Origin: Phycisphaera sp. | GTDB taxonomy: Bacteria; Planctomycetota; Phycisphaerae; Phycisphaerales; Zrk34 | Length of the DNA stretch: 34,445 nt | NCBI GenBank assembly: GCA_016125285.1 | Contig: WGMA01000029.1 | Span: forward strand, 1 to 34,445 | Reading direction: 5' to 3' | Shown here: positions 1-34,445 of the stretch, piece after piece | Numbering within the stretch: position 1 is the stretch's first letter | How the letters are laid out: the number at the start of each line of letters is the position of its first letter | Position numbers and translations under genes: made by a program | Notes under the pieces: model-generated | The model's input: the letters and a program-made list of their open reading frames with translations, nothing else | The model's database searches: none | What the model was told of the DNA's origin: nothing

Positions 1-1
1 C

Positions 2-124
2 AGCGAAGGGATCAACAGCCAGATCGCCACCGCCCAACACCGCGCCGCAGGCTACCGCAGCTTCCCACGACTGCGACAAGCCATCCTCTTCTTCTGCGGC
101 GGATTAATGCTTTACCCATCATGA
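2..124 (+). CDS. ISL3-family transposase, C-terminal fragment
   Basis: The window opens inside a reading frame of 40 codons ending in TGA at 122-124. The translation begins S-E-G-I-N-S and ends F-F-C-G-G-L-M-L-Y-P-S. This matches the end of the DDE transposases of the ISL3 (IS204/IS1001/IS1096/IS1165) family: the S/VEG-N motif carries the last catalytic Glu, followed by a Gly-Tyr/Phe-Arg stretch and a C-terminal F-x-C-G-G-L-x-L-x-P. The rest of the gene lies outside the window, so it is unknown whether the element is intact. No terminal inverted repeat could be assigned between 125 and 221 without the other end. Family assignment is by motif recall. Confidence 0.75.
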   Translation, partial: SEGINSQIATAQHRAAGYRSFPRLRQAILFFCGGLMLYPS

Positions 125-221
125 AACCGGAAGGACCACATTATCTGGCGATCTCGGGCCTGTCGCGTGAGGCGTTGTTGCGGGCGCGGCGACGCGGGCA
201 GCGCGTTATTATGCCCCGGTC

Positions 222-623
222 ATGCACACCTTCGACCTGACCACACGCAAGCGCGACGAGTACGTGGAGATCACCACCCGCGTGCGCGACATCGTTGCCG
301 AGTCCGGCGTGGCCAACGGCCTCGTCGTCGTCTACGTGCCGCACACCACCGCCGGGGTGACGATCAACGAGAACGCCGACCCCGACGTCGTCCACGACAC
401 GCTCCTGCAACTCGACCGCATGGTCCCGTGGAAGCAGGCCTTCTACCGCCACGGCGAGGGCAACACCGCCTCGCACGTCAAGGCGTCGATGATGGGCTCG
501 TCCGCCACCGTCATCATCCGCGACGGCGACCTCGTCCTCGGCACCTGGCAGGGCATCTGGTTCTGCGAGTTCGACGGGCCCCGCACGCGACAGGTCCACG
601 TCAAGGTGATGCGCGGCGAGTGA
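222..623 (+). CDS. yjbQ: YjbQ/UPF0047 family protein
   Basis: 133-residue cytosolic protein of the YjbQ (UPF0047) family, the usual family length. Visible signatures are V-P-H-T-T-A-G with N-E-N-A-D-P-D just after, G-E-G-N-x-x-x-H in the middle, and G-T-W-Q-G-I-W near the C terminus. The conserved His residues (H45 region, and the HVK and VHV positions) form the presumed metal or anion site. Family members are trimeric; some show weak thiamine-phosphate synthase activity, but the physiological role is not settled. The ATG at 222 begins M-H-T-F, a normal start for the family. A large inverted repeat follows the stop and separates it from miaA. Confidence 0.9.
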   Translation: MHTFDLTTRKRDEYVEITTRVRDIVAESGVANGLVVVYVPHTTAGVTINENADPDVVHDTLLQLDRMVPWKQAFYRHGEGNTASHVKASMMGSSATVIIRDGDLVLGTWQGIWFCEFDGPRTRQVHVKVMRGE

Positions 624-626
624 CCC

Positions 627-728
627 GTTTAGCGACGCCCCGTAGGGGCGTGCTTTTCGCAGATCGGCCGTTTGCGTCATACTGCATCGTTGAATCGCAA
701 CGCACGCCCCTGCGGGGCGTCGCTAAAC
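627..728. repeat. Inverted-repeat element with 27-bp arms
   Basis: Left arm 627-653 begins GTTTAGCGACGCCCC; right arm 702-728 is its reverse complement with one mismatch. Each arm is itself a short palindrome (GCCCC-n-GGGGC). The roughly 48 bp between the arms is unrelated. The element fills nearly the whole yjbQ-miaA gap, so it resembles a REP/BIME or MITE-like unit. As RNA it could fold either as one long stem or as two small hairpins. No poly-T tract follows, so it is not a clear rho-independent terminator. Confidence 0.85.
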
Positions 729-738
729 AGGCGCGCTG

Positions 739-1728
739 ATGATGCAACGGATTGTCGTCATCCTCGGTCCCACCGCCGGCGGCAAGAGTGATCTGGCCGT
801 GGCGGTCGCGCGTCGATTCAACGGCGAGATCATCAACGCGGATTCGATGCAGGTCTATAAGCACCTCGACGCGGGGACGGCGAAGCCCACGGCAGAGCAA
901 CGCGCCGCCGTGCCGCATCATCTGGTCGACGTGGTCGAGCCGACGGAATCGTGGACGGTGGCGGACTGGTTAGGCAGAGCGGAGGGCCTGATCGCGGAGG
1001 TGCGTGAGCGGGGGCATGTGCCGGTGGTCGTGGGCGGGACGAATCTTTATCTGAAGGCGTTGCTGGAGGGGATGTTCGACGGCCCGCCGGCGGACGAGGC
1101 GTATCGGGCGTCGCTGGAGAAGATGGCGTCGGAGGACCTGCACCGCCAGCTGCGCGAGGTGGACAGCGAGGCGGCGTCGCGCATCTTCCCGCAGGATCGC
1201 AAGCGCATCGTGCGCGCGCTGGAGGTGTTTCACACGACGGGCCAGCCGATCAGCTCTCTGCAAACGCAATGGGTCGATGAGAAATCCGAAATCCGAAATC
1301 CGAAATCCGAAATCTATCGATACGATCCGGTGCTGATTGGTTTGCGGTGGGAGGTGGAGGCGATCAATCGTCGGATCAACGCGCGGGTGAAGGCGATGTT
1401 CGCCCCGCCGGTGGGCTCGCGCGGGCCGGACGAGGGCGAAGACCTGATCGCCGAGACCCGCCGACTCGAGGCGGCGGGACTGCTGGGCGACCAGGCGCGG
1501 CAGGCGATCGGCACGAAGCAGGTGCTCGACCACTTCGCGGGCAAATACACGGCGGAAGAAGCGATGGAGCAGGTGAAGATCGACACGCGCCGCTTCGCCA
1601 AGGCGCAGCGCACGTGGCTGAAGCGCTACCGCGGCGTGCACTGGTTCGACGCGTCGGAGGGCGAGTGGGAGGCGTTGGTTGTCGCCGCGCTCGCTGTTGT
1701 CGCGTCGGAACTCGGCACGACGTCGTGA
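739..1728 (+). CDS. miaA: tRNA dimethylallyltransferase MiaA
   Basis: Transfers a dimethylallyl group from DMAPP to the N6 of A37 in tRNAs reading UNN codons. The N terminus has the P-loop G-P-T-A-G-G-K-S (about residues 10-17), followed by I-N-A-D-S-M-Q-V-Y, the GGTNLYLKAL segment, D-R-K-R-I-V-R-A-L-E-V and the C-terminal R-F-A-K-A-Q-R-T-W motif. All are diagnostic. Two adjacent ATGs (739 and 742) could both serve. A run of 7-bp GAAATCC repeats at 1281-1314 encodes a K-S-E-I-R-N-P insert at about residues 181-192, in the variable region before the conserved I-G-L-R-W. Because the unit is 7 bp, gain or loss of one copy would shift the frame. The 3' end overlaps the opposing DUF486 frame by 103 bp. 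Confidence 0.96.
   Translation: MMQRIVVILGPTAGGKSDLAVAVARRFNGEIINADSMQVYKHLDAGTAKPTAEQRAAVPHHLVDVVEPTESWTVADWLGRAEGLIAEVRERGHVPVVVGGTNLYLKALLEGMFDGPPADEAYRASLEKMASEDLHRQLREVDSEAASRIFPQDRKRIVRALEVFHTTGQPISSLQTQWVDEKSEIRNPKSEIYRYDPVLIGLRWEVEAINRRINARVKAMFAPPVGSRGPDEGEDLIAETRRLEAAGLLGDQARQAIGTKQVLDHFAGKYTAEEAMEQVKIDTRRFAKAQRTWLKRYRGVHWFDASEGEWEALVVAALAVVASELGTTS
1281..1314 (+). repeat. Intragenic (GAAATCC) heptamer array in miaA
   Basis: Four perfect GAAATCC units plus GAAATC, head to tail, inside the miaA coding sequence. Three units (21 bp) keep the frame; other changes do not. The AT-richer composition contrasts with the surrounding coding sequence. Confidence 0.97.
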
Positions 1729-2111
1729 AGCCCGACGACCTGCGCGGTCGGTGCGGCGGTGGGGAGTGTGGGGCGCGGGGCCCAGGGTTTGAAGACGCAG
1801 GTCGCCCCCGCGGCGATGAGGATGAAGCCCAGCACCGTCGTCCATTCGATCTGCTCGCGCAGGTACCACGTGGCGAACACGCAGAAAACCACCAGCGTGA
1901 TCACCTCCTGGATCGTCTTGAGCTCCGCGGCGGTGAACCCGCTGTTGCTGCCCATGCGGTTGGCGGGGACCTGGAAGCAGTACTCCAGGAACGCGATCAG
2001 CCACGACACGACGATCACGATCAGCAGCGGGGCGGACTTGTGACGCAGGTGTCCGTACCAGGCGAAGGTCATGAACACGTTGGAAATGATCAGCAGGACG
2101 ACGGTCCACAT
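1626..2111 (-). CDS. DUF486 family membrane protein (DMT-like)
   Basis: 161 residues. The first ~113 match the DUF486 family (small multidrug-transporter-like fold, four predicted transmembrane segments): L-L-I-I-S-N-V-F-M-T-F-A-W-Y-G-H-L at residues 6-22, F-L-E-Y-C-F-Q-V-P-A-N-R in the middle, L-K-T-I-Q-E-V-I-T-L-V-V-F, and a last helix ending A-T-C-V-F-K-P-W. It sits in the inner membrane; substrate unknown. The C-terminal ~45 residues (Ala/Thr/Ser-rich) exceed the usual family length and run antisense into the last 103 bp of miaA. The ATG at 2111 gives the expected N terminus M-W-T-V-V. Confidence 0.88.
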   Translation of the reverse strand: MWTVVLLIISNVFMTFAWYGHLRHKSAPLLIVIVVSWLIAFLEYCFQVPANRMGSNSGFTAAELKTIQEVITLVVFCVFATWYLREQIEWTTVLGFILIAAGATCVFKPWAPRPTLPTAAPTAQVVGLHDVVPSSDATTASAATTNASHSPSDASNQCTPR

Positions 2112-2215
2112 GGCGTGACGCTCCCACAGCGCGGCGTGCGCGGCGGGATTATACGCTCACTGCGGATTGAACCACAGAACCACAGAGACGAAGGACTCAA
2201 CGCACTTTTCTGTGA

Positions 2216-2345
2216 GATGCTGGATGGGGCGGTTGGGCCCGATGCTGGATGGCTCGCTGCGCTCGCGATGCTGGATGGGCTTCGGGTGTACGCTGGACGT
2301 ATCCAGCATCCAGCATCCAGCATCCAGCATCCAGCATCCAGCATC
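2216..2345. repeat. (ATCCAGC) heptamer array with inverted copies
   Basis: Six perfect ATCCAGC units plus ATC lie at 2301-2345. Three inverted copies, GATGCTGGAT at 2216-2225, 2241-2250 and 2267-2276, stand 25-26 bp apart upstream, plus a GCTGGA/TCCAGC half-pair at 2292-2307. The array can therefore fold back on the upstream copies. It lies in the gap between the hydrolase stop (2355) and the DUF486 start (2111), both on the minus strand. Another short direct repeat (ACCACAGA) lies at about 2170-2186. Confidence 0.93.
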
Positions 2346-2354
2346 GGTTCCGCA

Positions 2355-3587
2355 TCACTTCTCCGTCTTGTGCTTCACGTACGCCTCGCCCTGTGACTCG
2401 GCTTTGACGGTATCGCTGTTCATGTAGGCCTTCGCGGCGGGGTCGGCTTTGAGGTTGGCGTCGAACCAGGCGAGGGTGGTGGACTGGACGAGCAGGACGT
2501 GGTCGGGGGTGTCGGGGCCTGCGCCGGGGAAGTGGGCGCCGGAGATGCCGCCCATGTTGTGGTAGGCGTCGTTGATGTAGAGCAGGACCTTGTCGCCGGG
2601 CTTGGGGGGCAGGTGGTCCCAGACCTCCATGCGCCACGAGGCGGGCTTGCCGCCGCGCGGGTCGGTGTCGTTGGAGCCGGTGATCATGAGGACGGGTCGG
2701 TCGATCTTGTCCCACGATTCGGTGTCGATGGTCGTGCCGGTGCCCTGCGGGCTGATGAACACGAAGCACTGCGGGCGGTCGTCGCGGAGGGTCATCCGCT
2801 GCGACTTGATGATCGGGTTGACCATGGACATGCCCGCGATCAGCATCGACGTGTGGGCGCCGTAGGAGTGACCAGCCATGGCGATGTGCTGGCGGTCGAT
2901 CCGCTTGGCGAGCGCGGGGGCCTTGGTTTCGATTTCGTCGAGCGAGTCGAGCACGAGTTTGACGTCGGCGGGGCGGTCGTCCCACTCGCGGTTGATGTTG
3001 GAGCTGTTGAGCAGCTGCTTGACGGAGGTCATCTTCCGCTTGTCCTCGTCGGACATGAGGCTCAGCGAGTCGCCGTGGGTGGGCTGGATGACGACGTAGC
3101 CGTGGCTGGCCCAGTAGGTGGCGAGGGGCTGGTAGCCGTCCTTGGAGCCGGTGGCGCCGTGGCTGAAGACGATGAGCGGGTAGGGCCCGCCGGTCTTGGG
3201 GAAGGTGAGTCGGAGCTGGAGGTCCTTGTCGCGTTTGGCGTCGTGGAGGACGAGCGTGTCGACGGCCTCGATGGCGAGGGGGCCCGCGGCGGGCTTGTAG
3301 AGTTTGGTCGTCTTGGGGTCGATCTTCGCGGGCACGGGCGGCTCGGCGGCGGGTTTGAACTGCTGGATGAGCTTGCGCGCCTCGGCGCGTTCCTCGGCGT
3401 TGAGGCGTCCGTCGCCGTCCTTATCGAAGCGTTCGATGAGCTTGCGGAGGCCCTCGCCGCGTGTGGGAGCGGGGTCGGCGGCTTGGGCGACGGGCGTGGC
3501 TGCGGACAAATAAACCGCCAGCGTGAACAAGAAAACCGTCAGGAGCGTCTGAGGGACTGTCTGGGGGCGTTTATATAAGGTCAGCAT
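2355..3587 (-). CDS. Secreted alpha/beta hydrolase with EF-hand
   Basis: 410 residues. A signal peptide covers about residues 1-37 (hydrophobic core L-L-T-V-F-L-F-T-L, ending A-Q-A-A). An EF-hand loop D-K-D-G-D-G-R-L-N-A-E-E lies at 55-66, followed by a Pro-rich linker and an alpha/beta hydrolase domain of the dienelactone hydrolase / PAF-acetylhydrolase type. The oxyanion region is F-S-H-G (141-144), the nucleophile elbow G-H-S-Y-G has Ser241, and the probable acid and base are Asp307 or Asp309 in G-S-N-D-T-D and His343 in D-A-Y-H-N. It is probably exported to periplasm or surface; substrate unknown (ester or related). The start at 3587 has a GGGGAG Shine-Dalgarno about 8 nt upstream. The EF-hand suggests calcium-linked folding, a feature common in planctomycete secreted proteins. 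Confidence 0.87.
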   Translation of the reverse strand: MLTLYKRPQTVPQTLLTVFLFTLAVYLSAATPVAQAADPAPTRGEGLRKLIERFDKDGDGRLNAEERAEARKLIQQFKPAAEPPVPAKIDPKTTKLYKPAAGPLAIEAVDTLVLHDAKRDKDLQLRLTFPKTGGPYPLIVFSHGATGSKDGYQPLATYWASHGYVVIQPTHGDSLSLMSDEDKRKMTSVKQLLNSSNINREWDDRPADVKLVLDSLDEIETKAPALAKRIDRQHIAMAGHSYGAHTSMLIAGMSMVNPIIKSQRMTLRDDRPQCFVFISPQGTGTTIDTESWDKIDRPVLMITGSNDTDPRGGKPASWRMEVWDHLPPKPGDKVLLYINDAYHNMGGISGAHFPGAGPDTPDHVLLVQSTTLAWFDANLKADPAAKAYMNSDTVKAESQGEAYVKHKTEK

Positions 3588-3794
3588 GGTCGAACTCCCC
3601 GCGTGTTGGTGTGCCTGTGTCCAAGCATACGTTTATGCCGTATCGCGGTTGCAAATCGGGGTTTGCGGCGTAACGCCGGGAAGTTACCGACATCCGATAA
3701 CTGCCGAAATCATCAGCCACGGCGGCGTGTTGCGGCGGGGGCTGTCCGGAGGGTCCCCACAACCGTTTATTTGTTAGCGGTTTAGAGAATGCCC

Positions 3795-3823
3795 TTGACA
3801 TTCGGCCGTCGAGCGGTTCAATT
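3795..3823 (+). promoter_or_regulatory. Candidate sigma70-type promoter for topA
   Basis: A perfect TTGACA (3795-3800) is followed after 17 bp by TCAATT (3818-3823), a weak -10. Transcription would start near 3830, downstream of the ATG at 3789, which favours 3891 as the topA start. The 303-bp divergent gap 3588-3890 otherwise holds only a short inverted repeat (AACCG...CGGTT, about 3759-3783); no further gene was seen. Confidence 0.45.
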
Positions 3824-3890
3824 CTTTAGCCCCACGCCGGGGCGAATCGCGAAGGATTGGCGGAGAACGGTCGATGAACGATGTGAGCTA

Positions 3891-6791
3891 ATGGCGAAGA
3901 AGGGTACGACATCCCGATCGGGTGGCAGCGGGCGCGGTCAAGGCGGACGCAAGGGCGCGAGCCGCGCCGACAGCGGCGGCAACGGCGCCAGCGCGTCGGG
4001 CAAGCACCTGGTGATCGTCGAATCCCCCGCCAAGGCCAAGACCATCAACAAGTATCTGGGCTCGGACTACGTCGTGAAGGCGTCGGTCGGGCATATCCGT
4101 GACCTGCCGAAGCGGAACCCCAAGGGCGTGAAGGCGCCGGTGCCGGGCGTGGACATCGACAAGGGCTTCGAGCCGACGTACGAGGTGATCACCGGCAAGG
4201 GCAAGACGGTCACGGACCTGAAGCGCACCGCCAAGGCCGCGGTTGACGTCTATCTGGCGACCGACTTGGACCGCGAGGGCGAGGCGATCGCGTGGCACTT
4301 GGCCGAGGCGTTGAACGTGCCGAAGGACAAGCTGCGGCGTGTGGTGTTCAACGCGATCACGAAGACGGAGATCACGCGTGCGTTCGAGACGCCGCGCGGC
4401 CTGGACATGGGCATGGTCAACGCCCAGCAGGCCCGGCGCATCCTCGACCGCATCGTGGGCTACCAGGCGTCGCCGCTGCTGTGGAAGAAGGTCGCCACGG
4501 GACTCAGCGCCGGGCGTGTGCAGTCGGTGGCCGTGCGGCTCGTGGTCGAGCGCGAGCGGGAGATCGACGCGTTCGTGCCCGACGAGTACTGGAAGATCAC
4601 CGGCTACTTCGCCACGGAGCTCGACCGCGCCGGCCGCCTCCGCGAGATGTGGGACAAGTGGCTCGCCGAGGCGCCGACCAAGTCGCCCAGCGGCCGCGTG
4701 CTCACCGGGCGGACCATCCGCGAGCGCAACGGCTGGCTCAACGAGCACAACTGCCTGTCGGGCGAGCTGATCGAGGTCAACGGCGAACGCTTCGACCCGA
4801 AGACCGCCGACGAATCGCTCGACGTGCTGACGAAGTGCGGCTTTGAGCTGGTCGACCGGGTTGTGACGAAGGACCCGAAGGCGAAGGGCCCCGCCGCGAA
4901 CCGCGTCGAGCTGAAGGGCCGCCTGGGCGATCCGCAGCCGGACTGGAAGATCCGCGACATCACGACGAAGCGGTCGCGCAGCCGACCGTACCCGCCGTTC
5001 ATCACCTCGAGCCTGCAGGCGGCCGCCGCGAACGCGCTGGGCTACGCAGCGGCGTCGACGATGCGGCTCGCGCAGCAGCTCTATGAAGGTGTGGACATCC
5101 GCGGCATGGGCAGCGTCGGTCTGATCACCTACATGCGTACGGACTCGACGCACCTGTCCGGCGAGGCGCTGAACATGGCGCGGAACTTCATCGCCGGGAC
5201 CTACGGCGAGAAGTACCTGCCCGAGAAGCCCAACTTCTTCAAGTCGTCCAACAAGTCGGCGCAGGAGGCCCACGAGGCGATCCGCCCGACCGACGTGAAG
5301 CTCACGCCCGACAGCCCCGCCGTCCGCGCCTCGCTCGACGAGCGTCAGCTCAAGCTCTACACGCTGATCTGGAAGCGTTTCGTCGCCTGCCAGATGGTGC
5401 CGGCGGAGTGGGACTCGACGAGCGTGCTGATCGGCGCGAACCACGCCGGGAACGACGTCGTGTTCAAGTGCACCGGGCGCAGCCTCGTGTTCGACGGGTT
5501 CTACCGGGCGGTGGGCGTGCCGAACGTCACCGACGAGCTGATCCTGCCGAAGCTCGATATTGGCCAGGACCTCGCGGCGATCCAGATCGACCCGGAGCAG
5601 AAGTTCTCCAGCCCGCCGCCGCGCTACAACGAGGCGTCGCTGGTCAAGAAGCTGGAGAACGAAGGCATCGGCCGGCCGTCGACCTACGCGGCGATCATCA
5701 AGACGATCCAGGACCGCAAGTACGTCGAGAAGATCAGCGGACGCTTCCACGCCACCGAGCTCGGCATGGTCGTGACCGACAAGCTGATGGCGGCGTTCCC
5801 CGTCGTGATGGACGTGGGCTACACGCGGCAGATGGAGAGCGAGCTGGACAAGGTCGAGAACGAGAACCTCGACTGGCAGCAGATGCTCGGCGGGTTCTAC
5901 CAGCGGTTCATCAAGAACGTCGAGCGGGCGCACGATCAGATGACCCATGCCCGCGCCGAGACGCAGCCCGCGCCGCACAAGTGCCCCAAGTGCGGCTCGC
6001 CGACGGAGTACCGCTTCGGCAAGGGCGGCAACCGGTTCCTGGGCTGCACCGCGTTCAGCGTGTCGTCCGGCCCGGTCGACATCCCGTGCCCGAGCTGCGG
6101 CAACGCAACCACGCGTGTCGACCGCACCACGAAGAAGATCTACCTGCGCTGCGACGCGTGCGACTCGCAGGTGCTCGTCGCGAAGGCGCCGAAGGAGTTC
6201 CGGGCGCGGATCAAGGAGATCGCCGCGTCGCTGCCCGAGCCGTGCGACTACACCGCGCCGGTGGACCGCGAGGGCAACCCCGTCGAGCCGGAGATGACCG
6301 ACATCGCGTGCCCGAGCTGCGGCAGGGCAATGCTGCTGCGGAAGGGGCGGTTCGGGCCGTTCCTGTCGTGCAGCGGCTACCCCGAGTGCAAGGGCATCGT
6401 GAACCTCGACAAGAAGGGCAACGTGTCGCCGCCGAAGGTGCCGCCGCTGCTGACGGACATGGAGTGCCCGAAGTGCGGCTCGCCGTTGAACCTGCGGCGG
6501 AGCAAGCGCGGGCCGTGGCTCAGCTGCTCGGCGTTCCCGAAGTGTCGCGGGCGGCAGGCGTGGACGAAGCTCAGCGACGAGGACCAGAAGAAGTGGGACC
6601 TCGCGTTGATGAATCACGAGAAGGAAAACCCGCAGCCGATCATCAAGACGGTCGACGGCTCGCCGATCGGCGACGAGTACAAGCCGCGCATGCAGGGCCA
6701 GGATGCGTCGAGCGACTCGGACGGGTCGGACGGCGACACCGGCGACGCGGACAACACGACGTTCGGCGACGAAGACCTCGACGCGGCGTAA
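3891..6791 (+). CDS. topA: DNA topoisomerase I
   Basis: Type IA topoisomerase that relaxes negative supercoils by transient single-strand cleavage. With the M-A-K-K start it is 966 residues. The basic Gly/Ser-rich N terminus is followed by the TOPRIM domain (V-I-V-E-S-P-A-K-A-K-T-I; D-L-D-R-E-G-E-A-I-A-W-H). The active-site Tyr is Y414 in L-I-T-Y-M-R-T-D-S-T. The C terminus has several CxxC zinc-ribbon units (C-P-K-C-G-S, C-P-S-C-G-N, C-P-S-C-G-R, C-P-K-C-G-S), at least one missing a full Cys set, and then an acidic Asp/Ser-rich tail. The in-frame ATG at 3789 would add 34 residues without family similarity and lies upstream of the candidate promoter, so 3891 is preferred. Confidence 0.96.
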   Translation: MAKKGTTSRSGGSGRGQGGRKGASRADSGGNGASASGKHLVIVESPAKAKTINKYLGSDYVVKASVGHIRDLPKRNPKGVKAPVPGVDIDKGFEPTYEVITGKGKTVTDLKRTAKAAVDVYLATDLDREGEAIAWHLAEALNVPKDKLRRVVFNAITKTEITRAFETPRGLDMGMVNAQQARRILDRIVGYQASPLLWKKVATGLSAGRVQSVAVRLVVEREREIDAFVPDEYWKITGYFATELDRAGRLREMWDKWLAEAPTKSPSGRVLTGRTIRERNGWLNEHNCLSGELIEVNGERFDPKTADESLDVLTKCGFELVDRVVTKDPKAKGPAANRVELKGRLGDPQPDWKIRDITTKRSRSRPYPPFITSSLQAAAANALGYAAASTMRLAQQLYEGVDIRGMGSVGLITYMRTDSTHLSGEALNMARNFIAGTYGEKYLPEKPNFFKSSNKSAQEAHEAIRPTDVKLTPDSPAVRASLDERQLKLYTLIWKRFVACQMVPAEWDSTSVLIGANHAGNDVVFKCTGRSLVFDGFYRAVGVPNVTDELILPKLDIGQDLAAIQIDPEQKFSSPPPRYNEASLVKKLENEGIGRPSTYAAIIKTIQDRKYVEKISGRFHATELGMVVTDKLMAAFPVVMDVGYTRQMESELDKVENENLDWQQMLGGFYQRFIKNVERAHDQMTHARAETQPAPHKCPKCGSPTEYRFGKGGNRFLGCTAFSVSSGPVDIPCPSCGNATTRVDRTTKKIYLRCDACDSQVLVAKAPKEFRARIKEIAASLPEPCDYTAPVDREGNPVEPEMTDIACPSCGRAMLLRKGRFGPFLSCSGYPECKGIVNLDKKGNVSPPKVPPLLTDMECPKCGSPLNLRRSKRGPWLSCSAFPKCRGRQAWTKLSDEDQKKWDLALMNHEKENPQPIIKTVDGSPIGDEYKPRMQGQDASSDSDGSDGDTGDADNTTFGDEDLDAA

Positions 6792-6846
6792 GGCACGCGC
6801 GTCACGCTCCGTCGCGCCGGCTCCACCGATAGCATCGACACCAATG

Positions 6847-6876
6847 AAAAACCGCCGCGCCGTGAGGCGCAGCGGT
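6847..6876 (-). terminator. Rho-independent terminator, minus strand
   Basis: The 11-bp arms ACCGCCGCGCC and GGCGCAGCGGT (one mismatch, GTGA loop; 6851-6876) are followed on the minus strand by TTTT. It lies just past the stop of the small acidic gene at 6913-7101 and could also halt topA transcription. Confidence 0.75.
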
Positions 6877-6912
6877 CGGGTCTGCGGTCAAGGTCGCCGA
6901 TCGGTCGCGCGA

Positions 6913-7101
6913 TCAGGCGTCTTCTTCGTCGTCGGATCGCAGGTGCTGCTCGATCTTCTCCGGCGAGGCGCCCTGGTCGGTCTTCGACGGGTCGTTCGTA
7001 TCCGGATCGACGTTGTAGAGGTCGATCAGACGCACCTTGTCCAGATCGATCATCGTCGTCTCGTCGAGCTTCTTCTTCTTGCCATCTTTTTCGTCGGCCA
7101 T
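6913..7101 (-). CDS. Small acidic hypothetical protein
   Basis: 62 residues, very hydrophilic: a Lys cluster (K-D-G-K-K-K-K) near the N terminus, a central M-I-D-L-D-K-V-R-L-I-D-L-Y-N-V segment that could form a short helix or strand, and an acidic end S-D-D-E-E-D-A. No known family recognised. It is believed real because an AGGAG Shine-Dalgarno stands about 11 nt before the ATG, a terminator lies directly downstream, and paired palindromes lie upstream at 7130-7157. No signal peptide or membrane segment. Function unknown; a small adaptor or regulator is possible but not shown. Confidence 0.68.
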   Translation of the reverse strand: MADEKDGKKKKLDETTMIDLDKVRLIDLYNVDPDTNDPSKTDQGASPEKIEQHLRSDDEEDA

Positions 7102-7129
7102 CGGTCCACCGTCTCCTGCGTTCGTCGCT

Positions 7130-7157
7130 GGACGTCCTAATCCATTTCTGGACGTCC
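7130..7157. promoter_or_regulatory. Twin GGACGTCC palindromes (candidate operator)
   Basis: Two copies of the perfect 8-bp palindrome GGACGTCC, at 7130-7137 and 7150-7157, stand exactly 20 bp apart (about two helical turns), 29-56 bp upstream of the ATG at 7101 of the small acidic gene. The shared sequence extends to CTGGACGTCC in both. This is the geometry expected for two dimer sites on one DNA face. No regulator can be named. The rest of the 285-bp gap 7102-7386 shows no gene. Confidence 0.45.
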
Positions 7158-7386
7158 CTTCATCTTACACAACAAGACTCCTGCGGACGACGTGCCCGCA
7201 CGCAAATCTTGTCACTCCCCGCAACCATTCGGATGTCTACTCAACTAAATACGCTTGCCGTCAGCGTTTCTTGGGGGGCATCGGCGTAGCGGTCGAGTAT
7301 AGCACACGACCCGCGGTGCTGCACGCTATCCAACGCGATCGGTCTGGCGGGTATTGCACGTCCGACACTTAGGACGCACGAGCCGC

Positions 7387-7920
7387 TCAGCGGTTCATCA
7401 ACCGGGCGTAAATCGCGTAATCGTCCCGCCCGAAGCAGCAGAACACGACCCGCGATGGCAGGTCGTGACCGGCAAGCCAGTTACGCACCTCACCCAGCGC
7501 GATCGCCGCCGCCGCCTCCTTGGGATACCCGTAAATCCCCGTCGAGATGCACGGGAACGCCACCGAATCGACGCCGTGCTCCGCCGCCACCGACAGGCTC
7601 GAGCGGTAGCACGACGCCAGCTTGTCGGGCTCGCCGTGCATGCCGTCGCGATACACCGGCCCGACGGTGTGGATCACGTGTGCCGCCGCGAGATTGAAGC
7701 CGGGTGTGATCCGCGCCTCGCCTGTGGGACATCGCACGCCCGGCCGCACCTCCGCCACCGCCTCGCACGCGGCGAGCAGCTCGCGTCCCGCCGCGCGGTG
7801 GATCGCCCCGTCGACCCCGCCGCCGCCGAGCATCCGCTCGTTCGCCGCGTTGACGATCGCGCCGACGTCGAGCGTCGTGATGTCGCCGGTGATGAGTTCG
7901 ATGCGGGTGTCGGCGGACAT
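7387..7920 (-). CDS. Macro-domain protein, O-acetyl-ADP-ribose deacetylase type
   Basis: 177 residues from the ATG at 7920, a single macro domain of the YmdB/MacroD class. Signatures: I-T-G-D-I-T near the N terminus, I-V-N-A-A-N-E-R-M-L-G-G-G-G-V-D-G-A-I-H-R-A-A-G (ADP-ribose pocket and catalytic Asn/Asp/Gly-loop), C-P-T-G-E-A, V-I-H-T-V-G-P and F-P-C-I-S-T-G-I-Y-G-Y-P. Such enzymes hydrolyse O-acetyl-ADP-ribose or remove mono-ADP-ribose from acidic residues. The frame is open to 8043, but the extra 41 residues precede the conserved S-A-D-T-R-I-E-L start and overlap the small gene upstream, so 7920 is preferred. Cytosolic; last gene of a minus-strand series after scpA. Confidence 0.92.
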   Translation of the reverse strand: MSADTRIELITGDITTLDVGAIVNAANERMLGGGGVDGAIHRAAGRELLAACEAVAEVRPGVRCPTGEARITPGFNLAAAHVIHTVGPVYRDGMHGEPDKLASCYRSSLSVAAEHGVDSVAFPCISTGIYGYPKEAAAAIALGEVRNWLAGHDLPSRVVFCCFGRDDYAIYARLMNR

Positions 7921-7958
7921 GGAGTGTGTTCCGAGAGATCCGGTATCGTCATTCAGAC

Positions 7959-8129
7959 TTAGCGCGGAGGAATGAGGTATTCGTGTCGATGTGTTAACGC
8001 ATGGACCGCGAGGATCAGTAGGTACAAGAGGGTTAAGACGCACGGGATCACGAGGAGCAGAACCAGCAGTTTGGAGCGGCGCTGGCGCCAGCGCTGCGCG
8101 GCCTGTTTATGATTGGGTTGCTCGGTCAC
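7959..8129 (-). CDS. Small single-pass membrane protein (56 aa)
   Basis: A GTG at 8129, six bases after the scpA stop codon, opens a 56-codon frame ending TAA at 7959-7961. The product has a hydrophilic, Arg/Gln-rich N terminus (T-E-Q-P-N-H-K-Q-A then R-W-R-Q-R-R), one strong transmembrane helix at about residues 20-45 (Leu/Val-rich, with I-P-C-V-L inside) and a short C-terminal tail ending I-P-P-R. The positive charge before the helix predicts the N terminus stays in the cytoplasm. Tight spacing behind scpA and the clean membrane profile argue that it is translated, probably coupled to scpA. No family recognised. The GTG start and small size leave moderate doubt. Confidence 0.6.
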   Translation of the reverse strand: MTEQPNHKQAAQRWRQRRSKLLVLLLVIPCVLTLLYLLILAVHALTHRHEYLIPPR

Positions 8130-8135
8130 CGGATG

Positions 8136-9179
8136 TCACCGCTCTGCGGATTCATCGTCGTGCGATGCTTCCTCGGCCACTTCCTCCGTCGAATCTGCAG
8201 CCGTCACCGCTTCGATCTCGCCCGCTTCCTCGGCCTCGAGCGCCTTGAGCTCTTCTTCGAGTTCTTCGTCTTCCTCAACGCTCTCGCCCTTGAGGCGGCG
8301 CTCGATACGGCGGGCGTAGCGCTTGTATTCGTCGGCGTCTGGCCAGTCGAAGTTGTCGGGGTTGTTGGGGTCATACTGGAGATTGCTCGGCGCGTCGTCG
8401 TTCTCGGCGACACGTTCGGCGCGCGGGATGAGGTTGATGTAGATGTCCCCGGCGATGCGGTCCTGCTGCACGCGGACCTTGCGCTGGCGGAGCAACTCGA
8501 GCAGCGCGAGGAACAGGCCGAGCTTCTCTTGCACGCTGTACCGCCCGACGAACATCGCCTGGAGGGTCATCGCGCCGTCGCGTTCGATGCGGTCGACGAT
8601 GTCCGCGGCGTGCAGCTCGATGGGCGTGTCGTCGACGGTGACCGAGTGCAGCGGCGGGCCGCCCACCTGCTCCATCAGCGACGTGAACATCTCCAGCAGG
8701 TCCCAGACGCTGACGTCCTCGAGGTCGAGCTCGGGCGGGCCGTTGTCGTCGCCCTGATCGGGCTTGAACTTGGCGGGGTGACGCGGGTACCGCGACGCGA
8801 ACTCGGCGCGGCGGCGGTCGAGTTCCATCGCCGCGTCCTTGAACCGCTTGTACGCCAGCAGCTGCTGCACGAGCTCGAAACGCGGGTCGGTGGGGTCCTC
8901 GACGGCGGTGGTCTCTTCGTCGACCTGCTCGGCGTCGGCCGCGGCCTGCGCGATCGCCATCATCGCGCTCTTGATCTCCACGAGTGTCGCCGCCATCACC
9001 ATGAACTCCGCGGCGAGGTCCATGTCGAGGGCCTTGATCGTCTGCACGTGCTGGAGATATTGCTCGGTGACGTGGTGGACGGGGATGTCGTAAATGTCGA
9101 TCTCGTCCCGCTTAATCAGGTACAGCAGCAGGTCGAGCGGACCGTGATAGACGTCGAGTTGGATGCGGTAGTCACTCAT
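8136..9179 (-). CDS. scpA: Segregation and condensation protein A
   Basis: Kleisin subunit bridging the SMC ATPase heads in the bacterial condensin complex (with ScpB), needed for chromosome compaction and segregation. The N terminus Y-R-I-Q-L-D-V-Y-H-G-P-L-D-L-L-L-Y-L-I is the family hallmark, followed by D-I-Y-D-I-P-V and A-A-E-F-M-V-M-A-A-T-L-V-E-I-K-S. The C-terminal winged-helix segment ends near P-R-A-E-R, and a long acidic Glu-rich tail follows. From ATG 9179 it is 347 residues, longer than usual ScpA (about 240-280) because of an inserted region (T-T-A-V-E-D-P-T-D-P onward) and the tail. A longer open frame to 9368 runs into a repeat element and is unlikely to be translated. No scpB is visible here. 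Confidence 0.93.
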   Translation of the reverse strand: MSDYRIQLDVYHGPLDLLLYLIKRDEIDIYDIPVHHVTEQYLQHVQTIKALDMDLAAEFMVMAATLVEIKSAMMAIAQAAADAEQVDEETTAVEDPTDPRFELVQQLLAYKRFKDAAMELDRRRAEFASRYPRHPAKFKPDQGDDNGPPELDLEDVSVWDLLEMFTSLMEQVGGPPLHSVTVDDTPIELHAADIVDRIERDGAMTLQAMFVGRYSVQEKLGLFLALLELLRQRKVRVQQDRIAGDIYINLIPRAERVAENDDAPSNLQYDPNNPDNFDWPDADEYKRYARRIERRLKGESVEEDEELEEELKALEAEEAGEIEAVTAADSTEEVAEEASHDDESAER

Positions 9180-9301
9180 GATTGTGTCGGTTGGCATTTT
9201 ACATGCATCGGCGCTCGGCGGATAATAGCATGACGTAAAAGGATGTACCCCAAGCCCGCCCCTGCGAGCGCCGCAAAACGGGGCGGGATCGAGACCGTTT
9301 G

Positions 9302-9417
9302 TGAATGACGAATGACGAAACTCGAATGACGAAATAAGCACCAATGACGAATGTCCGAGTTTGAGCATTGAGCATTCGTCATTGATTCGTCATTCGGATT
9401 TCGTCATTCGTCATTCA
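9302..9417. repeat. AATGACG/CGTCATT heptamer hairpin element
   Basis: A 116-bp element with perfect 19-bp terminal inverted repeats (9302-9320 and 9399-9417) built from the 7-bp unit AATGACG. Inside lie a further 12-bp inverted pair (9342-9353 with 9373-9384) and AACTCG/CGAGTT (9319-9324 with 9357-9362), so the whole forms a nested cruciform or RNA hairpin. It sits between the divergent scpA and kdsD genes, ending 10 bp before the kdsD ATG. Confidence 0.95.
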
Positions 9418-9427
9418 TCGGACCATC

Positions 9428-10453
9428 ATGACCGACTCCACCGCCAATACTCCACAGGCCGACACCGACGCCGACACGCTGCGCGACTTCGCGGCCCGGG
9501 TGCTGCGCGCCGAGGCCGACGCGGTCGCCTCCGTCATCGATCAGCTCGGCGACTCGCTCGACGCCGCGGTGAAACTCGTGGCCAAGTGCAAGGGCACGGT
9601 GATCGTGTCCGGCATGGGCAAGAGCGGCATCATCGCGCAGAAGATCAGCGCGACGCTCGCGTCGACCGGCTCGCCGAGCCACTACCTGCACCCGACCGAA
9701 GCGATGCACGGCGACCTCGGCCGCATCCGCGCCGGCGACGTGGTCGTGCTGCTGAGCTACTCCGGCACGACCGACGAGATCCTCTCGCTGGCGGCGCTGG
9801 TGCGGCAGGACCGCGTGCCGATCGTCGCGATGTGCGCCCGCGAGGACTGCCACCTCGCCCGGCTCGCCGACGTGACGCTCTGCATCGGCGACGTGGCCGA
9901 GGCGTGCCCGCATAATCTCGCGCCGACCGCGTCGACCACCGCGATGCTCGCGCTCGGTGACGCGCTGGCGCTGGCCGTGTCGCGGCAGCGCAACTTCAGC
10001 GCCGACGACTTCAAGAAGCGCCACCCCGGCGGGCAGCTCGGCAGACTGATGATGCCGATCATGGACGTGCTGCGTTTCCGCGCGGGCGACAACCTGCCGC
10101 TGATCCGCGACGACATCACCGTCGCCGAGGTGGAGATCGCCGCCGAGCAGTACCCGCGACGCGCCGGCGCGGTGATCCTCGTCGACGCCTACGACCGCAT
10201 GACCGGCATCTTTACCGACGCCGACCTCCGCCGCCTGATCGTCAAGCACGGCCCGGACGGCCTCCGCAAACCCATCGCCGACGTGATGACCCGCTCGCCG
10301 CGCTGCCTCACCGACGACAGCCTCGTGCGTGACGCCGTGCAGCTGACCCGCGAGCTCCGCCTCGACGAGATCCCCGTCGTCGACGCCGACGGCAAGCCCG
10401 TGGGCATGATCGACGTGCAGGACCTGATCGCTCTCAAGGTCATTGAGGCGTGA
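9428..10453 (+). CDS. kdsD: D-arabinose 5-phosphate isomerase (KdsD/KpsF)
   Basis: Interconverts ribulose 5-phosphate and arabinose 5-phosphate, the first step of Kdo synthesis for LPS. 341 residues. An N-terminal SIS domain has V-S-G-M-G-K-S-G-I-I-A-Q-K (phosphosugar-binding loop), S-H-Y-L-H-P-T-E-A-M-H-G-D-L-G and L-L-S-Y-S-G-T-T-D-E-I. After the F-K-K-R-H-P-G-G-Q-L-G-R hinge come two CBS domains (about residues 215-341; M-T-R-S-P-R and I-D-V-Q-D-L-I). Length and domain order match KdsD/KpsF. It is followed by kdsC and an LptC-like gene on the same strand, consistent with an LPS operon. Heptamer repeat elements lie on both sides. Confidence 0.95.
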   Translation: MTDSTANTPQADTDADTLRDFAARVLRAEADAVASVIDQLGDSLDAAVKLVAKCKGTVIVSGMGKSGIIAQKISATLASTGSPSHYLHPTEAMHGDLGRIRAGDVVVLLSYSGTTDEILSLAALVRQDRVPIVAMCAREDCHLARLADVTLCIGDVAEACPHNLAPTASTTAMLALGDALALAVSRQRNFSADDFKKRHPGGQLGRLMMPIMDVLRFRAGDNLPLIRDDITVAEVEIAAEQYPRRAGAVILVDAYDRMTGIFTDADLRRLIVKHGPDGLRKPIADVMTRSPRCLTDDSLVRDAVQLTRELRLDEIPVVDADGKPVGMIDVQDLIALKVIEA

Positions 10454-10462
10454 GCGTAGTTG

Positions 10463-10592
10463 GAGAGGAATTGCAAAATGCAAAATGAGAATTGCAAAAT
10501 GCAAAATGTCCGATCCGTCAGCGGGCGATTGATGGTCGGCGCGATCAATTTGCATTTTGCACTTTGCGTTTTTCATTTTGCATTTTCCTCTC
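10463..10592. repeat. GCAAAAT heptamer hairpin element
   Basis: Left arm (10463-10508) carries repeated GCAAAAT/ATTGCAA units starting GAGAGGAATTGC. Right arm (about 10546-10592) carries the reverse complement (CATTTTGC units) and ends TTTTCCTCTC. The outer arms match apart from one missing unit. A GC-rich centre of about 40 bp separates them. The element fills the kdsD-kdsC gap, ending 14 bp before the kdsC ATG. Confidence 0.93.
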
Positions 10593-10606
10593 ACCGCTGA
10601 TTCTCA

Positions 10607-11119
10607 ATGGACCCGACGAACATCAAATTGCTGTTGACCGACGTGGACGGCGTCCTGACCGACGGCTCGATCATTGTGCACAGCGACGGCTCCGAAGAGA
10701 AACGCTTCTTCGTCCGCGACGGCTCGGCGATCGTCGCGTGGCGCAAGTGCGGGCTGCCGATCGGCATCATCACCGGCCGGCCGAGCGTCGTGACCACGCA
10801 CCGCGCCAAAGAGCTCGGCGTGGACTACGTCGAGCAGTGTCAGGCGATGGGCAAGATCGAGAGCTACGAGGACATCTGCAAACGCGCGGGCGTGACCGAC
10901 AGCGAGGTGGCGTATATCGGCGACGACCTGGCGGACCTGCCCGTGCTGACGCGCGTGGCGTACCCGATCGCGGTGGCCGACGCGTGCGCGGAGGTGCGCG
11001 GCGTGGCGAAGTACGTCACGGCCGAGCCCGGCGGACGCGGCGCGGTGCGCGACGCCATCGAACACCTGCTCAAGTCGATGGGGCAGTGGGACGAAGTGCT
11101 CGAACGGTATGGTGTTTGA
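10607..11119 (+). CDS. kdsC: 3-deoxy-D-manno-octulosonate 8-phosphate phosphatase
   Basis: HAD-superfamily phosphatase (cap-less C0 type, tetrameric in the family) that hydrolyses Kdo-8-phosphate to Kdo. 170 residues, the normal size. HAD motif I is D-V-D-G-V-L-T-D (nucleophile D12, general acid D14), motif II lies in I-I-T-G-R, the Lys of motif III is at M-G-K-I, and motif IV is I-G-D-D-L-A-D-L-P. F-F-V-R-D-G-S-A-I and the C-terminal A-E-P-G-G-R-G-A-V-R-D substrate loop are KdsC-specific. The step between KdsD and KdsC (KdsA) is not encoded in this window. Confidence 0.94.
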   Translation: MDPTNIKLLLTDVDGVLTDGSIIVHSDGSEEKRFFVRDGSAIVAWRKCGLPIGIITGRPSVVTTHRAKELGVDYVEQCQAMGKIESYEDICKRAGVTDSEVAYIGDDLADLPVLTRVAYPIAVADACAEVRGVAKYVTAEPGGRGAVRDAIEHLLKSMGQWDEVLERYGV

Positions 11120-11138
11120 TGGACCGGTGGGCGATAAT

Positions 11139-11252
11139 GAGGAATTGCAGATTGCGAATTGCAGATTGCAGCGACGGCTCGACGTGCTCGACGCAACGTG
11201 CGTCATGATCAATGACTGATTTGCAATGATCACTGATCAATTTGCAATTTCC
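11139..11252. repeat. ATTGCAA-type heptamer hairpin element
   Basis: Left arm from 11141 reads GGAATTGCAGATTG with further ATTGC units to about 11170; right arm 11238-11252 reads CAATTTGCAATTTCC, its reverse complement apart from one indel and one mismatch. The centre includes GACGCAACGTGCGTC and a TGATCAATGACTGAT / TGATCACTGATCA partial repeat. The element fills the gap between kdsC and the LptC-like gene and ends 14 bp before its ATG. Confidence 0.87.
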
Positions 11253-11266
11253 TGTTGACGACCGTG

Positions 11267-14200
11267 ATGGAAAAGAAGCGCCTCCAACGCATGATCATCG
11301 TCGCGCTCCTGGGCATCGCCCTGGTGCTGTTGATCACGATCCTGTCGGAGCGGGGGCAGCGGAAGAACGCGAACCCCGGCGGCGACGCGCCGGTCGTGCT
11401 CGAGGCCGGGCAGGCGCCGCCCGACCCGACGAAGACCACGAACCCCGGCACGATCGAGACACGCGACCCGTCCCGCCTGCTGGGGCGTGGCGGCAGGGCG
11501 GTGATCGACGTGACCGATCCGAAGACCGGCCGGCTGATCCGCCGCGTGTCGTACAGCGAGATGGAGCCGCTGGCCGAGGGCGTGTTCGAGGTCAAGCAGC
11601 CGCGTGCGACGTTCTTCGTCACGCCCCGCCGCGTGATCCAGCTCCGCAGCGACGAGGGGCGGCTCGAGGCGCCGGGCAACGTGCCGCAATCGGGCACGCT
11701 CAGCGGCAACATCGTCATCACGCTGTTCGACTCGCAGACCGACAAGCCGGCGGACCTTTCGCCGGAGTCGCCCGACCGCGTCGTGACGATCGAGGTGGCG
11801 GACGAGGCGACGTTCAACACGACGCTCGGCGAGATCCACACGGCCAGCGACATCGTGGTGTTCACGCCGGTGACCGAGCAGGTGCGTTTCGAGGGCACGG
11901 GGCTGAACCTCGTGTTCAACGAGCCCGAGCAGCGGATCGAGTACCTCGAGGTGCTCAAGGGCAAGTCGCTGAAGTATCGGCCGGGCGCCGGGGCGCTGAC
12001 GCTCGAGCAGAAGAAGCCCGCGCCGGCGGTGAAGCCTGACGCGACGCCGACGCCGAAGCCCGTGGCGAACCCCGACGCGCCGGTCAAGCCCGAGCCGAAG
12101 CCGGACCCCGTGCAGCACTACCGCGTGACGTTCGAGCGTGAGGTGCTGGCGACGATGGGCGATCGGAGCATCGACGCCGACACGCTCGTGGCGTACTTCA
12201 GCTTCGCGCGGTCGGACACGAAGGGCGAGGACAAGGCCAAGCCGGGCGTGGATGCGAAGGACGCTCCGCCGGCGGCGACCGCGACGCCTGCCGCGCCAGC
12301 CCCGCCAGCCGCTCCCGCCGGCGCGCCCGCGCCGGACGATGCGATCGCGCAGGCGAAGGCCGCGGCGAAGAGCAAGAAGGAAGCGGACAAGACGCCCGAG
12401 GAGGCGGTGATTACGTGGTCGGGCAAGCTCGTGATGGTGCCGATGGACGGGCCTCACGAGAAGATGACGCACGACCGCGACACGTTCGTGACGTTCACCG
12501 GCAAGCCGATCGTCGCGTCGATGGAGAACGGCGAGCGGCTGCTGTGTCACACGCTGGAGTACCTGCAGTCGACGGGCGATGTCACGGCGATCGGCTCGGC
12601 GGCGTACCCGCTGCGGATCCAGGCGCCGTCGCTGGGTACGGTCGAGGCCGAGCGGTTGGCGATGGCGATGGGGGGCGACTCGGCGCGGCTGATCGGGCCG
12701 GGCTCGATCCGGGCGCTGGCCGCGGATGAACAGCCGAAGCCGGACGCCGCGGCGAAGCCTGACGCAAAAGACGTCAAAGACGCAAAGAAGCCGATCAGGC
12801 CGCGCGGGCTGCCGGCGAACTTCCGCGCGAGCTGGACGGAAGGCGTCGACCTGAAGTTCGCTCAGGCCGCGGAGCCCGGCAGCGGCATCGAGTCCGCCGA
12901 CTTCAAGGGCCGCGTGCGCATCGACGACGAGCGGTTCAAGCTGCGTGCCGAGCGATTGGTGACGCACTTCGACGCGCCGCCGCCGAAACCGGCCAAGCCC
13001 GCGAAGCCCGGCGCCGCCGACGCCGCGAAGCCCGAGTCCGCGTTGCCGACCGATCGACAGCTCTCCGCGATCGACGCGGAGGGCAAGGTCAACGTGACGT
13101 TCTCCGACGGCACGATCCAGGCGGGCAAGCTTCGGCTCGACACCGCGCCGAATCCCGCCGGCAAGCTCGTGCCGTCGCGCCTCGAGGCGCAGCGGGACGT
13201 GGTGGTCAACAACCCCAAGCAGCGTCTGGCGGCGCAGTTCCTGACGGTCACGCTCGCCGAGGCGCCGCCGAAGCTCAAGGCCGTGAAGAAGCCGAAGGCG
13301 GACGCCGCCGCGCCCGCCGACGCCCCCGCGCCGGAGGCGGTCGCGGCCGACGCGCAGGCCGCGCCGGTCGACGGCGCGGACAAGCTCGCGGTGGGGGACC
13401 ACGACACGCCCGTGGGCAAGAGCATCGAAGAGAGCCTCGACGTGGTGGTCCGCAACGTCGTGGCGATCGACGCGGTGGAGCTCGTCGAGCATTCGGTCGG
13501 CCGGCGTGTCCGCGCCGAGCGGCTCGACGCCGACGCCGCGTCCGGCGAGGCGCGCCTCATCGGCTCGCCGGTCATCGTCACCGAGCACGACAAGCTCAAC
13601 CCCGACGGTGTCGCGCCCGAAGGCGCCCGGCCCGTGTGGGAGCTGCACGTGCTGAACGTCACGATCCACGACAACGGCAAGACGCTCACCACCGAAGGGC
13701 CCGGCAAGTTCATCTACACCGAGTACCACGAGGACAAGAAGCCGAAGGCCAAGCCCGGCGACAAGCAGCCCGACGCCGTGGACGCGCCCGACAAGAAGGA
13801 CGACGCCAAGGCCGCCCCGGACGCGGGCGCCGCGCCGGAGGGCGCCGCCGAGGGAGACGCCGCCGCGCCCGACGCCGCGCCGGACAAGAAGCCCGATCCG
13901 CCGCGCCGCGTGAAGGTCACCTGGACGCAGCGCATGCGTTACGAGCACGACGCCAACCGGCTCGACGTGTTCGGCGACGTGCTCGCCCAGGCCGAGGATT
14001 CACCGACGGAGCTGAACAGCCTCGAGGGCGAGTCGATGACGATGGAGCTCGTGGACCCGGACCTGGAAAAGAAGATCCTCGCCGAGCCGTCGGCGGGCGC
14101 CGCGCCGAAGCCCGCCGACGCGAAGCCCGCGCCGCCGGCCGACCCCGCCCCGGGCATCGCCGTGCTCGGCGCCAACGCCGACGTCGCCGTGCCCGTCGAC

Positions 14201-14890
14201 ACGCAGTTCGACCGTCGGCTGCTCCGCAAGCTCACCGCGCGCGGCAACGTCGTCCTCCGCGCGGTCCGATTCACCGACGAGACGCACGAGAACGCGCTGA
14301 CGCGCCTCCGCATCAGCGGCCCGACGCTCGAGTACCTCAACGTGTCGAAGAACGCGCAGGTCATCGGGCCCGGCTCGATGCTCATCGAGGACTACCGGCG
14401 GTCGAAGAAGGCCGGCGACAACACCAAGGCCGCGCCGATGTCCGGCCGGGGGCAGACGCTGTTCACGTGGAAGCACAGCATGACGCTCGACGGCGAGCGG
14501 GCCGACATGATCCTCAAGGGCGAGGTGCAGATGGCGCACAAGCCGATCGATCGGTCGGAGCTGATGGAGATGCGCACGGACCTGCTCACGGCGGACATGA
14601 AGGCGGCGGGCGAGTTCAACCCGACGGGCATGACGAAGGTCGAGTCGATGGACATCGACCATATCCGCGCCGACGGCGCGGTGCAGCTGCGCGACCCGAC
14701 GCAGTCGAAGATCGCGTCGACCGCCGACCACCTGCACTACGACGGCAACCGCAAGACCGTCGACCTGCTCGCCGACCCGAAGGGCCGCGTGACGATCTAC
14801 CGCCTCGACCAGGCCAAGCCGCTCAAGGGCAAGGCGTTCCGCTGGAACCTCGCGGAAGACTCGTTCGAGGTGCTGGACCCGGGGTTCTGA
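11267..14890 (+). CDS. Giant LptC/LptA-like membrane-anchored protein
   Basis: 1207 residues from ATG 11267 (GTG 11264 and TTG 11255 are possible). A basic N terminus M-E-K-K-R-L-Q-R and one transmembrane helix (about 9-27) anchor it in the inner membrane. Residues about 75-245 look like the LptC periplasmic beta-jellyroll: M-E-P-L-A-E-G-V-F-E-V, A-T-F-F-V-T, L-S-G-N-I-V-I-T-L-F. The rest is a chain of beta-rich segments with OstA/LptA-like phrases (V-R-I-D-D-E-R-F-K-L-R-A-E-R-L; G-A-V-Q-L-R-D-P-T-Q; A-D-H-L-H-Y-D-G-N-R-K-T-V-D-L-L). They are separated by seven Ala/Pro/Lys/Asp-rich linkers near 246-282, 315-379, 488-510, 570-595, 666-708, 821-878 and 941-965. Position after kdsD-kdsC supports a role in LPS export. 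E. coli LptC is about 190 residues, so this is far larger. The fold assignment is by pattern and not proven. Confidence 0.72.
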   Translation: MEKKRLQRMIIVALLGIALVLLITILSERGQRKNANPGGDAPVVLEAGQAPPDPTKTTNPGTIETRDPSRLLGRGGRAVIDVTDPKTGRLIRRVSYSEMEPLAEGVFEVKQPRATFFVTPRRVIQLRSDEGRLEAPGNVPQSGTLSGNIVITLFDSQTDKPADLSPESPDRVVTIEVADEATFNTTLGEIHTASDIVVFTPVTEQVRFEGTGLNLVFNEPEQRIEYLEVLKGKSLKYRPGAGALTLEQKKPAPAVKPDATPTPKPVANPDAPVKPEPKPDPVQHYRVTFEREVLATMGDRSIDADTLVAYFSFARSDTKGEDKAKPGVDAKDAPPAATATPAAPAPPAAPAGAPAPDDAIAQAKAAAKSKKEADKTPEEAVITWSGKLVMVPMDGPHEKMTHDRDTFVTFTGKPIVASMENGERLLCHTLEYLQSTGDVTAIGSAAYPLRIQAPSLGTVEAERLAMAMGGDSARLIGPGSIRALAADEQPKPDAAAKPDAKDVKDAKKPIRPRGLPANFRASWTEGVDLKFAQAAEPGSGIESADFKGRVRIDDERFKLRAERLVTHFDAPPPKPAKPAKPGAADAAKPESALPTDRQLSAIDAEGKVNVTFSDGTIQAGKLRLDTAPNPAGKLVPSRLEAQRDVVVNNPKQRLAAQFLTVTLAEAPPKLKAVKKPKADAAAPADAPAPEAVAADAQAAPVDGADKLAVGDHDTPVGKSIEESLDVVVRNVVAIDAVELVEHSVGRRVRAERLDADAASGEARLIGSPVIVTEHDKLNPDGVAPEGARPVWELHVLNVTIHDNGKTLTTEGPGKFIYTEYHEDKKPKAKPGDKQPDAVDAPDKKDDAKAAPDAGAAPEGAAEGDAAAPDAAPDKKPDPPRRVKVTWTQRMRYEHDANRLDVFGDVLAQAEDSPTELNSLEGESMTMELVDPDLEKKILAEPSAGAAPKPADAKPAPPADPAPGIAVLGANADVAVPVDTQFDRRLLRKLTARGNVVLRAVRFTDETHENALTRLRISGPTLEYLNVSKNAQVIGPGSMLIEDYRRSKKAGDNTKAAPMSGRGQTLFTWKHSMTLDGERADMILKGEVQMAHKPIDRSELMEMRTDLLTADMKAAGEFNPTGMTKVESMDIDHIRADGAVQLRDPTQSKIASTADHLHYDGNRKTVDLLADPKGRVTIYRLDQAKPLKGKAFRWNLAEDSFEVLDPGF

Positions 14891-14962
14891 CTTTGCCGGA
14901 TGTGTGACCGCGTTGCGTTTTTTTCGCACGGTCGGTGGACCGATGCGGCCTACGCTGACGGT

Positions 14963-15163
14963 ATGCACGTGATGATCTTCATCGCGATCACGCTTCTTGT
15001 CTGGGCGTTGGCGCGAGCGTTCGTGCCGCGGCTTGGAGACCTCATCGAAGAATCGATCGCGTGGTGCTTCTGCCCCGAAGCCCTCTTCCTTGTAGTCGTT
15101 CTACAGGTCGTGGCGTGGCTGGCCGCCTGGTGGCTCGCTCGCACTTCGGGAAATGCAAAATGA
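14963..15163 (+). CDS. Small two-helix membrane protein
   Basis: 66 residues from ATG 14963. Helix 1 is I-F-I-A-I-T-L-L-V-W-A-L-A-R-A-F (about 4-19), then a short acidic loop L-G-D-L-I-E-E-S, then helix 2 (A-L-F-L-V-V-V-L-Q-V-V-A-W-L-A-A-W-W-L, about 40-58). The last codons G-N-A-K-stop fall inside a heptamer element, so the stop codon comes from the repeat. The frame extends upstream to 14900, but that part lacks membrane character. No family recognised and no clear Shine-Dalgarno, so it may or may not be expressed. It is the only candidate gene in the 400 bp between the LptC-like gene and the protease. Confidence 0.42.
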   Translation: MHVMIFIAITLLVWALARAFVPRLGDLIEESIAWCFCPEALFLVVVLQVVAWLAAWWLARTSGNAK

Positions 15164-15191
15164 TCCATGGTGATTGCAAAATGCAGAATCC
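15149..15191. repeat. Compact GCAAAATG repeat element
   Basis: A 43-bp segment beginning GGAAATGCAAAATG and ending ATTGCAAAATGCAGAATCC, with GCAAAATG-type units repeated directly, not as clear inverted arms. The same sequence family occurs at 10463-10592. It overlaps the 3' end of the small membrane gene (stop 15161-15163). The remaining gap to 15289 shows no other structure. Confidence 0.8.
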
Positions 15192-15289
15192 GGGTGTCGT
15201 TGCGCGCCGATGCCGTGCATAGAATCGACTCGCCACGGCGTGGTGATGGTAGGTGAGGCTGGTTCTGTCGCGTGCTTAGGGAGCTTTAG

Positions 15290-16573
15290 ATGGGTCATCG
15301 GATGTGGAAGCGGTTTGTGATTGTCGCTGCGTGCGGCGCGCTGCTGTCGCTGCCGACGCTGCGTGCGTCGGAACACGTGACGATCGCCGAGGCGAGCGCC
15401 GCGTCGAGCGACAAGGCCGCGCCCGACACGACGCCGACCTGGCCCGAGGCGCAGCGGCAGCGCAACGCGGAGATGAAGCGGCGCGTCGACGCGTGGCTGG
15501 CCGACGGCACAGACTCGCGCATGCCGGTGTACGTGGTGTACCTGACGTGCAGCGATCAGGAGCCGTTCGCCGGTTACCGCGAGCGTCAGAACCGCGTGCT
15601 CAGCGAGGTGCAGGAGTGGTTCGCGAAGCAAACCGACGCCGCGGGGTTCGGGCGCGTGACGATGAATCTCGAGCGTGACGCCGATGGGCTGGTCAAGCTG
15701 CACATGGGCAAGCTGCCGTTCGACCTGGCCAGCCGCACGAAGGAGAACAACGGCGAAACGCACCGGGCGTGCGAGTCGATCGCGAAGTCGCTGCTGAGTG
15801 AGGTCGGCGTCGACTTCAACCGCAGCTTCGTGCTGATGCTCACGACGATCCCCGACGACCACGGGGCCGCGCCGTTCTACGGCGTCATCCTGCAGAACCG
15901 CGGCGTCTGCTTCGCGGTCGACGCGCCGTGGGTGGATAGCGCGTACACGCAGACCGACGGGCCGAAGGTGTGGAAGGGCAAGCGCGCGGGCCCGGCGAAC
16001 TCGGCGCTGATCGGCGGGATCGCGCACGAGATGGGGCACGGCCTGGGCCTGCCGCACAGCGACGAGCCCGCGGCGGAGAAGTCGTTCGGCGAGTCGCTCA
16101 TGGCCAGCGGCAACTACTCGTGGCGTGAGGAGGCGCGCGGCAAGGGATGCGGCACCTACCTGCTTGACACCGACGCGATGCTGTTGATCAGCCGCCCGCC
16201 GTTCACCGGCCGCGTGCGCGACTTCGACAAGCAGCCGCGTGCGAAGTTCGAGGACGTGAGGTTCGAGACGCTTGCCGACGGTCGGGTGCGCGTCACGGGT
16301 CGCGTCGCGTCGGACATCCCCGCGTACGCCGTGAAGGTGTACGACGACCCGCCTAACAACGACGACTACAACTCGATCGCGTACGCCGCGCTGCCGGACG
16401 AGAAGACCGGCGCGTTCGAGATCGCCTTCGCGCCGATCAGGTCCGCGGGCGACCACGAACTGCGGCTCGTGGCGTATCACGTCAACGGCCGCTGGACGCA
16501 GAAGCGCACGTCGATAACGGTCGACGGCGACGGCAAGGCCGACGTGACGAATACGTCTATCTACCGCAAGTAA
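15290..16573 (+). CDS. Secreted metzincin-type zinc metalloprotease
   Basis: 427 residues with an N-terminal signal peptide (core F-V-I-V-A-A-C-G-A-L-L-S-L, cleavage near residue 26). The zinc motif H-E-M-G-H-G-L-G-L-P-H (H246, E247, H250, H256) is the extended HExxHxxGxxH of metzincins, and S-L-M-A-S-G-N-Y (Met271) is a plausible Met-turn only 15 residues on. The C-terminal ~110 residues look like a beta-sandwich module (F-E-D-V-R-F-E-T-L-A-D-G-R-V-R-V-T-G-R-V). Exported; likely a peptidase of unknown substrate. The start at 15290 has GGAG about 7 nt upstream. It converges on the serine hydrolase gene with a 7-bp gap. Subfamily (matrixin, M43 or other) not decided. Confidence 0.82.
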   Translation: MGHRMWKRFVIVAACGALLSLPTLRASEHVTIAEASAASSDKAAPDTTPTWPEAQRQRNAEMKRRVDAWLADGTDSRMPVYVVYLTCSDQEPFAGYRERQNRVLSEVQEWFAKQTDAAGFGRVTMNLERDADGLVKLHMGKLPFDLASRTKENNGETHRACESIAKSLLSEVGVDFNRSFVLMLTTIPDDHGAAPFYGVILQNRGVCFAVDAPWVDSAYTQTDGPKVWKGKRAGPANSALIGGIAHEMGHGLGLPHSDEPAAEKSFGESLMASGNYSWREEARGKGCGTYLLDTDAMLLISRPPFTGRVRDFDKQPRAKFEDVRFETLADGRVRVTGRVASDIPAYAVKVYDDPPNNDDYNSIAYAALPDEKTGAFEIAFAPIRSAGDHELRLVAYHVNGRWTQKRTSITVDGDGKADVTNTSIYRK

Positions 16574-16580
16574 GCGATCG

Positions 16581-17840
16581 TCACCGCTTGATCGCGTCGT
16601 AGATCACCGGCTTGAGCAGCCACTCGGTGTCGAAGTTGTACGGCCGGATCTGCTCGAGCGTGACGACGATGAGGTTGCCGTCGCGGGGGCTGACCCAGTA
16701 GTGCGTTGACGCCGCGCCGCCCCAGCCGTACTCGCCGACGTGCGCCGCGGGGTCCCACTCGGTGTCGGCCGTGCGGACGTTGAAGCCGAGGCCGAAGCCG
16801 GTGCCGTAGCGGATCTGCTTGCCGAAGCTGATCGGGAACGCGTCCGGCGGCAGCTGGTCGTGCGTCATCAGCGCGACGGTCTCGGGCTTGAGATAACGCC
16901 GCCCGTTCCACGCGCCGCCGTTGGCGATCATCAGCAGGAAACGCATGTAGTCGCTCGCCGTGCCGACGAGCCCGCCGCCGCCGGACAGCACGGGCGGTTT
17001 CGAGTGATACTTCTCGTTGATGTCCGGCTTGTCGATCGGCTCGAGGCCGTCCTTGCCGCGCGTGTAGCACGCCGCGAACCGGTCGAGCTTGTCGGCGGGC
17101 ACGTAGAAGCCGGTGTCGACCATGCCGAGCGGATCGAACAGACGCTCGTGCAGGAACACGTCGAGCTCCTCGCCGGACGCCTTCTGCACGACGAGGCCGA
17201 GCACGTCGACCGCGTACGAGTAGATCCACCGCTCGCCGGGCTGATAGGCCAGCGGGCACGACGCCAGCCGCGTGACGAAGTCATCGAGGTCGGTCGCTTC
17301 ATCCAGCTTCGCGGCCTTCATGGCCTGGCCGACCGGGTCGTTGCCGCCGTACTCGAATCCCGCGGTGTGACGCATCAGGTCGCGCACGAGGATCGGCCGC
17401 TTCGGCGCGACCAGCCCGTCCTTCGTCCACACCTGCACGCCCGCCAGCGCCGGGATGTACGTCGACACCGGCGCGTCGAGGTCGATCTTGCCCTCGTCGA
17501 CGAGCATCAGCGCCGCGGCGGTGACCGTCGCCTTGGTCATCGAGTACAGCCGCACGATCGTGTCGATCTGCATCGGCTTGCCCGCGGCGATGTCGCTCTG
17601 GCCGAACGCCTTGAGGTAGACGACCTTGCCGTCGCGCGCGATCGCGACGACGCCCCCGGCGAGCTTCGCGTCGGCGACCTGACGGTTCATCAGCGTGCCG
17701 ACCTGCGCGAGCTTCGCCGACGACATGCCGGCCATTTCAGGCGACGCGCACGTCAGCCCGCCGGACGCGGTGGAGCAGCCCCCCGACAACGCGACCGACA
17801 GCATGAGCAGCGTGGCGACGCAACGTGAGGTGTGACGCAT
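16581..17840 (-). CDS. Lipoprotein serine hydrolase, class C beta-lactamase fold
   Basis: 419 residues. A lipoprotein signal ends L-S-G-G-C, so Cys22 is probably lipidated and the protein sits in periplasmic or outer-membrane leaflets. The serine beta-lactamase/DD-peptidase-like fold follows: S-M-T-K (S100, K103) is the catalytic SxxK, Y-S-Y (Tyr207) stands where YxN is usual, and R-H-T-A-G-F and G-G-G-G-L-V-G-T-A-S-D are family landmarks. The Y-S-Y variant and W-G-G-A-A-S near the C terminus fit the EstB/family VIII esterase group better than true AmpC lactamases. Substrate unknown; carboxylesterase or peptidase is likely. The region from 17841 to the deaminase stop holds nothing clear. Confidence 0.9.
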   Translation of the reverse strand: MRHTSRCVATLLMLSVALSGGCSTASGGLTCASPEMAGMSSAKLAQVGTLMNRQVADAKLAGGVVAIARDGKVVYLKAFGQSDIAAGKPMQIDTIVRLYSMTKATVTAAALMLVDEGKIDLDAPVSTYIPALAGVQVWTKDGLVAPKRPILVRDLMRHTAGFEYGGNDPVGQAMKAAKLDEATDLDDFVTRLASCPLAYQPGERWIYSYAVDVLGLVVQKASGEELDVFLHERLFDPLGMVDTGFYVPADKLDRFAACYTRGKDGLEPIDKPDINEKYHSKPPVLSGGGGLVGTASDYMRFLLMIANGGAWNGRRYLKPETVALMTHDQLPPDAFPISFGKQIRYGTGFGLGFNVRTADTEWDPAAHVGEYGWGGAASTHYWVSPRDGNLIVVTLEQIRPYNFDTEWLLKPVIYDAIKR

Positions 17841-17895
17841 GGAAGGATCTCCGTTGAGGGTGGCGTGCGATTTTACGTCGAACGGTGAGGCCTGA

Positions 17896-18339
17896 CTACA
17901 CGCCGATGTCTTCGTTCCAAAGGTCGGCGCGCTCCGCGATGAAGCGCGTCATCAGCTCGATGCATCGCTCGTCCTGCAGCACCACCGCCTCGACGCCGCG
18001 CTCGGCGAACAGGTCCTCGGCGCCCAGGAACGTGCGGTTCTCGCCGATGACGACGCGCGGGACGCGGTACAGCAATGCCGTGCCGGTGCACATGATGCAC
18101 GGGCTGAGCGTCGACACGAGCGTGAGCGTGGGCCAGTCGCGGCGACGGCCGGCGTGGCGGATGCACGCGACCTCGGCGTGAGCGGTCGGGTCCCCGGTCT
18201 GCACACGCAGGTTGTGCCCGCGTGCGACGATCACGCCCTTCGCCACGTCCGCCAGCACGGACCCGATCGGAATGCCGCCCTCCGCGAGCCCGGCCTCGGC
18301 CTCGGCGATCGCTTCCTGCATCAGGTCGTCGTCGGTCAT
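17896..18339 (-). CDS. Cytosine deaminase, Fcy1-like (zinc CDA superfamily)
   Basis: 147 residues of the zinc-dependent cytidine deaminase superfamily. Zinc ligands and catalytic Glu lie in T-A-H-A-E-V (H54, E56) and S-P-C-I-M-C (C81, C84). Beyond these, long stretches track yeast cytosine deaminase Fcy1: E-G-G-I-P-I-G, R-G-H-N-L-R, T-L-S-P-C-I-M-C-T-G, P-R-V-V-I-G-E-N, the D-E-R-C near the end and a C terminus W-N-E-D-I-G against W-F-E-D-I-G in yeast. It probably converts cytosine to uracil for pyrimidine salvage. TadA or guanine deaminase would lack this C-terminal helix pattern. mgsA lies immediately upstream on the same strand, 34 bp away. Confidence 0.85.
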   Translation of the reverse strand: MTDDDLMQEAIAEAEAGLAEGGIPIGSVLADVAKGVIVARGHNLRVQTGDPTAHAEVACIRHAGRRRDWPTLTLVSTLSPCIMCTGTALLYRVPRVVIGENRTFLGAEDLFAERGVEAVVLQDERCIELMTRFIAERADLWNEDIGV

Positions 18340-18373
18340 GTCGTTGTTATAGCACGCGCGGCGGCGGGAGGCA

Positions 18374-18748
18374 TCACGCGCCGGACGACACGGCCTCGAT
18401 GATCAGCTCGGCCGTGGCGAGGTTCGTCGCGACCGGCACGTTGTGCACGTTGCAGACGCGCAGCAGGCCCTGGATGTCGGGGTCGTGCGGGTGGGCCGAG
18501 AGCGGGTCGACGAGGAAGATCACGCCGGCGACCTGCGCGGTGGCGACGAGCGCGGCGATCTGGGCGTCGCCGCCGACCGGGCCGGAGAGCATGCGGCGGA
18601 CGTTGAGCCCGGTGGCCTCGGCGATGCGCGAGCCGGTGGTGCCCGTGGCGATCAGGTCGAGCGGGCGCAGGCGGTCGAGGTGACGCCGGCAGAAATCCAC
18701 CAGCGCGGCCTTCTTTTCGTCGTGAGCGATCAGGGCGATAGTCGACAT
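18374..18748 (-). CDS. mgsA: Methylglyoxal synthase
   Basis: Converts dihydroxyacetone phosphate to methylglyoxal and phosphate, a glycolytic bypass. 124 residues from ATG 18748, slightly short of the usual ~150. Signatures: A-L-I-A-H-D-E-K-K at the N terminus, A-T-G-T-T-G phosphate loop, [11 protein letters not shown] with the catalytic Asp, [14 protein letters not shown] with the catalytic His, and [10 protein letters not shown] at the C terminus. The frame stays open upstream to 18868, but that part is repeat-derived. A compact heptamer repeat stands 34 bp before the start. Confidence 0.94.
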
Positions 18749-18781
18749 GTGGGGCGTTATACCACGGCGAAACGTCGCGCA

Positions 18782-18824
18782 GGAATTGCAAATTGAAAAT
18801 TGGAGATTGCAAATTGCAAATTCC
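18782..18824. repeat. Compact ATTGCAA heptamer inverted element
   Basis: A 43-bp element from GGAATTGCAAATTG to CAAATTGCAAATTCC. The two ends are reverse complements apart from one base, with a partial unit (GAAAATTGGAG) between them. It lies between the divergent mgsA and DUF255 genes and has the same GGAA...TTCC ends as the 11139-11252 element. Confidence 0.9.
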
Positions 18825-18871
18825 CGCCCGCGATCCCGTAGCATGTGGGTACGAACGAGGACACCCAACCG

Positions 18872-21415
18872 ATGAAGGCTTCATTCATGACACTTGCGAT
18901 CCTGGCAGTCGCGGCGCTCGTCGCGGCGGCGTGGCACATGACGGACAGCGCGGCGATGGCCGCCGAGGGCGAGCACGGCAAGCCGCAGGGCAAGCCCAAT
19001 CACCTCATCCACGAGACCAGCCCGTACCTCCTGCAGCACGCGCACAACCCCGTCGACTGGTACCCGTGGGGCGACGAGGCGTTCGCGAAGGCGAAGAGGG
19101 AGAACAAGCCGATCTTCCTGTCGGTCGGCTACTCGACGTGTCACTGGTGCCACGTGATGGCGCACGAGTCGTTCGAGAACGACGGCGTGGCGAAGATCCT
19201 CAACGAGCACTACGTCTGCATCAAGGTCGACCGCGAGGAGCTGCCGGACATCGACGAGCAGTACATGCTGGCGACGATGGTGTGGTTCCAGATGACCGGT
19301 CAGGGGCGCGGCGGCGGCTGGCCGAACTCCGTGTGGCTGATGCCGGACGGTCGGCCGTGGTACGCCGGGACGTACTTCCCGCGCGAAGATCGCGGCGGGG
19401 CGCCGGGCTTCAAGACGATCCTCACGAAGCTCGCCGAGGCGTGGCGCGATCAGCCGCAGGACATCGACAAGCAGGCGACGGCGTTCGCCGAGGCGCTGAA
19501 GCGCGCCGGGCAGTTCGGGCAGGGGCCCGGCGCGGCGGCGGCGCAGCCGGTGTCGATGCAGGCGTTCAAGCAGGCGGCGAAGTACTTCGAGCAGGGCTAC
19601 GACGAGGCGCGCGGCGGGTTCGGCGGAGCGCCGAAGTTCCCGCCGCACGGCGCGCTGCGTGTGCTCATGCACGACTACGACACCTCCGCGGACCTCGGCA
19701 CGTTCGGCATCATCACGCACACGCTCGACGCGATGGCCGCCGGCGGCGTCTACGACCACGTCGGCGGCGGGTTCCACCGCTACTCGACCGACGCGCGGTG
19801 GCTGCTGCCGCACTTCGAGAAGATGCTCTACGACAACGCCCAACTCATCACCGCCTACACCGAGGGCCACCGCCTGTCCGACACGCCGGACTACGCACGC
19901 GTCGTCGCCGAGACGTTCGCCTGGCTGCAGCGCGAGATGACCGACCCGGCCGGCGGTTTCTACTCGGCGCAGGACGCCGACAGCGAGGGCGAAGAGGGCA
20001 AGTTCTACGTGTGGACGACGCAGGAGGTCGTCGACGTGCTCGGCGCCGACGACGGCGCGCTGTTCGCGAAGGTCTACGGCTTCACCGACGAGGGCAACTT
20101 CGTCGAGGAGGCGACGCGGAAGCGCACGGGCTCGAACATCCCGCACCTCGACAGGCCGATCGACGAGTGGGCGACGGAGCTGAAGGTCGACGCCGGGGAC
20201 CTGCGCAAGCGGCTGACGGCGATGCGTGCGAAGCTGCTGGCGGTGCGGGTCAAGCGTGTCTACCCGCACCTCGACGACAAGGTGCTCGCGTCGTGGAACG
20301 GGCTGATGATCGGCGCGCTGGCGCACGCGGGCAAGCACTTCGACAACGCCGCGTACACCGACGCCGCGGTCAAGGCCGCGGACTTCCTGCTCACGCAGAT
20401 GCGCGAGAAGGACGGCAAGCTGCACCGCACGTGGCGCAAGGGCGAGGCGAAGCTGCCCGGCTACCTCGACGACTACGCTTACGTGATCGACGGCCTGCTC
20501 GAGCTGCACCGCGCGACCGGCACGCAGCGCTGGGCCGACGCGGCGCAGCAGCTGGCCGACGTGATGGTCGCGGATTTCTACGACCTGAAGCACGGCGGGT
20601 TCTACATGACCAGCGCCGCACACGACGAGCTGCTGATCCGCTCGAAGGGCCTGACCGGCGGCGGCAACACGCCGAACGCCAACGGCGTGGCGGCGCAGGC
20701 GCTGATCGACCTGGCGGTGCTCACGCAGGACAAGAAGTACGCGGCGTACGCGGCGGGGACGCTGCACGCGATGGCGCCGACGATCTGGAACAATCCCCAC
20801 GCCGCCGAGTCGCTCGTGATGGCGGTCGCGCGGTTCTTCGAGCTGAACGACAAGCTGCCGTCGCCCGACGCGGCGGTGGCTGCGGCGACGGGCGCGGGCG
20901 AAGGCGCGGCGGGCGGCGACGCCGGCGACAAGCCCGACGTGTCGGTGCGCGTCGAGCCGGTGACCGTGCAGGTCTACCGGTCGCTCGACGCGGTCCAGCC
21001 CGGCGAGACGCTGAACATCGCGGTGCGTTACGTCGTCGACAAGACCTGGCACATCTACGCGCCCGACCCCGGCGGCGAGTTCCTGCTGCCAACGACGATC
21101 ACGCTCGCGGGGCCCGACGGCTGCAAGCTCGGCGAGCTGAAGTGGCCGAAGCCCGAGACGTTCACCGACAAGTCGCTCGGCAAGAAGATCAACGTCTACA
21201 GCGGCACGGCCACCGTGCTCGTGCCCGTGAAGATCCCCGCCGCCGCCAAGCCCGGCGAGATCACGCTGCAGCTGCGCTCACGCACGCAGGCGTGCGACGA
21301 CAGCAAGTGCCTCGCGCCGGAGCAGCACACGCTGGACGTGAAGATCACGATCGCCGCCGCGACGTCCGGCGAGCTGCGACACGCCAAGGTGTTCGAGCCG
21401 CTGGGCGTGAAGTGA
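18872..21415 (+). CDS. DUF255 thioredoxin-like protein fused to DsbD-alpha domain
   Basis: 847 residues from ATG 18872 (GAGGA about 11 nt upstream). A signal or anchor helix lies at about 4-22. Next is the DUF255/YyaL/SSP411 module: [24 protein letters not shown] and the redox motif S-T-C-H-W-C-H-V-M (C90, C93) in a thioredoxin fold, then an (alpha/alpha)6-barrel-like region with [10 protein letters not shown] and Y-D-N-A-Q-L. After an Ala/Gly linker, residues about 690-835 resemble the N-terminal DsbD-alpha domain: V-D-K-T-W-H-I-Y, and a redox pair in [12 protein letters not shown]. In DsbD this domain receives electrons from the membrane segment and passes them to periplasmic partners. The fusion implies exported thiol redox work. 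The enzymatic role of DUF255 is unknown. Confidence 0.9.
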
Positions 21416-21575
21416 CGCGACACGCGTGAGCGGCGTGCGACGACGCGATCGCGCACGCCCGGTGCGTTCGTCCGCAACCGTTCGATTCGCCCGCGCACGC
21501 GCCTACCATGTCGGCGACGACGCCGCGGCGGTGTCGGCTTCACCATCGCAACGACGACGCGACAGGAGTGACGTG

Positions 21576-23504
21576 ATGTTCCGATCGTGCATGGACGTGA
21601 CAGCGATCGCGTTGATCCTCGGCGTGCTGAGCGGCGTGACGACCGCGCACGCCGCGGACCCGGACGCGTCGCTGCCGCCCGTCGACCACATCCTCGACAA
21701 CCTCAAGCCGACGCACCCGCGCCTGCTCGTCGACGCCGGGGCGTTCGACGCGCTCAAGCAGCGTATCGAGACGGACGCCACGTCACGCCGGTGGTACGGG
21801 CAGATCGAGTCGTACGCGAAGTCGCTGATCGAGGAGCCGCCGAGCGATCGCGTGATCCCCGATGGCAAGCGGCTGCTGTCGACGAGCCGCGAGGTGCTGC
21901 GGCGTGTGTACGCGCTGGCGATGGTGTACCGCGTGACGGGCGATCGGCGGTACGTCGACCGCTGCTGGGCGGAGCTCGACGCGGTGTCGAGGTTCAAGGA
22001 CTGGAACCCGTCGCACTTCCTCGACGTCGCGGAGATGACGCACGCGTTCGCGATCGGTTACGACTGGCTGTACGACGCTTGGACCGACGCGCAGCGCAAG
22101 ACGATCCGCGAGGCGATCGTCCGCCAAGGCCTCACGCCGGGCCTCAACAGCTACTCCGGCAAGGAGCATTACGGCTGGTGGACCGACGCGGTGCACAACT
22201 GGAACCAGGTCTGCAACGGCGGGCTGACGCTGGGCGCGCTGGCGGTGGCGGACGAGGAGCCGGACATCGCCCGTCAGATCGTGCACGGCGCGCTGACGTC
22301 CGTGCCGAGGGCGATGCGTGAGTACGCGCCGGACGGCGCGTATCACGAGGGGCCGAGCTACTGGGGCTACGGCACGGAGTACAGCGTGCTGATGATCGCG
22401 GGGCTGGAGTCGGCGCTCGGCACGGATTTCGGCCTGAGCGGCTACGAAGGGTTTTCCAACACGGCGTGGTTCCCGGTGACGATGACCGGGCCAACCGGCC
22501 ACACGTTCAACTTCGCCGACGCGAAGTATCGTCCGCCGGGCCCGGCTTACGCGATGTTCTGGCTGGCGAACCGCTTCAGGCTGCCGGGCGTGACGCGCGT
22601 CGCGGCGGACTACGCCAAGCCGTACCCGCTCGATCTGTTGTGGTATCGGCCGGTGGCGGATGACGCGTCGGCGTCGGCCGCGCCGACGGCGACGTACTGG
22701 CGTGACCTCGAGGCGGTGGCGATGCGGACGTCGTGGGCGGACAAGGACGCGACGTGGGTGGCGTTCAAGGCCGGTTCGCCGGCGCTGAATCACGCGCACG
22801 CCGACGTGGGGTCGTTCGTGCTCGAGGCGTTGGGTCAGCGTTGGGCGGTCGACCTCGGGCCGGACAACTACAACATGCGGGGCTACTTCGACCGCGGCAA
22901 GACACGCTGGACGTACTACCGGTTGCGCGCCGAGTCGCACAACACGCTGGTGATCAACCCGGACGCCGGGCCGGATCAGTCGCCGAGCGGATCGGCCAAG
23001 GTCGTACGCTACGACGTGGACGACGCGGCGTGGCGGTTCGGCGTGATGGACCTGACGCCGGTGTACGCCGGTCGCGCGGTGACGCGTGTGCGGCGCGGGA
23101 TCGCGCTGGCCGGGCCGCGCGTCGTGGTGCGCGACGAGATCGACGTGAAGAGCGGCGGGGCGGTGGATCTGCTGTGGTCGATGCAGACGACGGCGGCGGT
23201 GGCGATCGCCGACGACGGTCGCGGCGCGGTGTTGACGCAGCGCGGCCGGACGCTGGTCGCGACGCTGCTGTCCCCGGCCGACGCGCGGTTCAGCGTGCGC
23301 GCCGCCGAGCCGCTGCCGACGTCGCCGAACCCGCGCGGGCAGGCGGGTAACGGCGTGACGCGCACGCTGACGATCCGGCTGCCGCGGTTCGGCGGCGGGG
23401 CGTTGTCGGTGTTGTTCACGCCGATCGCGCAGGGCGCGGCGGACGCGCCGCCGGTCGCCGCCGAGGTCCGGGCGTCGGCGTCGCGAGCGCTCGCGGACTG
23501 GTAA
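21576..23504 (+). CDS. Secreted heparinase II/III-like polysaccharide lyase
   Basis: 642 residues from ATG 21576, with AGGAG 9 nt upstream and a signal peptide ending T-T-A-H-A-A. The N-terminal alpha-toroid has H-P-R-L-L-V and H-N-W-N-Q-V-C-N-G-G (about residue 206), a typical Asn/Trp substrate-cleft motif, then Y-H-E-G-P-S-Y-W-G-Y-G. The C-terminal heparinase II/III beta-sheet domain carries N-H-A-H-A-D-V-G-S-F-V-L-E-A-L-G-Q-R-W-A-V-D-L-G (about 404-428) and a later R-A-E-S-H-N-T-L. Such enzymes cleave uronic-acid polysaccharides (alginate, heparin, ulvan-like) by beta-elimination; the substrate cannot be read from sequence. Frame extensions to 21426 lack family features. Confidence 0.9.
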   Translation: MFRSCMDVTAIALILGVLSGVTTAHAADPDASLPPVDHILDNLKPTHPRLLVDAGAFDALKQRIETDATSRRWYGQIESYAKSLIEEPPSDRVIPDGKRLLSTSREVLRRVYALAMVYRVTGDRRYVDRCWAELDAVSRFKDWNPSHFLDVAEMTHAFAIGYDWLYDAWTDAQRKTIREAIVRQGLTPGLNSYSGKEHYGWWTDAVHNWNQVCNGGLTLGALAVADEEPDIARQIVHGALTSVPRAMREYAPDGAYHEGPSYWGYGTEYSVLMIAGLESALGTDFGLSGYEGFSNTAWFPVTMTGPTGHTFNFADAKYRPPGPAYAMFWLANRFRLPGVTRVAADYAKPYPLDLLWYRPVADDASASAAPTATYWRDLEAVAMRTSWADKDATWVAFKAGSPALNHAHADVGSFVLEALGQRWAVDLGPDNYNMRGYFDRGKTRWTYYRLRAESHNTLVINPDAGPDQSPSGSAKVVRYDVDDAAWRFGVMDLTPVYAGRAVTRVRRGIALAGPRVVVRDEIDVKSGGAVDLLWSMQTTAAVAIADDGRGAVLTQRGRTLVATLLSPADARFSVRAAEPLPTSPNPRGQAGNGVTRTLTIRLPRFGGGALSVLFTPIAQGAADAPPVAAEVRASASRALADW

Positions 23505-23510
23505 CGCTGG

Positions 23511-23930
23511 TCAGCGCGACCGGCCGGTGTCGATCCAGTGCTCGGCTTCCTCGTAGCTGGTGCAGATGCGCGTGTCGAACGTGATCGCGCCCTCGGACAT
23601 GCTCTCCCACATGCGTCCGAGGCCGTAGGCCAGGTCGTTGGTCATGACGATGGCGCAGCGTCCGTCGCCGATCATCCCGGTGAACCGCATGACGATCTGC
23701 GCGATCTGCCAGATCTCGTCGTGCGTGATGCCGGTGAAGTCGAGGTGGGAGTGGTCGACGAGGAGGTTCGCGCCGTTGACCCACTGCGGGTGTTCGACGA
23801 GGGCGCGCACGAGCCGCTCGAATCCTTCGACCTCGGCGGTGTCGAAGGTCCGCATGACCATCGTCGCCGGGTCTTGGCGGAACTCCAGTTCGTGTCGCAT
23901 ATGGCCTTGTCCCGAAACGTCCTTCGCCAA
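23511..23930 (-). CDS. SpoIIAA/STAS-like small protein
   Basis: 139 residues from ATG 23930 (or 129 from M-R-H-E-L-E-F at 23900, equally plausible). The pattern A-T-M-V-M-R-T-F-D-T-A-E-V-E-G-F, L-L-V-D-H-S-H-L-D-F-T-G-I-T and C-A-I-V-M-T-N-D-L-A-Y-G-L-G-R-M-W-E matches the SpoIIAA-like (STAS-fold) families that occur as free-standing cytosolic proteins. The phosphorylatable Ser/Thr of anti-sigma-antagonists is not obvious. Role unknown. It is convergent with the lyase gene (6-bp gap) and divergent from the receiver-MshEN pair. Confidence 0.72.
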   Translation of the reverse strand: MAKDVSGQGHMRHELEFRQDPATMVMRTFDTAEVEGFERLVRALVEHPQWVNGANLLVDHSHLDFTGITHDEIWQIAQIVMRFTGMIGDGRCAIVMTNDLAYGLGRMWESMSEGAITFDTRICTSYEEAEHWIDTGRSR

Positions 23931-24128
23931 ACCCCAAAACGGCTGTGCCCACTATACGGCGTGGCCCCGCCGCTGTCAGGCGTTGTCGGACGGGGCGGGC
24001 GGCAAGTCGGAAAATCCCCTACATCCCGTGGGGCCGCGTTGGATTAGCATACTGGTGGATGAGGATTGATTCGCGAGGCGCATGTCACACCGATCGCGAA
24101 TCGACGAACGGGAAAGCGGGTGAGGACC

Positions 24129-25466
24129 ATGGCGACCAGACCCATCGTTTACATCGTGGAAACGGGTGTCGAGACGACGAAGCTGCTCAAGACGATGACG
24201 CTGCTTCGGCAGGAAGTGGAGTTGGCGCATTTCGACACGCCGGAGGCTTTTCAGCAGGCGTACGACCCGGACCGCCCGGGCTGCCTGATCCTCGACATGC
24301 ACGTCGAGGGTTACGACGGTCACGACGTGATCCGTCAGCTCAACGAGCGGATGTTCAGCCTGCCGACGATCGTGCTGATCAACGCGGGGGACGTGATCAC
24401 GGCGCGCGACGTGCTGCGCGCCGGGGCGACGGAGTTCCTCGAGAAGCCGGTGCAGATCCACTACCTGATCGAGCGCGTGCACGATTCGCTGAAGGCGTCG
24501 ACGGCGTCGATCATGCGGGAGGGCGAGAAGTCGGCCGCGGAGGCGGAAAAGGTCGGGCCGATCGGCACGCTGATGATCGACCAGGGGACGCTGACGGTGG
24601 AGCAGGTCGAGGCGATCCTCGCGTATCAGGCGCATCACAACGACAAGGCGTTCGGCGAGCTGGCGATGGAGATGTTCGCGGTGGACCCGCTGGACATCTG
24701 GCGGGCGCGTGCGGTGCAGCTGCTGCCGCTGCTGAAGGTGGTGAACCTCAGCGAGCTGACGCCGTCGACCGAGGCGCTGGGCGCGATCGACGCCGGTGAG
24801 GCGGCGACGTACTGGGTGCTGCCGCTGAGCGTCGAGGGCGATCACCTGGTGATCGCGACGACGGCGAACCGCCTGGGCGAGGCGATGATGAAGTGCCACT
24901 CGATCTTCCGGCACACGCCGATCAAGTTCGTGCTGGCGGCGCCGGTGAAGCTGCGGGGGGCGATCGAGAAGTGCTACGGCCAGCCGCCGGTGACGTACTC
25001 CGACACCGGTCCGCTGGGCGACCTGCAGCCGGAGCGTCGGGCGCGGAAGGCGACGCCGGAGGAGCCGGCGCCGGACGACGTGCAGGTGCAGTGCAGCCGG
25101 TGCGACGAGAAGTTCTATGTTGAGCCGGACATGATCGGCAAGCGTGTCGGCTGCCCGGCGTGCGGCGAGCCGGTGCCGGCGCGTCGCGCCGAGGACCTGC
25201 CCGAGCCGCTGACGCTGCCGGGCTCGGAACGCCCCGACGCCGACCCCGAGCTGTCGCTGGAAGTCGTGCACTTCGGCGACGTGAACTCGGGCGACCTGTC
25301 GATCACGTTCCGCTGCGAGGTGTGCGACGGGCACGTCCGCGTGAGCGGGGCGGCGGCGGGGCGGCGGGTGTTCTGCCCGCACTGCAAGTACGCGACGACC
25401 GTGCCGAGCGGCCTGTCCAACCCGCGCGTCGTGACCGTCGAGCCCCGCGCCGGGCAGCCCGCCTAG
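24129..25466 (+). CDS. Receiver-MshEN-zinc ribbon protein, copy 1 (Asp retained)
   Basis: 445 residues from ATG 24129. Order: receiver domain (4-125), GspE/PilB-type N-terminal domain (144-284), two zinc ribbons (C322-x2-C325...C342-x2-C345; C396-x2-C399...C416-x2-C419). The receiver keeps the phospho-acceptor D56 (L-I-L-D-M) and K106 (L-E-K-P), but the acidic pair reads E11-T12 and the usual Thr/Ser is N85. The MshEN-type motif I spans 144-167 (P-I-G-T-L-M-I-D-Q-G...Q), motif II 174-197 (A-F-G-E-L-A...Q). There is no ATPase domain, so this is not a secretion or pilus motor. It is probably a cytosolic signal-output protein, perhaps binding a nucleotide second messenger or partner. 77 bp upstream of its paralogue on the same strand. 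Confidence 0.85.
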   Translation: MATRPIVYIVETGVETTKLLKTMTLLRQEVELAHFDTPEAFQQAYDPDRPGCLILDMHVEGYDGHDVIRQLNERMFSLPTIVLINAGDVITARDVLRAGATEFLEKPVQIHYLIERVHDSLKASTASIMREGEKSAAEAEKVGPIGTLMIDQGTLTVEQVEAILAYQAHHNDKAFGELAMEMFAVDPLDIWRARAVQLLPLLKVVNLSELTPSTEALGAIDAGEAATYWVLPLSVEGDHLVIATTANRLGEAMMKCHSIFRHTPIKFVLAAPVKLRGAIEKCYGQPPVTYSDTGPLGDLQPERRARKATPEEPAPDDVQVQCSRCDEKFYVEPDMIGKRVGCPACGEPVPARRAEDLPEPLTLPGSERPDADPELSLEVVHFGDVNSGDLSITFRCEVCDGHVRVSGAAAGRRVFCPHCKYATTVPSGLSNPRVVTVEPRAGQPA

Positions 25467-25543
25467 CCATGGGGTGATTTACGTATCGCCATGCGGGTCG
25501 GGATGTGTACAATCTCCGCCGTCACAATCGGAGGAGATGACCC

Positions 25544-26893
25544 ATGCCCGAGCACCGTCCGCAGATCTTTGTCGTCGAGGAGGAGCCGTGTGTCTACCCG
25601 GCCCTGACGCGTCACTCGCTGCTGCCGCAGGCGATGACGATCCGTCGCTTCGACTCCGCCGAAGACATGCTGGCTGTCGAACTGCCGCACGCGCCGTCGG
25701 TGCTGGTTTACGCGTTGCGTCTGCCGGGCATCGACGGGTCGGAGCTGCTGTCGGAGCTGCGGGGGCGTGGTCGGGCCATGCCGACGATCGCGATGGTGGA
25801 CCGCGGCGACACCGACGCGGCGCACCGCGCCCTGGCGGGCGGCGCCGACGAGTTCATGGAGATGCCGGTCGATGCGGACCTGCTGCTCGACCGCGTGTGT
25901 CGCGCCGTGAAGCGCGCCGTGCGGGTCAAGCCCGCCCAGGCCGGGGAGCAGCGTATCGGCGGCGTGCTGATCGAGCACGGCGTGCTGACGCCGGAGCAGG
26001 TCGACGCGATCATCAAGCTGCAGGCGAAGCGCAACGAGCCGTTCGGCGACCTGGCCGAGGAGATGTTCGACGTCGCCGAGGAAGACATCTGGCGGGCGCG
26101 GGCGCAGCAGATCCTGCCGCTGCTGCCGATGGTGAACGTCGAGACCGACCCGCCGCAGCGCGACGCGCTGGACCTGATCACGCCGGAGGAGGCGTCGACG
26201 TACTGGCTGCTGCCTCTGCGTCTGGAGAAGGACCGGCTGGTGATGGCGACGTCGGCGGGGCGGCTGGCGGGGGCGCTGATCAAGTGCGACGACATCTTCA
26301 AACGCCTGCCGGTGAAGTTCGCGTTGTCGGCGCCGCGGCGTCTGCGCAACGCGATCCAGAAGCACTACGGCATCATGCCGCTGATCCTCGACCAGACCGA
26401 TCTGCCGACCGACTTCGACACCGAGCCCGATCCGGTGACGCCGAATCGCGCGCCGAGATCGGCGACGGACGATTCGGTGACGGTGCGGTGCACGTGGTGC
26501 GACGAGCCGATCGAGGTGGAGCCGGGCGAACTGGGCCGACGAGTGGGCTGCCCGTCGTGCGGCGAGCCGACGCTCGCGGCGGTGATCAAGCCGACCGCGT
26601 TCCCGACGCCCAAGCCCGTCGCGTCGAAGTCGCGCCCCGATGCGCCGCCGATGTCGAAGCCCGGCGAGTCGACCGGGATCTTCCGCACGACGCCGCAGTA
26701 CGGCGACCACAGCGCCGCCGAACTGAGCATCCGCTTCGCCTGTGAACACTGCGGCGAGCGGCTGAAGATCAGCGGTGTCTACGCGGGCAAACGCGTCAAG
26801 TGTCCCAAGTGCGGCGAGGGCACGAGCGTGCCGGGCGCCGCGGCGCACCCGCGCGTCGTCAGCATCAAGCTCGCGATGGATTCCGACGACTGA
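25544..26893 (+). CDS. Receiver-MshEN-zinc ribbon protein, copy 2 (pseudo-receiver)
   Basis: 449 residues, paralogous to the gene before it along its whole length. The start has a strong GGAGGAG Shine-Dalgarno about 7 nt upstream, and a possible TACAAT -10 box lies at 25508-25513, so it may be separately transcribed. The receiver (about 7-125) has Ala57 where the phospho-acceptor Asp should be (V-Y-A-L-R-L-P-G-I-D-G) and Met107 in place of the conserved Lys (M-E-M-P). It is therefore a pseudo-receiver. MshEN motif I (137-160, R-I-G-G-V-L-I-E-H-G-V-L-T...Q) is close to consensus; motif II (166-189, P-F-G-D-L...Q) is less so. Zinc ribbons: C316/C319 with C336/C339, and C400/C403 with C420/C423. 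Function unknown. Confidence 0.86.
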   Translation: MPEHRPQIFVVEEEPCVYPALTRHSLLPQAMTIRRFDSAEDMLAVELPHAPSVLVYALRLPGIDGSELLSELRGRGRAMPTIAMVDRGDTDAAHRALAGGADEFMEMPVDADLLLDRVCRAVKRAVRVKPAQAGEQRIGGVLIEHGVLTPEQVDAIIKLQAKRNEPFGDLAEEMFDVAEEDIWRARAQQILPLLPMVNVETDPPQRDALDLITPEEASTYWLLPLRLEKDRLVMATSAGRLAGALIKCDDIFKRLPVKFALSAPRRLRNAIQKHYGIMPLILDQTDLPTDFDTEPDPVTPNRAPRSATDDSVTVRCTWCDEPIEVEPGELGRRVGCPSCGEPTLAAVIKPTAFPTPKPVASKSRPDAPPMSKPGESTGIFRTTPQYGDHSAAELSIRFACEHCGERLKISGVYAGKRVKCPKCGEGTSVPGAAAHPRVVSIKLAMDSDD

Positions 26894-26927
26894 CGAGCGG
26901 TCGACGCCGCAAGCCGCACCGCGTCGC

Positions 26928-27947
26928 TCACGCCTTCTTGTAGAGGTGGCCCACCCACTCGGCGTAGCCGTTGAGGTAGAGCGTCTCACGCAGCGCGCCG
27001 TTGGGGATCACCCGCTCCGCCGCCTGGCTCCAGCGCGGGTGCGGCACGGCCGGGTTGACGTTGGACTCGAACGGGAACTCCGTGGGCTGCAGCGTCTCCC
27101 ACAGCGTCGTCGGCTTCTTCTCCACCAGCTCGATCTTCACGATCGACTTCGGCGACTTGTACCCGTACTTCCACGGCGTGACGATCCGGAACGGCGCGCC
27201 GTTCTGACGCGTCAGCGGCTGGCCGTACAGACCCGTGCAGCCGAGGCACAGCTCGTTCATCGCCTCGGGCATCGTCAGCCCCTCGAAGAACGGCCACGGG
27301 AAGTGACGCGTCGACGGGTCCTTCGTCACGCCGACCATCACCTTCTTGTCGACCGCCGAGAAGAACCGTACGTACTTCGCCGACGCCTTCGGCTCGACCT
27401 TCGCCAGCAGCTTGTGCAGCGGGAAGCCCGTCCACGGCACGTCCATCGCCCACGCCTCGACGCAGCGGTGGCGGTACGTGCGCTCCTCCAGGTCGAGCTT
27501 GTGCAGCGCGTCGATGTCGAACTTCTGCGGCTTGAGGCACTCGCCGGTGATCTCGACCGTCCACGGGTCGACGTCGAAATCCTTCGCGAGCTTCCACACG
27601 CGGCGCTTGTCCTGCGTGAACTCGTAGAAGTTGTTGTACGTGAACGCCGCCATCTTGTCGGTGAGGAACGCGCCGCCCGGCAGCGGGTACTTGTCGCTCC
27701 GCTTGAACGGGTACAGCTTGAGGATCTCTTCGCGGCTGACGCCCGGCAGCTTGGCGACCTTCGCGACGTTGCCGCCGAACAGGTCGTCGAGGAGCTGCGC
27801 GTCGGCGGCAGGGGTGATTCCGGTGACCGCGCCGGCGCCGATCAGCGCCGTGCCCAGTCCCCACTGCTTGATGAGCTGTCGTCGGTTGAGGTACGCGCTC
27901 TCGGGCGTCGGCTCGACCTTGGGCAGCCGCGGGCGGACGGATGACAT
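26928..27947 (-). CDS. msrP: Methionine sulfoxide reductase catalytic subunit MsrP (YedY-like)
   Basis: 339 residues from ATG 27947. Periplasmic molybdopterin enzyme of the sulfite-oxidase fold that repairs oxidised Met in exported proteins. A Tat signal lies at about 20-50 (Y-L-N-R-R-Q-L-I-K-Q-W-G-L-G). The mature part has Y-N-N-F-Y-E-F, W-T-V-E-I-T-G-E-C, and R-H-R-C-V-E-A-W-A-M with the molybdenum ligand Cys162. G-F-P-L, P-W-K-Y-G-Y-K-S-P-K-S-I and N-P-x-x-P-H-P-R-W-S-Q-A are specific to MsrP. Its usual haem membrane partner MsrQ is not in the window, so the electron donor is unknown. It follows the SulP gene by 99 bp on the same strand. Confidence 0.95.
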   Translation of the reverse strand: MSSVRPRLPKVEPTPESAYLNRRQLIKQWGLGTALIGAGAVTGITPAADAQLLDDLFGGNVAKVAKLPGVSREEILKLYPFKRSDKYPLPGGAFLTDKMAAFTYNNFYEFTQDKRRVWKLAKDFDVDPWTVEITGECLKPQKFDIDALHKLDLEERTYRHRCVEAWAMDVPWTGFPLHKLLAKVEPKASAKYVRFFSAVDKKVMVGVTKDPSTRHFPWPFFEGLTMPEAMNELCLGCTGLYGQPLTRQNGAPFRIVTPWKYGYKSPKSIVKIELVEKKPTTLWETLQPTEFPFESNVNPAVPHPRWSQAAERVIPNGALRETLYLNGYAEWVGHLYKKA

Positions 27948-28046
27948 CGTGTGAACTGCTCCCTTTACCTGCCCCGTCGGAAGTGTGTGACTGGGGAGCA
28001 TTGTACGACGCGGCGTGCGGTTTTCCATGCCGGGCTGACGCGTTGT

Positions 28047-29864
28047 CTATTTCGCGGTCGCGGCGGCGGGCGCCGGGTCGGGCGCGGCGCCGCTGTGACC
28101 GGCGGCGTACCAGCGCGCCAGGTCCATCGCGGCGTCGAACGTGCCGCAGACGTGCACGCGCTCGCGGTCGCGCTTCAGGTGGCTCTTGGCCAGCAGCTTC
28201 AGCGGCTGCGGCTGCACGCCCGCGAGGATGATCTGCACGCCCATGCCTTCGAGCCGCTTCATCGCCGACTCGAGGTTTACCAGGCCCGTCGCGTCCATCA
28301 CCGGCGCCTCGCGCAGGTCGAGCACGACGACGCGCACGCCGTTGCCCAGCGTCCGCAGCGCCGACATCGCGCGCTGCGCCGCGCCGAAGAACAGCGGCCC
28401 GCCGATCTCGTACACCACCACGCCCTTCGGCAGCGGCCCGACCAGCGGGTCGTGCTGCTCGTGGATCAGCCGCACGTCGGCGATGTCCGCCATGCGCTTC
28501 ATGAACAGCAGCGACGCCAGCACGACGCCGACCGACACGGCGACGACCATGTCGAAGATCACCGTCAGCGCGAAGCACGTGACGAGCACGAGGATGTCGC
28601 TGCGCGGCGCGACGCGGCAGGTGTGCACGAAGTGCCGCGCCTCGGACATGTTCCACGCCACGATGATCAGCAGCGCCGCCATCGCCGCCATCGGCAGGTA
28701 CCCCAGCAGCGGGGCGAGCAGGATCACCGCCAGCAGCACGAACACCGCGTGCACGGCCGCGGCGACCGGCGAGCGGCCGCCGCTGCGGATGTTCAGCGCC
28801 GTCCGCGCGATCGCGCCGGTCGCGGCGATGCCGCCCATCAGCGGCGCGGCGAGGTTGCCCACGCCCTGCGCCACCAGCTCCGCGTCGGGGTCGTGCTGCG
28901 CGCCCGTCATGCCGTCGGCCACCACCGCCGACAGCAGCGACTCGATCGCACCGAGCATCGCGATCGCCGTCGCCGACGGGATCAGGTCACGCACCAGCGA
29001 CCAGCTCAGCTCCAGCGGCGCGCCGCCCGGCCCGCCCCACGACCACGGCCACCGCAACGACGGCGCCGCCTGCGGGATGCCGTGACCCGTCGCGCCGTCC
29101 GCGCCGACATACGTGAACCGCTCGGCCACCGTCTGCGCGTCGAACCCGTCGACGCACAGGTGCAGCAGCCACGCCGACACGCCCGCCAGCGACAGCGCCA
29201 CCAGCGCCGGCGGGGCCTTACGCGTCAGCTTCGGCAGCGTGATCAACACCGCCAGCGTGCCCAGCCCGATCACGAGGTCCGGCAGGCGCAGCGTCGGCAT
29301 CGCCTCGAACAGCGCGCCGACCTTCTCGACGTAGTGCTCGGGCATGTGCTCGACGTGCAGGCCGAGCAGGTCCTTGATCTGCAGCGTCGCGATCACCACG
29401 GCGATGCCGGACGTGAAGCCCGTCGTCACCGGGTGCGGGATGAACTGGATGAGCCGCCCGAAGCGGAATACGCCCATGAGCACGAGGATCACGCCGGCCA
29501 TGAAGCCCGCGACGAGCAGCCCGCCCAGGCCGTACTGCGCGCTGATCGGCGCGAGGATCACCACGAACGCCGCCGTCGGGCCCGACACCTGCACGCGCGA
29601 GCCGCCCATCAGCGCGATCAGTCCGCCGGCCACGATCGCCGTGTACAGCCCGTGCTCCGGCGGCACGCCCGACGCGATCGCCAGCGCCATCGACAGCGGC
29701 ACGGCCACCAGCCCGACCACCACGCCGGCCAGCGCGTCCTCGCGGAACCGCCGCGCCGTGTAGCCCTCATGCAGCGACTCGCGCATCGCCGTGGCGATCG
29801 GCACGCGACGCGTGGACTCGTGACGCGGCACGAGCCGCGCCTCACTCGGATTCTCGCTTTTCAT
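28047..29864 (-). CDS. SulP/SLC26-family anion transporter with STAS domain
   Basis: 605 residues from ATG 29864 (ATG 29786 gives M-R-E-S-L-H). Inner-membrane SLC26/SulP carrier with multiple transmembrane helices, P-L-S-M-A-L-A-I-A-S-G-V-P-P-E-H-G-L-Y-T-A-I (SulP signature), Q-V-S-G-P-T-A-A-F and P-H-P-V-T-T-G-F-T-S-G-I. A cytosolic STAS domain at about 495-600 has V-V-L-D-L-R-E-A-P-V-M-D-A-T-G. Substrate (sulfate, bicarbonate, dicarboxylate) cannot be read. A conserved-looking 5' leader with two hairpins and an extended -10 promoter lies upstream, suggesting that the frame extension to 30020 is not translated. Likely co-transcribed with msrP. Confidence 0.92.
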   Translation of the reverse strand: MKSENPSEARLVPRHESTRRVPIATAMRESLHEGYTARRFREDALAGVVVGLVAVPLSMALAIASGVPPEHGLYTAIVAGGLIALMGGSRVQVSGPTAAFVVILAPISAQYGLGGLLVAGFMAGVILVLMGVFRFGRLIQFIPHPVTTGFTSGIAVVIATLQIKDLLGLHVEHMPEHYVEKVGALFEAMPTLRLPDLVIGLGTLAVLITLPKLTRKAPPALVALSLAGVSAWLLHLCVDGFDAQTVAERFTYVGADGATGHGIPQAAPSLRWPWSWGGPGGAPLELSWSLVRDLIPSATAIAMLGAIESLLSAVVADGMTGAQHDPDAELVAQGVGNLAAPLMGGIAATGAIARTALNIRSGGRSPVAAAVHAVFVLLAVILLAPLLGYLPMAAMAALLIIVAWNMSEARHFVHTCRVAPRSDILVLVTCFALTVIFDMVVAVSVGVVLASLLFMKRMADIADVRLIHEQHDPLVGPLPKGVVVYEIGGPLFFGAAQRAMSALRTLGNGVRVVVLDLREAPVMDATGLVNLESAMKRLEGMGVQIILAGVQPQPLKLLAKSHLKRDRERVHVCGTFDAAMDLARWYAAGHSGAAPDPAPAAATAK

Positions 29865-29893
29865 CTCGAAACACACCGCGCGAACTGCCTGCG

Positions 29894-29943
29894 CCCGACA
29901 CGCGTCGGGCCGCCGGGTGTGTTGGCAGGAGGGTTCGACCCTC
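29894..29943 (-). promoter_or_regulatory. Two leader hairpins upstream of SulP gene
   Basis: Hairpin 1 at 29929-29943: GAGGGT-TCG-ACCCTC, perfect 6-bp arms. Hairpin 2 at 29894-29909: CCCGAC-ACGC-GTCGGG, perfect 6-bp arms. Both would lie in the 5' leader of the SulP mRNA (start 29864), 30-79 nt before the start. They could be translation or attenuation control elements; no riboswitch class recognised. Confidence 0.4.
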
Positions 29944-30008
29944 AAGAAAACGACCGGAGCCGGCTCGGGCCGCTCCGCGCCAAAAATGACACGGTGTACG
30001 GCACTCCC

Positions 30009-30017
30009 ATCATACCA
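30009..30017 (-). promoter_or_regulatory. Extended -10 promoter for SulP gene
   Basis: On the minus strand the sequence TGGTATGAT gives TG-n-TATGAT, an extended -10 element, with no good -35 at 17 bp. Transcription would start near 30002, giving a leader of about 138 nt that contains both hairpins. Confidence 0.42.
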
Positions 30018-30095
30018 CACGCGTCAAGCCGCCAGACGCCGGTGAAATCCCTATATTTCAACGACCGGCGTATGATGACCCGGCAACGCCCCTGC

Positions 30096-30133
30096 AATGG
30101 AAAATGGAAAACGGCAAATGGAAAATGGCAAAT
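30096..30133 (+). repeat. AATGGAA heptamer array carrying start codons
   Basis: Five head-to-tail units (AATGGAA, AATGGAA, AACGGCA, AATGGAA, AATGGCA) plus AAT. Four units contain ATG (30097, 30104, 30118, 30125), and two of these (30097 and 30118) are in frame with the downstream exported protein. Confidence 0.95.
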
Positions 30134-31035
30134 ACCTGGCCGCCGCGCTGCTGTTCCTCACCGCGAACGTCACCGCTGCGCCGCCCACCGAGCCGTTCTT
30201 CGACCGCCACATGTGGTCCGACGGCAAGGCGGAGGTCAACCTCTACGACGCGACGGAGGTCCGCTATGGCGTCGCCCGCAAGGCGACCGAGGCGGTGCTG
30301 ATCTTCGTCAAGGAAGACCACCGCGCCGCCGACATGGTCAAGGCCGACGACGCGTCGAAGGCCGACCTCCCGGCGGTGAAGCTCAACTGGTCCGTCGAGG
30401 TGCCCACCGGCATCTACACCTACCGCCAGCAGGCGTCGGTCTTCCTCAACCGCAAGACCAACGTCCCGTTCCGTGAGACGTTCGCGAGTCACGAGTGGTG
30501 CGGCAACACGTGGAAGGACCTGCGGTGGGACGGGACGAAGTGCGACTACAAGTGGTCGAGCTATTTCGGTGACGAAGCGGACGGAGACAAGCAACTCAAG
30601 TTTTATGGCGCCACACCCGACTCGAAATCCGGCGTACTGTTTTCCGATGCCCTGCCCGCGATCGTCCGCACGCTCCAATACGACGAACTGGGCAACGGCG
30701 ATGGCAAGTGGTACGGCGCGACGGGCTGTGCGTTTACGCTCTGGTCGAATCGCGCGACGCCTGACGCCATATCGCACTGTGTCGGGTTCAATGCGACCGG
30801 CGGGCACAAGACCACCGTCCCCGCTGGCACATTCACCGCGTGGCGCATCGTCGCGCACTACACGGACAACGTTGAAGACGTCTACTACGTCGAGGACGGC
30901 CCGCAGCGGCGGCTGCTGAAGATGCAACGCGCCGACGGCGCCGTGTACGAGCTGCGCAAGTCGATGCGTGTCGATTACTGGAACCACCACGACCCCGGCG
31001 AAGAGTCGCTCAAGCAGGGCGCGGGCGTGAAGTGA
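30118..31035 (+). CDS. Exported protein of unknown function
   Basis: 305 residues from ATG 30118 (312 from 30097). The signal peptide is M-E-N-G-K-Y-L-A-A-A-L-L-F-L-T-A-N-V-T-A-A, cleaved near A-A-P-P. The mature protein has D-R-H-M-W-S-D-G-K-A-E-V-N-L-Y, many aromatic residues, R-E-T-F-A-S-H-E-W-C-G-N-T-W, C-V-G-F-N-A-T-G-G-H and a C-terminal stretch V-P-A-G-T-F-T-A-W-R-I-V-A-H-Y-T-D-N-V-E-D-V-Y. The last is reminiscent of DUF3108-like beta-rich periplasmic proteins, but the match is weak and not claimed. The initiation codons lie in a heptamer array, so unit number alters which ATG is in frame. Divergent from the SulP gene; convergent with the DCC protein. Confidence 0.75.
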   Translation: MENGKYLAAALLFLTANVTAAPPTEPFFDRHMWSDGKAEVNLYDATEVRYGVARKATEAVLIFVKEDHRAADMVKADDASKADLPAVKLNWSVEVPTGIYTYRQQASVFLNRKTNVPFRETFASHEWCGNTWKDLRWDGTKCDYKWSSYFGDEADGDKQLKFYGATPDSKSGVLFSDALPAIVRTLQYDELGNGDGKWYGATGCAFTLWSNRATPDAISHCVGFNATGGHKTTVPAGTFTAWRIVAHYTDNVEDVYYVEDGPQRRLLKMQRADGAVYELRKSMRVDYWNHHDPGEESLKQGAGVK

Positions 31036-31060
31036 TGTTTTGCTCGGGCGGCGCGCCGTT

Positions 31061-31083
31061 CCCCTCTCCCGCCGGGAGAGGGG
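31061..31083. terminator. GC-rich palindrome between convergent genes
   Basis: CCCCTCTCCC-GCC-GGGAGAGGGG is a perfect 10-bp-arm hairpin lying between the stop at 31035 and the stop at 31084-31086. No T-run follows on either strand, so it is a candidate bidirectional terminator or transcript-end stabiliser rather than a proven rho-independent site. Confidence 0.55.
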
Positions 31084-31518
31084 CTAATCGATCTTGCACG
31101 CGCCGTTGTCGCACGTCTTGCCGAGTCGCTGGCGGTTGCGGGCGATCCAAGCGTAGCCCGCGCGGCAGATCTGCTTGAGCACCGGCACGCGGTACAGCCA
31201 CGCGAACCACCGCCACCACCCCACACGCCGCGCGATGCCGTACACCGCGTCGGCGCCGATGTCGATCGTCCCGTCCACGTGCACCAGCCGCATTCCCGTG
31301 TTGAAGTCGCCCTCGGCCAGCTTCGGGAACCGCTGTTCCAGCCCCTCGGCCTGGCGCGGCACGTACTCGAACACGTCGTGCCGATCCATCCGCCGGATCT
31401 TCGCGATCTGCTGGCGGCAGAACGGGCAGTCGCCGTCGAACACGATCACCGGCCGCGCGGGCGTCGCGCCCGTAGCGTGCGGCGTGTCGGCGTCGGTGTG
31501 TGTCGTTGCCGTGCTCAT
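31084..31518 (-). CDS. DCC-family (DUF393) thiol-disulfide oxidoreductase-like protein
   Basis: 144 residues from ATG 31518 (ATG 31527 adds three). After a Thr/Ala-rich N terminus comes V-I-V-F-D-G-D-C-P-F-C, the DCC motif with C31 and C34 in thioredoxin-like position. Further family features are I-R-R-M-D-R-H, D-A-V-Y-G-I-A-R-R-V and W-R-W-F-A-W-L-Y-R-V-P-V-L. The C terminus has Cys near the end (K-T-C-D-N-G-A-C). Members are predicted redox proteins with few characterised functions. Cytosolic, no signal peptide. Confidence 0.88.
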   Translation of the reverse strand: MSTATTHTDADTPHATGATPARPVIVFDGDCPFCRQQIAKIRRMDRHDVFEYVPRQAEGLEQRFPKLAEGDFNTGMRLVHVDGTIDIGADAVYGIARRVGWWRWFAWLYRVPVLKQICRAGYAWIARNRQRLGKTCDNGACKID

Positions 31519-31601
31519 CGCTCTCATTCTAACACGCCGCCAAGCCGGGACGCAGCGTCGCGCCGTCCCGGGTTCCCGCGTTTGCCGCTAAGATGTGGGA
31601 C

Positions 31602-32405
31602 ATGACACGCCGCGAGATCTCCGTCATCACGCTCAACACGTGGAAGAACGACGGGCATTACGCGCGCCGGCTGACGCTGATGGGCGACGGTCTCGCCGCC
31701 CTCAAGCCCGACATCGTCCTGCTCCAGGAGGCGTTCTACACGCCCGACGGACGCTACCACACCGCCCGCGCCATCGCCGAGGCGATCGGCCTCGAGCACA
31801 CGCAGTTCAGCCCGTCCCGACGCAGCGTCCGCGTGGTCGACGGCGTGCCCGTCGAGAGTTTCTCCGGGCTGGCCGTGCTGTCGCGATTTGCGTTGACCGA
31901 TTACGAGTCGCTCGACCTGCCCTCCGACCCCGCCGACGGCCAGCGCATCGCGCAGATCGTCGTCGCCGACGTCGACGGCCAGCCCGTTCGCATCGTCAAC
32001 ACGCACCTCACGCACCTGCTCAACGCCCATCACCTCCAGCAGCGCCAGCTCGAGCGGATCATCGACCGGCTCGACGCGTTCGACGACGACACGCCGGTGA
32101 TCCTCGGCGGCGACCTCAACGCCGAGCCGCACAGCCCGACGATGCGGTGGCTGATGGAGCACGCGTCGTGGGAGGCGCGGATGGCGCGGCGGCGACCGCA
32201 GCCGACGATGCTCGGCGTGGGCGACGACCCGCGTCAGGCGGCGCCGCAGTGCCTGGACTACGTGCTGGCGCTGCACCGGCGCGGCGGCGGGGCGACGATC
32301 CGCATGGTGCGCGGCGACCGCGTGCTCGACCGGCGTGACCCGCGCACGCGGATCTACCCCAGCGATCACGCCGGGGTGCGTACGGTGATCGGTCTGCCTG
32401 AGTAG
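31602..32405 (+). CDS. Endonuclease/exonuclease/phosphatase-family protein
   Basis: 267 residues from ATG 31602 (ATG 31593 adds M-W-D). EEP-superfamily phosphodiesterase fold: I-T-L-N-T-W at the N terminus (metal Asn), P-D-I-V-L-L-Q-E-A-F (metal Glu), V-N-T-H-L-T-H, V-I-L-G-G-D-L-N-A-E-P (catalytic Asp-Asn) and Y-P-S-D-H-A-G-V (final Asp-His). All catalytic positions are present, so it should be an active Mg-dependent hydrolase of a phosphodiester or phospholipid/nucleotide substrate. No signal peptide. Which of the family's many activities applies cannot be said. Confidence 0.88.
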   Translation: MTRREISVITLNTWKNDGHYARRLTLMGDGLAALKPDIVLLQEAFYTPDGRYHTARAIAEAIGLEHTQFSPSRRSVRVVDGVPVESFSGLAVLSRFALTDYESLDLPSDPADGQRIAQIVVADVDGQPVRIVNTHLTHLLNAHHLQQRQLERIIDRLDAFDDDTPVILGGDLNAEPHSPTMRWLMEHASWEARMARRRPQPTMLGVGDDPRQAAPQCLDYVLALHRRGGGATIRMVRGDRVLDRRDPRTRIYPSDHAGVRTVIGLPE

Positions 32406-32431
32406 ATCGTCGCGTGCCGCCGCTCGCGGGC

Positions 32432-32833
32432 TCAGCGCGTGTGCAGCAGGTCGGCCTGGGTGGTCATGTTGGAGACCATCTCCACCTTGCCTTCGGCGTT
32501 GAAGTGCACGTAGAACGCGACCTTGTCGGTGTAGTAGTACTGGAAGATGAATCCGTTCTTGATCTGCCCCTTGCTCATCATGTTGCCGAACTGATCGACG
32601 CCCGGGAAGCGCTGATCGCCGGTGGGTTTGAGCTCGTCGCCGGACTGCACGTAGGTGCGGAACTTCTTCGGCGGCTGGGTGTTGTTGCAGACCTCGAGCC
32701 AGGTCTGGCCCTCGTGGATAGACTTCAGCGCCTCCTGGCCCTGCTGCTCGGGGTCGAAGTCGGACATGCCGAACATGTACACCGCGCCGAGGCCGAGGGC
32801 GAGGATGACGATCAGGAAGAACATGGCTTTCAT
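32432..32833 (-). CDS. Small membrane-anchored protein of unknown function
   Basis: 133 residues from ATG 32833, with a GGGGG-like Shine-Dalgarno about 8 nt upstream (ATG 32848 is an alternative giving M-G-V-N-A-M-K-A-M). One N-terminal helix (F-F-L-I-V-I-L-A-L-G-L-G-A-V-Y-M-F, about 4-20) acts as anchor or signal. The rest is soluble: W-L-E-V-C-N-N-T-Q-P-P-K-K-F-R, F-G-N-M-M-S-K-G-Q-I-K-N-G-F and F-Q-Y-Y-Y-T-D-K-V-A-F-Y-V-H-F. It resembles SmpA/BamE-like small periplasmic domains in the phrase G-Q-T-W-L-E-V, but this is only a suggestion. Convergent with the EEP gene. Confidence 0.7.
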   Translation of the reverse strand: MKAMFFLIVILALGLGAVYMFGMSDFDPEQQGQEALKSIHEGQTWLEVCNNTQPPKKFRTYVQSGDELKPTGDQRFPGVDQFGNMMSKGQIKNGFIFQYYYTDKVAFYVHFNAEGKVEMVSNMTTQADLLHTR

Positions 32834-33085
32834 GGCGTTTACCCCCATCCGCGGAGAGGTTGTGCAGTTGAGGTCTACCCGATGAACGACCTCTGCGCAC
32901 CAGAATAGCCGATCGTTTGCGACCGGGCCAACCCTTGTGCGGGGGAACGTCGCAGGGAAAATGACCGGGTCGGGCTGGATTTTGTGATCCGAGTTGGGAT
33001 AATACGAAAACGCCGCGAGGATACGGCGCCTGCTGGGGGATCGATAACGAGTTTGAAGGCACGCAACCCTGTACCCGCTAGGGTC

Positions 33086-33118
33086 CGTACAACGCGATCT
33101 TGTCAAGAGATCTGTACG
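33086..33118. promoter_or_regulatory. Inverted repeat upstream of kinase gene
   Basis: CGTACA (33086-33091) pairs with TGTACG (33113-33118), and GATCTT (33096-33101) with AAGAGATC (33105-33112), leaving a small bulge and a GTC loop. It ends 15 bp before the kinase ATG, so it may be a 5'-UTR hairpin or an operator. The surrounding 300-bp gap 32834-33133 shows no gene and no convincing promoter. Confidence 0.4.
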
Positions 33119-33133
33119 TGATGATTGGGCGCG

Positions 33134-34445
33134 ATGGGTAAGACGATCGGTGAATACGAGGTGATCGAGCAGCTCGGCACGGGCGCGGGCAGCGTGATCT
33201 ATGCCGTCAAGGACAAGCGGGGCGATCGGTACGCGCTGAAGCACGTGACGCGACGCGAGGCGGCGGACGATCGTTACGTCGAGCAGGCCACGCACGAGCA
33301 CGACGTGTGCCAGAAGTTCGACCACCCCGCGCTGCGCAAGAGCTACAAGCTCGTGCGCGAGCGGGCGATGATGCGGCTCAAGGAGCTGATCGTCGTCATG
33401 GAGCTGGTCGAGGGCGAAACGCTCGAAGGGCTCGGTCGCGACGAGAAGCTGAAGATCGTCGAGGCGGGTCGCAAGGCGGCCGAGGGCCTGACGGAGATGC
33501 ACGACGCGGGCTGGGTGCACGCGGACCTCAAGCCGGCCAACATCATGATCACCACCGACGGCGAGGTGAAGCTGATCGATTTCGGTCAGGCGTGTCCGCA
33601 CGGCACGTGCAAGGAGCGCGTGCAGGGGACGCCGAACTTCATCGCGCCCGAGCAGGTCAAGCGTGAGCCGATCATCCCGCAGACGGACATCTTCTGCCTG
33701 GGCGCGACGCTGTACTTTCTGCTGACGGGCCGCCGCGTGCAGACGATGATGCCGCAGGGCAACGAGGTGTCGGCTCGCAAGCCCGAGCCGCCGTTCCCCG
33801 CGGCGGACGTGGACCCGTCGATCCCGCTGTCGCTGTCGAACCTGCTGCAGGAGTGCATGAAGTGGGAGGCGGGCGAGCGGCCGTCAAACATGAAGCTGGT
33901 GCGCGACCGCCTGCTGCTGGCCGAGACGCAGCTGCGCAAGGTGGTCGACGAGTTGGGCGAGGGCGCGGTCCAGCCCGAGCCGTCGAAGGTCAAGCGGTGG
34001 GGCACGCCGATCCGCCCGAAGGTCGAGCACCCGCCGAGCGGGGAGTCGACGCCGCGCAAGCCCGCGTCGAAGCCCAAGCCGGCGGGGCCGCGCGTGGAAA
34101 CGGAGTGGACCGTCGCGACGTCCGTCGAGGAGCCGGCGACGCCCGCCACGCCGCTGGTGGATTCCGATGAGATCGACGCGATCGACGACGGCGACGACGA
34201 GCTGCGTCTGCTGGACGGCTCGGCGGACGAGTCGGACGTCGCGGCCGAAATGACGCCGTCATCGACGCCGGTCGACAACCCGGCGGAGCCGCGCACGCGT
34301 GTGGTCAGCAGCGAGACCGTCAACATCCTCCTGATCGAAGACAACATCGCCGACGTGGATGTCGCGGTGGACGCCCTGGAGCAGTCGGACAACCCGACGT
34401 TCCACGTCGACCGCGTGGCGCGTCTCTGCGAGGCGATGGCGATCC
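33134..34445 (+). CDS. Ser/Thr protein kinase-receiver fusion (partial, 3' cut)
   Basis: Open frame of 437 codons from ATG 33134 to the window end without a stop. The kinase domain (about 5-260) has the Gly-rich loop L-G-T-G-A-G-S-V (14-21), ATP-site Lys36 (Y-A-L-K-H), catalytic H-A-D-L-K-P-A-N (H129-A130-D131; Ala replaces the usual Arg), D-F-G at 149-151 and G-T-P-N-F-I-A-P-E-Q activation segment. Then a long Pro/Lys/Asp-rich linker (about 285-390), and from about residue 396 the start of a receiver domain, N-I-L-L-I-E-D-N-I-A-D, truncated by the window edge. Soluble; no transmembrane helix before the cut. The H-A-D form indicates a non-RD kinase. Confidence 0.88.
   Translation, partial: MGKTIGEYEVIEQLGTGAGSVIYAVKDKRGDRYALKHVTRREAADDRYVEQATHEHDVCQKFDHPALRKSYKLVRERAMMRLKELIVVMELVEGETLEGLGRDEKLKIVEAGRKAAEGLTEMHDAGWVHADLKPANIMITTDGEVKLIDFGQACPHGTCKERVQGTPNFIAPEQVKREPIIPQTDIFCLGATLYFLLTGRRVQTMMPQGNEVSARKPEPPFPAADVDPSIPLSLSNLLQECMKWEAGERPSNMKLVRDRLLLAETQLRKVVDELGEGAVQPEPSKVKRWGTPIRPKVEHPPSGESTPRKPASKPKPAGPRVETEWTVATSVEEPATPATPLVDSDEIDAIDDGDDELRLLDGSADESDVAAEMTPSSTPVDNPAEPRTRVVSSETVNILLIEDNIADVDVAVDALEQSDNPTFHVDRVARLCEAMAI

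Follow-up and report, generated by a model that had tools for sequence, protein, structure and literature searches.

What does an MshEN domain do in a protein without a motor? The domain is known mainly as a switch of pilus and secretion ATPases. In the Phycisphaera sp. contig analyzed here (WGMA01000029.1; the whole stretch of 34,445 nucleotides is called the window), two adjacent genes place it between a receiver and a pair of zinc ribbons. With no motor attached, the output of such a protein must run through protein contacts.

The two genes are tandem paralogues on the forward strand, 39–40% identical and separated by 77 bp. Copy 1 runs from an ATG at 24129 to a stop at 25466 (445 aa) and copy 2 from an ATG at 25544 to a stop at 26893 (449 aa). 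BLASTP aligns them over 447 columns at 39% identity (E 5e-100), so the adjacent full-length paralogues of an earlier note on this DNA stand, with exact coordinates. The mechanical ORF of copy 1 begins further 5', at TTG 24066. Taken together, the ORFs, Pfam, BLASTP and motif reading give the order receiver, MshEN, zinc ribbon, zinc ribbon for copy 1, and the same order with a pseudo-receiver for copy 2. The claimed absence of a motor domain also holds: Pfam finds no T2SSE ATPase domain (PF00437) in either copy at E ≤ 1. In the gap 5' of copy 2 lies a promoter-like match, by consensus only, TCGCCA-16-TACAAT (25486..25513, +; 9/12). Rfam has no match within 20000–31500.

The receivers score 49.0 bits (copy 1) and 46.4 bits (copy 2) against Pfam Response_reg, well above chance and above the cut-off of 30.2 bits. 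In copy 1 (aa 7–117; 24147..24479, +), alignment to 1yio, 3kto and FixJ places the phospho-acceptor Asp56 at 24294–24296 (+) and Lys106 is retained, yet Ile84 occupies the Thr/Ser position and Thr12 replaces one of the acidic pair. In copy 2 (aa 8–118; 25565..25897, +), alignments to NtrC (1dc7) and a StyR-type receiver (1yio) put Ala57 at the Asp position (25712–25714, +), Met107 in place of Lys and Val85 in place of Thr/Ser. Phosphorylation of both receivers is ruled out by these three losses. The phospho-input once proposed for the pair thus fails for copy 2 and survives, with reservations, for copy 1: judging by the residues, copy 1 could accept a phosphoryl group and copy 2 could not.

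Both central domains exceed the Pfam gathering cut-off for MshEN (PF05157; 23.1 bits), with 34.5 bits for copy 1 and 34.3 bits for copy 2. The matches cover the C-terminal subdomain (24732..24986, + and 26123..26371, +, respectively). The two 24-residue motifs associated with c-di-GMP binding can be read in each copy. In copy 1, motif I (aa 144–167; 24558..24629, +) has P1, I2, G3, V17, L21 and Q24, and motif II (aa 174–197; 24648..24719, +) has A1, F2, G3, I17, R21 and Q24. In copy 2, motif I (aa 137–160; 25952..26023, +) has R1, I2, G3, G10, V17, I21 and Q24, and motif II (aa 166–189; 26039..26110, +) has P1, F2, G3, F10, I17, R21 and Q24. The spacer between the motifs is 5 residues in copy 2 and 6, one extra, in copy 1. 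All eight contact residues (Gly3 and Gln24 of both motifs in both copies) are present. Position 1, where R, K or L is expected in both motifs, is R and P in copy 2 and P and A in copy 1. Large hydrophobic residues are expected at 17 and 21; motif I fits (V17, L/I21), and in motif II I17 fits and R21 fails. The earlier description of a near-consensus motif I in copy 2 (R-I-G...G...Q) and a degenerate motif II in both copies is therefore accurate, the degeneracy being P or A at position 1 and R at 21.

Other comparisons are less uniform. With phmmer, copy 2 is the only copy that matches PilF (E 8.3e-7). Against the NCBIfam c-di-GMP-motif model NF053729 (cut-off 38 bits), the domain alone scores 21.0 bits in copy 1 and 32.2 bits in copy 2, both below the cut-off, and the whole of copy 2 scores 29.5 bits. 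Structures predicted from two-row inputs, for copy 2 at full length and for its MshEN domain, have low confidence (mean pLDDT 43.2 each). Pfam, phmmer and the profile collinearity with 5htl described below support the proposed identity of the central domain: on its sequence, it is an MshEN domain with an atypical motif II.

Each zinc ribbon consists of two CxxC knuckles. In copy 1 these are C322, C325, C342 and C345 (25092..25163, +) and C396, C399, C416 and C419 (25314..25385, +); in copy 2 they are C316, C319, C336 and C339 (26489..26560, +) and C400, C403, C420 and C423 (26741..26812, +). Pfam zinc-ribbon matches are weak and below cut-offs in both copies, and the ribbons are read from the cysteine pattern. 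With all the cysteines kept and the Pfam scores of the other domains, the composition claimed for each copy (receiver, MshEN and two CxxC ribbons) is upheld.

Such conservation bears on whether the genes have any present function. That they are lineage-specific fusions decaying after duplication seems to us very improbable. Several conserved positions are gone, and the architecture occurs in a single genome, the sole one of its genus sampled. But both frames are open at 40% identity, the copies retain 16/16 ribbon cysteines (eight per copy) and the eight Gly3/Gln24 residues, and they resemble each other most in MshEN (about 50% identity).

The distribution is narrow. Among best candidates scored and matches listed, no other sampled genome has the full architecture (300 genomes of the order, 396 of the class and 391 of the phylum, in overlapping samples). 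Candidates scored per genome were the best 4–5 with alignment A1 and the best 13 with alignment A2; one search covered all 91. Two apparent receiver–MshEN matches were rejected: one (G223) belongs to a regulator of the usual FixJ type, the other (G033) to a receiver protein without MshEN. A contig scan with patterns mainly derived from the receiver gave 30 loci, and MshEN was examined in one of them (L084).

The MshEN domain itself is widespread. A family that includes the window domain is matched in 273/301 genomes of the order (272 of the 300 others), counting best candidates per genome, and all 38 members checked are readable as stand-alone proteins. Among the best candidates scored, the window genome yields no family members besides the two fusions. 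Viral contigs searched with a stand-alone protein and with alignment A4 gave no match. Alignment A2 joins the 38 stand-alone members to the two window copies; its stand-alone rows come from best-match lists, which biases them toward the family core. Only 6/161 columns are invariant across the 40 rows: four hold Gly3 and Gln24 of motifs I and II, and the others a single Ala and a single Pro. The same six are invariant among 149 columns in 59 stand-alone rows. The probability of finding all four contact positions among the invariant columns by chance is 7.6e-7, a guide only, as it assumes independent columns. In the MshE complex, the polar c-di-GMP contacts are attributed to the motif Gly and Gln, and MshE G11L/G40I shows no response to c-di-GMP (PMC5013675). 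In PilF, the two Gln, together with the Gly of motif II, were important (PMC12002112). The invariance of these residues supports the possible cyclic-dinucleotide output that had been suggested.

The A2 profile is collinear with Vibrio cholerae MshE (5htl; E 5.1e-11), with the c-di-GMP-binding domain of PilF (8pfa; E 7.9e-10) and with three PilB entries, spanning positions 2–139/145 of 150 in all five matches. All 40 members match the NCBI c-di-GMP-motif model at E ≤ 1e-3. Individual stand-alone scores straddle the cut-off of 38 bits (L010 50.0; L007 32.7; L137 28.9). Motif II position 1 is Pro in 58/59 stand-alone members, as in copy 2, and position 21 is Trp in 56/59 and Arg in both window copies. 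PilF GSPII-C, a c-di-GMP binder, also carries Pro at motif II position 1 (PMC11731258); a value of 460 nM is attributed to this domain by a process of elimination (PMC11731258; PMC12002112).

The explanation that we prefer, at roughly even confidence, is that both proteins are c-di-GMP effectors without enzymatic output, acting as c-di-GMP-gated adaptors. Their core would descend from the stand-alone MshEN protein kept by most sampled members of the order; the lineage would have gained a FixJ/NtrC-type receiver N-terminally and two zinc ribbons C-terminally, followed by duplication. The ligand would lie across both 24-residue motifs of a four-helix bundle. The receiver, tied to bundle helix 1 by a short linker (about 14–20 residues), may alter the accessibility of the site or the orientation of the C-terminal half, and the zinc ribbons would bind a partner protein. 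Copy 1 could take a phosphoryl group, and the receiver of copy 2 may serve dimerization instead. MshEN membership by sequence and the invariant Gly and Gln favor c-di-GMP as the ligand. Arg at motif II position 21 weakens this reading, as the residue there is large and hydrophobic in known binders; XpsE, in which binding is lost, has Arg at position 21 of motif I among other changes. The scores of both copies below the NF053729 cut-off also weaken it, and so do those of L007 and L137, whereas L010 passes. Ligand binding by copy 1 in particular is made less probable by P and A at the first positions of motifs I and II and by the 6-residue spacer.

These changes would also suit a different role, which we consider unlikely but worth weighing: the MshEN part no longer binds nucleotide and is a docking domain, as in GspE/XpsE. 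Mimicking a pilus or secretion ATPase at its N-terminus, the proteins would compete for the membrane platform as ATPase-less brakes under receiver control. A target exists, as the window genome has three further MshEN proteins, all with a T2SSE ATPase domain (PF00437). Contact positions 1 and 21 of motif II are altered in both copies, and the MshEN domain of XpsE is an example of lost binding. However, the non-binder XpsE has both Gly and the second Gln changed, whereas Gly3 and Gln24 of both motifs persist in 59/59 stand-alone rows and in both copies. In addition, no secretion gene was found among the window proteins scanned.

Genomic context favors the c-di-GMP-gated adaptors in part. In 5/10 loci of the same taxonomic family, the stand-alone gene is convergent with a GGDEF (diguanylate cyclase, DGC) gene, with ORF ends that abut or leave a gap of at most 92 bp. 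GGDEF is matched in 297/301 genomes of the order, which likewise argues for c-di-GMP, and the window genome has 3 GGDEF, 2 HD-GYP-type HD_5 and 2 PilZ. Two observations weaken the case: the fetched flanks of 10/10 stand-alone loci outside that taxonomic family hold no DGC relative, and three of the four GGDEF-less genomes (G182, G228 and G270; 80–95% complete) nonetheless carry the stand-alone protein. A quick tree built on 63 rows makes the window copies sisters (support 100). They sit on a long stem outside the DGC-linked group (support 97 for its seven rows) and closer to L031/L134/L012/L010, the latter placement being weakly supported. This position weakens both a derivation of the fusions from the DGC-linked group and the c-di-GMP reading for the copies; the DGC link thus supports the ligand of the family, not the direct ancestry of the copies. 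The search for the architecture and its neighbors, which the earlier note had called for, found no conserved neighborhood either: no window protein other than the MshEN copies clusters with the 20 stand-alone neighborhoods, counting clusters present in at least three loci.

The losses in the two copies are complementary, which would suit a coincidence detector. Copy 1 would be phosphorylated but bind ligand poorly, copy 2 would do the opposite, and the two would form a heterodimer. Copy 1 keeps Asp56/Lys106, but its motifs begin with P and A, and copy 2 keeps the motif I Arg and has Ala57/Met107; the difference in c-di-GMP-motif scores (21.0 versus 32.2 bits) and the adjacency of the genes on one strand, 77 bp apart, agree with this. 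We nevertheless think it improbable: the receiver of copy 1 is itself atypical (Ile84, Thr12), and the putative pair comes from a single genome, which precludes comparison across species. Slightly less probable again is a split detector, with phosphoryl and c-di-GMP subunits whose joined ribbons act when both signals meet, that would have replaced the little-studied stand-alone MshEN protein, taken here as a dedicated c-di-GMP receptor common to almost all of the order.

How unusual is the module? Receiver-joined MshEN was reported in 2016, and Bd2402, an MshEN-containing response regulator of Bdellovibrio bacteriovorus, is a reported c-di-GMP binder (PMC5013675). Like the window copies, such proteins combine MshEN with a two-component response regulator and lack a secretion ATPase. 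Compared by that description, the window copies differ in adding two zinc ribbons and in the dead receiver of copy 2. The literature searched yielded no zinc-ribbon version, so the novelty claimed earlier lies in the ribbons and in the restriction to a single one of the sampled genomes, not in the receiver–MshEN pairing. The MshEN domains of MshE, PilB and PilF (GSPII; PF05157; 5htl, 8pfa) share whole-domain collinearity, the two 24-residue motifs and, with copy 2, the 5-residue spacer; the window copies lack their ATPase and have Pro/Ala for R/K/L at position 1 and Arg at position 21 of motif II.

The nearest relatives found are the stand-alone proteins (27–39% identity to copy 2), with the same motif I and the same P-F-G motif II. 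Unlike the window copies, they have neither receiver nor ribbons, carry Trp at motif II position 21 and, within the same taxonomic family, often adjoin a DGC gene. No name was found for this order-wide family, which is a better lead than the fusion pair itself. If it binds c-di-GMP, it would be the most widely shared candidate c-di-GMP receptor in the group and would test how much motif II drift is tolerated (Pro at 1, Trp/Arg at 21). Direct ITC and crystallography would be within reach, given the small size of its proteins.

MshEN-CheX proteins, mentioned in PMC5013675, have a likeness in L084 (6262–7128). PF05157 is unmatched there, and the MshEN-like motifs come from inspection by eye. The L084 gene lies behind one for a single-domain receiver, linking the motifs to two-component signaling, and its output domain, unlike the ribbons of the window copies, is CheX (Pfam).

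Two adjacent genes on the plus strand, at 24129–25466 (copy 1, 445 aa) and 25544–26893 (copy 2, 449 aa), encode proteins with 39% identity over their whole length. Pfam matches a receiver (49.0 bits in copy 1, 46.4 bits in copy 2) and an MshEN domain (34.5 and 34.3 bits; cut-off 23.1) in each. Two CxxC...CxxC ribbons follow MshEN, with all cysteines present in both copies and Pfam ribbon scores under cut-off in both; no Pfam match to an ATPase domain was found in either. The earlier note's description, adjacent full-length paralogues joining a receiver, MshEN and two zinc ribbons without an ATPase, holds on this evidence. A promoter-like match lies inside the 77-bp intergenic gap, and no Rfam family matched in window 20000–31500. 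The flanks carry a small protein without a Pfam match (23511–23930, minus strand), a heparinase-like protein (plus strand), a molybdopterin oxidoreductase and a SulP-STAS transporter (both minus strand), nothing that names a pathway. The oxidoreductase gene (26931–30020) lies beside the transporter gene, convergent with copy 2; that they are a sulfite/sulfate pair is a guess. At 18845–21412 (plus strand), a DUF255/thioredoxin domain (Thioredox_DsbH) and, C-terminal to it, a DsbD_N domain stand in a single protein.

The full architecture was found only in the window's own genome in a search of 61 genomes. With the best four to five candidates per genome scored, a full-length match was likewise confined to it in the samples from the order (301 genomes), the class (397 genomes, E <= 1e-28) and the phylum (392 genomes, E <= 1e-20), the last with 17 matching genomes, of which the 16 others matched partially. 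The genus is represented by one genome; since the samples overlap and only those best candidates were scored, a divergent relative could have escaped notice. The module is thus unusual, as had been proposed, in its full form among the sampled genomes, but not in joining a receiver to MshEN: PMC5013675 mentions both REC-MshEN and MshEN-CheX. No report of MshEN with a zinc ribbon was found in the open-licence literature searched. At L084, a locus of a Planctomycetota MAG (5866–7128), a single-domain receiver gene is followed by a gene with several tandem MshEN-like motifs (by eye) and a CheX domain.

The residues that define a working receiver are well established. The copy 1 receiver, alignable with StyR-type and FixJ receivers, has the acceptor Asp56 and Lys106, with Ile84 in the Thr/Ser place and Glu11-Thr12 in that of the acidic pair. 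The copy 2 receiver, alignable with NtrC, has Glu-Glu as its acidic pair and Ala57, Met107 and Val85 in the places of Asp, Lys and Thr/Ser; by its sequence it is a pseudo-receiver. The suggested phospho-input may therefore survive in copy 1, with the two departures named, and fails in copy 2. With the acceptor in one copy only, the pair might be read as a split coincidence detector, which we consider unlikely.

For MshE, PMC5013675 describes polar contacts to c-di-GMP in each 24-residue motif, made by Gly3 together with the residue after it and by Gln24, and hydrophobic contacts from motif positions 1, 2, 17 and 21. In copy 2, motif I reads R-I-G and Q and motif II P-F-G and Q, at exact spacing; copy 1 has P-I-G and Q, a 6-residue spacer, then A-F-G and Q. 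Arg stands at motif II position 21 in both. The near-consensus motif I of copy 2 and the degenerate motif II of both copies were recognized correctly from the start. Copy 2 shares Pro at the first position of motif II with PilF GSPII-C, a c-di-GMP binder according to PMC11731258 and PMC12002112. The NCBI c-di-GMP-motif model scores 21.0 bits in copy 1 and 32.2 bits in copy 2, both below its cut-off of 38. With the changes at motif II positions 1 and 21 on one side and the Gly and Gln of every motif on the other, a non-binding docking domain is a less likely alternative for the MshEN part; decay of the pair, with its substitutions but also its complete cysteines, is improbable.

We give about an even chance to the two proteins being c-di-GMP-gated adaptors. 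MshEN helix 1 starts some 20 residues past the end of the Pfam receiver match in copy 2 and some 27 residues past it in copy 1. In GSPII-A of PilF, the site is blocked with the help of an elongated helix 1 that bears a cap (PMC12002112), which by analogy suggests a way for the receiver to act on MshEN: by stiffening or shifting the joint to helix 1, it could open or close the c-di-GMP site. Because there is no enzyme or DNA-binding domain, the zinc ribbons are the likely output surface.

MshEN-only matches occur in many relatives (search of 61 genomes). The 38 stand-alone members analyzed (loci L007–L064, blastp E <= 1e-10, differing in sequence) all have a possible start codon 1–9 codons before motif I and end 140–177 residues past its first residue, and are therefore readable as single-domain proteins; many frames remain open further upstream. 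Aligned with the two copies (A2, 161 columns), they leave six invariant columns: Gly3 and Gln24 of both motifs, an Ala and a Pro. Across 59 stand-alone rows (149 columns) the invariant columns are again these six, and motif II has Pro at position 1 in 58, Phe at position 2 in 58 and Trp at position 21 in 56. The A2 profile matched the MshE, PilF and PilB structures collinearly, and at E <= 1e-3 the c-di-GMP-motif model matches 40 of 40 A2 members and PF05157 matches 37. Counting the window's own genome, 273 of the order's 301 genomes have an A2 match (E <= 1e-20); the own genome has two, taken to be the window copies because its other PF05157 matches all lie in three T2SSE ATPases. In the small single-domain proteins at L007–L064 and L104–L152, the Gly/Gln c-di-GMP contacts are nearly the sole invariant residues. 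We found no description of these proteins.

Twenty stand-alone neighbourhoods were fetched, 10 from the window's own family and 10 from other families. The gene is convergent with a GGDEF gene in five own-family loci (L133, L136, L137, L139 and L142), the ORFs overlapping slightly at their ends or lying up to 92 bp apart; none of the 10 neighbourhoods from other families has a relative of that GGDEF protein. One inherited arrangement may lie behind all five. In the L137 protein Pfam gave GGDEF alone (143 bits), and the first part looks receiver-like. In all five loci a further uncharacterised protein of about 200 aa precedes the GGDEF gene on the same strand, without a Pfam match in L133. The window genome's version of the L137-type diguanylate cyclase (DGC; L153, 8013–9224, minus strand) aligns from residue 126 of its relative onward only; the N-terminal receiver-like part is missing, as is the neighbouring protein. 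GGDEF is present in 297 of the 301 genomes of the order. The four without a match (G182, G228, G270 and G288; 80–95% complete) are from one genus (g35 for the first three), and G182, G228 and G270 keep an A2 match, which counts against a c-di-GMP link. Missing contigs could explain this; these three have either incomplete assemblies or another ligand.

The window genome has three GGDEF, two HD_5 and two PilZ genes, no EAL that we could find, and one MshEN ATPase (L156) whose two motifs are well formed and lie 29 residues apart. The genome's DGC on contig C84, 45% identical to that of L137, keeps the flanking genes seen in relatives: on one side a MiaB-like gene and one of 143 aa, on the other an aminotransferase-like gene (names by eye). 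The stand-alone MshEN gene is missing beside it, with no remnant found by tblastn, and the place corresponding to the second stand-alone gene of G007 (L141) has no such gene (L158). A quick tree grouped copies 1 and 2 (support 100) on a long stem, outside the DGC-linked group and nearer the second kind. These sequence comparisons point to a genome that has lost its stand-alone genes and keeps the domain in two fusions only.
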